The notes below the pieces were generated by a model. The model saw only the letters and a list, made by a program, of their open reading frames with translations. It was not told the DNA's origin and made no database searches. Made by a program: the position numbers and the translations under genes. Positions 1 through 64,000 of a stretch of 64,000 nt of DNA are shown piece by piece (within the stretch, counting starts at the first letter, position 1; every line of letters starts with the position of its first letter). This DNA is from Ilex aquifolium (Eukaryota; Streptophyta; Magnoliopsida; Aquifoliales; Aquifoliaceae): assembly GCA_951799425.1 (NCBI GenBank), contig OX637396.1, positions 35,890,701 through 35,954,700 on the forward strand, given 5' to 3'.

Positions 1-755
1 TTGAAAATATGCTTATCTAGAGGGGGTCTCATTGAAGATATACTTACCTAGAGGGGTGTGAATAAAGTTTGTACTCAAATATATCATGGACAATTTAGTA
101 AAATTGCATTACAATTAATATTTTTAATCTGACAAGGGGTGTCACTGAAGATTTAGAAAATAGAGGGGGTGTCCTTGAAGATATGGTAAACTAGAAGGGG
201 TGTGGTTGAAATTTTCCCAAAAATATAAATTTTAATCGACTCAAATTTTAATGAATCGAATTTTAATTGACACGAATTTTAATAAGTAATATAATATAAA
301 TTTTAATCGACTCGAATTGAATTTTAATTGAAGATAACAACATAGATAGAGCTCAAATAGGCTCAAATTTTAATATGTAAAAAAAGAATTTTATTAGACT
401 CGAATTTTAATACGTAAAAAAAAAAAAATTTACTCAGTTCAAATCAAATTTTAATCGGCTCAAATTTTAGTATATAGAAAAACGAATTTTAATCAACTCG
501 AATTTTAATATGTAGAAAAATGAATTTTAATCAAATTTTATGTAGAAAGTTTGTTTGGGGTTATGTAGGGACATTTTTTGTATTTTAGATGATTTTTTTT
601 TTTTTTGTTAGAAATAGTGGTTTAATGGCAGGGGTGTCAGTGATGTTTAAATATAAATTAGAGGGTGTGTCAGTGATGTTTTTGATAATAGAGCGGTGTC
701 GTTGAAGATACAGTAAACTAGAGGGGATGTACCTGAAATTTTCTCAAAAAGGAAA
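1..755. repeat. AT-rich dispersed repeat, partial
   Basis: The ends (1-212 and 640-750) carry related blocks of the form 'gaagatat-ggtaaactaga-gggg-tg-tgaaatttt'. The middle (213-550) is a degenerate array of AAATTTTAATCGACTC-like words. The same material occurs at 34303-35166 and 27531-27796, where it forms the ends of a TIR element. No coding potential is visible. The left end runs out of the window. Confidence 0.6.
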
Positions 756-2235
756 TAAAGTGGCTTTTAAGCCTTTTATTTATACGGTACATTTAAGTGA
801 ACAGTAAAATGAAGCTCCGTGTTTTCATTGGTTTCGAAATCGGTTGAGACCGTTTTAGGAGAAAACATAAAAAACATCATTTAGCTGTTTCTGAAAAATG
901 GCTATTGTGGAGACTGGAGAGAGTTTTCTAAAATTTGAAAATGGAAACAACTAACCAAACGTGTTTTTGTAGCTTTTGTTGTTGCAAAAAACAGAAAACT
1001 GTTTTACCTCAATAAAAAAAACAGAAAACAGAAAACTGTTTTTGAATTACAAACCAAACAGGCTCGAAGTGTTCAAGGTCTAGGGAAAAAAAAAATAGAC
1101 AGGGTTTATAATATTTTTGGTCTCTAAATATTCACTTTTTGTTAGTTTAGTTTTTATTATATCAATTTTGTCCCTAAAATATTTAATTTATGTCAATTTA
1201 GTCCCTACAATATTCAATTTATGTCAATTTAGTCCCTACATAGATATACCGTTAAATTTTATAACGTGATACTGTCTAAAAAAATGACACGTGATCACCT
1301 CTATGTTTCGTTGTACGAGGACAAGATAGTCTTGCAAAAATTCCATGGTGACTAGAATAATTTTGAACTCCCCATTCATAAATTCACCACTCTCATCAGA
1401 TTGGAAATAAAAACTTGAGGAATTAAAAACATTGTGCACCATATAATGGTGGGGGAGAAAGAAGCCCAAGGACATGAAGGAGACCTTGAGATGACCATAG
1501 TAGATACTGAGTCATTCATTGCTTACTTCCTAGAAAGACCCATCTAAGCTCAAGGATATGAAGAGTAAGCCTAATAATGGTGGGGAAGAAAGGAGCCGAA
1601 GTCAACAGAAGAAAAATAGAATGGAAACAAGGGGCCTGTAAACCACCACTTGGCAGGGAAAAGGAAAAAAAAAAAAACAAGAAGGCGAATCTTCCGAGCA
1701 TAGATTTGGTAGTCTGATACTAAAAAATAAAATTACAATACTGTCGATTACTACTTTGTATAGTAAAATTACAACTTTAAAATGAAAAGTTATAATTGCT
1801 TTTGGGAGACGATCATAGACTCAATCAACTCTCACTTGATTTGCCAATTCTGAAAAGAGTGTTGCAACTCCCAAAATTTTTGCATCTCTCAGGACTCATA
1901 TGAGGGGCGGCCCAACAGTGGAAATAGAAAAGTCGGGGCTTTATGCCCCATTCCTATGAAAAGTCCCAAAATTTTAGGTACCTTAAATAGTCTATTTAAA
2001 AATTTTAATTAAATAAATATTTTAAACCCAACAAAAAAGTCTCATAAAAACATAAACTCAATCAAAAAAAAAATTAAATTAAATTATTTAGGCCCCATAA
2101 TCCAACCCAAACATTAAAAACCCAAAAATTACAAATAAAAAAAACTAATGGTAAAAAAAAAATTATCAACGCAAAAGTCAAATCATTACTTACAACTTAT
2201 TCTCTCTCTCGCTAAAAACTAAAAAGTTGAAAACC
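756..2235. other. Intergenic, no gene recognised
   Basis: AT-rich sequence with poly-A and poly-T tracts. Around 1080-1240 there are repeated 'caatttagtccctac' phrases like those in plant MITE ends. Short open frames here lack any recognisable motif. Nothing else is supported. Confidence 0.5.
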
Positions 2236-2996
2236 AAAAAACTTAGATTGTGTTTGGATTGTGTTCCAAAAACAGTTTTTTATTCTCAAACCACAAAAAA
2301 TTAGAGAAAAATTATTTGGTTAGAATTTTTCAAAAATAATTTTGCAAAAAAAGTGGGAACTGAGACCAAAAAATAGAGAACATATATTGGGGTATTTTGG
2401 AGACAAAAGATGGGAAAATTGAAAAACACAGAGAACAAGAGACCTTTAATGAGGTCTCCCGTTCGAACCCCCTTAGCAGCACTAAAAGCTCCTTTTTTTT
2501 TTTTCCTTTCTCTCTCCCCGACTTTCTCTCTCTCCACTTTGTCTCTAGACAGAACAAACACACACACACACACAACGTCTTCTCCAGCAAAAGGGTTCGC
2601 TCCGACGACTGGAGGATGTCTTCTTTGACAACTAAGAGCTCTCCGACAAAAACAGAGCCCTTGATTTTTTCTCGACGCTGGATCTTGATTCGGATCCAGT
2701 CGATCTACTTCGAATCTACTTCAAAACACACACACAGACACATTAATCTACTTCGGATATACTTCAGATTTGTTTTTTCTCTACAATTGCTTCGAATCTG
2801 CTTCAGATCTGTAAGAAAGAAGTAGGATTAGAGGCAGTGAAAGGGAAACTGATGTCGGATCTGGCTGAAATTTTCTCTAGTAGCTTCAAAATCTAGTTGA
2901 AATTTTTTTTTTCTTTTTGCCTTTTTTTTTTTTGTATTTTATCAAGTTTAATATATTGAAAAAATTTTATATGAAACACTCAATCCAAACAGGTTT

Positions 2997-3794
2997 TGAT
3001 GATGCACAAAATTGTCTGGTGCAAGATCAACAGTCAAGAATGTATAAGAGTGTAATCAATGGCAATCAAGGAATTAAGACGATAAGTAATAGATCAACAC
3101 AGAGATTTATAGTGGTTTGGTCCGGGTGACCTACTCCACTCTTGGGAACATCGACGGTGGCCGGAGGTGTTTTATTGATGAACAGTGTAACCGGGAGAGT
3201 AACTCCAGGAGTATTACAGTGCTTGGGGAAAAGAGAGAGCAATGTGTGCAATCAAGTATGTGAGGTAATGGAGGCGTCCCCTTATTCTTGAGAGGGTTTA
3301 CATTTTATAGCTAGAGTAAGGCGGTGACGTGAGGAAGATGTCTTCCACTATTTTGGTAAGTGCAATCTTAGTAGGAATAAATCTCTTTGGCAAGCACAAT
3401 TAAGGTAGGAATAGATCTCCGTATCCCGATATTCTTTCCTTATGCTCTCATTTAGTCGGAGGAAGATCATGATCTGGACTAGGCTCGATCATCTTCTTAA
3501 ACTTGAACTTGACTTGAGCAGGCTTAGACTTGTACTGGAGTACCAAAGTCAAGAGGAGGAGGCGCCTAAGGGGCTGCCATGGGTGGCGCCCAAGGGACTT
3601 GCGCCTAAGGGACTTGCCCTGGCGGCGCCCAAGTGCAGCCATGCATGGCGCCCAAGGGCTGCCATAGGCGGCGCCCAAGGGGCATGCCTAGGTGGCGCCC
3701 AAGGGTTGCCATGGATTCTCTTTGTTTGGGCTCTTCTTTGAGCTTTCTCAATTTATTTTTATTGGGCTCAGCCTAGACAAATTTGGGCTCGTCA
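2997..3794 (-). mobile_element. Solo LTR, family shared with 62549-63537
   Basis: The segment starts TGATGATGCACAAA and ends GGGCTCGTCA, the reverse complement of the ends of the 62.5-kb copy, so it lies on the minus strand. It is bounded by LTR-type TG...CA and flanked by the perfect 5-bp duplication GGTTT (2992-2996 and 3795-3799). No internal retroelement sequence remains, as expected after recombination between two LTRs. A GC-rich block at about 3545-3712 repeats GGCGCCCAAGGG words. The superfamily cannot be told from an LTR alone. Confidence 0.85.
3545..3712. repeat. GGCGCC-rich minisatellite in the solo LTR
   Basis: Several degenerate copies of a GGCGCCCAAGGG-centred unit of roughly 24-30 bp, much more GC-rich than the surroundings. 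The sister LTR has the same kind of array at about 62690-62790, so this belongs to the LTR. Confidence 0.7.
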
Positions 3795-3974
3795 GGTTTT
3801 ATTGTTTTATGTTCTGTAGAATTATTTTTGAAAACATATAACCAAACAAGTTTTTCAATACAAAAATATCAAAACATACTTTTCTAAAATTCTTCTCAAA
3901 AACATATTTTTGGATATTGCTTTATGAAATGCAGTTCAAACACACCTTGAAATTTACTCTCTCTCAACTCTGGT

Positions 3975-4220
3975 AACAGGCCAAGTTGGCCAACACCCAA
4001 CAAAAAGGGACCAATTAAAAGAATCTCAAAAAAAAATTCTTGATAAATTTGGTAGTAGTAATAAAAAATTTGTAATAAAAATTTTAGGTGAAAATTGTGA
4101 AAATAAATAAGTAGATAATGATATAAAAGATATTAAACAAATAATGAAATAAAAGATATTAAAAAAATAATGACATTGAAGATAATAAAACAAAAGATAA
4201 TGAGATATTAAGTATCACGT
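3975..4220. repeat. Dispersed repeat, copy 1
   Basis: Begins near 'ggccaagttggcc-aacacccaac' and ends in imperfect 'ataatgaaataaaagata' direct repeats. A close copy lies at 10062-10275 in the same orientation. Not coding. Confidence 0.6.
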
Positions 4221-4229
4221 GATAAGTTT

Positions 4230-4827
4230 ATGATAAAAAAAACTGTTAGCAATCTAAACGCTGTCTATTTAAGGGATTAGATAGAAATATATTCGATATT
4301 TTAAGGACCAAAATGATGCAATTAAAATATTGGAGATCAAAATGAAACAAACTCGATACTTTGGGACCTCCAATACAATTAACCCTAACTTTTATAATAA
4401 ATCCAACCCAAAAATCACATACCCATACCAAAAAGTTCGCATTACAACCAGTAGGATTCTAACAAATAGAGAAGGAAAAATAACAAATGCCTAACGCAAT
4501 AATGTGAAAATAGATCCGATGATTAACGCTACCTAAAATCACCCACAAGCCCATAACAAAAGACACGAACCCTAACTCAAAAGGGCTATGAACTGTCGGT
4601 GAAGCATTATCACAATATCGGTGTGAAGAGTCGAAGGATCCTCTCTTTCTGTTGCCAGTTAGCCTCCAAATATAATGGTTAGCTCAGATAAGAGCACTTT
4701 AAGCTATTCAAATAGATCCAATTCCAGTCTAGAGTAGTGGTGTGTTATTGGGTCGGTAATTCAAGTTCTGTCCCCCGACACAGCTTGCTTGTTTGGAAGC
4801 CATGACAAGCTTTTATCCTGATCGTAC
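4230..4827. other. Intergenic, MITE-like fragment, no gene
   Basis: Positions 4250-4430 contain 'ggaccaaaatgatgcaattaa' type sequence common in plant MITE ends, partly shared with 7740-7790. The rest, to 4827, shows nothing I recognise. Confidence 0.4.
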
Positions 4828-5063
4828 TGAATTCTTCTAAATATTTTGAAGTCCAACAGTTGCAAGTCTAGTTGGGAACTTGGATATATAATGAGATTAA
4901 AATGGCCAATTACCATTTTAAGGGAGCCCATTTCAAACACAATAGTAAATGATCAACTGAATTGTACAATCATGTAATTACATTTTTAGGATTTCCATGG
5001 AAACTGCACTTGTTTGTATAGTTTCCTTTGCCCCTAGAGACCATTCTGATAGGCCCTCATTGG
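4828..5063. repeat. Left flank of a 0.8-kb segmental duplication (copy 1)
   Basis: This segment and the MITE that follows are repeated at 7866-8682 with scattered substitutions. The shared sequence includes the MITE, so the MITE was present before the duplication. Confidence 0.7.
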
Positions 5064-5576
5064 TAGGGATGTTAAATGAAACGAGCTGGCCCGGGCTCGG
5101 ATCATTTTTTGACTCGTTCAAGCTCGTTCAATTTGTAATACAAGCTGAGCTTGAATAGAATTTTAGGCTAATTTTGTATACGAGCCGAGCCCGAGTTATT
5201 TGGTCGGATCACATAAACTCATTACTATTTTCTTATTAAATTTTTTTAAATTTTTATACCTCTTGGCTGTCAACAACACACACAAATTCCAAATTCTAAC
5301 CACCGACTATCGTGGTGTTTGAGACTTGATTGAGAATTGAGATAATAACAGGTTCCAAGCTTGAGCTCGAACCTAAACTCAAGTTTGAGCTCGCACTAAT
5401 AAACGAGGTTAGACGAGCCGACCCCGAACGGATCATGTTTCTAATGAACTAAGCCCGAACAAAATTTTAAACTCAGCATCCGAGCACGAGCCGAGTTTAA
5501 GTAGACCTAAAAAATTACGAGCCGAGCCAGAGCATACCAAAGCTTGCCCAAACTCGGCTCGTTTAATACCACCCCA
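5064..5576. mobile_element. GAGC-rich hAT-type MITE, copy 1
   Basis: Starts TAGGGATGTTAAATGAAACG and ends near CGTTTAATACCACCCCAA, an imperfect terminal inverted repeat. The ends match the hAT terminal pattern (T/C)A(A/G)NG. The left flank CTCATTGG matches the right flank TTCATTGG of the duplicate copy at 8135-8682, supporting an 8-bp target duplication. The interior is full of GAGCC/GAGCT words and has no transposase. Its right side abuts the GNOM relic directly, so this junction is rearranged. Confidence 0.65.
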
Positions 5577-6105
5577 ACTCACATTCCTCCTCATGACAGC
5601 CAATACAGCACCTATTTCTGAATTAATCATACATCCAAAAGCGAATTGATGAGAATTTGGTGACTCACAATCTTCAGGTTCTTCTTCAATGGCCTTGATT
5701 CCAGATTGCAGCTTTAGTCGCCCCATCCTGAAGTTACTCTATTCTCACAGAAGTCAGACCACAAGTGATCCGGGATTATCAACTGCTATACAGAGAAAAC
5801 ACTGGAACCAGGCTAAATCATACCCTTCACAATCTGCATGGAAATCCGATTGATATATTTAAAATACTTTATGGGAAATGCACAGATCAGGTCATAACAG
5901 GCCAAAGCGAGGGAAGATTAGGTAGGTTACGTACCCGATGATCCCTACACAGCTTTTCGGATCACTGCATCCATCCAACAGTGCTATCTTCGGGTTTGGA
6001 TGAGTCGATCGACAGTCGCCAACGACCTTGTGCAGATTGCTTCCCGTCTTCGTCTTTGGCTTTCGGCTGAGACACCCATATCTCTCTCTCTCTCTCTGGT
6101 ATTGA
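5577..6105 (-). pseudogene. 5' fragment of a GNOM-like ARF guanine-nucleotide exchange factor
   Basis: The ATG at 5726 opens a frame beginning MGRLKLQSGIKAIEEEPED and continuing to AVLAVMRRNV, which matches the conserved N-terminus of GNOM/GNL1 proteins (Sec7-type ARF-GEFs of Golgi and endosomal traffic, normally over 1400 aa). Homology stops at about 5577, where MITE sequence begins, so only about 49 codons remain and no Sec7 domain is present. Upstream, a leader with a probable intron (donor GTACGT near 5934, acceptor TGCAG near 5838) runs to a CT-rich tract near 6080-6105, so the 5' UTR is preserved too. This is a captured or translocated 5' end rather than a working gene. The family call rests on remembered GNOM sequence. 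Confidence 0.75.
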
Positions 6106-6185
6106 AAGACCGACTCGCTTGATTTTTGATCGGGGACATTGTAACGTGATTTGGTAAACTAAAATCGCCTGGTGGGTATTAGTTT

Positions 6186-6591
6186 GGGTGAATTACAATT
6201 TATACCCTTAAAATATTGATATAGTTCCTATTTGGTACTTGGAGTTTCAATTTGAACAATTTAGTCCTTAACATCGCGATTGTGTTTCAATCACATATTT
6301 CCGTCCAAATCTGTTTCGAACACCAAAAGGAATAATATCACATGTAACTCACATGACATTTAAGAGGGGTATTTTGAACAATTCATCAACTCGTGTTGTC
6401 CAAAATACCCCTCTTAAATGTCTCGTAAGTTGCATGTGATGTTATTCTGTTTGATGTTCGAAATAGATCTGGACAGAAGTATGTGATTGAAACACAATCA
6501 CGACTTGAAGAATTAAATTGTTCAAATCGAAACTCCAAAGACTAAATAAGAACTATATCAATAGTTTAAGGGTATAAGTTGTAATTTATCC
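6186..6591. mobile_element. Foldback MITE with 9-bp target duplication
   Basis: A near-complete inverted repeat: two arms of about 195 bp meet near 6385. Ends are GGGTGAATTACAA and TTGTAATTTATCC. It is flanked by the perfect 9-bp repeat TATTAGTTT (6177-6185 and 6592-6600), the length Mutator-type elements make. No coding capacity. Confidence 0.85.
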
Positions 6592-6600
6592 TATTAGTTT

Positions 6601-7865
6601 GGATGAAAAGACAAAAACAGCCTAACATGACAAAGTAACAGTTTGAATAAAAGGGCTAAAAAAGTCAAAATAATCTTTAGGTGATATTAATTAGGCAGCA
6701 TCGTTATGCACGTCTATACTAGTAGCCCTATAATTTTTTTCAGTTTTTTACCCCAAAGTACAGCTTTGTACCGTCTCTCTTGCTACCCGATTCTTCATTC
6801 TTCATCTCTATCTACAATATTGAATTCTCATAATCTGAAATGATGGTTTTTTGGGAAAAGGAAAGAGGACAGACAAGATTTTTCTTGTGTTGAAGGATAA
6901 TCTGGAGTTAATTTTCAGAATTTAGATGATTATATCGAAGAACTTAAACATACTAAAATAATAGAAGAAAATAACACTATTCATCTCACATGTTCTCATC
7001 TCACTGTGTACTGGAGAATATGCTCTCCGTGGGAGGTTGCAACCTTGGTGGAAGATATTAGAATAATTTCAAGCGACCTTAGTCTTAGGCTGGTATATAA
7101 CTCTCGTACAGCTAACAAGGCAGCCCCATTGGGCGGCCAAAGCGAGGATGTCCCTCTCACTTTCGGAAAGCTGGGTTTTTAATCCACCTGCGGATTTGAG
7201 ACGTATCCTTTTAATTGATTGTAAACATAATTCGATTTCGTAATGAAAGTGTAATGCCCCCTGTTTCAGGGACGTGTTACTTGATTAAATAAATCGATCA
7301 CAATAAACTATAAATATCTTCGAATACAGGGATAGATCTAATTGCCTCAATAAATTTATAATCACAATTTTGATCTCCAAATACCAATAAAATTTAAAAA
7401 TTATATCAAGATTCGTCCATCTTCGATCCCTCAAATATCAACTTTGGTCATTCCCTCCGAGATCATCCTAAAAAAAAATATTAAAGGCGAGGAAGTATAC
7501 AATATGACAGGAAACAATATGCTCAACGAAAAAAGTATGAATGATCAAATACCAAATAATTCAATCGATAGACAATCATAAATACAAGAATCAAGAATCC
7601 AATTCGATAAGTCACATAACTCAATTTCTATCAAACATAGTCTCATACTTAGTTCCTTTTTTTTTTTCAAAAACAAGTGTCCCTCATATATCTCACATAT
7701 TATATTTGTTTGACTCGTTTTCATATAAGGAAATCATAATTGAAGTTACATACTTTGGGGACCTCTAATGCAATTAACCCATAATATTAATACTTAACTC
7801 ATCCAATTAGAACATCCTTAAAGGTAACCATAAGCATTTCTATAAATCAGAAGAGTCAAACTGTT
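6601..7865. other. Intergenic, no gene recognised
   Basis: AT-rich sequence. A short stretch near 7080-7190 is less AT-rich but has no open frame of note. I see no RNA gene or element ends here. Confidence 0.45.
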
Positions 7866-8134
7866 GAATTCTTCTAAAAATTTTCAAGTCCAACGGTTGT
7901 AAGTCCAGTTGTAAACTTGGACATATAATGAGATTAAAATGGAAAATTACCATTTTAAGGGAGCCCAATTCAAACACAATAGTAAATGATCAACTGAATT
8001 GTACAATCATGTAATTACATTTTTAGGATTTCCAAGGAAACTGCACTTGTTTGTATAGTTTTTTTTTTGTGCTATTAAAAAAAGGGTGGAGAAAATGAAA
8101 GCGCCGAGAGACCACTCCGATAAGCCCTCACTGA
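7866..8134. repeat. Left flank of the 0.8-kb segmental duplication (copy 2)
   Basis: Direct copy of 4828-5063 with substitutions and a small insertion near 8060-8100. Confidence 0.7.
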
Positions 8135-8682
8135 TAGGGGTGTTAAATGAAACGAGCTGGCTCGGGCTCGGATCAGTTTTTGGCTCGCTCAAGCTCGTTC
8201 AATTTTTAATACAAGCCAAACTTGAACATAATTTTAGGTTCATTTTGTATACGAGCCAAGCCCGAGTTATTTGGTTGGATCACATAAACTCATTACTATT
8301 TTCTTATTAATTTTTTTTTAATTTTTATACCTCTTAGCTGTCAACAACACACAAATTTCAAATCCCAACCACCGACTATCGACTGATCTGTGATCACATG
8401 ACTAATAGAAATTATAACTTCTCTCTATATAATATGTTCTCTTATTGAATCTATGGTGATTGAGACTTGATTGAGAGTTGAGATAATAACAGGTTCCGAG
8501 CTTGAGTTTGAACCTAAACTCAAGTTCCAGCTCGCACGGCTCATGTTTCTAACGAACCAAGTCTGAACAACATTTGTAACTCAGCATCCGAGCCCGAGCC
8601 GAGTTTAAGTAGACCTCAAAAATTACGAGCCGAGCCTGAGCATACCAAAGCTTGTCCAAGCTCGACTCGTTTAATATCCCTA
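8135..8682. mobile_element. GAGC-rich hAT-type MITE, copy 2
   Basis: Starts TAGGGGTGTTAAATGAAACG and ends CGTTTAATATCCCTA. Flanks are CTCACTGA (8127-8134) and TTCATTGG (8683-8690), a decayed 8-bp target duplication. Compared with copy 1 it has about 80 extra bases near 8380-8460, probably lost from copy 1. Not coding. Confidence 0.7.
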
Positions 8683-8690
8683 TTCATTGG

Positions 8691-10060
8691 TAGAATCATG
8701 AGACCTATGATCGCCTCCGTTACTTCTCTCAATAATGAACCTAACTAGATTAACAAATTGACCAACCAATGCACTTGTTATGATACACTCTTTGATGCAA
8801 CAACCTGATCATTGAATAGCCATATACATCACACATGCAACATCGCAATTAGAGCACTTCCATCCATGGAGTTAACATAGTCATTCTACATCAGGACAAG
8901 ATCAACCAAACCAACAGAAACACATAAATTCGCACGACAAGCAATAGTAAAATGAATTAAGAAGCATAATATCAAATTAAACCAAAAAAATTACTATCTT
9001 AAATGTAAGAGTTGGGCAGTGTTACGCTATTAACCTAAGAAGTACGGATATGGATACGAGATACAATACGAATATGACGAAACATCTGTAAATACATATA
9101 TTTTTACTATTATGTAACATAAGTTTGACAATCGTGTCAAGTAGAACGGTTTCGTGTCTGGTTGAACGGGTTTACATCAAAAAACCATCCATCCATACCC
9201 CATTCGTTTATATAAACGAGTCCAACTACCACACTCATACACGAATCATTTATTAGACGATTTACCCGATACAACCCGTGTGTCACCGCTAAATAAGAGA
9301 ATAGGTTAGAGTATTTCGAGTACACAAGAAAAATCATCAACTTGCTACACATTACACATGTTTGACCTGTTTATTATAACAATAAATCATGGCTGAGTAA
9401 AAAAATAAAGACAAAAAATAAACATTAAATGATTACTAAATTTGAACGAGTCTAAGGGATGAGAGGTGTGAGATGAGATAGAGGGTGAGAGTCAATTGCA
9501 CATTACCTCCCTCAATTATTACGAGTTACACTTAACCCTCTCATACTCAAATAAAGTGCAAAAATAATAGATTCCGTCTAATTTAACGGAGATTGACACA
9601 CATGCACTACACAAGGCATGTGAAATAATTTCTTTATAAAAATAAAATTTTAAATGGACAAATAACCCTCAAATAAACTTAATTAACAAAAAAGAAAAAA
9701 AAAACCATAAATGGTAGTTGTTCCTCTCTACAGTTCTCTCTCTCTCTCCCCCCTCCCCCCTCCCCCCTCCAACCCTTAATATATTTGGGATATGTTTGTG
9801 GTGATTTTCTACAGTGGTTTTTGCAGTATTTGGAGACAACATTGGGCAGGTTGTTGTTTAAAGAATTAGGTTAAAGGTTGCTGTGGTACCCAAATTGTGT
9901 TGGGTCCCAAATTATCAAAGTTAAAAGTGCCAAGTATGTTTGTTTTGGCGGATGAGAGCCTCCTGCACTCTAATTTACTGGGGATGATGAAGGCTGAGTG
10001 GTGATGGGTGAATGTTGGAATTGCTGGGTGGTGTTGAAGATTTTTTGGGAAATGAATGGG
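8691..10060. other. Intergenic, transposon fragments only
   Basis: Positions 9030-9115 resemble the left end of the 'tacggatacg' MITE at 22573. Positions 9137-9380 look like another short TIR relic with 'gtttcgtgtc' and 'tgacctgttt' ends. 9735-9770 is a CT/C-rich tract. No gene is supported. Confidence 0.4.
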
Positions 10061-10061
10061 A

Positions 10062-10275
10062 GGCAAGTTGGCCGACACCCAACAATTAAAAGAATCTCAA
10101 AAAAAAAAAAAAAAAAATTCTTGATAAATTTGGTACTAGTAATAAAAAGTTCAGGTGAAAATTGTGAAAATAAATAAGTAGATAATGAAATAAAAGATAT
10201 TAAAAAAATAATGAAATAAAAGATAATGAAATGGAAGATAATAAAACAGAAGATAATGAGATAGAAAAATATTAA
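10062..10275. repeat. Dispersed repeat, copy 2
   Basis: Direct copy of 3975-4220, with a longer poly-A run and the same 'ataatgaaataaaagata' tail. Confidence 0.6.
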
Positions 10276-10594
10276 AAAAAAATTAACAATTCTCGTAGTG
10301 GTTGCTTCTATGGAAAAAAACTTTTCAAAATTAAAATTGATAAAATATTACTTAAGATTGACTATGTAACAAGAGAGATTAATTGCATTAGCAATACTAT
10401 CAATCGACAAAAATATAGTACTAAAACTTAAATATAAAAACTTAATTAATATTTTTACAACTCAAAAAAGAAGAAAAACAAATTTATACTAAACTTAGAA
10501 GACATCAAATTGTCCTGAGCCACCCCTCGGCATAATTGCATTTGTTTTGGTTGTTTCAAACCAATTCCCGCACACTCTTGGAGATATAACAAAT

Positions 10595-10755
10595 GAGCAA
10601 TGTTATAGGGACCTTATTTGAGGACCTAATGATGTGGCTTCAATGTAACTATTAGATTAGTTGTGAGTTCAAATGTTAGATGGAGCCCACAACCAATCCA
10701 ATAGTTGTACATCATTAGGTCCCTAGATTAGATCATCAAATTAGGTTCAAATAAC
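10595..10755. mobile_element. Small inverted-repeat MITE
   Basis: 'ttatagggacctta-tttgaggacctaatgatg' on the left is mirrored by 'catcattaggtcccta ... ttaggttcaaataac' on the right, with inverted 'ccaatagttgtac' type sequence inside. No clear target duplication was identified. Confidence 0.45.
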
Positions 10756-10961
10756 ACTTTCCATAACAAAAACAAAGATCAATGGACTGAAATTTTTAAG
10801 GAGTTTAAGACTCCTACCAGTAAGCAGAAGAAAAAGTTTGAAACTCCATCAAAATCAGAGGACTCTGTTTAACGTTACTAGCCTTAGGCGCCAGGCCTTG
10901 AAATTATGATTTTCACATTAAAAGTTTGTTCTTTATCATTGGTTACATGTGTTTTTCCCCC

Positions 10962-11147
10962 TCTTCCAATGGTCTTGGTGTTAAATGGCATATCTAGTGC
11001 ACTAGATTCCAATTATTGCGGGATCTGGAAAGGGTTAAATGTACGCAATCGTACCCTTACAAGCAAAAGAGGCTATTTTCGTGACTCGAACATGTGATCT
11101 CCAAATCACAATAGAACAACCTTACCGTTACGCCAACACCCTCCCTC
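10962..11147 (-). mobile_element. Au-type SINE
   Basis: Read on the minus strand the sequence has GGCGTAACGGTAAGG (A-box region), then GTTCGAGTCACG (B box), AATAGCCTCTTTTGC, GGGTACGATTGCGTACA and CTAGTGCACTAG in the order of the plant Au SINE consensus. These are tRNA-derived, non-coding and transcribed by RNA polymerase III. Boundaries are approximate. The alignment is from memory of the family. Confidence 0.75.
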
Positions 11148-11149
11148 CA

Positions 11150-12341
11150 AAGGCAACATATTAATACACATGCATCTTCTTTTTTTTTCACATCTTCTTA
11201 GCATAATGTAGAATTATGTAATGAGTCCTAAACATTTTTTTTTGTCATTGGATTTTTTATGCTAGCGGAACGGAATTCTAGATGGAGATGAGCTTTACAT
11301 TAATCCATCAAACTATAGGGTTGGTCGGATTAGGATTATATCTTAATATATCAGAATGAGTTATCTCATGCACAATCCGAACCTGAAAATGTTGACATGC
11401 CTACTCAAGCTCGGTTGTGAAAGCCACAACAGAATTACACAGAGTAATCACTTTTGTAGAGCACTGACTCAAAAAAAAAAAAGCATGGAGACACATAAAT
11501 TCATATCCTCCTTTTGCCTTCATATTTTTTTTTCTGGAAATTCGAAAATAGTTGTCAATTAGAATGAACAAATAACATAATCGAAGATCATTAAAAAACT
11601 GCAAAATAACTCAGCAGATACGCATTGCACAGTAAAATTACAATCCTCGAACCAGCAAATGGGCAGAATCCTTCATATCTTCTCAAAATGACAATCAACT
11701 AAACTTGCAATTATTCATTTTGTATAACATCAAGATGGCAGTTACTTGCCCTCACAACATCACAAAGAACATGAGAAATATTAACATACACAGAGAAAAA
11801 ACAATGACAAGTAGGCATGTAACAGGCATTAGTCTACCTCTCCAGACATTTTTGTTTTCAGCTGAACTAATCAATTGTTGGCATATAAGAAAGTTGCTCC
11901 TTAAAACCGCCCCCTTGACAATCTGCAAACACCAACATAAATGAGAAAGTCAAGCGACATAGTGAGCAGCAGGGGAACACACGTATTAACACGAATAGTT
12001 GGTTTATTTTGGACGGAAAATGTCCCTATACCGGTGGATTTTGGGATGATATGAAAACAATTAGCATAACTTTACTTATTGTTCATCCAAAATTGAACAG
12101 GTATATGGGTTTTGGGCAATGTGAAACTAATCAATATAACAGAGGGGCTGATGTGGGAAAATTGATAGGAGAGAAAGTACAGTGAAATCTGGGCCATAGA
12201 AAACTGAATATAGAGTCAAGAAGAGACTAGTGTCATGAATGGATCCTTAGACAAGCAATTGGGTATAGACTCTAACCTCATCCACATCTTTAGCAGAAGC
12301 CCAACTTAACCTGAACTTTGTTACTGGATCAAAGGACCATC
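11150..12341. other. No gene; 3' flank of a dead NLR copy
   Basis: From about 11890 the sequence parallels the 3' flanks of the two larger NLR copies (17220-17770 and 41040-41737), sharing phrases such as 'caatctgca-acaccaaca' and 'ctgggccatag'. This marks it as the downstream region of the NLR tail at 12342. 11150-11890 shows no recognised feature. Confidence 0.55.
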
Positions 12342-12497
12342 AGTAACTATAAACACGGGATTTCAGTGATCTTGGGTCAATTTGTTCCTTTATCCTTCAG
12401 ACACTGCTGTTCAAGAAGTGGACAGCTCTAGATGGTCAGACTTGAGAGTGTGGCAAGTGTCCTTTCGTTCGGCAAGGAATGAAGATTATTGAGCCTT
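12342..12497 (-). pseudogene. NLR relic: last LRR and C-terminal tail
   Basis: The minus-strand reading NLHSLPNERTLATLSSL ... CPLLEQQCLKDKG ... PKITEIP aligns with the C-terminus of the intact CNL at 17771-21871 (NLRSLPDERTLATLLSL ... CPLLEQRCLKDKG ... HKIADIP). Two in-frame stops are present: a TAG just after the SLTI motif and a TGA where the intact gene has Trp in the GADW motif. The upstream part of the NLR is missing. At about 12497 the sequence changes directly into the terminal exon of an SMT1 pseudogene, so this is a deletion or recombination junction between two dead genes. Confidence 0.8.
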
Positions 12498-13303
12498 TTA
12501 AGCCAAGAAGAAATACATTGATGTGAAGCTTTGTTTCCTGCAAAACCCAATTAATAAGATAATATTAGTCCCAAATCCAAAGAAAAACCTCTAGACTGAG
12601 CAACTAAAGAAATAAAAAACAAAACACTAACAGTTATGATCTCACCCCAAACAAAAAAAAAGTTTGGAAAAATTTCAAGTTAAGATTGAGCATCTAAAAT
12701 AAACACACCCTGTCTAAAACATTGACAGGTTACCTCGATTGCATGTACCATGTCAAAGCTATTGTCAGGAAATGGCATTTTCATGAAATCAGCCTGCATT
12801 ATCACTAATCAATAATCAAAATACTGGATAGAAAATAAGTTCAGAACATATCATAAAGTTGAGATAGCCAACTAATTACGACCATAAAGTTGTAGGTCTG
12901 GTCCACTCCTAAAACGCCGATAAGCACAAGTTGAATAAAAGGAGCACTTAAACTGTAATGCTTGCAAAACGAGCATTTTCAGTTACAATGTAGCAGAGAC
13001 ATAGAATCTAGGAATTGAAACAATTGGAATCCAATATAATCCCCCTATTTTATTTATGGGTTCAAGGTCGAAGCAAACTATAAGTTCAACATAGTTGGCT
13101 TTGTGGAACAAGAATTTGAAGTTGATACTGCAAAATCTCTGGGACAGAATCCTCATACTGTAGATTAAAACCTTAGGACTACATGCAGCAAAAGCTATCA
13201 TAGGCATATCTCATATTCTGGTCCCACAATAAGATGTAAGAATGTACCTTTCCCTGTGCTATTTTGATACTCATTGTTTTTAAGGCCTGTAACTGACGTA
13301 GAG
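12498..13303 (-). pseudogene. SMT1-like sterol C24-methyltransferase pseudogene 1
   Basis: Three exon remnants of cycloartenol C24-methyltransferase, which commits cycloartenol to the 24-alkyl sterol pathway, can be read. 13248-13303 encodes a VTGLKNNEYQ-type segment with one extra base after the NNEY motif. About 12710-12793 encodes ADFMKMPFPDNSFDMVHAIE, close to the SMT1 motif. 12505-12541 encodes FTSMYFFLA and then a stop, the C-terminal exon truncated. Acceptor and donor sites (TGCAG, GTACAT) are recognisable. The exons that normally lie between the last two, including the KEIY...VLKP motif, are deleted. The related copies at 14479-16357 and 37183-40461 retain them. Confidence 0.75.
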
Positions 13304-13309
13304 CTGCAA

Positions 13310-14470
13310 ATTACAATTACACAAATCAGTCTCAGCCAACTAATAGAATGAATGAACTAATGGAACTTCCCAAACCTTTTCCTAATACACTTGAAAACAC
13401 AAGAAAAGCTAAAGGCGCTAATGACCGTATTCTGATCACACCAGAGATAAAGTTTGCCAATTATCAGTCATATCTTCTACAACTAGCTCCACTTCATTTT
13501 TCAACCCCTTTATCTGAAATTTTATCAGGAAAAGAAAGTGAAGAAGCTGTAGTACTATTCCTTCCAAATATAGTGGGCAGGTCAGCCCTGGGACTCCAAA
13601 TAAAAAAAAAAATTTATAGTCTAAAAAATATACACGTGTCTATTTTTACTAAAGAAGATTCAAGAAATACCTACTAAGTTTTTGTAATATCATGTAATGC
13701 TATTTCCAAAATCCGAAAAGATAAAAAGAAAGTTCCATTTAGTGGAAAAATTGTCACATTTGAGAAAGTCTCTTTTCTTATTAAAAAAGGAGAGACTATA
13801 TGCATATTAATGTCTCTCATTGATACTACAAATTAATAAAGCCTCAATTAAATCGGCTTATATTTGCATCGGGTTGTACCTCATAGAGCATACGAAAGTA
13901 ATTCCTTTATCCTTTGAGCATTTTTTCTTTTTAGCTCCTGCAATGATCAATGCTTTTTCTTAGATATCGAAAACATGTTTCTTGTAACTTCAATAAAATA
14001 TAAAGTCCCTTTATGCCCAAAGTACATCCATGAAAAGTAGCTGATCTCATTGCATTGATAGCCCAATGTTTGAAATTACACAATCTATGGGTGATGGATG
14101 TTACGGATAAATTGCTTTTGCGACTTGCACACATGGCGTATAAGTTACAATAAGCAACTTTCCTACTATATTAAGGCTCATCCTCAGTGTAAAATACAAA
14201 GGAGATATTAAAAATATAAAGACCAAATAAACAAAGTGTGCACCAAATCCCAATAGAGTTGAGAAGACTTCCCCACATTAAACAAAGTGGGAAAAACTAG
14301 TCATACACAAGCAACTCACAAAACTTAACCATGAACAACCAAACTACAAGACTAAAGCCACCTCTCATGATCAGTCACAGGCCTAGCATAATGTATAGTG
14401 TTCAGAACTTCTAAAAAAATTATTTTTCGGTGTCGTAGTCTTATCCTTTACCCAAAGCCAAGTACCAAGG
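13310..14470. other. No gene; flanking and intron-type sequence
   Basis: Part of the region (about 14160-14400) matches 36900-37150, the downstream flank of SMT1 pseudogene 3, so it is the 3' flank of pseudogene 2. An open stretch of 109 codons at 13348-13677 shows no family motif and is probably chance. Confidence 0.45.
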
Positions 14471-14478
14471 TAGGGGTC

Positions 14479-16357
14479 AGTCCACTGCAAGATCTCTCTC
14501 CCATATAACATTCACAAGTAAAAAGAAATTGTCCCTCGTTCTAGTCATATTTGGCAGTCTGCTTCAATATGAAAGAGAGATCAAATAAAAAAATCAAGAT
14601 TTTGCAACTCACTTCGAAACTTGCTAGCTTTAGAGCTTCAAGGCACTGCCTTATCAACCCGTTGTCAAGGAGGCATCACCAATCTGCATTTTTTGCCTAT
14701 TTTGATGAAATTGTGATAGGAAAGAAGAATTCAAAAACAATTTACAAATAAAAATAATCAAAAGAAAAATTAAGGTTTTTTTTGTACTACCTTCTTGATG
14801 TTCTTGGATATTGTGGTCAAAGGAATCGGTCATACAACACTCGTACGCGACAAAACACTGAACAGGCTTCAACACTTCATATATTTCTTTGTAAAAAACC
14901 AACCAACCTTTAAACAAACACGTAAGAGTTATGATATCATCCCTAGCCACAAAAAAAAAAGTCTGGAAAAATTTCAAGTCAAGATTAAGCATACAAAATT
15001 GACATACCGCATTTGGAGCATGGTATGTATCCTTGATAGCATATACCGATTGCCAAAATTACTGTTTGAAAATGGCATTTTCATGGAATCAACCTGCATT
15101 ATCACTAAAGCAATAATCAAAACAATGGATAGAAAAGAATTTCAGAACAGAGCATAAATTTGTGATAGAAAACTAATGACCTTAATAAAGTTGCAGATTT
15201 GCTCCAATCCTGAAAAAGGGTTAAGTACCTGTATAGTTTTTTTTTTTGAACAATAAGTACCTGTATAGTAAAAGGAGCACTTAAACTGAATGCTTGCAAA
15301 ACAAAGAGAATTTTCAGTTACAATGCAGAAGAGAGCATAGAACTTAGGAATTGAAACAATGGGCAGTATAATCCCTATTTAGTTTTTGAGTTCAAGGTCC
15401 AGGCAAATTAGAAGTTCAACATAGTTGGCCTCGCGGAAGAAGAATTTGAAGCCGATATTGTCCAATCTCTAGGATAGTATCCTTATACAACACTTTAAAA
15501 CATTATGATATGCTGGAAGACCTGTTGGAGACGTATTTCTTTTTTCGAAAGTAATACAAGATGTATTTCTTCTTTTTTTTAGAAAGTAATTGGAGATGTA
15601 TTTCATTTTTTGGGGCTGAGTTTTTACCAAATTTTGGTAAATGATGTACTTCACACAATAAAAGGTAAGCATGTACCTTTCTCCTTGCTATTTGACATCC
15701 ATTATTGTTGAGAGCTGTAAGTGAAGTAGAGCTGCAAGTTGCCAACATTATCCTCAGAGCCAGCTCTTGGACATAAACGAGTAAATGAACTAATGGAACT
15801 TCTTTGCACATTTCTGAATAGACCAAAAAAAAAAGAAAAAGATAAAGCCATTAATATTGTGACAATGCCATTAAAACATCACTTCAAAAATCCGTGTTTA
15901 TTATGGGGATGAAGAAAAATTACATATTCATGTTGCACTTTTGATTCAGGTGTCATTACTAGGTAAATGATCCTGATAACCAATGAAATGCAACAGTGGT
16001 TTCTAATAAATAACTTTCGAATGATAGGAATGTGGAAAAACAGGGAAAGAATTTGGTATTCCATCACAACTTGTGGAGTAAGACTCCATCTAACATTCTT
16101 TTTTTTTTTTAACAATACTCCATCAAACATTAAAACATATGAAATCCAGGTAGGACATTGCCATGCAAATAAGATTGCGGAACATCTTCTATTACGTCTA
16201 CATACCAAAATAACAAGAATATCTCTCCACAATTACTAACCCAAAAGGCAGAAAAAAAAAAATCCAACAACATATCCAAGTACCATACCTAGTGAAATTA
16301 TGAATCACATTAACCTGAATCATGCAATTTACCTGAATGGTCCACCAATTCCACAAC
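14479..16357 (-). pseudogene. SMT1-like sterol C24-methyltransferase pseudogene 2
   Basis: Exon remnants in gene order on the minus strand: 16333-16357 (GCGIGGPF, SAM-binding motif I); 15677-15731 (TALNNNGCQIARRK, frame intact); 15008-15093 (decayed MKMPF exon); 14791-14899 (KEIYEVLKPVQCFVAYECCM then TDSF, frame intact, with Cys where SMT1 usually has Trp); 14613-14693 (IGDASLTTG, then frame-disrupted QCLEALKLASFE); 14479-14512 (IWERDLAVD followed by a TGA where the family has Ser). The N-terminal exons and the last exon are missing. SMT1 normally has about 336-346 aa. The mix of open exons and stops shows a decayed genomic copy with introns, so it arose by DNA duplication and not by retroposition. 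Confidence 0.82.
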
Positions 16358-16359
16358 CT

Positions 16360-17770
16360 ACATATAACACCTAAAAGGACATCATAAGGATTGAACAACA
16401 ATATGAAACAGCAAAACAGTCAAAAGTTGAATCAATGATTGATTTTAGGCCTAGTTGTAAAGCAAGAAGTTGATATGGAAGGCAACCACCATCTGTCAGT
16501 CTCATAAAATGGGTCAGGTGGACCAGGTAGCATCAAATGCACCAAGTGTCTTTTCAGGCTTGAAAACAGGTTACTAAAGTTGTTATTATTGCACCAAGTA
16601 CTAGCCCTTTGACATTAGCAGTATCTCTATGTAATTAACATCAAAGAGATTTTATTTCTAAAAAAAAAAAAGCATCCAAGACTACTACACCTTCTTACCA
16701 TTCCTTTTTTTGTTGAACCATGTTCTTTACACTGTTTATGAGTTTAGACAAGCAACACTATCTAGCTATAAAAATATAAAGAATGGAATCTCTAAATGGT
16801 CATTCATTCCCCTAGTCCCAAAACCCAATTTTCCTTACCTTCCTTCTTATTGAAAGAAAAAGGTGGACTTTATCCCAGATAAGAGTGAACTTCCCTCTTA
16901 TTGAAATGGATTTTATGACCATCCAACCAAGGTTACTATTTCCTGTGAGCATAGAGGTACATGCGCTGTGATGCTATGATTTTTTTTTGGTTCAGAACTA
17001 TGATGCTATGATAACTCTACAAAAAACTGTGAATCCTGAGACTTACTAAAACAATTGACAAATTAGGGACCATACTAGCTTCTACTGATAAATTGCTACA
17101 ACCAAATATAAACTTGATAACTAATGAATCCATAAAGTAACATATTGATTGTCATGGACTTAAATCCTGCATGTAAAAGATATGACCAACCTCATTGTTT
17201 AAGTGCTCATTAAAATAGTCCTCACGACAATCTGCACACACCAACACAAATAATACAATCGAGCAACAGTGGCAGGGGAACACATGTCAATATGCACATT
17301 GAGTTGAGTGTTGTCAATTGGCTTTTTTTTTTTTTTTTTTTGAATAGCGTTGTCAATTGGCTTCAAAACCACAAAATCGTTCAAAGGTTTTACATTAGGA
17401 GGAATTGTTGGTTGATATGTAAAGGTAGAGAAAGCTCTCTGCTTTGGAGGTTTTGAATAAAAAAAATGGCAAATATAAGACTGAAGAGATGGAGCAGATG
17501 AACAGGGATGTAAAATAGAATCAGGAGACAATTGAGAAAAATTGATAGCAGAGACGTAAATTGGAAATTCTGGGCCATAGTTTTGGTGTGCATTATCTAC
17601 ACTTTAATCCCTCAAAAATAGATAATAGAGTCAAAAAATAAATAAATTAAATAAAAAAGAAGAGACATGTGGCATGAATGGAAGGCACCTGAACCTGAGA
17701 TAAGCAAGTGGGGATGGACTCTGAACTCATCCTTATCCTCCCTCAGAAGTAATCCAACTTAATTTCAACT
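16360..17770. other. NLR 3' flank; no gene
   Basis: 16600-17770 aligns in order with 40800-41737, the 3' flank of the second NLR, including 'ttaacatc-aagagatttta' and 'ttggaaattctgggccatag'. A T-run of about 17 lies at 17323-17340. Short open frames in this stretch are not conserved between the two copies. Confidence 0.55.
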
Positions 17771-20700
17771 CTAATGAGATATATGAACCTCGGGGATGTC
17801 AGCGATCTTGTGCCAATCTGCTCCTTTATCCTTCAAACACCGTTGTTCAAGAAGTGGACACTTTGTGATGGTCAGACTTAAGAGTGTGGCGAGTGTCCTT
17901 TCGTCAGGCAAGGAACGAAGATTAGGGCAATTGTTGATATCCAGGAAATAAAGAGAGGAGAGTGTGCCGAGTGTCCTTTCGTCATGCAAGGAACGAAGAT
18001 TAGGGCAATTTCTGATATACAGAGAGGTGAGGTTGTGGATACCCTTAGAGAGAGAAGTGAGGTTAGGCATGTCTTCGATGCGAAGGTTTTTTAGAGTAGA
18101 AGGAAGCCAACACTCATCCGGCAAGGAATGTAGCTCTGGGTATACATCATGCATGTAAAAGTATTGAAGAGAAGAGAGTCTGTGGAGGCCCCACTCTGAT
18201 AGAGGCTTGAGTTTTTTGCAATTGCTGATAGAAATACGTGTAAGGTTGGGGGGCAAATTCTCTTGAGGAAAGGACTCAAGATTATCACAATCAGACATGC
18301 TCAATTTTTCAAGGGATGTGAGGCTTTGAAACTTGCTTGCAAAATAAATGTCATTCGGAATACCACCGATACGAAGACTTCTGAGGTTGGGAGTAAGCAA
18401 ACTACTTCCAGTTGGGAACGGCTGTCCCTTCTTATAAGACAAATCACAAGAAAAAGGCTCCATCCATACCCATAACCTCTCCAAATTTGGCCAATCACTG
18501 ATCCTAAAACATCCTGGCTCGTCCATGATTATGCTCAGTCTAATCGGCTCTAAAATTGAGTCTAATTCCTTGCAATTAAAAATTTGAAGAGACTTAAGGG
18601 TGGAGGAAAGTGTATCCATTGGCAAGGATCTCAGAGACGAGCAGTCCCAGAGGCTCAACTCCTCAAGACAAGAGTTGCAATTAGGCAGGGACTCTAGTGA
18701 ACTGCAGTCTTCTAAACTAAGACTTCTAAGCATGGGCGGGAGATTGGCCTCTGGAAAGGACACGAGCTTTGGGCACTTTTTGAGTTCCAATTCTTTAAGA
18801 GAAGTATGGCTTTCCAGGCCATTTGGCAACCTCTCCAGACAATCACAGCCAGATACTTGCAAAGATTCAAGATTACGAGGTAGCAGTTGATCTTCTTCAG
18901 CCAAGCACACAAGTTCGGAACATCCCTCGACACTTAAGTGTTGCAAATGGGAAAGGTGTTGTGGTGTATTCCCCTTCTGCCACAGAGTCACTAGTGCAGC
19001 ACAGTCATGCACTTCAAAATATTCAAGTGACACCAAGAAATGAGTGAATTCTTCCTGCAAATGGGTCAGTCCCGAAATATCCTTAATATACAATTCCCTT
19101 AGAGAGGTTAATTCAGTGAGACCTTTTAGAACCACCTCGTTGCAACCTTCTATCTTTAATTCGCAAAGAGTGGGAAGCCTTAGGACTGAGACACTTACCA
19201 ATTTAGGACACTTGGACATGGTAAGCTGACGAAGGCAACGGAAATGTCCTACAAATTCAGCACCAATATAACTACACCATCCTTCCCATTCCGGCATATC
19301 CTCAAAGCTTAGAGTCTTGAGTGACGGAAATCGAGTCTCCAATGAGCCACCATCCCCGTAGAACTCAGCACCCACGTTCTTTACTGCATTCAATCCCTGA
19401 ATATGTAGTTCTTTCAGCAGAGGTAGCTGACCAAGTGGTGGCAAAGACGCACATTTTGTACATCCTCTTAGGCTAATCTGCGTTGTTTTTGAGAACGACA
19501 GATCCCCAATCCAACTGGGGAATGTTAAGCCCCTGTAAAACTCAATTTTGAGATGTTTCAATCCTTTATGCGGCCGTAGCATGTTGAGTACGTTGGCTTG
19601 GAGCTCTTCATTTTGAGAATCTTCATCCTCACTACTCCATTGCAATTCTAACTCATCCAGATCCCGTTTACGATTTAAATTGGCTGCCTCTGCATCCTGC
19701 ACATTCTTAACATTTTGCAACCCTACAATGGAAAGCATCCCCCATAGAAGCTCTAGGTTGTTCAAATGGCTAAGTACCAATCCACCACTTTTACACACAA
19801 CAAACTTTGGCAAAGTTTGCAAACTTTTCAACTTACTAATCCCGGGGGGCATCTCTTGTAATTTTGGAGTATCAGCATTGTCAAGATGGCGGAGGTCAAC
19901 TAAATTTCCAATGTCTGGGGGCAACTTACAAAGCTCATGACAACCACGTAACGATAATGTCTGCAAATTGTAGAGACTACTCATTGATTCAGGCAACCAT
20001 TTAATTGATGTCCCTGATAAATTCAAGTACCGAAGATGTTTCAAATCGCCAATCGAGTTGGGTAACTCGCTTATATTGTACCCACCCAAAGATAAGACTC
20101 TTAAGCACAGTAATTTTGGTAGTATGTTAACTAAAACACCATTGCTTAAATAGAAGGGTTCCCATTTATATGACTTATAAACTGGCAGTGCTAAGAATGT
20201 CCGCAAGCGCAGAAGTTCATGATCAAATGCCTTGAATCTTTTGTACACTACGTACCTATGGCGCATGAATGCTGAGTGGCGAGCCTTTGGAGAAATGTTA
20301 CACCGTTCATTGTTCCCCATATTATCTTCCATCCTAAAGCATATTTCTCCCGTAACATGTTGAGATAAATCATTCAAAAGGTCATGCATCGTGAATTTTG
20401 ATTTCGTGCCACTTGAAGGTTGGAAGAATGACCTTGATAACAACTCATTGAAGCAATCATCACCTAACTCTTCCATGCATTTCCTCATTCTTTCTGATTG
20501 TTGCAGAAAACCTTCTGCCATCCATAACAAGACTAACTCGTCCTTGTCAAACTCGTAGTCCTTTGGAAATATGGCGCAGTATCCAAACATTGGCTTCAAT
20601 TGAGAAGGTAGGTGATGATAGCTTAATCTCAGAGCTGGAAGAATGCCACTCTGATCCTCGGGTAAATCCCAGATTTCATTGTTAAGTACATCTTTCCACT

Positions 20701-21871
20701 CCTTTGAGCTACGTTTACTTCGCAGGATGCCGCCCAGTGTCTTCGCTGCTAACGGCAAGCCTCCACACTTTTTCATTATAGCCTGGCCAATTTCTTCCAA
20801 ATTTGGATGGGCACCAAAATTGCTTGTACACAACGCATGTTGAGCTAATAAAGATAAACAGTCATCATCGCCCAACACCTCTGGATTGTGAGCTGGGACG
20901 GAACTCATGGTTAATGCAATGCTTGCTATTCGAGTTGTAACAATAATTTTACTTCCAGGTGCTCCAACTCGAAAAGGAGCACGCAGGAGATCCCATTTTA
21001 CGTAGTCCAGATTCCAAACATCGTCTAGAACAAGGAGAAATTTTTTTCCAAAAAGTTTCTCTTTAAGACTTACTTGGGCCGTATCCAAGTTCTTGAAGTT
21101 ACGATTCTCTTTGGTCGCTGATTCATAAATTTTGCTTGTTATCAAGAGCACATCAAACTCTTCAGAAACACACACCCATGCTTTCAAATCAAAGAAATCG
21201 TCGACTTTCTCATCATTGTAGACAAGTTGAGCAAGAGTGGTCTTGCCAAGACCGCCCATACCAACTATTGGAACGACGGATGGTTCATCATTACTTGATT
21301 CATCGTTGAGCAACAATCCGAGTATTTCTTGTTTATCCTTTTCCCGACCATAAACATGGGGCTCATCCACCAAGGAAGTAGTCTCTGTTCTTGTGTTTGA
21401 CCTTACTTCGGGACTGACTCTCAAACCCAGGACATCTCTTTGTTTTGCAATATCTTCTAATCTAGCAGTGATCTCCTCAATCTTGGGGCCCAACTTGATT
21501 TTGAGCGCAATGGATCTAGGGAAACTGCTACAACAAGTAGGGAGGAAGTTCCGAACCCTGCTTGTGGTAGCTGCTTCAGCCTCCAACTTCAATTTATGGG
21601 CCAAAGCTTCTGTCGCAATCTCATCCACTAGATCATCCACATCGTAAGCCAGATCCCTCAGGTCCGCCAGCCACAGATTCACATTTTCGTCCCTTATTTG
21701 CTTAGCCTCAGCATCGTTGAGCACCGCTCTAATTGTCGATAGCAGTTTGCGCAATTTCGTCAACTGGGTAAAAATCCCCTCGCTGCGAGCAAATTTCAAC
21801 AGCTCGCTAGAGGCCAATCTGTCAAACAACACACTTAAGAACGCACCCAGAAAAACTTCAATGATAGCCAT
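17771..21871 (-). CDS. CC-NB-LRR disease resistance protein (RPP13-like protein 1 type)
   Basis: Single-exon frame of 1366 aa, an intracellular immune receptor of the CNL class. An Rx_N-type coiled coil (residues 1-130, MAIIEVFLGAFLSVLFDRLA start, with a VDDLVDE stretch near 78-84) is followed by NB-ARC: P-loop GMGGLGKTT at 204-212, kinase-2 LLVLDDVW at 279-286, RNBS-B SKIIVTTR at 307-314, GLPLA at 371-375, RNBS-D YCAIFPKDYEF near 431 and MHD at 495-497. An irregular LRR domain runs from about 570 to 1340. All the nucleotide-binding motifs are present, so it could be functional. The start ATG is at the conserved N-terminus shared with the paralogue at 59529. Family function is ATP/ADP-switched activation of defence. 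The effector recognised is unknown. It shows very high identity to the split copy at 41738-59529. Confidence 0.95.
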   Translation of the reverse strand: MAIIEVFLGAFLSVLFDRLASSELLKFARSEGIFTQLTKLRKLLSTIRAVLNDAEAKQIRDENVNLWLADLRDLAYDVDDLVDEIATEALAHKLKLEAEAATTSRVRNFLPTCCSSFPRSIALKIKLGPKIEEITARLEDIAKQRDVLGLRVSPEVRSNTRTETTSLVDEPHVYGREKDKQEILGLLLNDESSNDEPSVVPIVGMGGLGKTTLAQLVYNDEKVDDFFDLKAWVCVSEEFDVLLITSKIYESATKENRNFKNLDTAQVSLKEKLFGKKFLLVLDDVWNLDYVKWDLLRAPFRVGAPGSKIIVTTRIASIALTMSSVPAHNPEVLGDDDCLSLLAQHALCTSNFGAHPNLEEIGQAIMKKCGGLPLAAKTLGGILRSKRSSKEWKDVLNNEIWDLPEDQSGILPALRLSYHHLPSQLKPMFGYCAIFPKDYEFDKDELVLLWMAEGFLQQSERMRKCMEELGDDCFNELLSRSFFQPSSGTKSKFTMHDLLNDLSQHVTGEICFRMEDNMGNNERCNISPKARHSAFMRHRYVVYKRFKAFDHELLRLRTFLALPVYKSYKWEPFYLSNGVLVNILPKLLCLRVLSLGGYNISELPNSIGDLKHLRYLNLSGTSIKWLPESMSSLYNLQTLSLRGCHELCKLPPDIGNLVDLRHLDNADTPKLQEMPPGISKLKSLQTLPKFVVCKSGGLVLSHLNNLELLWGMLSIVGLQNVKNVQDAEAANLNRKRDLDELELQWSSEDEDSQNEELQANVLNMLRPHKGLKHLKIEFYRGLTFPSWIGDLSFSKTTQISLRGCTKCASLPPLGQLPLLKELHIQGLNAVKNVGAEFYGDGGSLETRFPSLKTLSFEDMPEWEGWCSYIGAEFVGHFRCLRQLTMSKCPKLVSVSVLRLPTLCELKIEGCNEVVLKGLTELTSLRELYIKDISGLTHLQEEFTHFLVSLEYFEVHDCAALVTLWQKGNTPQHLSHLQHLSVEGCSELVCLAEEDQLLPRNLESLQVSGCDCLERLPNGLESHTSLKELELKKCPKLVSFPEANLPPMLRSLSLEDCSSLESLPNCNSCLEELSLWDCSSLRSLPMDTLSSTLKSLQIFNCKELDSILEPIRLSIIMDEPGCFRISDWPNLERLWVWMEPFSCDLSYKKGQPFPTGSSLLTPNLRSLRIGGIPNDIYFASKFQSLTSLEKLSMSDCDNLESFPQENLPPNLTRISISNCKKLKPLSEWGLHRLSSLQYFYMHDVYPELHSLPDECWLPSTLKNLRIEDMPNLTSLSKGIHNLTSLYIRNCPNLRSLHDERTLGTLSSLYFLDINNCPNLRSLPDERTLATLLSLTITKCPLLEQRCLKDKGADWHKIADIPEVHISH

Positions 21872-22564
21872 TGGTTTGAAGTTGAGGAAATCTGGGAAGG
21901 ATGGGTTTCTTGTATCTCAAAGCTGGTTAAGGCCTCAAAGTCAAAGTGATGAAAGAAGAAGAAAGGAGTTGTTAGTGGTTTGTGCAAGAGGTCTTGAGTT
22001 GGGTCACTGGTTTTTCAACATTTTGCATACTTTTCAAAAAGTTTATAGAGATTGGGGCCTGCATTGGCCTGCATTTTGTCGTTACTTTTTCTTGAACAAT
22101 TGGAATCTTTGGAATTTTTTTTTATCTTTTTCCCCAAATACTGTAAATAATAACTTAATTCAATGATAAAGTTACAATTATTTGTAATGGATTAGGGAAC
22201 GTTGGAATCAATCACAATAATTTCAATTAATTATATCTTCCTTTTAAAATGGTATAACTAGACATTTAAAAAAAAATTATGATCGATCATAATATTTTAC
22301 TATCGATTATAATTTTTTGAGTCGTAACTCAGACGCTCAAAAAATTATAACTTAATTTTAATATATTAAAACTTTTATTACTGCGTATGACCAGAAATTC
22401 AACATGACGAAGGAAAAAGGGAATGCAGAAAGAGAAAAAAAGAGGCAATGGCTTTGCATTTTTGTGTAAAGACCAAATGGCCAAACTGAGTGGCAGACAA
22501 GATAAAGTGGTGGTCCTACGCCGTCCATCACCATGAATGATGGGATCACAGCCCTTTGATATGA
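21872..22564. other. NLR upstream region
   Basis: The first 140 bases are nearly identical to the sequence upstream of the split NLR (59530-59680) and related to that of the relic at 24.4 kb. At 22016 about 270 bases present in the other copy (59672-59945) are missing. Likely promoter DNA. No TATA box can be assigned with confidence. Confidence 0.5.
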
Positions 22565-22572
22565 CCTAGGGT

Positions 22573-23205
22573 CTATGAAGTACGGATACGGGATATGAGT
22601 ACGATACGATACGGATACGGCGATACGACAAAGTCTAAAAAAATAGGATACGGGTACGGCCAAGATACGGCTATAATAAAATATTTTTATTATTTTTATT
22701 ATTTTCAACCAACTTAATACTTATATATTTTGGTAGTTCTTTAACGTATAATAAGAAAAATTAGTAATTCTTTTTAGTTTCAAGAAAATATATATCGTAT
22801 CGCTGTGGTATATTCACAAAGTGAAGTGACAAATTAAAGGAATCAAAACTAATATTTACCTAGTATTTAGAAGTAATTTTGTTAAAATTATAATGTAATA
22901 ACTTTATTTTATACTCTTTTGACATGTAATTGTAGATAATACTTAAAAAACACTCATGTAACTTTAAAGTAATATGAATTTTTTGTTAATGTATTGTATG
23001 GTATGTGAATTCGAAAAGAGATGTTAAAAGTTCAACTAAAAAATTATATATGTTGCTCGACTACAAAAGTATCCGTGAAGTATCCTAATATTTAATTATT
23101 ATCGGATACGTAGAAGGTGTATCCGATACGTATCCGACGAGTATCGTATCCGTAAAGTATCCGATACGGGTACGTCAACCTCAACGAAGTATCCGTGCTT
23201 CATAG
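22573..23205. mobile_element. hAT-type MITE ('tacggatacg' family)
   Basis: Ends CTATGAAGTACGGATAC and GTATCCGTGCTTCATAG are inverted. Flanked by the perfect 8-bp repeat CCTAGGGT (22565-22572 and 23206-23213). The paralogous region at about 60470-60490 has the single uninterrupted site 'aactagggtggcc', an empty site. 633 bp, non-coding, rich in GATACG words near both ends. Confidence 0.9.
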
Positions 23206-23213
23206 CCTAGGGT

Positions 23214-24190
23214 GGCCTTGTAAAAGGAAAAAAAAAAAATTATTTTCATCTTTGTGCAAGTTACATGTTTATCACTATTGGTTTTTTTTCAAAAAGAACT
23301 ATTTATGGGCATTTTGCCAAAAAAAAGGGGTAAATCTCATAAATCGACCCTTTTCGTTAAGATTAATCGATAAATGATATAAATTCCGTTAAGGTTAACT
23401 ATTAAATAAAATAGAATTTGCTAAGTTTAACCGTTAGTTCTTTTATTTTAATGATTAATCTAAACAAAATAGGCAATTGGAATAAATTACATAGTTCATG
23501 GGGTAAATTAAGATAATATAAAGTTCATGGGGCAATTTTAAACAAAAGCGATAGTAGATTTACCCAAAAAAAACAATATGTATGCACCAAGGGGGCGTCC
23601 TAGCACGATACACCCTTGATGTATGACTACGGAGATTCATCTGTCCCTACTCCAAAATTTAAGAAACAATATATTGAAGAGAATAAGGTATTTATGCATC
23701 AAAAGGGTGTCCTAGAATAAAGTTATTAAATGATTTGATTAGTCCAAACTCTTCTTGATTTTAATTCGTTCAGATCTGTTCAAATTGAAAAATATGTCAA
23801 ATTAATTGAATTTCAAACTCGTTTATTAAACCATACGAAATTAAGAAATGAGTGACTCCGCTCAGCTCAAATAGGTTCATGGCTATAAGAAATTTTAACC
23901 AAACAACTCGTATTAGTAACGGAAACACCAAATTTTAATCCCCAATAACATCCCCATCTCTTCTCTTTTTAAGCTTCTAAGATTTGATTCCATGGAAAAA
24001 AAAAAGAGCATTTGATAATATCCTTAATTGTACTGATTTTAGGGGTTATTCTGGACATTAAAGGATTGATAATCAAATTCTAAGATTTAATTTTCTAAAT
24101 ATTTTGCTAAAAATTCACGTTGATTTGATTAGAGGGTTAATTACAAAATATTCTCTTCAACTTTGAGTAGTTTGTCATTCACCCCTTCAA
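23214..24190. other. Intergenic, duplicated with 60490-60990
   Basis: Aligns with the region upstream of the second NLR as far as about 23760, then diverges. No gene seen. Confidence 0.5.
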
Positions 24191-24200
24191 GTTTTAATTT

Positions 24201-24408
24201 CCACCAGACACAGATTCACATTTTTGTCCCTTATTTGCTGAGTCTCTGCATCGTTGAGCGCTGCTTGAATGGTCCTCAGCACGTTGCGCAATTTTGTCAC
24301 CTGGGTAAGAATTCCCTGGCTGCGAACAAATTTCAACAGATCAAGAGAGGCCAATCTCTCAAACAAAATGGTTATTACAGCACTTAGGACAATTTCTATG
24401 ATAGGCAT
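24201..24408 (-). pseudogene. NLR relic: N-terminal coiled-coil fragment
   Basis: From the ATG at 24408 the frame reads MPIIEIVLSAVITILFERLA ... SQGILTQVTKLRNVLRTIQA ... LNDAETQQIRDKNVNL, clearly related to the first 67 residues of the intact CNL (MAIIEVFLGAFLSVLFDRLA). Homology ends at about 24209 and no NB-ARC follows, so only about a fifth of the Rx_N/NB region is left. The sequence 5' of the ATG (24430-24500) also matches the upstream regions of the two larger copies. It is more diverged than those two are from each other, so it is an older duplicate. Confidence 0.85.
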
Positions 24409-24429
24409 TGTTTTGTAGTTTAGCAAATC

Positions 24430-25330
24430 TCGGAAGGATGGGAATTGTTAGTGGTTTGTGCAAGGTCTTAGTTGGGTCACTGGTTTTTCATATGTTTGAC
24501 AGGGACATAAACATAGAAAACGCAGTTGTCCGCATCAATGAATATTTTATGTAGGATTTGTTGGCTGTTTTTGTGTATCAAATGAAATATTTAAAGACAA
24601 AATGCAAATGTAAGAACTTCTTTGGTAACTATTTATTTGAGATTAAGTTACGAACTCAAGAAGACTAGTTACAATTCAATAGGATTAAGTTACATTTCTT
24701 AAAAAAAAAGTTAAGATTAATCCTAATCCTAATCTTATATTATAGTAAAACTCACAAAATTTAGTTATAATCCCACCCTTATTTTGTAATAATTTCTAAT
24801 AACATATTGAAAAATGTGTCTCGATACCTTAGTCTTACCCGCAGAAAAGATGATACCGTAAAATAGTCAAGTTACTTGGGCTCAGGCTCAGCTCATTTTC
24901 TAAACAAGTCGAGCTTGAATAATTTTTTAATCTCGTTTAGAAAAACGAGTTCAGCAAGCTCGGGCTCAAGTCCTCAAAACTCAACTCGATTAACACTCCT
25001 ACTTAAAATCAAGTAATTTTAATAAATGATATTATAATCTAATTAATCTACCATATAAGCATTAGAATAAGCACCCAAAGATGAAGCCGGCCTTAGGGCT
25101 AGGCCTCTACGTTGGCTCCCTTGGACTCCCTACTAAAATCAAAGGCCTTCGACTTCAATCCGAGTTTTTTTTTAACTTACTCGATTCACCAGAGCACAAG
25201 TTGGGTAGAAAAACTTGAATGGGTTGAATTTTTAATCTTAATTCACTCAATTTTTAACCCTTCAGTAAAAATTCTTTCATCGAGATATCTAATAATTTGA
25301 ATCTGTTAATTCTTTAGTTTAATAAATAAA
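24430..25330. other. Intergenic with a GAGC-rich MITE fragment
   Basis: 24885-25010 contains 'gctcaggctcagctc ... ctcgattaacactcct', a relic of the GAGC-rich hAT MITE family. 25020-25330 is duplicated at 61200-61510. No gene. Confidence 0.5.
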
Positions 25331-25334
25331 ATTT

Positions 25335-26608
25335 GGATATAGATTAATTTGCTAAAAATGGACCCAGAAGGATTGAAATAGTCTAGATGAGGATCATATA
25401 TAAACAAATCTAATTGAAATATTCTCCGTTCAATTAGAACCTAATCTATTGATCGTCTTGCCTAGACTAGGTTGAGAAGACCATTATAGGGTCTTTCTTA
25501 ATTATATCTTTGAAAGGGATAAAAGTATAAATAATCCAATTGTCTATCTCAATGAGCTGTACTTATAAATATTTTATAAAAGATGCCATAGAGGTTGTTT
25601 GTATGTGGAATGGACAAAAGAAAAGAGTAGCAAGAAAGGAGTGAATGGGCCAGATCTAAATTCTTGAAAAAAAAATTTATATTTTGACCCTTTTAACTAT
25701 ATCTTTTATCTTACATTATTCCCCCAACTATTACGTTTCTCATATTTCACCTCCAATTGTGAGTGTTGATTACACATTACCACACTCATAAACATTAGAA
25801 TGTATATATATTGCTCCATACATGGAAATTTTTCGTACAAACAATGACCAAAGTTTGGTCGGTGTAAAATCAATATAAATAATTGAGGGCTAATATATGA
25901 AAGTCAATAGCTAAGGGAATGATTAATTTGCTAACTATAAGCTTGGAAGGATTAAAACAGTTCAGATGAGGATCATATCTAAATGGGATATTCTTCGCTC
26001 AATCAAAACCTAATCTCTTCATTGCCCTACATAGACCAAGTTGAAAAAAAACCATCATAGGGTCTTTTTTAATTATATATTTGAAAGGGACAAAAACATA
26101 AATAATTCAATTATCTTCATCAATGAAGTGTACTTATAAATATTTTATGGAAGATGTCATAGAGGTTGTTTGTATGTGGAATGGACAAAAGAAAAGAGTA
26201 GCAAGAAAGGAGAGAATGGGCCAGATGTTAACTAAATTCTTGAAAAAAAAATTATATTTTGACCCCTTTAACTATATCTTTTATCTAATATTATCCCCTC
26301 AACTATTACGTATCTCATATTTCACCTCCAATTTTGAGTGTTGATTACACATTACCACACTCATATACATTAGAATGTATATATATTGCTCCATTCATGG
26401 AAATTTTCCGTACAAACAATGACCAAAGTTTGGTCTGTGTAAAATCAATATAAATAATTGAGGGCTAATATATGAAAGTCAATAGCTAAGGGAAAGATTA
26501 ATTTGCTAACTATAAGCTTGGAAGGATTAAAATAGTTTAGATGAGGATCATATCTAAATGGATCTAATTGGTGCTCAATCAAAACCTAATCTATTCATCG
26601 CCCTACTT
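25335..26608. repeat. Tandem repeat, unit about 580 bp, two copies plus a partial
   Basis: A block beginning 'ttaatttgctaa' and containing 'gaggttgtttgtatgtggaa' recurs at about 25340, 25920 and (partial) 26490 with only scattered changes. The same array is found at 61520-64000. It has no conserved open frame. The repeat predates the NLR segmental duplication, because both sides carry it in the same position relative to the NLR. Confidence 0.85.
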
Positions 26609-26619
26609 GGGCGAATGAG

Positions 26620-27530
26620 GATGCAGTTCACCGACAACACAACCATACTTAAGCTCAAATAATTACTGTAAACAATCCCCATTAATTATTCCAAAAAACA
26701 TCAAAACCCAAGGAAAAGAATCCAATGAAAAATCAATGGTAGATATTAGCAACAAATCAACACCAAACACTTCACGGGGGTAGATGGTGGAGGAAATGGA
26801 TCTCTGTGGAGTGTTTATGGTAGACGGTGGGGTTGGGTTTGTGGCAGAAGGCGGTGACAGAGCTGGGGCAAAGGTGGGAGTGGAAAAGACAGAGAGAGGG
26901 AGATATCTGGCGTTCCTTGCAGCGGACTTGCTGGCTGTCGGCATTGCTGGAGACCCCAGCGACCTTCTCTCTCTCTCTCCCCAATAAACCAGATCCTTTC
27001 AGACATTTTCTCAAACAACAAGCCCAAAAAATTGAAATTGGAAAATAGAAAGCAAACTCAATTGTGCTAACAGCTTGAAAAACATAGTCACTGCGATTGT
27101 GCTACTCGATCATAATTTGGGAGTGGAGGGGGAGGAGTATTCCTTTCTCTGTGTGTGTGTGAAGCATGGGACGGAGAGAGGGGAGGGTGCATGTGTGCAG
27201 AGAGAGAGAGAGAGAAAGACTATGAGAAATGGTGGAAGGTTTGAGGGTGGGGGGTTTGGGGGAGAGAATATGGGGGAGGGGGTGTCTGTATGCGAAGCAT
27301 GGGATGGGGAAAAGATAGGGGGGGAGGGGAGGGGAGGGCAATACCTTGGTGGTGGCGCTGTGGCTCTGGCGAGGGTGCTGTGGCGCTTCGTGCGTCAATG
27401 GCGAGATAGAGATGCAGAATCTGCGAGAGGGAGTGTGTGTGTGATGGTGTGCTGGGTGGGGGAGAGAGAGAGAGAGAGAGAGACGGTGAGAAATGGATGT
27501 AATGGGTGTGGTGAGATGGTTTTTTTTTGG
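26620..27530. other. Simple-sequence-rich region, no recognised gene
   Basis: Contains (AG)n at 26960-26980, 27200-27215 and 27460-27482, and (GT)n at 27150-27162, with G-rich plus-strand sequence. Long frames are open on both strands (27075-27572 plus, 27102-27545 minus) but they encode low-complexity Arg/Glu/Gly or Ser/Leu/His/Pro strings. It looks like leader or UTR sequence of an unidentified gene or element. Confidence 0.4.
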
Positions 27531-27574
27531 GAAAATTTCAATCACATCCCTCTTAATTTATTATATTTTTAAAG

Positions 27575-27745
27575 TAATTCTATATATTCTAAATTTGTAT
27601 CCCAAATGTGCATCCCAAATCAATAAGGATGATTGGATCAGTGGGTCCCAATTTAAAAAGTTGGTGAGACTCACTCATCCAATGATTCCCATTCATTTGA
27701 GATGCACATTTGGGATACAAATTTGAGATATAAATCATTGCTCAT
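27575..27745. mobile_element. Palindromic MITE
   Basis: 'aaatttgtatcccaaatg' on the left is mirrored by 'catttgggatacaaattt' on the right, with inner arms 'gattggatca-tggg' and 'cactcatccaatg' also complementary. It interrupts the left arm of the outer TIR element. Confidence 0.65.
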
Positions 27746-27804
27746 ATTTTTATGGACACATTCTCTATTATCAAAAACATCAATGACATTCTTTTTAGTT
27801 TATA

Positions 27805-27933
27805 GGGTAAACAACATAAATGCCCCTCGAACTTTAGTGTCCGTTTTAAATTAGCCCCTGAACATTCAATTGTACCAATTTAGCCCTTATACTTTTACAT
27901 CTGTACCAATCAACTCAATCTGTCTATTTCAGA
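27805..27933 (+). repeat. MULE left TIR, outer part
   Basis: Inverted copy of 34293 down to about 34165. It resumes at 29124-29232 after the hAT-like insertion. Confidence 0.9.
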
Positions 27934-29115
27934 TAGGGCTGTTAATCGAACTGAGCTACTCGAGCTCGGCTTGAGTTCGGCTCGTTTTGGGCTCGTTCGA
28001 GCTCGTTCGAATATAGTAAACAAGCCAAGTATGAACACAATTTTAGGCTTGTTTATAAACGAGCCGAGCTCAAGCTCGAATTCGAGCAGCTTGACAAGCT
28101 TGATTAAGCTTGATATATTTTACCTAGTTTTCATAGTATTTTTTAGTGGTTCAATCATAGCCGTCCATTCCAAATAGAGATCCAATGGTGAGGACAACAC
28201 ATATATAGTCTAACCCTAATACACCCCACCCAAATCTAAAACGCCGTTCTCCTCCATTCCAATCCAAGACTCTGGCCTAGTCGTCTACCTCAACTCCCAC
28301 TCATAGCCGAACAAATCAGACCGGTTCCCTTCCAACGGACTCTCTGTATCTCTCTCTCTCTCTCACTCGAAGCCCTATTCGCCTGCATATTCTCTCTCCG
28401 ACTGTTGTGTGGGTGTCAAATTTTTTGCTTTTAAATCCGTTTGTTTATAAATCCCGTGAGACACGCAAAAGTCACATTATCACCACCTCCACCTCCACCA
28501 TCCCCTTACCTCTCTCTCTCTCTAAGATCGGAGTTATGTTAATTTGCAATGGCTACTGCTACATTGAGCCCGACCGATACCGAGAAGCTCTCGAAGCTCA
28601 AATCTGCGGCTGGTAGTCTCAATCAAATCAGGCAAGTGTTGATGATTCTAATTCTCTTCATTTTTGACGTTTTTGCTTTGCTTTGGTTCCCTATGCTACT
28701 TTTTGGTGCACCTTTAGGCATTTCATCACGGATCTGAATGTCACTGCATATTAGTTGATTTTGTTTTGGTCTTGTGATTTGCAGTGATAATGAGAAATCT
28801 GAATTATGAATTTGTTATGTTGTGTTAATTTGGTATGTTGTGTGTTAAGTGGTGTAGAATTTTGTTAAAATTCAAGCCTATTGCAAGCCTAATCTTTGGT
28901 CAAGCTTATATGAGCTTGAGCTCGGATTCGAGCTTGTTAACAGATAACAAGCCTAATCAAGCCGAGCTTGAACCTTTTATTTTTTAGTCAAGCCGAGCTC
29001 GAGCTAAAAAAAAAGCTTGATGGTCGAGCTCAAGCCGAGCTTGAACATCCCTAAATTGTCAAGCCGAGCTTGAGCATGGTGATGCTCATCGAGCTTGGCT
29101 CGATTAACACCCCTA
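27934..29115. mobile_element. hAT-like non-autonomous element carrying host gene sequence
   Basis: Ends TAGGGCTGTTAATCGA and TCGATTAACACCCCTA are inverted and fit the hAT terminal pattern. A perfect 8-bp target duplication ATTTCAGA lies at 27926-27933 and 29116-29123. Subterminal zones (27950-28110 and 28870-29100) are GAGC/AAGC-rich, as in the MITEs at 5064 and 8135. The centre (about 28150-28860) is different: it looks like a leader, first coding exon and intron start of a plant gene. No transposase. Confidence 0.88.
28549..28631 (+). pseudogene. Captured first exon of an unidentified host gene
   Basis: ATG at 28549 after a CT-rich leader ('tctctctctctc' near 28350 and 28510). It encodes MATATLSPTDTEKLSKLKSA followed by AGSLNQI, then CAG followed by GCAAGT, which fits a GC-AG intron donor. 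Beyond it the sequence is T-rich like an intron. I do not recognise the protein. The piece sits inside the hAT-like element, so it was probably carried in by it (transduplication). Confidence 0.55.
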
Positions 29116-29257
29116 ATTTCAGACGTTAAAACTAACGGCATGCCAGGAAATTGTCAGGTACTAAGGGCTTAATGGATATTATACTCAATGGATGTGGGTT
29201 TTGGCGCCAAACGTCTCCCCCTTTCCCTCCTCCTGTTGCTCTGTTGTTGCAATATAA

Positions 29258-29851
29258 ATGTGCATCTTCTTTGTATGGCATGATTGGCAGACGATAGAGG
29301 GAGAAAATGGGCTGTGCAGCAAGGGCATTGTAGAAGCATTGGATTCAACTGTGATAGAAGCCATGGATGTGTCTTGTAACTGCGGCACTATGGCAGTGTT
29401 GAAGATCTCATGGACGAATCAAAATCCAGGAATGAGGTTTTATACCTGTGGCAAATCCATGGTAACTTTCATATATGTTTTTTAAATGAAAGTGTTTCTC
29501 TTATCTTGTTTCTCTTACCTGTGGTAAATAAGAAATTGTTTCTCTTATTTTGCTTTATCACAAAATTTTTAAAAGTGTTTCTCTTATAATTCAAATTTCA
29601 TTTAGGGTGGGAGATGTGGTTTCTTTGTTTGGTGTGATCCGCCTATGTGCCTTCATGCGCGCCAGATAATTCCAGGATTTATAAACCGCATTTCGACAGT
29701 AGAAAACCAGTTGAGGAGAAGGAGAAGACGAGAGATTTGTTTGTGGATAGTGCTGATAATTTCATGGTTGTTGATGTGGCTTATGTGGAGCAGCAATCAT
29801 GAAGATGTAGTAAAGAATCCATCTACTCAAAATGCACTGGGTACTGGGTGA
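29258..29851 (+). CDS. MULE-borne GRF-type zinc-finger protein with C-terminal membrane segment
   Basis: Two exons, 29258-29461 and 29606-29851, joined by a GT-AG intron (donor ATG/GTAACT, acceptor TTTAG). The product has CNCG ... WTNQNPGMRFYTCGK in exon 1 and GGRCGFFVWCDPPMC in exon 2, together the Cys-rich pattern of a GRF zinc finger (CxCG, aromatic and basic core, C, CxFFxWxD). Then comes a basic RRRRRR patch and a hydrophobic stretch ICLWIVLIISWLLMWLMW, a likely membrane anchor, and a short tail to the stop at 29849. The start could be 29258 or the ATG at 29363 (MDVSCNCG), which gives the usual short N-terminus. The frame is open across the splice. It lies just inside the left TIR and converges on the transposase. 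The role in the element is unknown. Confidence 0.72.
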
Positions 29852-30147
29852 TAAATTACACTAATTTGGGCACCAAAGTAGTACTGATGGTTGTTCAACA
29901 GTGGCTGTAAATTGTATTGTACTGATGCCTCTTGTACTGATGGTTTTTATTGTAATCATGTTGTGTAATGCTTTTGGTCATGCAACTTGTTTTGGTTTTT
30001 GATTATTTCAATGGAATCTATTGTAATGAAGATGTTGTAATGAATATGTAATGAAAATGTTGTGTAATGCTTTTGGTAATTACTTATAAATGAAACATCA
30101 TTACAAGGATGTGTTCACAATGCACTGGCCTAACAAAAAACACAGGC

Positions 30148-30345
30148 ATAATCCTATACAAAACATCACTGTGATGACAAAATGCTCAGGTATAATCCTA
30201 TACAAAACATCACTGTGATGACAAAATGCCCTGTTATAATCCTATATAAAACATCACTGTGATGACAAAATGCCCTGGTGTAATCCTATACAAAACATCA
30301 CTTTGATGACATACTGCACTGACATAATCCTATACAAAAGACATC
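30148..30345. repeat. 44-bp tandem repeat, about 4.5 copies
   Basis: Unit begins 'tataatcctatacaaaacat' and continues 'cactgtgatgacaaaatg'. Copies differ by a few bases. Located in the spacer between the two convergent MULE genes. Confidence 0.85.
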
Positions 30346-30470
30346 CAAATGCTAAACCTATGAAACGAAGTTTTCTTGTTTCTCATTGCCTCAACTTCTT
30401 GTTGCAGTGATGATACTGACTTTGATTTTCCTGGCCTTACAAAAAAACGACCATGAGCTGCTGAGTGTGA

Positions 30471-33400
30471 TCAGGAAAAGGTAGAACTTGCTGGTTGTGA
30501 ATTTGATGTGACAGTGGCTGGGGCTGAGCTCCTAGTTGTTGGCCTTGATGGTTGTGATTGAGATTTGGCAGTGACTGAGACTGAGCTCCTAGTTGTTGGC
30601 CTTGGTGGTTGTGGTTGACCTGTGGCAGTGACTGAGAATGAGTTCCTAGTTGTTGGCCTTGGTGGTTGTGGTTGAGCTGTGGTAGTGACTGAGAATGAGC
30701 TCCTAGTTGTTGGCCTTGGTGGTTGTGATTGAGCTGTGACAGTGGCTGAGACTGAGGCTGGTCTTGGAGGATTGAATTGTTTTCCACTTCCTTTGAACCT
30801 TCTTACCTGAAGTGCATTAAAACAACTTGTATTAAAACAATTTTTTTTTTACCATATGCTTAATACCATAACTATGTAATACAAAAAACTCACTGGCAAT
30901 TTATTCCTTCTATGACCAGTTGATGTCTGTTGATTTTGCTGATGATGTTCATTCTGATGTCCTTGATGATTCTCTTCATTCTACTGTCCTTGTTGATTCT
31001 GTTCAGCTTGCTGATCCATATGTGGAGCTTGTTGATCCATAAGTGGAGCTTGCTGAGTATTCATTTTACAACTTCTTTTGTTGTGGCTTGTATTCCCACA
31101 TTTGGTGCATGTCATCTTAACCCTTCTCTTACCCAATTTTCCAACTTTGGGAGGCTCATGTTGATCCCTTTTTCTTGCCTTTTTTGGTCTACCTGGTTGC
31201 ACATGGACAATTGGTGGGTCTAATGGAATTTTCCCTGTCTGAGGCCACATATCAGGGCCATTAATAGGCTGCAACACATGACTGTAGGTTTCCAAATATT
31301 TGTCTCTCTTGAAATAATCATGCACATACATGTGTAGGTCACCATCATTGTAGTGAATCGCAGACACACCATGAGCACATGGAATCCCAGTTAAATCCCA
31401 TTTCCTGCAAGTGCAACTTCTATCCCTCACATTCACTGTAAATTGTGACCCATTAGAACACGACACTTGGAAACTTGACACACCATTGAACCTGGGTCTA
31501 CATGTCATAGACTCTGCAATCACTTTCTCTAACCTTTGTCTAACAGCTGGGCAATTAGGTCCAGCCAACCTAAGCATAATTTCTCTCCTCCTCACTATCA
31601 TATCCATCAAGAGGTTCCTAATAGTTTCTAACATGGTAATGATAGACTTATCTCTTGCTTCTAGAATGAATGCATTAAATGATTCATCATGGTTATTCAG
31701 TAAGTAATCATACTTAGAAATAGTAGAGAAATGTGATCTAGCCCAGTGCTGTGGGTGTACAGATGTGGCTAGCCAATCAAAAGCAGTAACACTCTCATTT
31801 TTTAGGACATCCATTGCCTTCCTAAAATACTCCACTGTGGTAGCACTAGCACAATTCCACATCATATCTCTAAGCAACTTTCCTTTATGTTGTTTTTTGA
31901 AATTGTTGTGTATATGTTTAAGACAAAATCTATGCTCACAATTTGGTAACAATGTGGCCATAGCATTGCCAAGTCCCTAAAATAGACAAACATATACATA
32001 TTCAGTAAATGAAATTGAAAAAAAAAGTTAGATGTCAAATGAAATTCAGTAAACATCATACCTTTTGTTGGTCAGACATAAATGTCCAATGAAATTGATT
32101 AATCATATTCAGATTATCACATAGCAGCTCCATAAACCATTTCCATGTGTCAGTGCACTCGTTCTCCACGACTGCATATGCTATAGGCCAAAATCCATTG
32201 TTTGCGTCTATCCCGATTGCTGTTAGTAGTTGACCAGGGTATGTACCCGTCAGGAAACAACCATCTATGCAAATGAAAGGTCTGCATCCTACCAAAAACC
32301 CATCTTTCAATGGTCCCAGGCAGCAGTAAATCCTCTTAAACCTTTTATTTTCACTCCCAAGGTTGTTTTCTTCATAATCAATTACTAATGTTGACACTGG
32401 GTGTGTTCTTTTGATCTCTTCACAATAATCCCATAACTTACTGTATTGTGCCTTCTCACCACCTTCAATTACATCTTTAGCAGTTTTTTTGGCTCTGAAA
32501 ACCACATTTTTTGAAACACCCACACTATAATCATCTTCCACAGCTTCCCTAAAGGATTGTAATGGCCATCCAGAATTAGATCTAAGCTTATTCCTGTATG
32601 TTTCAGATAACCAATTTGCTGTTACATGTCTATTACGCCAGGCCCAATTGCAGTTTCTGGCGCACATCATTAAAGGTCTTGATTTGTATTGTACTGCTAC
32701 CTTGCATCTTTGAGGCAAAAATCATCCATTCGCATGGTGGCTTGCATTTGGCCCTCACCCTATGTTTCTCATTCCTAATAAACCTTATGTATTTCCTCTT
32801 CCAAATGGCATAATTCTTAATAGCTTCCTTGAATTGTTTGGTCGAGGCAAATACCATTCCCAGCTTGAATTCAGGTTTCCTCATGTCTGTTAATGGCCTA
32901 AAATCTGGATATCTCATCTTCGCAGTATCCAACTCATCATCATCATCATCATCATCAGATGAACTATGCAAATACTGAAGTTCATCTGATGCAGCATTGT
33001 CAGATATGACATCATTCTCATTGCCATTAATCTCAGTATTCATATTGCTCTGCCCCACACCTTTATCCCTCAATCCACGCAATTCAGCTTCATTATCCAC
33101 ATAAGTATCAAACAAGTAGTCATCATTTTGTCCATCACTGTTAGAGAAATCCTCATAATTTGATGTATCTGAGTCACATGCATCAGAATTTTCCTCATTT
33201 TCTGAATCCTTGCCATCATCTGCAATGTCACATTCTGTATTGGGGATATACTCATCTTCATTCGGTGTGTCGTGTTCTAGGTATACTTCAATTACCCTGA
33301 TATTTGGAACCCACTCCAACATTGCTGATATATCATAATCACGCTTTAATACCGTCAACCCTTTTGTGAGATCCATATGTGGAACTTTATACTGATAACC

Positions 33401-33855
33401 AATAACCCATGTACACCCTAGTTCCTTTGCCATGTCACTTATCTCAGGGATGGAGATTAGGTCAGGATCACACCAATCAACATACCTAATATACCCACCC
33501 TTATATACCATCAGAGGCATGCACTCAAATTTTTCACTATAATGCAACTCTATGGTGAATAACGTTGAGTTCACACCTATGCAAAAAGTTAGAAAGCATC
33601 TTCAATCATACCCAGTATATCCTATACCATAGAAAAAAAAAAACACAAGACAATTGCTTTGTCTCCCACTCAGATTAAGGAATATGGTAAAAAAACAACA
33701 AAATCCGTTCGAAACAAGAGCTTGTAAAATATTAAACCAGTTCAAAACAAAACCCAACATCTTCTACACTTTTCATATCCAATAACTGTATAAACAACTA
33801 ATTTTACCACTTTCACACGTACAAATGAATTAAAAATTTCACACTTACCATACAT
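30471..33855 (-). pseudogene. MuDR-type MULE transposase, frameshifted
   Basis: Minus-strand gene with recognisable introns: a short first exon with ATG at 33855 (donor GTAAGT, intron 33577-33848), intron 31977-32061 (GTATGA...TTTAG) and intron 30807-30893 (GTGAGT...TTCAG). The order is an N-terminal plant-MULE region with an acidic Asp/Glu/Ser stretch, a MuDR DNA-binding region (FKLGMVFASTKQFKEAIKNY), the MULE DDE domain (FICIDGCFLTG and WTFMSDQQ carry the first two Asp), a SWIM zinc finger (CTCRKWDLTGIPCAH) and a CCHC knuckle (CTKCGNTSHNKRSCK). The C-terminal exon is a Pro/Ser/Thr/Gln repeat of 19 residues, four times, ending at 30471. Two lesions: a frameshift at about 32660-32675 between FND and ARNCNWAWRN, and an in-frame TAG at 30981-30983 after a QQGQ motif. 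Confidence 0.88.
30507..30737 (-). repeat. 57-bp coding tandem repeat in the transposase tail
   Basis: Four copies of a 57-bp unit (19 codons). The spliced frame gives a QPPRPTTRSSFSVT-like unit. A second frame (30437-30787) is also open and gives a Gln/His-rich unit, LNHNHQGQQLGAHSQSLPQ. Exon phase favours the Pro-rich frame. Confidence 0.8.
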
Positions 33856-34056
33856 TTGATCTAGATTAAAAGCGACATCCACTGGTCGAATTTCCCAAGG
33901 CATGTCTGCTTGATGAACACAAGCCCTCTTCTACAAACTGTAACTGGTTCTTCTCAATCGTCCTTGGAATGAATTTCTGCACATGATCTACAATGAATTT
34001 GTGGCAATGGATACAAATCGAATTTGGGGGAAGACGTTTGGTGAACTGTGATTCTC

Positions 34057-34293
34057 GAGGAAGGAAAGGGGGAGAAGTTTGGCGCCAAAACCCACATCCA
34101 TTGAGTATAATATCCATTAAGCCCTTAGTACCTGACAATTTCCTGACATGCCGTTAGTTTTAACGTTTGAAATAGACAGATTGAGTTGATTGGTACAGAT
34201 GTAAAAGTATAAGGGCTAAATTGGTACAATTGAATGTTCAGGGCCAATTTAAAACGGACACTAAAGTTCGAGGGGCATTTATGTTGTTTACCC
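34057..34293 (-). repeat. MULE right TIR
   Basis: Uninterrupted, about 237 bp. It gives the empty-site sequence for the hAT-like insertion in the left TIR ('ctatttcaaacg' here against 'atttcaga' duplicated there). Confidence 0.9.
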
Positions 34294-35166
34294 TAGTTTA
34301 TATTTAAACATCACTAACACCGATGACCATTAAACCACCATTTCTAACAAAAATAATTCATCTAAAATAACAAAAATGTCCTTACATAAACCCCAATTAA
34401 TTTTTTTACATAAAATTTTATTAAAATTTATTTGTCTACATATTAAAATTTGACTTGATTAAAATTTATTTTTCTATATTAAATTTTGAACCGATTAAAA
34501 TTCGATTCAAACAGATTAAATTTTAACTTTTTTACGTATTAAAATTTGAGTCTATTAAAAATTATATTTTATGTATTAAAATTAAAGCCGATTTGAGCTC
34601 TACCCGAGTTGTTAACACCGATTAAAATTCGTTTTTGAGTCAATTAAAATTTATATTTTTTTACTTATTAAAATTTGTGTCAATTAAAATTCGATTTATT
34701 AAAATTTGAGTCAATTAAAATTTATATTTTTATGTATTAAAATTTGGGCCGATTAAAATTTAATGCGAGTTAATTAAAATTTGATTTGAGTCGATTAAAA
34801 ATAATTTTTAATTGGCTCAAATAAAATTTTAATCGACTCAAATTTTAATACTTAAAAAATTTAATTTTTCATCTACTCAAATTTTAATACATAAAAAAAT
34901 AAATTTTAAGTAGCTCGAATCGAATTTTAATCGGCTCAAATTTTAATACATAAAAAAAAATAGAAAACAGATGGGGTCTCATTAAATATATGCTTATCTA
35001 GAGGGCGTGTGGATGAAGTTTGTCCTCAAATATATTATGGATAATTTAATAAAATTGCATTCTAGTTAATATTTTTAATTTGATAGGGGTGTCAGTGAGA
35101 ATTCAAAAAATAGAGGGGGTGTCTTTGAAGATATGGTAAACTAAAAGGGCTATAGCTGAAATTTTC

Positions 35167-35404
35167 CCCTTTTTTTTTTTGGGCGGGGATATACGGGAGA
35201 TAATTTTTTTTTTTTTAATGGTGGGATGTCTGAGTTAACTTATACGATTAATCTCTTCTTAGTCTGGTCAAAAACATGTCATTTATGTCGGGACTACGAT
35301 ATTTATAAGAATAATTCCTTCATAACCTAGTCCCAAAGGGTTACTAAAATTCGAATTCAGGAGATTTGAGTTTACAAATTATTCACGTTACCACTTATGT
35401 TATC
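35167..35404. other. Poly-T and AT-rich spacer
   Basis: T-runs at 35170-35180 and 35206-35216. No gene. Confidence 0.4.
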
Positions 35405-36620
35405 TTTTGAAGTCGATGGCGAATGAGAGATGGTGGAAGTGTTTGTTTGAGTGAAGAATGATAGGTGGATCCCCAGGCCTTTTCCCTTCAAGATAATTAG
35501 CCCATTACCAAAATTGGAGGAGGATTTCTTGGTAAGCTTCTTAATTAACTATGAACATGGATGCTGGAAAATAAGTTTGTTGGAACAAATCAATTGGTTT
35601 GACACTATAACAAATCTGGTCATTTCTCAGTAAAAAACATCTATTATTTGATAGTGGTCTTCATAGTGTTAAACAAATTAAAGGTGATCCTAATAACAGC
35701 GAGCGTAAATAGTTTAAAATTTTCATTCGGTCTCTTCAGATTTTTCATAAGATCAAAATATTTTCCTGGAGAATCATTAGAGATATTATGCCTACTCAAT
35801 GCAATTTGCGGTAAAGGTGAATTTTGTTGACACCGATTGTTTATTATGTGATAATCCAAATGGATCCATGTCTCAAATATATTTTTTTTGAGTGTCCTGT
35901 TGCCATGGCTGTTTGGAAACTTTTTGGTTTTACACACTATAATGAGCATGCTGTTATATTTAAGGAATGGGTGTTGGGTATCCAAAGTCAGCTACAAGCC
36001 GATTAACAATGCTTATTTTTCGTTCTTCTCTAGTCATTATGGTTCAATAGAAACAGAGCACGACATGGTGAAGCGACGATATTCCCTGATCAAATATCTG
36101 ATTTTGCGCAAACATACTTAGACTAACTTTGAAATAGTACGATCATTGATTCAAAGGAACAACACACCTCAGCTTCAGAGATTGGTAGGTGGTCCACTCC
36201 TTCCACTAGGGTTTTTAAATTAAATTTCGTCGTGTTTACTTCTTCTGGAATTTTGGGCATTGGATTGTCTTTAGGGATTGGAATGGTTCTTTTATTCAAT
36301 GTTTTTCCCAAAGAATTCAGGGGCTACTTAATCCCAATCATGTGGAGGCCCTAACAATGTCTATTGCGATTAAGATCACAACTGAAGTAGGTTATTACAA
36401 AGTTGTGGTTAAAGATGATTCAAAATTGGTTGTAGATGCATTAAAAAGAAGAACATCAAACTTATCCGAAATTGGCAAATATGTTCATCAAATTAACAAT
36501 CATGCAAATGGATTTAAATTTTCTTTCGGTTTTATGAATTCGCAGAGATCAAAATGCGGTGACTAATTATATAGCTAAATTTGAGAAGAATTGTATGAAT
36601 CCTTGTTTATGAAGAGAGGA
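35405..36620 (+). pseudogene. LINE (L1-type) ORF2 C-terminal relic
   Basis: Decayed plus-strand reading spread over several frames: DRWIPRPFPFK ... EEDFLVSF ... WKISLLEQINW (region upstream of the zinc-binding domain), then IFFECPVAMAVWKLFGF (zf-RVT type, usual form IFFxCPxAxxVW), then IKITTEVGYYKVVVKDDSKLV followed by VDALKRR (plant LINE-type RNase H). No reverse transcriptase core remains and frames are broken by many stops. It is a 5'-truncated old insertion lying between the MULE nest and SMT1 pseudogene 3. Confidence 0.7.
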
Positions 36621-37182
36621 ATGCCCTTTATTTTTATCACCTCTCATTCAGCATGATGTACTTCTTTCTCTTTGAGCAATGAAAATATTCTATCATTTTT
36701 ATAAAAAAAATAAACAAATCTCATTACAATGATAACCAACTGTATGAAGTTGTACAATCTATGGGAGAGTAGCCCAATGCACGATTCTTGTGTCACATTG
36801 GATCTAGAGAGGGTCATACGTTTATAACTTTATTTTCATGCAGAGAGATGATTTCTGCAATTCAAACACATTATACATAAGTCATTATAAAATAATCTTT
36901 TTGCAACGCCAAGGTTTGCACTCAAGGTGATATAAAAGAGTATATATCATAAATATCAAGACAAAATAAACAAAGTGTGCACCAAATACCCTAAAGTCAA
37001 AGAAAATTTCTATATATACAGCAAAGTGGGAATTCAGAGTTGGACAAGCAACTTACAAAACTTAACTATGAATAGTCAAATTAGAAAAATAAAACCAACT
37101 CTCATGATGAGACCAAATCCGAATATAATGTCTAGTGGTCAGACCAACCCAAAAAGAACAACAACACAGCAGCCTATTTATA
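36621..37182. other. 3' flank of SMT1 pseudogene 3; no gene
   Basis: 36900-37150 matches 14160-14400 downstream of pseudogene 2 ('aataaacaaagtgtgcacca'). Confidence 0.5.
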
Positions 37183-37335
37183 CTATGTTACTGCATGCCC
37201 ATCCCGTTGAGGCTTCAGAGCCGAGAAGAAATACATGGGCTTGAAGATCTCTTTCCTGTAAACCCAATTAATAAGATGATGTTAGTCCCAAATCTATAGA
37301 AACCATCAGAAAGGTAGAAAGTAATTCAAAGAAGG

Positions 37336-38102
37336 GAAAATTACAGTTTGACCCCATTAAACATAGACTCAATTTCACTTTACGGCTTTAACTGCTAAAA
37401 TCCCCCCCCCCCCCCCCCCCCCCAAACAAAACAACTACTTGAATTGAATTTACGCTATCCAAACGCAGATGTCCACAAAACAACTACTTGAATTGAATCT
37501 ACGCTATCCCAAACGCAGATGTCCATTATTTGGACGAAAATTATCAACATGTTGGGGGCAAAGTGAAACAAAGCACATAAGAGGGTAAAATAAAATAAGT
37601 TTTTGTTAAATTGGTAATAGATATTAATCACTAGAATAATGTGAAATTAATAATATAATTGAAGGTACAGTGTAATATCACAGGATGATATACAATATCC
37701 AATTGCAGTAATTCCCGGGAAAGAACCCCCAAGGGTGGGTGGGATTGCTCGGCTCCTTTTGATCAAAATCATTTGGTCAAATTACATTTTGACCTCTTCA
37801 ACTATGATTTTTTTTTCACATTGTACCTTCCACTATGTGATTAGTTTCATTATGTCCCAATTATTAATGTCCATTATAAATTAGACGAAAAATTATTTCA
37901 TTTTACTCCTTGAACTATGTGATTTTTTTTACTTTGCCCCAAAACATTGACAATTCTCATCAAAAAAGATAGCAGATGTGTACGTTTAAAGCAATGCAAA
38001 ATAATTCAAGTAGTTAAAAGGAAAATGTGAATAATCCAATAGTTCAAATGGCAAAGTGAAAATTGAGTCCATAATTAAGGGGGGTCAGAGTGTGATTTTT
38101 CC
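37336..38102. mobile_element. MITE-like insertion within SMT1 pseudogene 3
   Basis: Left end 'ggaaaattacagtttgaccc' is inverted against right end 'gggtcagagtgtgatttttcc'. Inside are further 'attatgtccca' phrases and a C22 run. No target duplication could be fixed. It lies between the last two exons. Confidence 0.5.
37402..37423. repeat. C22 homopolymer and adjacent 47-bp duplication
   Basis: 22 consecutive C on the plus strand, followed at 37429-37525 by two direct copies of a roughly 47-bp unit ('caactacttgaattgaat'). The exact run length may be a sequencing artefact. Confidence 0.7.
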
Positions 38103-40461
38103 AAATCATTCATAAGCATATAGCTATTCTTTCCTCCTCTTCCCAAAAACCAGAAAATAGCCCCATAACATTACTTATTGGTATACAAGCTAAGCAAATA
38201 AAAGAGCTCCTATATAAGACGAGCCTAAAATCAAACACTAATGTTGAAATATTGATAATGTATAGTGCATTTTGCAAAACAGTAAAAGAGCTCTTGTCCA
38301 ATTCAATTTCTTTTAAGGCTTTTGTTCTGGTTAAGAGGCTCAAACTGAAAGACAAGAAAGTTGAGTGAGATACTTCTTACTGTCCGCCAGCAAAAAGCCC
38401 TCCTGCAGCTTTGGGTTCGAGAATTTGGATCGTCAACCCACCCCATTTGAGACGTGCGACCTTGATTCGTTGGATAATTGGGGTATTTATGATCCGGGTA
38501 ACTGTGTGATCCCCTGCCAGATCATTCTCCCATGTAACCTTCATAGACAAAAACAAATCATCCTCATTTTAGTCATATTGGCAGTCTGCTTGAATGTAAA
38601 GGAAGATCAAGTAGAAAATAACTAATTTGCAACTCACTTCAAAACCTGCCAGCTTCAGAGCTTCAAGGCACTGCCTTGTCAACTGGATCATCAGGGAGGC
38701 CATCACCAATCTTGATTTCTGCCTCTTTCCATGAAATTGTGATGCAAAGAAGAGTTGAGAACAATTCAAGAGTAAAACTAATCAGAAAGGAAAATGAGGA
38801 TTTTCCTGTACTACCTTGATTTTTTTTGGTGTTTTTGGTTATTGGTGTAAAAGTACGCAGCAAAACACTCACCAGACTTCGATAACTGATATATTTCTTT
38901 GTAGCAACCAACGTTCCAACAAAAATGTACGGTAAGCCAATGTATGTAAAGTGAAATAAGAAATAATAAACACCTTGGAGTTATATTATCCCTAACAAAT
39001 AAAAAGTATGGAAAAATTTCAAGTCAAGAGTGAGAATCTAAAAGTAACATACCGTGTCTATAGCATGGTAGGTAGCCTCGATTGCATATACGGCGTCAAA
39101 ACTATTTTCAGGAAATGACATTTTCATAAAATCATGCTACATTATCACTGAACAATAATCGAATCACAACAAAAAAAAAAAAGTTCAGAGCAGAAACATG
39201 TACCTTTTGCTTGCTAATAGAAATTCCTTCTTGGTGGGAGCTGCAACTGAAGTAGAGCTACTAGTCATCAATATTAAAATCATCCTCAGAGCCAACTCTT
39301 GGACATAAACGAGTAAATGAAACTAAATGAACTTCTCTAAACCTTTCCAAATAGACTTGAAACCATAAGGATTGAACAACAATATGAAACGGCAAACCCA
39401 ATCAAAAGTTGAGTCACTAAATTGACATTGTTTAAACTACAATCAATTGAAGAATTAACACCTTCTGTCATGATTTCAGGCTTAGTTGTAAAGCAAGGAA
39501 GTGCCCATGCTGTCAATACTCTCTCGAAGGGACTCTGCTTTTCATCTGCAGAGTTCAAATATAATCCTCGTGATTAGTAACTTATTAGAAGTTGTCGTGG
39601 AACACCTAACAATTTATGTCTACATATTACTTGACACAAATAGAATGAATCTAAAATTGATGTAGAAGATGAATGCAAGATTTGAAGACAACAATAATGA
39701 CCTTGCGCAAAATGGAATGATTCTCCCAGCCATATGCATGGAAGCTGGTAACGAGATCATAGTATTTATCAACCTGGAAGCCCCAAAAACCTATAATTAG
39801 ATTCCAATTTTACAGCAAGAAAAGAATGCACAAGACCACTTTCTGTGTTATAGAAGAGCATCAGATGAAATGGGCTTAAGAGTTGTCAGGATTCAGTAAG
39901 AACATTGTTAATGAATTTGTCCACCTCATCATTGCTAAGTAGCCAATTTCCTCTGTTTATAAGTTCAAGTTAGGTCAAACATTTGTGGAACTACTGCCTT
40001 TCTACACAAAGGTGAGGTGTAATAAACTCATCATAAGTTCCAAATTAATGGCTTTGAGTATTTAAACTTTTTTGTCCTAAGATCACAACATAGTTAAGCT
40101 TAAGCATTAGTATCCATAGGAAAAAGAAGTCTATGAACTTGCCCTTTCTAGCAGCTATTTTCTAAGGTATGTCCATATGTAAGTTAGGTCCAAAGAAAAG
40201 TTCTATCCTAGAGTGCGTATGGATCTGCATCACTTTGCATAACAAAAAGAACAATAAAAACAATATGCTGACTGAACGTTATACAGCTACACGTCCTTGA
40301 ATGTGAGAGCAAAACAAAGCTTGAATGACATCATACCATTGCGATACAATTAACAAATCAAACAAAAAATCATGTGAATTGGTCTCTATCTTATCAAGTC
40401 ATTGTAATTGGCCTTTCTCTCCTCCTCCTCACCTCCATCACAGACATGATACTTCTCATAC

Positions 40462-41737
40462 CTGAATCACCAAACCTAAACTTATCGAAAAAATTGAAAT
40501 ACACCAATAAAACATCACACAACAGCCAGCTTATATAGTTACTTTTGTGTAAACAACACAAGAATACCGATGACTTATTTACAAAAAATAATGAAAAATT
40601 ACAATAAGAATATAATTTACTATTTTTCAGAACATTGTCATATCCCAAAACAAAACTTAATTCCCTTTTTTATGCTTGGGAAATGCCCCCCACAAAAATC
40701 CGTCGCAGATATCGACTATGCAAATATTTTGAGAGAATATTGTATGCCCTCAAATCTTAATTGTGAATATGATGATGCCACAAAACATATTCGGTTCCGC
40801 TCTCAATGTAATTAACATCCAAGAGATTTTACTTTCCGGGAAAAAAAAATCCAAGAGTGCTACATTACTGTTCCATTTTTTCGTTGAACCATATTCTTTA
40901 CTCTGTTAATGAGCTCAGAAGAGCAACACTATCAAACCATAGATACATTATTAATGGTCCCAGAACAACAAATTGTCATGAAATTAAATCCTCTATGTAA
41001 AAGATATGACCAACCTCTTGTTGAAGTGCTCCTTAAAACAGTCCTCACGACAATCTGCACACACCAACACAAATAATACAATTGAGCGACATACTGAGTG
41101 GCAGGGGAACGCATGTCAAAACGAACATTAGGTGTATTTTTGACGAAAAATGTCCACACCCTGTTGAAATTTGGGACAATGTGAAAAAAATTAGCATAAC
41201 TGCAGTCATTGTTCATCCAGAATTTAACCGCTATATGGGTTTGGGCCTGTTAAACAACCATCTACTCAATGCCGTTGTTTAGTCATTGCTTGCTCGTAGT
41301 CCTCTCAGCACATTGAGAAGTGGACTTACTGTTATTGGAAAATATAGCTCTCTGCTTTGGAAAGCTCTCTGCTTTGGAGGTTTTGAATAAAAAAAAAATG
41401 GCAAACAGAAGCCTGCAGAGATGGAGCAAGTGAAAAAAAAAATGGCAAAATAGGATTTGGAGGAAAAAAAAAAAAGAATAGAGAAAAGGGAGCTATTGGA
41501 AAATATAGCTGAGGTGATAAATTGGAAAAATTGATAGCAGAGACGTAAATTGGAAATTCTGGGCCATAGTTTTGGTCTGCTAGCTACACTTTAATCCCTC
41601 AAAAATAGAGACTAGAGTCAAAAAAATAAATAAATAAGAAGAGACATGTGTCACGAATGGAAGGAAGCTGAACCTGAGATAAGCAAGTGGGGATGGACTC
41701 TGAACTCATCCTTATCCTCCCTCAGTAGTAGTCCAAC
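40462..41737. other. 3' flank of the split NLR; no gene
   Basis: Aligns with 16600-17770 downstream of the intact NLR. Exon 1 of SMT1 was looked for here and not found. Confidence 0.5.
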
Positions 41738-44700
41738 TTAATTTCCACTCTCTTTAGATATACTTACACAAGGGATGTCAGCGATCTTGGGCCAATCTGC
41801 TCCTTTATCCTTCAAACACCGTTGTTCAAGAAGTGGACATTTGTAGATGGTCAGCTTTGAGAGTGTGGAGAGTATCCTTTCGTCGGGCAAGGAACGAAGA
41901 TTAGGGCAATTGTAGATTTCCAGGTCATGAAGAGAGGTGAGGTTGTGGATACCCTTAGAGAGAGAAGTGAGGTTAGGCATGCCTCCGATGGAAAGTAATG
42001 TTAGAGTAGAAGGAAGCCAACACTCATCCGGCAAGGAATGTAGCTCTGGGTATACATCATGCATGTTAAAGTATCGAAGAGAAGAGAGTCTGTGGAGGCC
42101 CCACTCTGATAGAGGCTTGATTCTTTTGCATTTTATGATAGAAATATCTGTAAGGTTGGGGGGCAAATTCTCTTGAGGAAAGGACTCAAGATTATCACAT
42201 TTATACATCCCCAAATATTCAAGGGATGTGAGGCTTTGAAACTTGCTTGCAAAATAAATGTCATTCGGAATACCCCCGATATGAAGACTTGTGAGGTTGG
42301 GAGTAATCAAACTACTTCCAGTTGGGAACAGCTGTCCCTTCTTGTAATGCAAATCACAATAAAAAGGTGGCTCCTCCATAAATACAAATAAGTTCTCCAA
42401 ATTTGGCCAATCACTGATCCTAAAACATCCTGGCTCCTCCATGTTCAGTCTAATCGGCTCTAAAATTGACTCTAATTCCTTGCAATTAAGAATTCTAAGA
42501 GACTTAAGGGTGGAGGTAAGTGTATCCATTGGCAAGGATCTCAGAGACGAGCAGTCGTAGAGCCTCAACGTCTCAAGACAAGAGTTGCAATTAGGCAGGG
42601 ACTCTAGTGAACTGCACTCTCGTAACGAAAGCCTTGTAAGCATGGGCGGAAGATTGGCCTCTGGAAAGGACACGAGCTTTGGGCACCTTTTGAATTCCAA
42701 TACTTTGAGAGAAGTATGGTTTTCCAGGCCATTTGGCAACCTCTCCAGACAATCACAGCCAGATACTTCCAAAGATTCAAGATTACGAGGTAGCATTTGA
42801 TCTTCTTCAGCCAAGCACACAAGTTCGGAACATCCCCCGACACTTAAGTGTTGCAAATGGGAAAGGTGTTGTGGTGTATTCCCCTTCTGCCACAGAGTCA
42901 CTAGTGCAGCACAGTCATGCACTTCAAAATTTTCAAGTGACACCAAGAAATGAGTGAATTCTTCCCGCAAATGAGTCAGTCCCGAAATATCCTTAATATA
43001 CAATTTCCTTAGAGAGGTTAATTCAGTGAGACCTTTTAGAACCACCTCGTTGCAACCTTCTATCTTTAATTCCCAAAGAGTGGGAAGCATTAGGACTGAG
43101 ACATTTACCAATTTAGGACACTTGGACATGGTAAGCTGACGAAGGCAAGGGAAATGTCCTACAAATTCAGCACCAATATAACTACACCACTCTTTCCATT
43201 CTGGCATATCCTCAAAGCACAGAGTCTCGAGCGATGGAAATCGATTCTCCAAAGCGCTACCATCCCCGTAGAACTCAGCACCCACGTTCTTTACTGCATT
43301 CAATCCCTGAATATGTAGTTCTTTCAGCAGAGGTAGCTGACCAAGTGGTGGCAAAGACGCACATTTTGTACATCCTCTTAGACTAATCTGCGTTGTTTTT
43401 GAGAACGACAGATCCCCAATCCAACTGGAGAATGTTAAGCCCCTGTAAAACTCAATTTTGAGATGTTTCAATCCTTTATCCGGCCGTAGCATGTTGAGTA
43501 CGTTGGCTTGGAGCTCTTCATTTTGAGAATCTTTATCCTCACTACTCCATAGCAATTCCAACTCATCCAAATCCCGTTTACAATTTAAATTGGCTGCCTC
43601 TGCATCCCGCACATTCTTAACATTTTGCAACCCTACAATGGAAAGCATCCCCCGTAGAAGCTCTAGGTTGTTCAAATGGCTAAGTCCCAATCCACCACTT
43701 TTACACACAACAAACTTTGGCAAAGTTTGCAAACTTTTCAACTTACTAATCCCGGGGGGCATCTCTTGTAATTTTGGAGTATCAGCATTGTCAAGATGGC
43801 GGAGGTTAACTAAATTTCCAATGTCTGGGGGCAACTTACAAAGCTCATGACAACCACGTAACGATAATGTCTGCAAATTGTAGAGACTACTCACTGATTC
43901 AGACAACCATTTAATTGATGTCTCTGATAAATTCAAGTACCGAAGATGTTTCAAATCACCAATCGAGTTGGGTAACTCGCTTATATCATACCCACCCAAA
44001 GATAAGACTCTTAAGCATATTAATTTTGGTAGTATGTTAACTAAAACACCATTGCTTAAATAGAAGGTTTGCCATGTATATGACTTATAAACTGGCAGTG
44101 CTAAGAATGTCCGCAAGCTCAGAAGTTCACGATCAAATGCCTTGAATCTTTTGTACAATTCATTCTTATGGCGCATGAATGCCGAGTGGCGAGCCTTCAG
44201 AGAAATCATACACCGTTCATTACTGTCCATATTATCTTCCATCCTAAAGCATATTTCTCCCATAACATGTTGAGCTAAATCATTCAAAAGGTCATGCATC
44301 GTGAATTTTGATTTCGTGCCACTTGAAGGTTGGAAGAATGACCTTGATAACAACTCATTGAAGCAATCATTACCTAACTCTTCCATGCATTTCCTCATTC
44401 TTTCTGATTGTTGCAGAAAACCTTCTGCCATCCATAACAAGACTAACTCGTCCTTGTCAAACTCGTAGTCCTTTGGAAATATAGCGCAGTATCCAAACAT
44501 TGGCTTCAATTGAGAAGGTAGGTGATGATAGCTTAATCTCAGAGCTGGAAGAATGCCGCTCTGATCCTCGGGTAAATCCCAGATTTCATTGTTAAGTACA
44601 TCTTTCCACTCCTTTGAGCTACGTTTACTGCGCAGGATGCCGCCCAGTGTCTTCGCTGCTAACGGCAAGCCTCCACACTTTTTCATTATAGCCTGGCCAA

Positions 44701-44836
44701 TTTCTTCCAAATTTGGATGGGCACCAAAATTGCTTGTACACAACGCATGTTGAGCTAATAAAGATAAACAGTCATCATCGCCCAACACCTCTGGATTGTG
44801 AGCTGGGACGGAACTCATGGTTAATGCAATGCTTGC
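41738..44836 (-). pseudogene. Second CNL gene, 3' part (rest of NB-ARC plus LRR)
   Basis: From the insertion site the frame continues through residues equal to 318 onward of the intact CNL: GLPLA, YCAIFPKDYEF, MHD and the whole LRR region, ending at a stop at 41738 (1026 codons counted from the first ATG at 44818). No stop or frameshift lies inside. Together with 58577-59529 the reading frame is continuous across the insertion site: 322 codons precede the codon at 44818. So the gene was open, about 1348 aa, when the Tat element split it. The C-terminal tail differs from the first copy (ends SKESGN). It lacks P-loop and kinase-2, so alone it cannot bind nucleotide in the normal way. Confidence 0.95.
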
Positions 44837-45546
44837 TGATGGCGTAAACCTTCGGATACGAGCTAAGGAACCAGATTAATTGGCGTGAGCAGTTTGCATG
44901 GGGACTAATATGGCATCTGAGCTACAAGGCTCGTGAAGTGGGGAATGACAGCTCTAATTAGTCGTGTGTAATGTGTGAAATACAATAGAAATATAGTGGT
45001 TCACCGGCTGATGAGCTCGGCTAGTCCACTCTCTAATGGAGGCTCTTGCTCATGTCTCTTTATTGATGAATTGAAGGTGTTACAGGCGAATACTCAGGGA
45101 ACTAGGGTTTCAGAAAGTCTCCCCCGGCGATGGGGGCTGTCTCTTCCTTTTTATAGCCTCATACTTAACTCTAATACGGGACTATCCTACATTGAAGGGA
45201 TCGTGCCCTATCTTTATCCACAATTCCGGAGTTACCTAAATTCCTTATGGCTGGCTTCAAAAGGAGAGATCTTTGCCTCCTCCTGTGGGATCCTCCTTAG
45301 TTTTAGGAGGAGATCATGGTTAAATACGGGTTTTCTGCCTCGGATTGGATTCTACCTCCTTAATAAGGGTATCCAAGTCGTCTTGTTGTTCCCTTAGCAT
45401 TTCTTCTCTCGCGCCTTCGACTAGGAGCTCTTAGTGCTGACTGGATGAGCTCTGCTCATGGCTAGGGGAGCTCAGCTTCTTTCGCCTGAGCTCCCGAGCT
45501 GAGCTCACTTACTGAGCACGTGCCAGTTTTATTCTGGGTATCATCA
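44837..45546 (-). repeat. 3' LTR of the Tat element
   Basis: On the minus strand it starts TGATGATACC and ends TTTACGCCATCA. It differs from the 5' LTR at two positions as read by eye (45052 and 45494). It includes TATAAAAA (45148-45155) and AATAAA (45059-45064) on the minus strand. A 140-codon plus-strand frame here and in the other LTR is not a gene. Confidence 0.97.
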
Positions 45547-45565
45547 GTTGCCCCCCAGCCCTTGC
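45547..45565 (-). other. Polypurine tract
   Basis: Minus strand GGGCTGGGGGGCAAC directly before the 3' LTR, the usual place for plus-strand priming. One T and two C interrupt the purines. Confidence 0.65.
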
Positions 45566-46207
45566 CTTGAGTTAGCTCAGGCAGGGGATGACTTGTACAA
45601 GACGAGTTAGACGTGCGTGTGGCTGGCACGTGGCTGTAGGATTTCTGACGGTTTTATAGCCATCATGACTTTCCTCGATTCCCGCGCACGTCTCAGCCCA
45701 TGTCTCCCAGGCTTTTGAATGCTTAAAACGGCTATCTAAACTGCTTCTTCGCACTGTTCATCTTCTTTACTGCCCTTCGTCTCCGCTCTCTCTGCGATTC
45801 CAGTCCTCCTTGCCTTGGTTTTTCTATTTTCTTGCCTGAAATCGAATTTCCGGACCTCGTTTCGAAGACTTGCGACGCCTCCTTTTCCGATTTCGTTCCC
45901 AGTTCCTGTTTGCCACTATCCCTGGGTTAGGTACGTCCTTTGCCCTTATTTCTTCCCTTTTTTTTTTTTTTTTGCTCTGGATCCCTCGAGTTCGAGGTGG
46001 TTATTGCATTTTTGGGCTTTTCGGTTCTTTTATTTTTGGAATCGTGACCATTGTCTAGCCCCACTTCACCACTTCGTGGATTGGGGTTCTGTAGTTCATA
46101 TCCTTGCTGTTGGGAGCCACTGTGTTGATCCCCGGGTCATTAGAGAGTGCCTGACTAATCCCCCTTTGCTCTATCGTTCTTTCCATCTTCCTTTTTCTCT
46201 CCCTATC

Positions 46208-48837
46208 ATGTCTGTTTCTTCTGAAGCCACTCGCTCCTCTGTTTCACTTCTAGGATCTAGGTCAGCCGGAGAAGATACGGATTTAGGGGAAGTTGGTGAT
46301 GAGATTGATAATTTTCCGGGTGTAGAGGCTGTAGAGGCTGAGGTCTACGCCGAGGAGCCTCCCTCCACCTCATCTTCCCTGCCCCCCAGACCTGACAAAG
46401 GCAAAGCTAAGATAAGTGGAGTCGGGGTGGAGGAGAAAACCTCGTATCTAGGGCTTGCCTTTAGGCATGCCGAATCTGTGGGCTGCAGTAAAGAGGCCCC
46501 TAGGCTAATGAAGTCTTATAAAGTTCGGTATGGTTTTCCCCCTGGGGTCGAACCCTGGTGCCCAGATCGATCCGTTTTTTATGTAGAAAAAGTTCATAAC
46601 AGAGTCTGCTTCTTTCTTGCTGCTTTTGACAACGGCCTTCGCTTTCCCTTGCATCCCTTCATCAAGGCTGTTCTGCAACATTTTCATGTGTGCCCTTCCC
46701 AGATCTCCCCCAACTTCTATGGCGTCATGGTTGGTCTGTTAGTCCTGTTTAGGAAGCATAAACTTGGGATTCCTAGCATTCCTTTGTTCTTAGAGCTCTT
46801 CAATGTAAAACCGACCTCCGGAGGCTTCTTGTATGCCTCCAAGCGTGCCAGTGTTAGGCAGCTCATCTCTGACATTCCGACCTCCCATAAACACTGGAAG
46901 GAACATTTCTTCTTTGTCGGGGGCACCAATTGGGAGTACAACCCTGCTGATAAGACAGACACACTCGGTATCCCTACGGCCTGGGCTGAACCAGATAATT
47001 TACGTGAGTCTTTACTTGAGTTCGAGCTCTGATCTGGAACCTGCCGGCCTCTTATCTTTTTCTTATTTGCATACTTTCTTCCTCTTAGGTGAACGCTACG
47101 AGCTCAGCCCTGAGGACAAAAAGTTGCTAGCAAAGTTGGAGAAGATCAAGCCAGAGAAGTACGCCGACTTGATTGAGTCAAGGAACCTGGTACAGCTGGG
47201 TCTGAGTCTTCCTGTGGCGACTTTGGCGATCCCCTTGTCTGTTTTAGGGGCTGACGAAGGTGATTTCAACGCCATTCTTTTTCCTTTCTTCATTATCTTT
47301 CCTTCCTTTCTCTTTTTCTTTACATTTTCCTACTTCTTCCAGATCTTCCAGGTCCTTCTACCATGAAGGTTGATCCAGAAGAGCTTCAGGCCAAAATTGC
47401 AGAGCTGATGGTGGGTGGCAGGTCTAGGAAACGCAAAGCTCGGGTAGGCTCTGGGAGCGGCCCAAACATTCGAGCTAAGATCCCCCGGCTGGAAGCATCT
47501 TCTCCCCCCTCTGCAGCTGAAGGACAGGTTCCAAGCAATGCTCCGCCCTCCTCCTCTGGAACTCCACAAGCTGCAACCACCTTTTCTTCCCCTCCAGTGG
47601 CCCCTTCTAAGTTGGCGTCTGCTCAGGAGAGGGATCAGGCTTCCCCTTCTTCTTCTGAGGTCAAGGAGGCTTTGGAATTGGTTCCCGACCTTCAACCCGG
47701 GAAGTTCGAATACAGTGCTTCTGGGAAGGTGACTGAAAAAGAGAGAAAGTCTGAGGAGGAAGATGAGGACTCCTTTTTTGACAATATAGACCTTGCTGCT
47801 GGAGCTCTTTCCTCTATCTTTTCTGAATCTGATGTCCTGAAGGCCGCTTCCATGCCCCTGGAGGAATCCATCTCTTTGGCCCTTCAGGGAGCTGCTACTG
47901 TGAGTGTTAACCCCCTGTCTCTCTTTGCTTGTTTGTATTTCGTGGTCTGACATTATTTGCTGTACTTTCCTTATATTCTCAGGCTGCCCTTCATACGAAA
48001 GGTCTGCTGCACCGAGTTCGCTCTCAAGAGAGCTCTTTCCAGGTCTTAAAGAAATACAAGACCAAGGTTTCAGAATTGTCTCTTGAGAATGAAGACCTCA
48101 GAGCTCAGGTGGAGAGCCTTAAAGTGCAGATGGAGGGTCTCAACGAACAGATGGTGAAGCAAGCTTCCGATCTCAAACACACACTGACAGTCAAGGCCAG
48201 AGCTGAGGAAGGGGAAAAGAAGACTCGGGATGAGCTGAAGGCGGTTAAGGAAGACCTGCAGGCTAAGGTTGAGGCGTGGTCCAAGGCTAACCAGGAGGCC
48301 TTTGACGCTAAGAGGGAGCTCATCCAGGTTAATCAAGATTATTTTGCCCTCAGTGAGGCTAACGGCAAACTCTGTGAGGAGCTCGAGGAGCAGAAATATT
48401 TGGTTCAAGAGAGAGACAAAGAGTTTGCCGAGCTTAAGGATGAGGCCACCACTTCATGGGCTACTGGATGGCTTGCTTTTAGGCGTAAGGCTACCAAAGC
48501 ATATCCAGACCTTGATTTCAATCTCCCCATCCCCACTGAGGAGGAAATGGAAGAATCTGGCACTGACAATGAGGGGGATATCTCAGACTCCCCAGCTGCT
48601 GCCTTAAGTCAAGACACACCCGCCCCTGGGACCTCAGAAGCTATTATCGCGTTCCCTGAGCCTTCAACAACGATTCCTGAGCTTTCTGCTGCAGCTCCTG
48701 CTGTTCCTGTTTCTGCATCCTTTTCAGCTGTCGTGGTGTCTGAAGCCCTTGTTCAAGGTGAGCCCTCAGCAACAGAAGCAAGGGACTCCTCTACTGAGCT
48801 GCGAGATCCTTCAATCCCTCTTCTTCCAGAATCCTAG
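46208..48837 (+). CDS. Antisense gene 1 of the Tat element (putative gypsy-type transposon domain)
   Basis: Four exons opposite to gag-pol: 46208-47003, 47089-47259, 47343-47899, 47983-48837, all GT-AG with matching phases, giving about 792 aa. Start chosen at ATG 46208 (MSVSSEATRSS); the frame is open to 45815 but upstream looks like leader. Exon 1 carries LRFPLHPFIKAVLQHFHVCP, ISPNFYGVMVGLLVLFRK and HWKEHFFFVGG, the pattern of the plant 'putative gypsy type transposon' domain (Transposase_28). Exon 3 is basic and Pro/Ser-rich with KKRK-like RSRKRKAR. Exon 4 has a long coiled coil (about 48040-48440) and a Pro/Ala/Ser-rich acidic tail. No known catalytic motif. Likely an accessory protein of the element. 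Its function is not established. Confidence 0.75.
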
Positions 48838-49998
48838 GTCTTTTTAGTTGTAATTTCTCTGTAAAGAATTTTTCGTGATGTAGTCTTTGACTTCATTTAT
48901 TGCTCTTTTGCTGGCTTAGTATATATATACATATCTTTCAATTTCAGCATATATGTATTCTTGGATTTTGATTCGACTTCGACTCGAACCGCAACGGTGC
49001 ACTTATTTGCCTGGCTTTGCATGCACTCAACTTTGTATACTCCCTTTGCCCCCTTTTGCTTTGAGGGGTGCTGTGCACTTCTTGAAGCAAAATTACTAGG
49101 TTTGAAGAGTACGGGGGACTTGGTGTTATGTTCGACTGCTTTTCCCGAGCCTTTTAGGCTCAGTAGTTGGTACCCTAGGGGTCCACTCCTTATTCTTCTT
49201 CGTCCTAAGCTGCTCAACTCTATATTCTGAACTGGCGTGCTCCTTCAGAGTTGCATAGCTCGTGCTTGTGAGCTTATAAATTCTTGCTGAGCTAAGACGG
49301 TTCTTTTTTCGAACTTGAGAGCTCTGAGCTCTTTGTCTTTTCCGTATGAACTGAAGAGCGCTTTCTGAGCTATTTGGCTCTGTTGTCTGATCTTAAAGTT
49401 TATTTCTGAGCTTCGTGGTTCTTTTGTCTGAATTTACGGGTTCTGTCTGAGCTTCATGATTCTTTAAACGAACCCTTCTCTAGATCAGATAATAAATTTC
49501 GTTGCTCCATTTCTCTAAGAGTAGAGGACCTTCTTCTACGTTTCACCTCTCTTTTCCCCACATCTTGCTTTGCGGAGTGCTTTAGGCCTTCCTTAAGCGA
49601 GGCTTTGAGCTTTCACACCTCCAAGATTTGGTATACAAGTGCTCTGTTTTTTACTGGGCTGAGCTCAAATATGGAGGGTATATTGCTTGGTGGGGTCAGA
49701 ATTTTCGTTGGTCGTTTTGAGTGCAAATAGGAGGGGTAGTATCTGGTTTCTTTTCCCGCGTTTTTCTCTCAACCGCTTCCCATAACCGCCACGTCTTTCC
49801 CCTTTCCATATCCGCAACCACTTTCCATAACCGTAGCCACTTTCCATAACCGCTGCTACCTTTATTAATTAAGAAACTGAACAGGCCACTTGATTCCCTC
49901 TTTCTTGGCTCTTAGTTTCCTGAAAAGCTCTCAAGTGCATGACCTATTCTTGACTTTCTTCTTGATTTCTTGCATCTTTTTCCTTACCAGCATTTTCG
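48838..49998. other. Spacer between the two antisense genes
   Basis: Imperfect repeats of 'gagctt-gtggttct-ttgtctga' at about 49260-49470 and 'ccatatccgcaaccactttc' at 49800-49850. Possibly the promoter of gene 2 and 3' end of gene 1. No frame of interest. Confidence 0.45.
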
Positions 49999-51087
49999 AT
50001 GGCCGCATCCACTTCTTCTTTGTTCCAGGAACGATCCTCCTTTGGGATCGAATGGGAGTGGCATTGTCGCTATTTGTCCCCTTCATTACTTGAATCTTCT
50101 GATTTGACGGACATCAAGAAACGGTTTTTCCCTGATCTTGACTTGCCTATGCGAGTTTCTTCCTCCGACGAGCCTTGTAACTACCTTCCCCGAGGGGAAG
50201 TCTGTTTCTTTGAAGGTGCTATGGACATGGGACTTCGCCTTCCCATTCATCCGGCCATTGGGCGAGTTCTTGCCTATTATGGCCTGTGCCCTTCTCGCCT
50301 TTCTCCACGAGGATGGGGTGCTATGGTAAGCTTCTTCTTGTTCTGCCGCCTTCATGCTCTTGGCAGGTTCCCCTTTGTCTCTGAGTTTCTATACTTCTTT
50401 GAGATTGAGGAAGATAATGCCCCCTGCTTCAGTTTCTTCCGTTGGAGGGATTTCAATTTACGCCCTCTGGTTCTAGATCTTCCCTCCAACCCTGGAGGGT
50501 GGTCTGAGCGTTTCTTCTTTGCTTCTGGAGAGGCTTGGAGGTCTCCTGAGGATCGCTGTCACAAAGCCAGGATTCCTCGGTCCTGGAAGAGCTTCTCTCG
50601 TATTGGTAAGCTCGAGCATAGCTCTTTTGAGTACTTTCCTTTTAAAAATATGCTCTGATTATGTCCTTGCTGTGCAGATCCACCTGACCTGGATTTACCA
50701 GGGATGGTGAATATCAACGAGTTGTTGCTTGTGGAGTCTAAGACTTATTCCGAGCTGATGACGAGCGCAAACCTCTATTTGCTTGGGGCTGAGGCTACTG
50801 AGTTTGAGTTTTCCACTATTCCTTACTCTTCCTGGACCTCTTTCTCTGATTCTGATGAGGATGGGGATTCTGACAAGGACGGAAACACCGTCACGAGTTC
50901 GAGGAAGCGTAAGAGGGACGATTCCCCTTCTCCTGACTCTCTGTCCACCATCTTCCTTACCTCTGTTGGTCAGAAGCTCCTTAATTCGCTTCAAGAGGCT
51001 GAGCAGGAAAGGGATGAGCTGAAAAAAGAGAATGCTAGCCTGAAGGGAGAGGTTGCTGAGCTGAAATCTGAACTTAAGAAAGACTAG
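49999..51087 (+). CDS. Antisense gene 2 of the Tat element (related domain)
   Basis: Two exons, 49999-50605 and 50678-51087 (donor GTAAGC, acceptor TGTGCAG), phases match, 338 aa. The N-terminal domain has LRLPIHPAIGRVLAYYGLCP, LSPRGWGAMVSFFLFCRLHA and GGWSERFFFASGEAW, lining up with the exon 1 domain of antisense gene 1. After the splice, DPPDLDLPGM parallels DLPGPSTM after the corresponding intron of gene 1. Then an acidic stretch (SDSDEDGDSDKDG), a basic SRKRKRDD nuclear-localisation-like motif and a short C-terminal coiled coil. So this is a shorter, diverged paralogue, in tandem with gene 1. It is not a fragment, since start, intron and stop are all intact. Confidence 0.75.
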
Positions 51088-51499
51088 AATCTTTGTTTCC
51101 TTGTATCGTTCTTTCTTTTCTTAAGCGATATCAGACTATGACTCTTTTTGTATTTTTCTGAATATTTGCACTGTCGGATATTTCGAATGCCAGACTTTTC
51201 ATTCATCTCGAATTCTGTTAGGTTATTTCAGCTTACTCTTCTCGTTCGAAACACGAACGTAGATGGAGAACAGAAGATCATGTCTGCTCTGACCTTACTT
51301 CTCATCTGACCTCATAGGTGTTCTCAGTTGTTCTGGACCTTTCGAGATCTTTGGGTGTGTAGGCAGTGCACAAGGGTATCTGGTCCTGGGGGGAGGACCA
51401 TTGGTGTCTCCAAGAAGCGTTCAGCCTTGAATTTGACTGTTGGTGTCTCCAAGAAGCGTTCAACCTTGAATTTTGTACGAGCTGAAGAGCTCGTCTTTT
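51088..51499. other. 3' region of antisense gene 2
   Basis: Contains a 34-bp direct duplication ('ttggtgtctccaagaagcgt' at about 51391 and 51443). No gene. Confidence 0.5.
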
Positions 51500-52256
51500 G
51501 TTTATAAGCTTTTGAGGCTTATCCTGTAGTTATGAGCTGAGGAGCCCATCTTAAATTTATAAGCTTTGAAGCTTATCGGGTTTTTATGAGCTGAAGAGCT
51601 CATCTTAAATTTATAAGCTTTGAAGCTTATCGGGTTTTTATGAGCCGAAGAGCTCATCTTTGATTTATAAGCTTTGAAGCTTATCGGGTTTTTATGAGCT
51701 GAAGAGCTCATCTTTGATTTATAAGCTTTGAAGCTTATCGTTTGTTTATGAGCTGAAGAGCTCATCTTGCATTTATAAGCTTTGAAGCTTATCGTTTGTT
51801 TATGAGCTGAAGAGCTCATCTTGCATTTATAAGCTTTGAAGCTTATCGTTTGTTTATGAGCTGAAGAGCTCATCTTGCATTTATAAGCTTTGAAGCTTAT
51901 CGTTTGTTTATGAGCTGAAGAGCTCATCTTGCATTTATAAGCTTTGAAGCTTATCGTTTGTTTATGAGCTGAAGAGCTCATCTTGCATTTATAAGCTTTG
52001 AAGCTTATCGTTTGTTTATGAGCTGAAGAGCTCATCTTGCATTTATAAGCTTTGAAGCTTATCGTTTGTTTATGAGCTGAAGAGCTCATCTTGCATTTAT
52101 AAGCTTTGAAGCTTATCGTTTGTTTATGAGCTGAAGAGCTCATCTTGCATTTATAAGCTTTGAAGCTTATCGTTTGTTTATGAGCTGAAGAGCTCATCTT
52201 GCATTTATAAGCTTTGAAGCTCATCGTTTGTTTATGAGCTGAAGAGCTCATCTTGC
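51500..52256. repeat. 54-bp satellite array inside the Tat element
   Basis: Fourteen head-to-tail copies of a 54-bp unit just downstream of pol. Each unit holds two near-perfect hairpins: ATGAGCT-gaag-AGCTCAT and ATAAGCTT-tg-AAGCTTAT. The ten copies nearest pol are almost identical, while the four on the 51.5-kb side are diverged. 54 is a multiple of three and no stop falls in one frame, so an 18-residue repeat peptide is open on the minus strand (51502-52332), but it looks incidental. Confidence 0.95.
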
Positions 52257-52332
52257 TACTTTGGAGGCCATTGGAGGGTGAATAAAAGGCTTGCTCTTTC
52301 TTATTTAAAAGTAGTCCTATTACAAGTAACAC

Positions 52333-55300
52333 TTACTGAAAAAACTTCTTAAGGTGCTCGGCATTCCACGAGTGATGTAGAACCTTTCCTTCCTCTGTTT
52401 GCAACTCGTAATTCCCTGGTCTGATTATCTTTGACACGATATAGGGCCCTTCCCAATTGGGTCCCAATTTCCCATGCGTGGGATCCTTTCTCGCAAGCAG
52501 AAGCCTCCTAAGCACCAAGTCTCCAACCTTGAAACTTCTGTGTCTTACCCTCCTGTCATAGTACCTTGCCGTTTTCCTTTGGTAAGTACGGACGCGGTGC
52601 AGAGCTCTGTCCCTCTTTTCATCCAAGAGATCGAGGTTTAGCAAGAGAGACTCATCATTGTGCTCGGGATCTGCAAACTCCACCCTTGGTGATTGGAGCC
52701 CTATCTCCACTGGGGCCACTGCCTCGGTCCCAAAGGCCAAAGCAAAGGGGGTTTCCTGAGTCGCCGATCTGGCGGTGGTCCTGTAGGCCCACAATACCTC
52801 CGGAATGTACTCCACCCATTTGCCTTTCAGGTTTTCTAGCTTGGTCTTCAAAGCTGACTTTATGGTTCTTATTGTGACCTCCGCCTGCCCATTAGACTGG
52901 GGATGGGCAGGAGCTGAGAAATAGTTCTTGATTCCGAGCTCGGCACAAAAACTTTTGAACTTTGAATTATCAAACTGCTTTCCATTGTCAGATACGAACG
53001 CTCTGGGAACTCCAAACCTGCAAACTATCGACTTCCAAACGAAGTTTTGAACTTTTTGCTCTGTGATCGTTGCCAAAGGTTCGACCTCTGCCCATTTAGT
53101 AAAGTAATCCACTCCTACGACGGCAAACTTGCACTGCCCCGCACCGGTGGGTAGGGGTCCCAGAATGTCTAGCCCCCACTGCTGAAAAGGCCATGGGCTT
53201 ACCACCGAGGTTAGGAACTCGGGAGGACAGTGGGACATATTAGCATGCTCTTGGCAAGTTTTGCATTTTCTTACTAAGTCGGTGGCGCTTTTGAACATGG
53301 TGGGCCAATAATATCCTTGCCTCAGTACTTTTCCTGCCAAGGCCCGAGCTCCTATGTGGTTGCCACATATCCCCTCATGTACTTCTCTGAGTATGTAGTT
53401 AGCATCTTCGTCTCCTACGCACTTAAGGAGGGGCATTGAAAATCCATGCTTGTACAGTTTCCCTTGCATCAGGGAAAATCTGGCTGACCTGGCCCTTAGC
53501 TTGGATGCCTCCTTGGCACTATTTGGCAAAGTTCCATTCTGAAGGTACTCTACGATGGGGTCCATCCAGCTCGGCTGAGCTTCAATTGACAGAATTTCCT
53601 CTTCTTCAATGCTTACCGAGGGCTTTGGAAGGTGCTCTACTGGAATTAGCCTATCCAAATCCTCTTGTGAGGCAGTCGCTAACCTTGCCAGAGCATCTGC
53701 TCGTGAGTTCTCCACTCTAGGCACGTGTCTGACCTTAACCTGCACAAACTGTTTCATTAGTTCTCGTACCTTTTTGAGGTACAGGACCATCTTCTCGCCT
53801 CTTGCCTCGTAACACTCTTCTATCTGCTTCACCACCAGTTGAGAATCACTGCAGATCTCCAGCTGCTCTGCTTCCATAGAATAGGCAAGATTAAGCCCAG
53901 CGATGACGGCTTCATATTCTGCCTCATTATTTGAAGCTTTGAACCCAAATCTGAGGGCATATTCGACGTCTATTCCTTCTGGGGAGGTCAGGATCATTCC
54001 TGCACCGCTTCCCTGAGCATTGGCGGCTCCATCCACTGAAAGCTTCCATATGGGAAGGTCCGGTACTAAATCCGTGGTTTCCATAGGCGCTGCTGCTGTG
54101 AATTCTGCAATAAAATCTGCCAAAATTTGCCCTTTGATGGCAGTTCTTGGCTTGTACCTGATATCAAACTCGCTGAGCTCTACGGCCCATTTAACCAACC
54201 TCCCTGAGGACTCCGGCTTGTGTAGTACTTGCTTCATTGGCTGATCTGTTGGAACCTCAACAGTATGAGCCTGGAAATAAGGTCTAAGTCTCCTAGCTGT
54301 TGTAACCAGAGCTAGAACGAGTTTTTCCATCCTTGGATATCTCTCCTCTGCCCCCCTCAGAGCTCTGCTACAGTAGTAGACTGGTTGCTGAGCTCTGTCT
54401 CGCTCCCTAACTAGCGCTGCACTTGTTGAAAAATCTGAAACTGCTAGGTAGAGGGTGAGGATTTCCCCTTCTAGAGGGCTCACCAGAACAGGGGGAGAGC
54501 TCATATATCTCTTTAGGTCTTCGAATGCTTCTTCACACTTGGAATCCCAGTGGAATGCCTTCTTCAAGATTTGAAAAAATGGCTGGCATTTATCGCTAGA
54601 CCTAGACACAAAACGGCTAAGTGCAGCTATCCTGCCTGTCAAACGTTGCACCTCTTTTGTGTTGGATGGTGACTTCATTTCCACCATTGCTTTAACCTTT
54701 TCTGGATTGGCCTCAATCCCTCTGCTGCTGACTATAAAGCCCAGAAATTTTCCAGCCGAGACCCCGAATGCGCACTTCGCAGGGTTTAGCTTCATTTTGT
54801 ACTCCTGTAGAATTCGGAATGACTCAGCTAAGTGCTCGATGTGGAGCTCTGCTTTCAGCGACTTCACTAGCATATCATCAATGTAAACCTCCATGGATGC
54901 TCCTATTTGCCTCTGGAACATTTTATTTACTAACCGCTGGTAAGTGGCTCCGGCGTTCTTCAATCCGAAGGGCATGACCTGATAACAATATGTTCCCTGT
55001 TCAGTCACAAAGGAGGTCTTCTCCTGATCGCTGGGATCCATCCCGATCTGGTTGTAGCCTGAAAAAGCGTCCATGAAACTGAGGAGCTCGTGCCCTGCAG
55101 TGGCGTCCACTATTAGGTCAATCCGAGGTAAGGGAAAACTGTCTTTGGGGCATGCTCGGTTGAGATCAGTGAAGTCGATGCACAATCGCCACTTCCCATT
55201 GGTTTTCTTTACGAGAACTACATTTGCTAACCAAGTGGGGTAATGAACCTCCCTGATAGCCTTGGCATGGAGGAGTTTGCTGACCTCCTCATTGATTGCT

Positions 55301-56223
55301 TTTTGCCTTTCATAAGCAAAGCTCCTCCTCTTCTGTTTGATGGGTTTGCAAGTTGGGTTTACGCATAACTTGTGGGTAATAACCGAGGGATCAATTCCTT
55401 CCATGTCTTCTTGCTTCCAAGCGAACACTCCTATATTCTCTTTTAGGAACTGGATGAGGAGTCTTTTGAGCTCAGCGTTTAGTTTGGATCCCACATAAAC
55501 AAGGTGTTCTGATTTCTCATCAAGCTGAACTGGTTCCAGCTCTTCCGATGGCATTGGTCTTGTCTCCATTTCATCTCTCATGTCGAGCTCATCCAGTTGG
55601 ATGTTCTCGACCTCCTTCCTTTTTACAGAAGCCAAGTAGCACTCCCGTGCTACGCGCTGGTCTCCTCGGACCACTCCGATTCCATTTTCTGTAGGGAACT
55701 TCACGACTAAATGATAGGCAGATGGGATTGCCTTTATAGAATTTAGGGATGGCCTTCCAAGCAAGATGTTGTACGCCGATGGTGCATCGACTACTAGGAA
55801 TTTGACAGTGGTAGTGGCTTGGCAAGGTGGATCCCCCAGGGTGAGCACGAGCTGGATTGAACCCAGGGGGAGCACCCTTTCCCCGGAGAATCCCAGCAAG
55901 TGAGTGCTTACTGGCTCGAGTTTTTGTCTTCCTATGTCCATCCTGTCAAACGCAGGTGCGAAAATAATATCTGCCGAGCTCCCGTTATCAATTAGAACCC
56001 GATGAACTGTTCTATTTGCCACCACAGCTCGTACCACCAGTGGATCATCATGGGGGTATTGGCACCCTTCTAAATCAGCATCTGAAAAAGTGATAGCTGT
56101 ATCCAAGCGTGGAGCCTTGGATACAGCGTGCACTTCGAGAGTTTCTTCGGCTCTGATCCGCCGGAGGTGCGCCTTCCTAGCTGAACTTGACTCTCCACCT
56201 CCTGCGAAACCTCCAGATATCAC
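52333..56223 (-). CDS. Tat element Pol (protease, RT, RNase H x2, integrase)
   Basis: About 1296 aa counted from a GTG at 56223. The frame is open and in phase back to the gag stop, so Pol is probably made as a Gag-Pol fusion. In order: aspartic protease with LIDNGSSADI (residues 77-86); reverse transcriptase with YIDD at 447-450; a gypsy-type RNase H (about 580-710) with degenerate catalytic motif (VSDFSTSAA); a second, archaeal-type RNase H (726-850) with SVDG, AEYEA, SDSQ and RADALA; integrase zinc finger H949, H956, C987, C990; integrase core D1019, D1079, E1115 (GLDI, SDNG, GQAEV). Ends at 52333. No internal stop. The dual RNase H is a Tat-lineage trait. Confidence 0.95.
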   Translation of the reverse strand: MISGGFAGGGESSSARKAHLRRIRAEETLEVHAVSKAPRLDTAITFSDADLEGCQYPHDDPLVVRAVVANRTVHRVLIDNGSSADIIFAPAFDRMDIGRQKLEPVSTHLLGFSGERVLPLGSIQLVLTLGDPPCQATTTVKFLVVDAPSAYNILLGRPSLNSIKAIPSAYHLVVKFPTENGIGVVRGDQRVARECYLASVKRKEVENIQLDELDMRDEMETRPMPSEELEPVQLDEKSEHLVYVGSKLNAELKRLLIQFLKENIGVFAWKQEDMEGIDPSVITHKLCVNPTCKPIKQKRRSFAYERQKAINEEVSKLLHAKAIREVHYPTWLANVVLVKKTNGKWRLCIDFTDLNRACPKDSFPLPRIDLIVDATAGHELLSFMDAFSGYNQIGMDPSDQEKTSFVTEQGTYCYQVMPFGLKNAGATYQRLVNKMFQRQIGASMEVYIDDMLVKSLKAELHIEHLAESFRILQEYKMKLNPAKCAFGVSAGKFLGFIVSSRGIEANPEKVKAMVEMKSPSNTKEVQRLTGRIAALSRFVSRSSDKCQPFFQILKKAFHWDSKCEEAFEDLKRYMSSPPVLVSPLEGEILTLYLAVSDFSTSAALVRERDRAQQPVYYCSRALRGAEERYPRMEKLVLALVTTARRLRPYFQAHTVEVPTDQPMKQVLHKPESSGRLVKWAVELSEFDIRYKPRTAIKGQILADFIAEFTAAAPMETTDLVPDLPIWKLSVDGAANAQGSGAGMILTSPEGIDVEYALRFGFKASNNEAEYEAVIAGLNLAYSMEAEQLEICSDSQLVVKQIEECYEARGEKMVLYLKKVRELMKQFVQVKVRHVPRVENSRADALARLATASQEDLDRLIPVEHLPKPSVSIEEEEILSIEAQPSWMDPIVEYLQNGTLPNSAKEASKLRARSARFSLMQGKLYKHGFSMPLLKCVGDEDANYILREVHEGICGNHIGARALAGKVLRQGYYWPTMFKSATDLVRKCKTCQEHANMSHCPPEFLTSVVSPWPFQQWGLDILGPLPTGAGQCKFAVVGVDYFTKWAEVEPLATITEQKVQNFVWKSIVCRFGVPRAFVSDNGKQFDNSKFKSFCAELGIKNYFSAPAHPQSNGQAEVTIRTIKSALKTKLENLKGKWVEYIPEVLWAYRTTARSATQETPFALAFGTEAVAPVEIGLQSPRVEFADPEHNDESLLLNLDLLDEKRDRALHRVRTYQRKTARYYDRRVRHRSFKVGDLVLRRLLLARKDPTHGKLGPNWEGPYIVSKIIRPGNYELQTEEGKVLHHSWNAEHLKKFFQ

Positions 56224-56265
56224 TCTGATTTCTCCTAGAGGCTGCTGGTGTGGTGCAGGTGCCTG

Positions 56266-57804
56266 CTATCGGGGTGGCGGAGGCGGAAGAGCTCGGTTCA
56301 GGTTATCATTGGCTATAAAACGACGCAGCTGACCTCGCTGGATCAAGAACTCGATTTCCTTCTTCAATTGAATACAGTCATCAGTGTGGTGTCCATGATC
56401 TCGATGATAATCACAGTACTTCGTGGGGTTCCTCTTTGCCGGGTCTGCCTTCATCCTAGGTGGCCATTTTAAAAACTTCTCGTTCTGGACCTCATACAGT
56501 ACTTGTGACACAGCAGCGGTGAGTGGGGTAAACCGCTGAGGCCCATACCTGGGTTGTAGTTCAGGTTGCATGGGACCCAGCCGATCTCTGACATTTCCTC
56601 TCCTCTTTGGCGAGCGGTCTCTGTCCCTCCTTGGGGACCTCTCTCGTCCTTTTTCCTTCCTAGGGCTTCTGTCCCTTCTCTTTTCTTCTTTTTCCTTTTC
56701 CTTTCGTGAAGATGTACCGACCACCTTAGAAAGGAGTGCCTCTTCACCATTTATATATTTCTCTGCCTTGGCTAACACCTCAGCCATACTTGCCTGAGGG
56801 TTTTTTGATATGGAGAACATCAAATCCTTTGATTGCACTCCCAACCCTGCAATGAAAGCAGTTATGGCGAATTTTTCATCCGGGACGTCTACTTTCAATG
56901 TCTCCGAGTTAAATCTTTGGACATAAGTCCTCAGGTTTTCCTGGGGACCCTGCTTCACATTCAGCAGGTGGTAGCTCGGCTTTCTGTGTATCTGGGCTCC
57001 TATGAAATGAGAGACAAAAGCAATGGAGAGTTCTTTAAAGGATGAGATCGAGGCTGGCGGGAGCCTATGAAACCAGTTTAAGGCGGAGCCTTTCAGCGTG
57101 ATAGCAAAAGCTCTGCATCGTACAGGATCCTGGTACCCATGTAGCTCCATCTGGTTCTTGTAAGTGTTGAGATGATCCACGGGATCTTTCGATCCGTCAA
57201 AGACCTCCATTTGAGGCATCCTGAATTTTGGTGGGAGAGGGAAGTGTAGCACCCCCGTGGTGAATGGGGACTCGGTTTGCTGGACCAAAACATCCATTGT
57301 AACCGGGGCCTTACTTTTTACGGCCTCCTTCATATGGCTGAGCTCTTGCTGGAAATCTTTGAAGCGTTGCTCCCAGTGCTGCTCTCTCCTGTCTTGCGGA
57401 TAAGGGAAGAAATCACCTCTCTCACCCCTGTCGTTCCGACTTTGCACTTCGTCGTTAGGGCCATTACCAGGGGGTACGTAGGGGACATATCCCCTGGCCT
57501 GGCTGCCTTCCCCCCCCTCGCTGACCTCTCTATGGGGGTCCCAGTATCGAGGTTCCATATGAGGGGGGTTATTCTGGCCTTCATGGGCCGGTGGTGCCTC
57601 TTGTGGGCGTTGTACGAGCTTTGACAGCTCTTCATTTTCCTTTAGCAAACGTTGGTTGACGAGACGCAGGGCCTCCAACTCGTTATTAATGAGGGAATTC
57701 GCCTCCTGGATGTTCCCGGGTTGCCTGCCGTGGGCAGTTTCCGGCTGATCTTGCATTCGAGGTAGGTTTGTTTGGCTTCTGCTCATATTTCGAGTTATTA
57801 CCAT
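56266..57804 (-). CDS. Tat element Gag
   Basis: 512 aa from ATG at 57804, about 60 bases after the primer-binding site. The N-terminal third is low complexity with a short coiled coil (LVNQRLLKENEELSKLV). A retrotransposon gag core follows (MPQMEVFDGSKDPVDHLNTY, ALNWFHRLPPASI, YVQRFNSE), then a very basic Lys/Arg/Glu/Ser/Asp tract (about residues 365-405) and a C-terminal CDYHRDHGHHTDDC zinc-knuckle-like motif characteristic of Tat gag. It forms the virus-like particle and binds RNA. It ends with TAG at 56266-56268, but the same frame stays open beyond into pol. Confidence 0.93.
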   Translation of the reverse strand: MVITRNMSRSQTNLPRMQDQPETAHGRQPGNIQEANSLINNELEALRLVNQRLLKENEELSKLVQRPQEAPPAHEGQNNPPHMEPRYWDPHREVSEGGEGSQARGYVPYVPPGNGPNDEVQSRNDRGERGDFFPYPQDRREQHWEQRFKDFQQELSHMKEAVKSKAPVTMDVLVQQTESPFTTGVLHFPLPPKFRMPQMEVFDGSKDPVDHLNTYKNQMELHGYQDPVRCRAFAITLKGSALNWFHRLPPASISSFKELSIAFVSHFIGAQIHRKPSYHLLNVKQGPQENLRTYVQRFNSETLKVDVPDEKFAITAFIAGLGVQSKDLMFSISKNPQASMAEVLAKAEKYINGEEALLSKVVGTSSRKEKEKEEKRRDRSPRKEKGRERSPRRDRDRSPKRRGNVRDRLGPMQPELQPRYGPQRFTPLTAAVSQVLYEVQNEKFLKWPPRMKADPAKRNPTKYCDYHRDHGHHTDDCIQLKKEIEFLIQRGQLRRFIANDNLNRALPPPPPR

Positions 57805-57841
57805 CAGTCACTGAGGAATCAGCTTACTTGTAACAGGAACA

Positions 57842-57864
57842 GTCGTTCCCACAGACGGCGCCAA
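57842..57864 (-). other. Primer-binding site
   Basis: Minus strand TGGCGCCGTCTGTGGG starts two to three bases inside the 5' LTR. It has the TGG start expected for pairing to a tRNA 3' CCA end. I do not assign the tRNA. Confidence 0.8.
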
Positions 57865-57866
57865 AC

Positions 57867-58576
57867 TGATGGCGTAAACCTTCGGATACGAGCTAAGGAA
57901 CCAGATTAATTGGCGTGAGCAGTTTGCATGGGGACTAATATGGCATCTGAGCTACAAGGCTCGTGAAGTGGGGAATGACAGCTCTAATTAGTCGTGTGTA
58001 ATGTGTGAAATACAATAGAAATATAGTGGTTCACCGGCTGATGAGCTCGGCTAGTCCACTCTCTAATGGAGGCTCTTGCTCCTGTCTCTTTATTGATGAA
58101 TTGAAGGTGTTACAGGCGAATACTCAGGGAACTAGGGTTTCAGAAAGTCTCCCCCGGCGATGGGGGCTGTCTCTTCCTTTTTATAGCCTCATACTTAACT
58201 CTAATACGGGACTATCCTACATTGAAGGGATCGTGCCCTATCTTTATCCACAATTCCGGAGTTACCTAAATTCCTTATGGCTGGCTTCAAAAGGAGAGAT
58301 CTTTGCCTCCTCCTGTGGGATCCTCCTTAGTTTTAGGAGGAGATCATGGTTAAATACGGGTTTTCTGCCTCGGATTGGATTCTACCTCCTTAATAAGGGT
58401 ATCCAAGTCGTCTTGTTGTTCCCTTAGCATTTCTTCTCTCGCGCCTTCGACTAGGAGCTCTTAGTGCTGACTGGATGAGCTCTGCTCATGGCTAGGGGAG
58501 CTCAGCTTCTTTCGCCTGAGCTCTCGAGCTGAGCTCACTTACTGAGCACGTGCCAGTTTTATTCTGGGTATCATCA
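57867..58576 (-). repeat. 5' LTR of the Tat element
   Basis: 710 bp, same ends as the 3' LTR. The two differences lie at 58082 and 58524. Confidence 0.97.
58178..58185 (-). promoter_or_regulatory. LTR TATA box
   Basis: TATAAAAA on the minus strand inside the 5' LTR, followed 84 bases on by AATAAA (58089-58094), the expected U3-R order for the element promoter and polyadenylation signal. Confidence 0.6.
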
Positions 58577-59529
58577 CTTGCTATTCGAGTTGTAACAATA
58601 ATTTTACTTCCAGGTGCTCCAACTCGAAAAGGAGCACGCAGGAGATCCCATTTTACGTAGTCCAGATTCCAAACATCGTCTAGAACAAGGAGAAATTTTT
58701 TTCCAGAAAGTTTCTCTTTAAGACTTACTTGCGCCGTATCCAAGTCCTTGAAGTCACAACTTCCTTTGGTCGCTGATCCATAAATTTTGTCTGTAATCAC
58801 GAGCACATCAAACTCTTCAGAAACACACACCCATGCTTTCAGATCAAAGAAATCCTCGACTTTCTCATCATTGTAGACAAGTTGAGCAAGAGTGGTCTTG
58901 CCAAGACCGCCCATACCAACTATTGGAATGACGGATGGTTCATCATTACTTGATTCACCGTTGAGCAACAATCCAAGTATTTCTTGTTTATCCTTTTCCC
59001 GACCATAAACATGGGGCTCATCCACCAAGGAAGTAGTCATTCTCTCTGTTCCTGTGTTTGGCCTTACTTCGGAACTGACCCTCAAACCCAGGACATCTGT
59101 TTGTTTTGCAATATCTTCTAATCTAGTAGTGATCTCCTCAATCTTGGGGCCCAACTTGATTTTGAGCGCAATGGATCTAGGGAAACTGCTACAACAAGTA
59201 GGGAGGAAGTTCCGAACCCTGCTTGTGGAAGCCTCAGGCTCCGAATTCACTTCATGTGCCAAAGCTTCAGTCTCAATGTCGTCCACCAGATCATCCACAT
59301 CGTAAGCCAGATCCCTCAGTTCCGCCAGCCACAGTTTCACAATTTCGTCCCTTATTTGCTTAGCCTCAGCATCGTTGAGCACCGCTCTAATTGTGAATAG
59401 CAGTTTGCGCAATTTCGTCAACTGGGTAAGAATCCCCTCGCTGCGAGCAAATTTCAACAGCTCGCTAGAGGCCAATCTGTCAAACAGCACACTTAAGAAC
59501 GCACCCAGAAAAACTTCAATGATAGCCAT
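58577..59529 (-). pseudogene. Second CNL gene, 5' part (coiled coil and first half of NB-ARC)
   Basis: ATG at 59529 and 317 intact codons: coiled coil, P-loop GMGGLGKTT, kinase-2 LLVLDDVW and RNBS-B SKIIVTTR, cut after the IAS that follows TTR. Reading on into the 5' LTR adds 27 foreign residues before a stop at 58492, giving a 345-aa truncated CC-NB protein. Relative to the intact paralogue it has a two-residue insertion (ERM) and a one-residue deletion in the linker. With 41738-44836 it formed one open gene. Confidence 0.95.
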
Positions 59530-61515
59530 TGGTTTGAAGTTGAGGAAATCTGGGAAGGATGGGTTTCTTGTATCTCAAAGCTGGTTAAGGCCTCAAGTCA
59601 AAGTGATGAAAGAAGAAGAAAGGAGTTGTTAGTGGTTTGTGCAAGAGGTCTTGAGTTGGGTCACTGGTTTTTCATATGTTCGAGAGGGACAAAAACATAG
59701 AATAGAAAACGTAGTTGTCTGCATATGTAATAAGAAATCCGTATGTGGTAACTACTTATTTGATATGTAAGTAAAATGGAGTTAATAACAACTTTTTTGC
59801 TAAATTCACGTTAATTTGATTATAAACTGAATTGTACATGTCTTTGATGTTTCTTAACTTCAAAATTTAAATTTTCTACTTTGGATTCCATTCCTCTCCC
59901 ACTTTAGAAAAGTATATGAAAAAAGAATATGTAAAAGCCTTAATTCAACATTTTGCATACTTTTCAAAAAGTTTACAGAGATTGGGGCCTGCATTTTGTC
60001 GTTACTTTTTCTTGAACAATTGGAATCTTTGGATTTTTTTTTATCTTTTTCCCGAAATACTGTAAATAATAACTTAGTTCAATGATAAAGTTACAATTAT
60101 TTGTAATCGAATAGGGAACGTTGGGATCAATCATAAATAATTTCAATTAATTATAACTTCCTTTTAAAATGGTATAACTAGACATTTAAAAATTTTTCTC
60201 ATAATATTTTACGATCGATTGTAATTTTTTGAGTTGTAACTCAGACGCTCAAAAAATTATAAGTTAATCTTAAAATATTAAGGCTTCCAATACCGCGTAT
60301 GCCCAAAAATTCAACATGACAAAGAAAAAGGGGAAGCAGAAAGAGAAAAGAAGAGCCAATGGCATTTTTTTTTTTTTGTGTAGAGACCAAATGGCCAAAC
60401 TGGGCGGCGGACAAGAGGAAGTCGTGGTCCTACGCCGTCCACCACCATGAATGACAGGACCACAGCCCTTGGACATGAACTAGGGTGGCCTTATAAAAAG
60501 AAAAAAAATATATATTTTCATCTCTGTGCAAGTTACATGTTTATCGCTATTGGTTTTTTTCAAAAAAAAGGGATAAATCTCATAAATCGACCCCTTTCGT
60601 TAAGATTAATCAATAAATGATATAAATTCGGTTAAGATTAACTATTAAATGAAATAGAATTTGTTAAGTTTAACCGTTAGTTCGTTTAATTTAATGATTA
60701 ATCTTAACAAAATAGGCAATTGAAATAAATTACATAGTTCATAGGGTGAATTATCATGGGGCAATTTTAAACAAAAGCGATAGTAGATTTACTCAAAAAA
60801 AAACAATAGTATGCACCAAGGGGGCATCCTAGCACGATACACCCTTGATATATGATTACTGAGATTTATCTGTCCCTACTTCAAAATTTAAGAAACAATA
60901 TATTGAAGAAGATAAGTTATTTATGCATCAAAAGGGTGTCCTAGAATAAAGCTATTAAATGATTTGATTAGTCCCAACTCTTCTTGATTTTAGCTATTAT
61001 TTCCAGTTTGAGATTTATTTAGATTAATTGTAATAGTGATATATGAAACTTGTAATAATCATCAATCGTTATATATAAAAAAATAAATAAATTAAACATA
61101 CTAGTTAAGAAAAACTAAAGGAGATCTGAAATTGAATATATATATATATTATTTTTTTAATATGCAACGACATCGTGTGTTACAGTTCCATCTATAATAT
61201 TAGAATCTAATTAATCTACCATATAAGCATTAGAATAAGCACCCAAATATGAAGTCGGCCTTAGGGCTAGGCCTCTACGGTGGCTCCCTGGGACTCTCGA
61301 CTGAAATCAAAGGCCTTCGACTTCAATCCGAGTTTTTTTTTTAGCAAGTTTTTTAACTTACTCGATTCACCAGAGCACAAGTTGGGTTGAAAAACTTGAA
61401 TGGATTGATTTTTCAATCTCAATTCGCTCAATTTTTAACCCTTCAGTAAAAGTTCCTTCATCGAGATATCTAATAATTTGAATCTGTTAATTCTTTAGCT
61501 TAATAAATAAAATTT
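59530..61515. other. Upstream region of the split NLR; no gene
   Basis: Aligns with 21872-22560 and 23214-23760 upstream of the intact NLR, without the MITE found there. 61200-61510 matches 25020-25330. A (TA)n run lies at 61138-61150. No gene seen. Confidence 0.55.
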
Positions 61516-61519
61516 GGAT

Positions 61520-64000
61520 ATAGATTAATTTACTAAAAATGGACCCAGAAGGATTGAAATAGTCCGGATGAGGATCATATCTAAATGGATCTAATTGAAA
61601 TATTCTCCGTTCAATTAGAACCTAATCTATTGATCGTCCAGCCAAGACTAGGTTGAGAAGCCATTATAGGGTCTTTCTTAATTATATCTTTGAAAGGGAT
61701 AAAAGTATAAATAATCCAACTGTATGTCTCAATGAGGTGTACTTATAAATATTTTATGAAAGATGCCATAGAGGTTGTTTGTATGTGGAATGGACAAAAG
61801 AAAAGAGTAGCAAGAAAGGAGTGAATGGGACAGATCTAAATTCTTGAAAAGAAAAAAAAAATTATATTTTGACCCCTTTAACTATATCTTTTATCTTACA
61901 TTATTCCCTCAACTATTACGTTTCTCATATTTCACCTCCAATTGTGAGTGTTGATTACACATTACCACACTCATAAACATTAGAATGTATATATATTGCT
62001 CCATACATGGAAATTTTCCGTACAAACAATGACCAAAGTTTGGTCGGTGTAAAATCAACATAAATAATTGAGGGCTAACATATGAAAGTCAATAGCTAAG
62101 GGAAGGATTAATTTGCTAACTATAAGCTTGGAAGGATTAAAATAGTTCAGATGAGGATCATATCTAAATGGATCTAATTGGGATATTCTTCGCTCAATCA
62201 AAACCTAATCTATTTATTGCCCTACATAGACCAAGTTGAAAAAAACCATTGTAGGGTCTTTCTTAATTATATTTTTGAAAGGGACAAAAACATAAATAAT
62301 TCAATTATCATCATCAATGAGGTGTACTTAAAAATATTTTATGGAAGATGCCATAGAGGTTGTTTGTATGTGGAATGGACAAAAGAAAAGAGTAGCAAGA
62401 AAGGAGTGAATGGGCCAGATGTTAACTAAATTCTTGAAAAAAAATTATATTTTGACTCCTTTAACTATATCTTTTATCTTATATTATCCCCTCAACTAAT
62501 ACGTTTCTCATATTTCACCTCCAATTGTGAGTGTTGATTACACATTACTGACGAGCCCGAAATTGACTGGGCCAAGCCCAATTTAAATGAACCAAGAAAG
62601 CCCGAAGGAAGTTTCAAATCAAGGCTGGGTCAACCCATCTAGAAGGATGTCAAAACACCAAATGAAGCAAGAGACCAGTACCAGGACCAAGGGGGGCGCC
62701 GCCCAAGGCCCCTAGGAGGGCGCCGCCCAAGGTCCCCAAATGGGCGCCGCCCATAGGGTCCCTTAGGGCGCCGCCCATAGGCAGCCCCTTGAGCCCTCCT
62801 TCGTCCTCCTCTGTTGTCTTCCCCTTAGTCCACCTCAGTGCCATGGGAATGACTCCGATGCAAGTCCAAACGAACGTGGCCCACTCCAACTCAAGTCAAG
62901 ACAGGTCAAGACCAGTCCAGGATCTTCCTCCGACTGAATAGGAGCACGAGGGAGAGAATACCGGGATGAAGATTGAGAAGATCAAGTCCTACCAAAATAG
63001 AACTTACCAAAATGGTAGAGTCCTACCATAACTGTACTTACTAAATTATAGTGACCGCCTCACCGCCTCTCCCAACCTATATAATGTAAGTCCTCTCCAT
63101 ATGAAGGACACGCCTTGAAACCCCTAGACTTACCCTCATACACACTGCTCTCTCTCTAGAAGCACTGTAACTCCGATATACACCGTCCGGGGACACATGT
63201 TCATCATCTCCTTGAGACCTCTACACCTTGAGCTCTCTACACACACTACACCTCTCTCCACCGAGAGCTTTGTCTCTCTACACCAAGTATCTCTCCCTCA
63301 ATGCACTGTAACTCTCCGGAGTACCATTATTCATCAATAAAGAACACCAGGCCACCGCTGCCGTTCCCGAGAGTGGACGTAGGTCAACCGGACCGAACCA
63401 CTATAAATATCTGTGTTGATCTATTATTTACTGCTTTGCCATTGATTGTCATTGATTGCTTATTAATTGCTTATTAATCACACCCGTACACATTCTTGAC
63501 TGTTAATCTTGCACGAAGACCGATTTGTGCATCATCAATTACCACACTCATAAACATTAGAATGGATATATATTGCTCCATACATGAAAATTTTCCGTAC
63601 AAACAATGACCAAAGTAATATATGAAAGTCAATGGCTAAGGGAAGGATTAATTTGCTAAGCCTAGAAGGATTAAAATAGTTCGGATGAGGATCATATCTA
63701 AAGGGATCTAATTGGGATATTTTTCGCTCAATTAGAACATAATCTATTGATCGCCCTATTTGGACCAGGTTAAAAAAACCATTATAGGGTATTTCTTGAT
63801 TATATCTTTGAAAGGGACAAAAACATAAATAATTCAATTATCTTCATCAATGTGGTGTACTTATAAATATTTTATGGAAGATGCCATAGAGGTTGTTTGT
63901 ATGTGGAATGGACAAAAGAAAAGAGTACCAAGAGAGGAGTGAATGGGCTAGACTTGGAATGATTAAAATAATTCAGATAAGGATCATATATAAGTGGATC
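61520..64000. repeat. Tandem repeat, unit about 580 bp, second array
   Basis: Copies of the 25.3-26.6 kb unit start at about 61520 and 62100 and (after the solo LTR) 63650, running off the window. The solo LTR at 62549-63537 is inserted within the second unit. Confidence 0.85.
62549..63537 (+). mobile_element. Solo LTR, 989 bp
   Basis: Starts TGACGAGCCCG and ends TTTGTGCATCATCA. Perfect 5-bp duplication ATTAC (62544-62548 and 63538-63542). The neighbouring tandem repeat units give the empty site ('cacattaccacactc'). On the plus strand TATATAA (63079-63085) precedes AATAAA (63336-63341), consistent with U3-R-U5. GGGCGCCGCCCAAGG minisatellite at about 62690-62790. Same family as 2997-3794. Confidence 0.92.

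Follow-up and report, generated by a model that had tools for sequence, protein, structure and literature searches.

A Tat/Retand-like retrotransposon interrupts the coding sequence of a clustered CC-NB-LRR gene in Ilex aquifolium

Here we describe an LTR retrotransposon that has integrated into the coding sequence of a CC-NB-LRR (CNL) gene of Ilex aquifolium, within a 64,000-nucleotide stretch of contig OX637396.1 (the window, whose numbering is used throughout). The integration itself is confirmed. Judged from the sequence, a Tat/Retand-like element very probably entered an exon of an otherwise open, clustered CNL gene in recent time and turned it into a fresh pseudogene, the insertion being its sole visible lesion. 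The features are collected in Table 1.

Table 1 Features of the interrupted gene, the element and the uninterrupted paralogue in the window.
Feature	Position	Strand	Details
Target-site duplication copy, CTTGC	44832-44836	.	flanks the element
Target-site duplication copy, CTTGC	58577-58581	.	flanks the element
Complete LTR retrotransposon, assigned to Tat/Retand type, 13,740 bp	44837-58576	-	same orientation as the gene
5' LTR, 710 bp	57867-58576	-	2 differences from 3' LTR
gag ORF, 512 aa	56266-57804	-	Retrotrans_gag 2e-15
pol ORF, 1296 aa	52333-56223	-	RT, RNase H, second RNase H (RVT_3), integrase
Tandem array, 54-bp unit, 14.4 copies	51479-52256	.	adjoins pol
Antisense ORF, 219 aa	49999-50658	+	TRP28 (PF04195) 5.5e-10
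Antisense ORF, 405 aa	45815-47032	+	second TRP28 domain 3.5e-09
3' LTR, 710 bp	44837-45546	-	TATAA at LTR position 392, AATAAA at 483
5' half of gene, start codon to insertion	58577-59529	-	Rx_N 1.2e-21, NB-ARC 4.8e-28 (Pfam)
3' half of gene, remaining NB-ARC to stop	41738-44836	-	NB-ARC 4.9e-12, profile 149-246 (Pfam)
ORF remaining on 5' side, 345 aa	58492-59529	-	CC, partial NB, LTR-read tail
ORF remaining on 3' side, 1026 aa	41738-44818	-	partial NB-ARC, winged helix, LRR
Uninterrupted paralogue P0001, 1366 aa	17771-21871	-	contains the homologous empty site

The insertion site and the interrupted gene

The insertion with a 5-bp CTTGC duplication that had been proposed from the letters alone proved real: both copies were found with the element exactly between them, and on its own (minus) strand the element starts with TGATGAT and ends with CCATCA. 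Its two LTRs are identical except for 2 of 710 bases (0.28%, Poisson 95% range 0.03-1.0%), which makes the insertion young. The paralogue P0001 reads through the same site as described, with a single CTTGC at 20922-20926, and 61 bases of the joined flanks are letter-perfect in it. A 5-base match would arise by chance with a probability of 1/1024; given also the near-identical LTRs and the uninterrupted homologous site, chance is no serious explanation.

The site falls within the NB-ARC profile. The match in the 5' half is the first half of the domain (positions 2-136 of 248) and that in the 3' half covers 149-246, so the break at 136/149 agrees with a location between RNBS-B and the next NB-ARC motif. 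The insertion point lies just past the stretch IIVTTR (RNBS-B) and ahead of GLPL.

Re-translation of both halves gave no stops and no frameshifts, as the original prediction had stated. Positions 58582-59529 encode 316 codons and positions 41738-44833 encode 1031 codons plus the stop, neither with an internal stop; counting the codon across the duplication, the whole frame has 1348 codons, equal to the 322 plus 1026 first reported. The 3' half also matches WH_DRP (9.5e-28) and LRR_R13L1-DRL21 (4.2e-53). The order Rx_N, NB-ARC, winged helix and LRRs is complete in the paralogue and divided over the two halves of the broken copy, and the best solved relative is RPP13-like protein 4 (6j5t, 3.4e-68).

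The gene may already have been a dead or silent pseudogene, with a neutral insertion, though we consider this unlikely. Two members of the same cluster are broken without any insertion (L012 by one TGA, L015 by one TAG), the other split copy bears three stop codons as well as its insertion, and silencing through loss of the promoter would be invisible in sequence. Against prior death, all 1348 of 1348 codons are open here and the Pfam domains of the paralogue are retained across the halves.

Structure and classification of the element

The element has LTR ends of the form TG...CA, the 5-bp target duplication, and the Gypsy domain order of RT, RNase H and integrase in its pol ORF. Within this ORF, RVT_1 spans residues 338-498, RT_RNaseH 590-686, RVT_3 730-848 (6.6e-21) and rve 1012-1108, and a YIDD motif is present. 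The second RNase H (RVT_3) is thus placed between the first RNase H and the integrase. A second, archaeal-type RNase H is a hallmark of Tat elements. No Chromo match was found in the pol ORF at E 0.001, which indicates a non-chromovirus. Neither gag nor pol matched a Pfam protease, nor did the pol ORF contain a D[ST]G[AS] motif; protease is also missing from some Retand clusters (Table 1 of PMC11963269).

Two antisense TRP28 ORFs, mutually 35% identical over 133 residues, lie between pol and the 3' LTR. An antisense TRP28 ORF occupies this position in 97% of the clusters in PMC11963269, where long pol-to-3' LTR regions and tandem arrays are likewise described for the Retand lineage. The LTR (710 bp) and internal region (12,320 bp) fall inside the Retand ranges of 315-1,194 and 7,380-12,869 bp, whereas the pol-to-3' LTR region, at 6,786 bp, compares with a range of 2,933-6,566 bp (PMC11963269). 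Two TRP28 ORFs per element, as here, are not mentioned in the text of that source under the terms searched. A DUF2345 match of a 276-aa ORF over the tandem array was set aside, in our judgement, as a repeat artefact. Taken together, the two RNase H domains, the antisense TRP28 ORFs and the long pol-to-3' LTR region with its tandem array identify the element as Tat/Retand-like by sequence features, in line with its earlier designation as Tat-type. It is a member of a multi-copy family in the 800-Mb genome.

The gene cluster, the paralogue and the assembly

The broken gene sits in a large tandem CC-NB-LRR cluster of 13 members. In a second member, a Copia element interrupts the gene roughly 30 codons downstream from the corresponding site, and unrelated young LTR elements thus break two of the 13 members at points at most ~90 bp apart in homologous sequence. 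A possible hot spot was the first reading of the Copia-split copy and was dropped, since two insertions in ~4 kb of coding sequence fall ~90 bp apart about 1 time in 20 by an after-the-fact estimate, and the separation is therefore unremarkable.

Block-by-block identity was compared among 13 copies, leaving out member C6:35854898-35858962. In the flanks adjoining the element, the nearest relative is P0001 on both sides (1 difference in 130 bp and none in 206 bp), while the other 12 copies differ at 5-22 of 130 and 5-42 of 206 positions (14 of 209 for the copy that is itself split). Further out, the nearest relative switches from block to block all along the broken gene, and the switches are not confined to the element. 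Identity of the whole 5' half is 96.7% to the other split copy versus 94.5% to P0001; for the whole 3' half the values are 94.5% to P0001 over 96% of the length and 92.5% to the other split copy over 80%. The neighbour described as an intact paralogue is a whole near-copy with an empty site, but because the mosaic sequence of the broken gene draws on several members of the cluster, it is not simply a sister gene.

These switches, including the pull of the two halves toward different relatives, could also be read as two separate loci wrongly joined, or as an element misplaced into the gene by misassembly. This reading is scarcely credible: the duplication is exact at both ends, the window contains no N and belongs to a 42.8-Mb contig, the switches occur throughout the gene, and the immediate flanks on both sides share one nearest relative. 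A search of the same genome, using the upstream flank (1,471 bp) as query, found no element-free haplotype among the 40 of 228 candidates scored, the best non-self match among these being 90%.

At synonymous sites the two halves of the broken gene have diverged from P0001 by 0.050-0.059, some 18-21 times as much as the LTRs from each other. Length differences from P0001 are in frame: the alignment of the 3' half has 25 and 6 gap codons on its two sides, that of the 5' half 2 and 2. Near the site the gene is P0001-like (0 differences in 336 bp); this and the mosaic structure point to gene conversion, and divergence from P0001 is therefore no clean clock. Ka/Ks against the paralogue is 0.85 in the NB part ahead of the site, with no strong purifying signal, 0.17 in the first 190 codons past it, where just 5 differences occur, and 1.20 across the LRRs. 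The last two values form the pattern expected of a gene recently under coding constraint.

Consequences for the gene and comparison with known insertions

Integration duplicated the 5-bp target and parted the P-loop side of the NB-ARC from the side carrying the ARC, winged helix and LRRs. A transcript started at the native promoter would run into the 5' LTR in the same orientation, where the frame ends after 27 codons lying entirely within the LTR (the tail of the 345-aa ORF), and the polyadenylation signal of this LTR may terminate it. A transcript begun in the 3' LTR would yield at most the 1026-aa fragment, whose start codon lies 19 bases into the flank past that LTR, lacking both the CC and the P-loop. 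Most likely the full-length receptor is lost and at most CC-NB and ARC-LRR fragments remain, which would make the gene a freshly made pseudogene. Of the earlier claim that the insertion alone killed the gene, the part concerning a single lesion is well supported by the sequence; the killing itself we infer.

Alternatively, LTR signals might yield two transcripts whose CC-NB and ARC-LRR fragments act alone, together or with intact neighbours. Fragments of the potato receptor Rx reportedly complement each other in trans, both remaining ORFs are open in the orientation of the LTRs, and the TATAA of the 3' LTR lies ~337 bases upstream of the 3' ORF's ATG, with three intervening ATGs that open only 6, 3 and 7 codons. 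RACE of Crr1a shows that exonic LTR sequence can both end and begin NLR transcripts (PMC3559844). Yet the cut here interrupts the NB fold itself instead of falling at a domain boundary, and insertion alleles of Crr1a (PMC3559844) and Pish (PMC3017791) are associated with susceptibility, so that residual activity seems highly improbable. More doubtful still is the idea that the LTRs, as terminator and promoter, might have created CC-NB and ARC-LRR modules that modulate the dozen or so intact neighbours.

As a probable recent loss by insertion, the event is ordinary in kind and unusually clean, with close precedents in Crr1a, Pish/Tos17 and banana RGA08F-1. In Brassica rapa, the susceptible alleles of Crr1a carry LTR retrotransposon sequence in NLR exons, with a target-site duplication, identical LTRs and a predicted truncated receptor, and resistance is lost (PMC3559844). 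Crr1a, however, is a TIR-type NLR hit by a Copia element and a solo-LTR, and was compared between resistance-tested alleles, whereas here a Tat/Gypsy element lies in a CNL and the comparison is with a paralogue only. At rice Pish, Tos17 insertions in NLR exons abolish resistance, mutants show only traces of Pish transcript or none, and the cluster is an insertion hot spot (PMC3017791); unlike the present case, those were 46 independent alleles induced by tissue culture. The coding sequence of clustered RGA08F-1 in Musa balbisiana is likewise broken by an LTR element, and RGA08S-2, an element-free gene of that cluster, is 95% identical to it in coding sequence, but the element there is the small Copia-like RE5 and two haplotypes were compared (PMC3017797). 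Sr22b of Triticum monococcum also contains a 13.8-kb Gypsy-like retrotransposon within a CNL gene; that element is intronic and the gene functional (PMC8882774), in contrast to the coding site here.

The locus illustrates the birth and death of clustered resistance genes with textbook clarity, having one very young lesion, the rest of the gene open and an empty site adjacent. The two nearby splits invite a test of insertion preference in NLR clusters, as for Tos17 at Pish. If the insertion is polymorphic, PCR could score the presence or absence of one receptor, which breeders and population geneticists could link to phenotype.

Insertion site and reading frame

The original prediction held that insertion alone had split an otherwise open CC-NB-LRR (CNL) gene, with the empty site kept in a paralogue, P0001. 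This finding is real and was rightly read: the CTTGC duplication, the two open halves and the single-copy site in P0001 were all found. The insertion lies in coding sequence, in the same orientation as the gene. Translation of the coding strand meets no stop before the gene's own stop codon, and the predicted 1348 codons are recovered when the duplication is counted once. P0001 contains 61 bases of the broken gene's joined flanks, letter for letter.

Coordinates of the split gene, its insert and the uninterrupted neighbour
Feature	Position	Strand	Details
Split gene, 5' half	58577-59529	-	open
Split gene, 3' half	41738-44836	-	open
Target-site duplication	44832-44836; 58577-58581		CTTGC, on either side of the insert
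Insert	44837-58576	-	13,740 bp
LTRs	44837-45546; 57867-58576		710 bp each, 2 positions different
Tandem array	51479-52256		54-bp unit, 14.4 copies, directly after pol
TRP28-domain ORFs (2)	45815-47032; 49999-50658		antisense, Pfam
P0001, uninterrupted CNL	17771-21871	-	1366 aa
CTTGC in P0001	20922-20926		single copy

The P0001 protein contains Rx_N, NB-ARC, winged-helix and LRR domains (Pfam), and its relatives among solved structures include RPP13-like protein 4 (6j5t, E 3.4e-68), Sr35 and NRC proteins. In the broken copy these domains are shared out across the two halves, with the break after position 136 and before position 149 of the NB-ARC profile. Compared with P0001, the 5' half has a Ka of 0.045 and a Ks of 0.059, the 3' half a Ka of 0.054 and a Ks of 0.050. 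Ka/Ks is 0.85 in the NB part ahead of the site, 0.17 in the 190 codons past it (from only 5 differences) and 1.20 in the LRR part.

Mosaic history and linkage of the halves

Compared in blocks of 150 bp, the broken gene switches its closest relative repeatedly (L011, L012, L014, L016, L022, P0001 and other cluster copies), while the 5' half taken as a whole has 96.7% identity with L022 and 94.5% with P0001. P0001 is therefore a fit empty-site reference, yet not simply a sister. On both sides of the insertion it is the nearest relative, differing at 1/130 and 0/206 positions; the 11 other full copies differ at 5-22/130 and 5-42/206, and L022 at 8/130, then at 9/95 and 5/114 around its own insertion. 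The closeness of P0001 on both flanks ties the two halves together and speaks against a false join. A tract spanning the insertion (58706-44275) is nearly identical to P0001, with 0 differences in 336 bp, in a gene otherwise a mosaic of cluster members. From the sequence, this looks like gene conversion preceding the insertion, or strong constraint.

The NLR cluster was surveyed with the P0001 protein across the 800-Mb genome (103 contigs; window at C6:35890701-35954700), with 34 of 1,237 first-look candidates scored and 50 matches listed. Among the matches listed, 13 members at 35.54-36.13 Mb of C6 have at least 82% identity, all on the minus strand. Nine of these 13 are listed without stops (a check on stop codons alone), and four are broken: L012 by one TGA, L015 by one TAG, L022 by a split along with stops, and the gene at 41738..59529. 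Beyond the view of the original prediction, the genome reveals that another gene of the cluster, L022, has also been split, by an LTR element other than this one. In L022 (at L049 and L050, G000:C6:35693400-35704200) the inserted element is of Copia type, as its Copia gag and RVT_2 domains show; its LTRs are identical, it is flanked by a GTTGG duplication, and it sits downstream of the homologous site by about 30 codons. In contrast to the broken gene here, L022 has three stops in frame, of which the 5' half contains one and the 3' half two.

Also present in the window are Mutator-like transposase remains between the two NLR genes (30981-33574; SWIM, MULE and DBD_Tnp_Mut in three separate ORFs) and two short NLR fragments, one N-terminal (24193-24408; residues 1-72, 61% identity) and one C-terminal (12356-12487; residues 1317-1360, 73% identity).

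The retrotransposon

The element's gag (512 aa) and pol (1296 aa) are each one open frame. Pol contains RT, RNase H, a second RNase H and integrase (Pfam); for protease, it gave no Pfam match and lacks the D[ST]G[AS] motif. The region from pol to the 3' LTR spans 6,786 bp; its tandem array is mostly open on the minus strand as a 276-aa ORF, and the two TRP28 ORFs share 35% identity over 133 residues. This make-up matches the Retand lineage described in a recent survey (Vicient 2025, PMC11963269), in whose text the terms searched returned no mention of two TRP28 ORFs per element. In a genome search with the LTR (40 of 3,419 candidates scored), 17 LTR pairs among the 40 scored matches span 13,330-13,740 bp, the element at 44837-58576 included. 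Both TRP28 stretches recur in the genome at 99-100% identity. Of the best 40 matches of one, 34 lie about 3.5 kb from a match of the other, so in this genome the double-TRP28 arrangement is characteristic of the family.

Age and consequence of the insertion

LTR divergence is 2/710 (Poisson 95% range 0.03-1.0%). If substitutions accrue at between 6.5e-9 and 1.5e-8 per site per year, this corresponds to central ages of about 0.09-0.22 million years; taken as a whole, the range runs from about 0.01 to 0.8 million years. Synonymous divergence from P0001 is roughly 18-21 times LTR divergence, so the gene was uninterrupted during most of its separate history, though this comparison is rough owing to gene conversion.

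A native transcript would enter the 5' LTR, where the frame would stop after 27 LTR codons; full-length receptor could presumably no longer be produced. If transcription began close to the TATAA in the 3' LTR, the ATG at 44818 that opens the 1026-aa ORF would be preceded by three others, whose ORFs are 6, 3 and 7 codons long. The same outcome was measured for Crr1a of Brassica rapa (PMC3559844), as was loss of resistance through LTR-element (Tos17) insertion in rice Pish (PMC3017791). The similar-size insertion in Sr22b of Triticum monococcum is intronic and harmless (PMC8882774), whereas the Ilex site is coding. The event is of a known kind, with measured precedents, and stands out for its cleanness.
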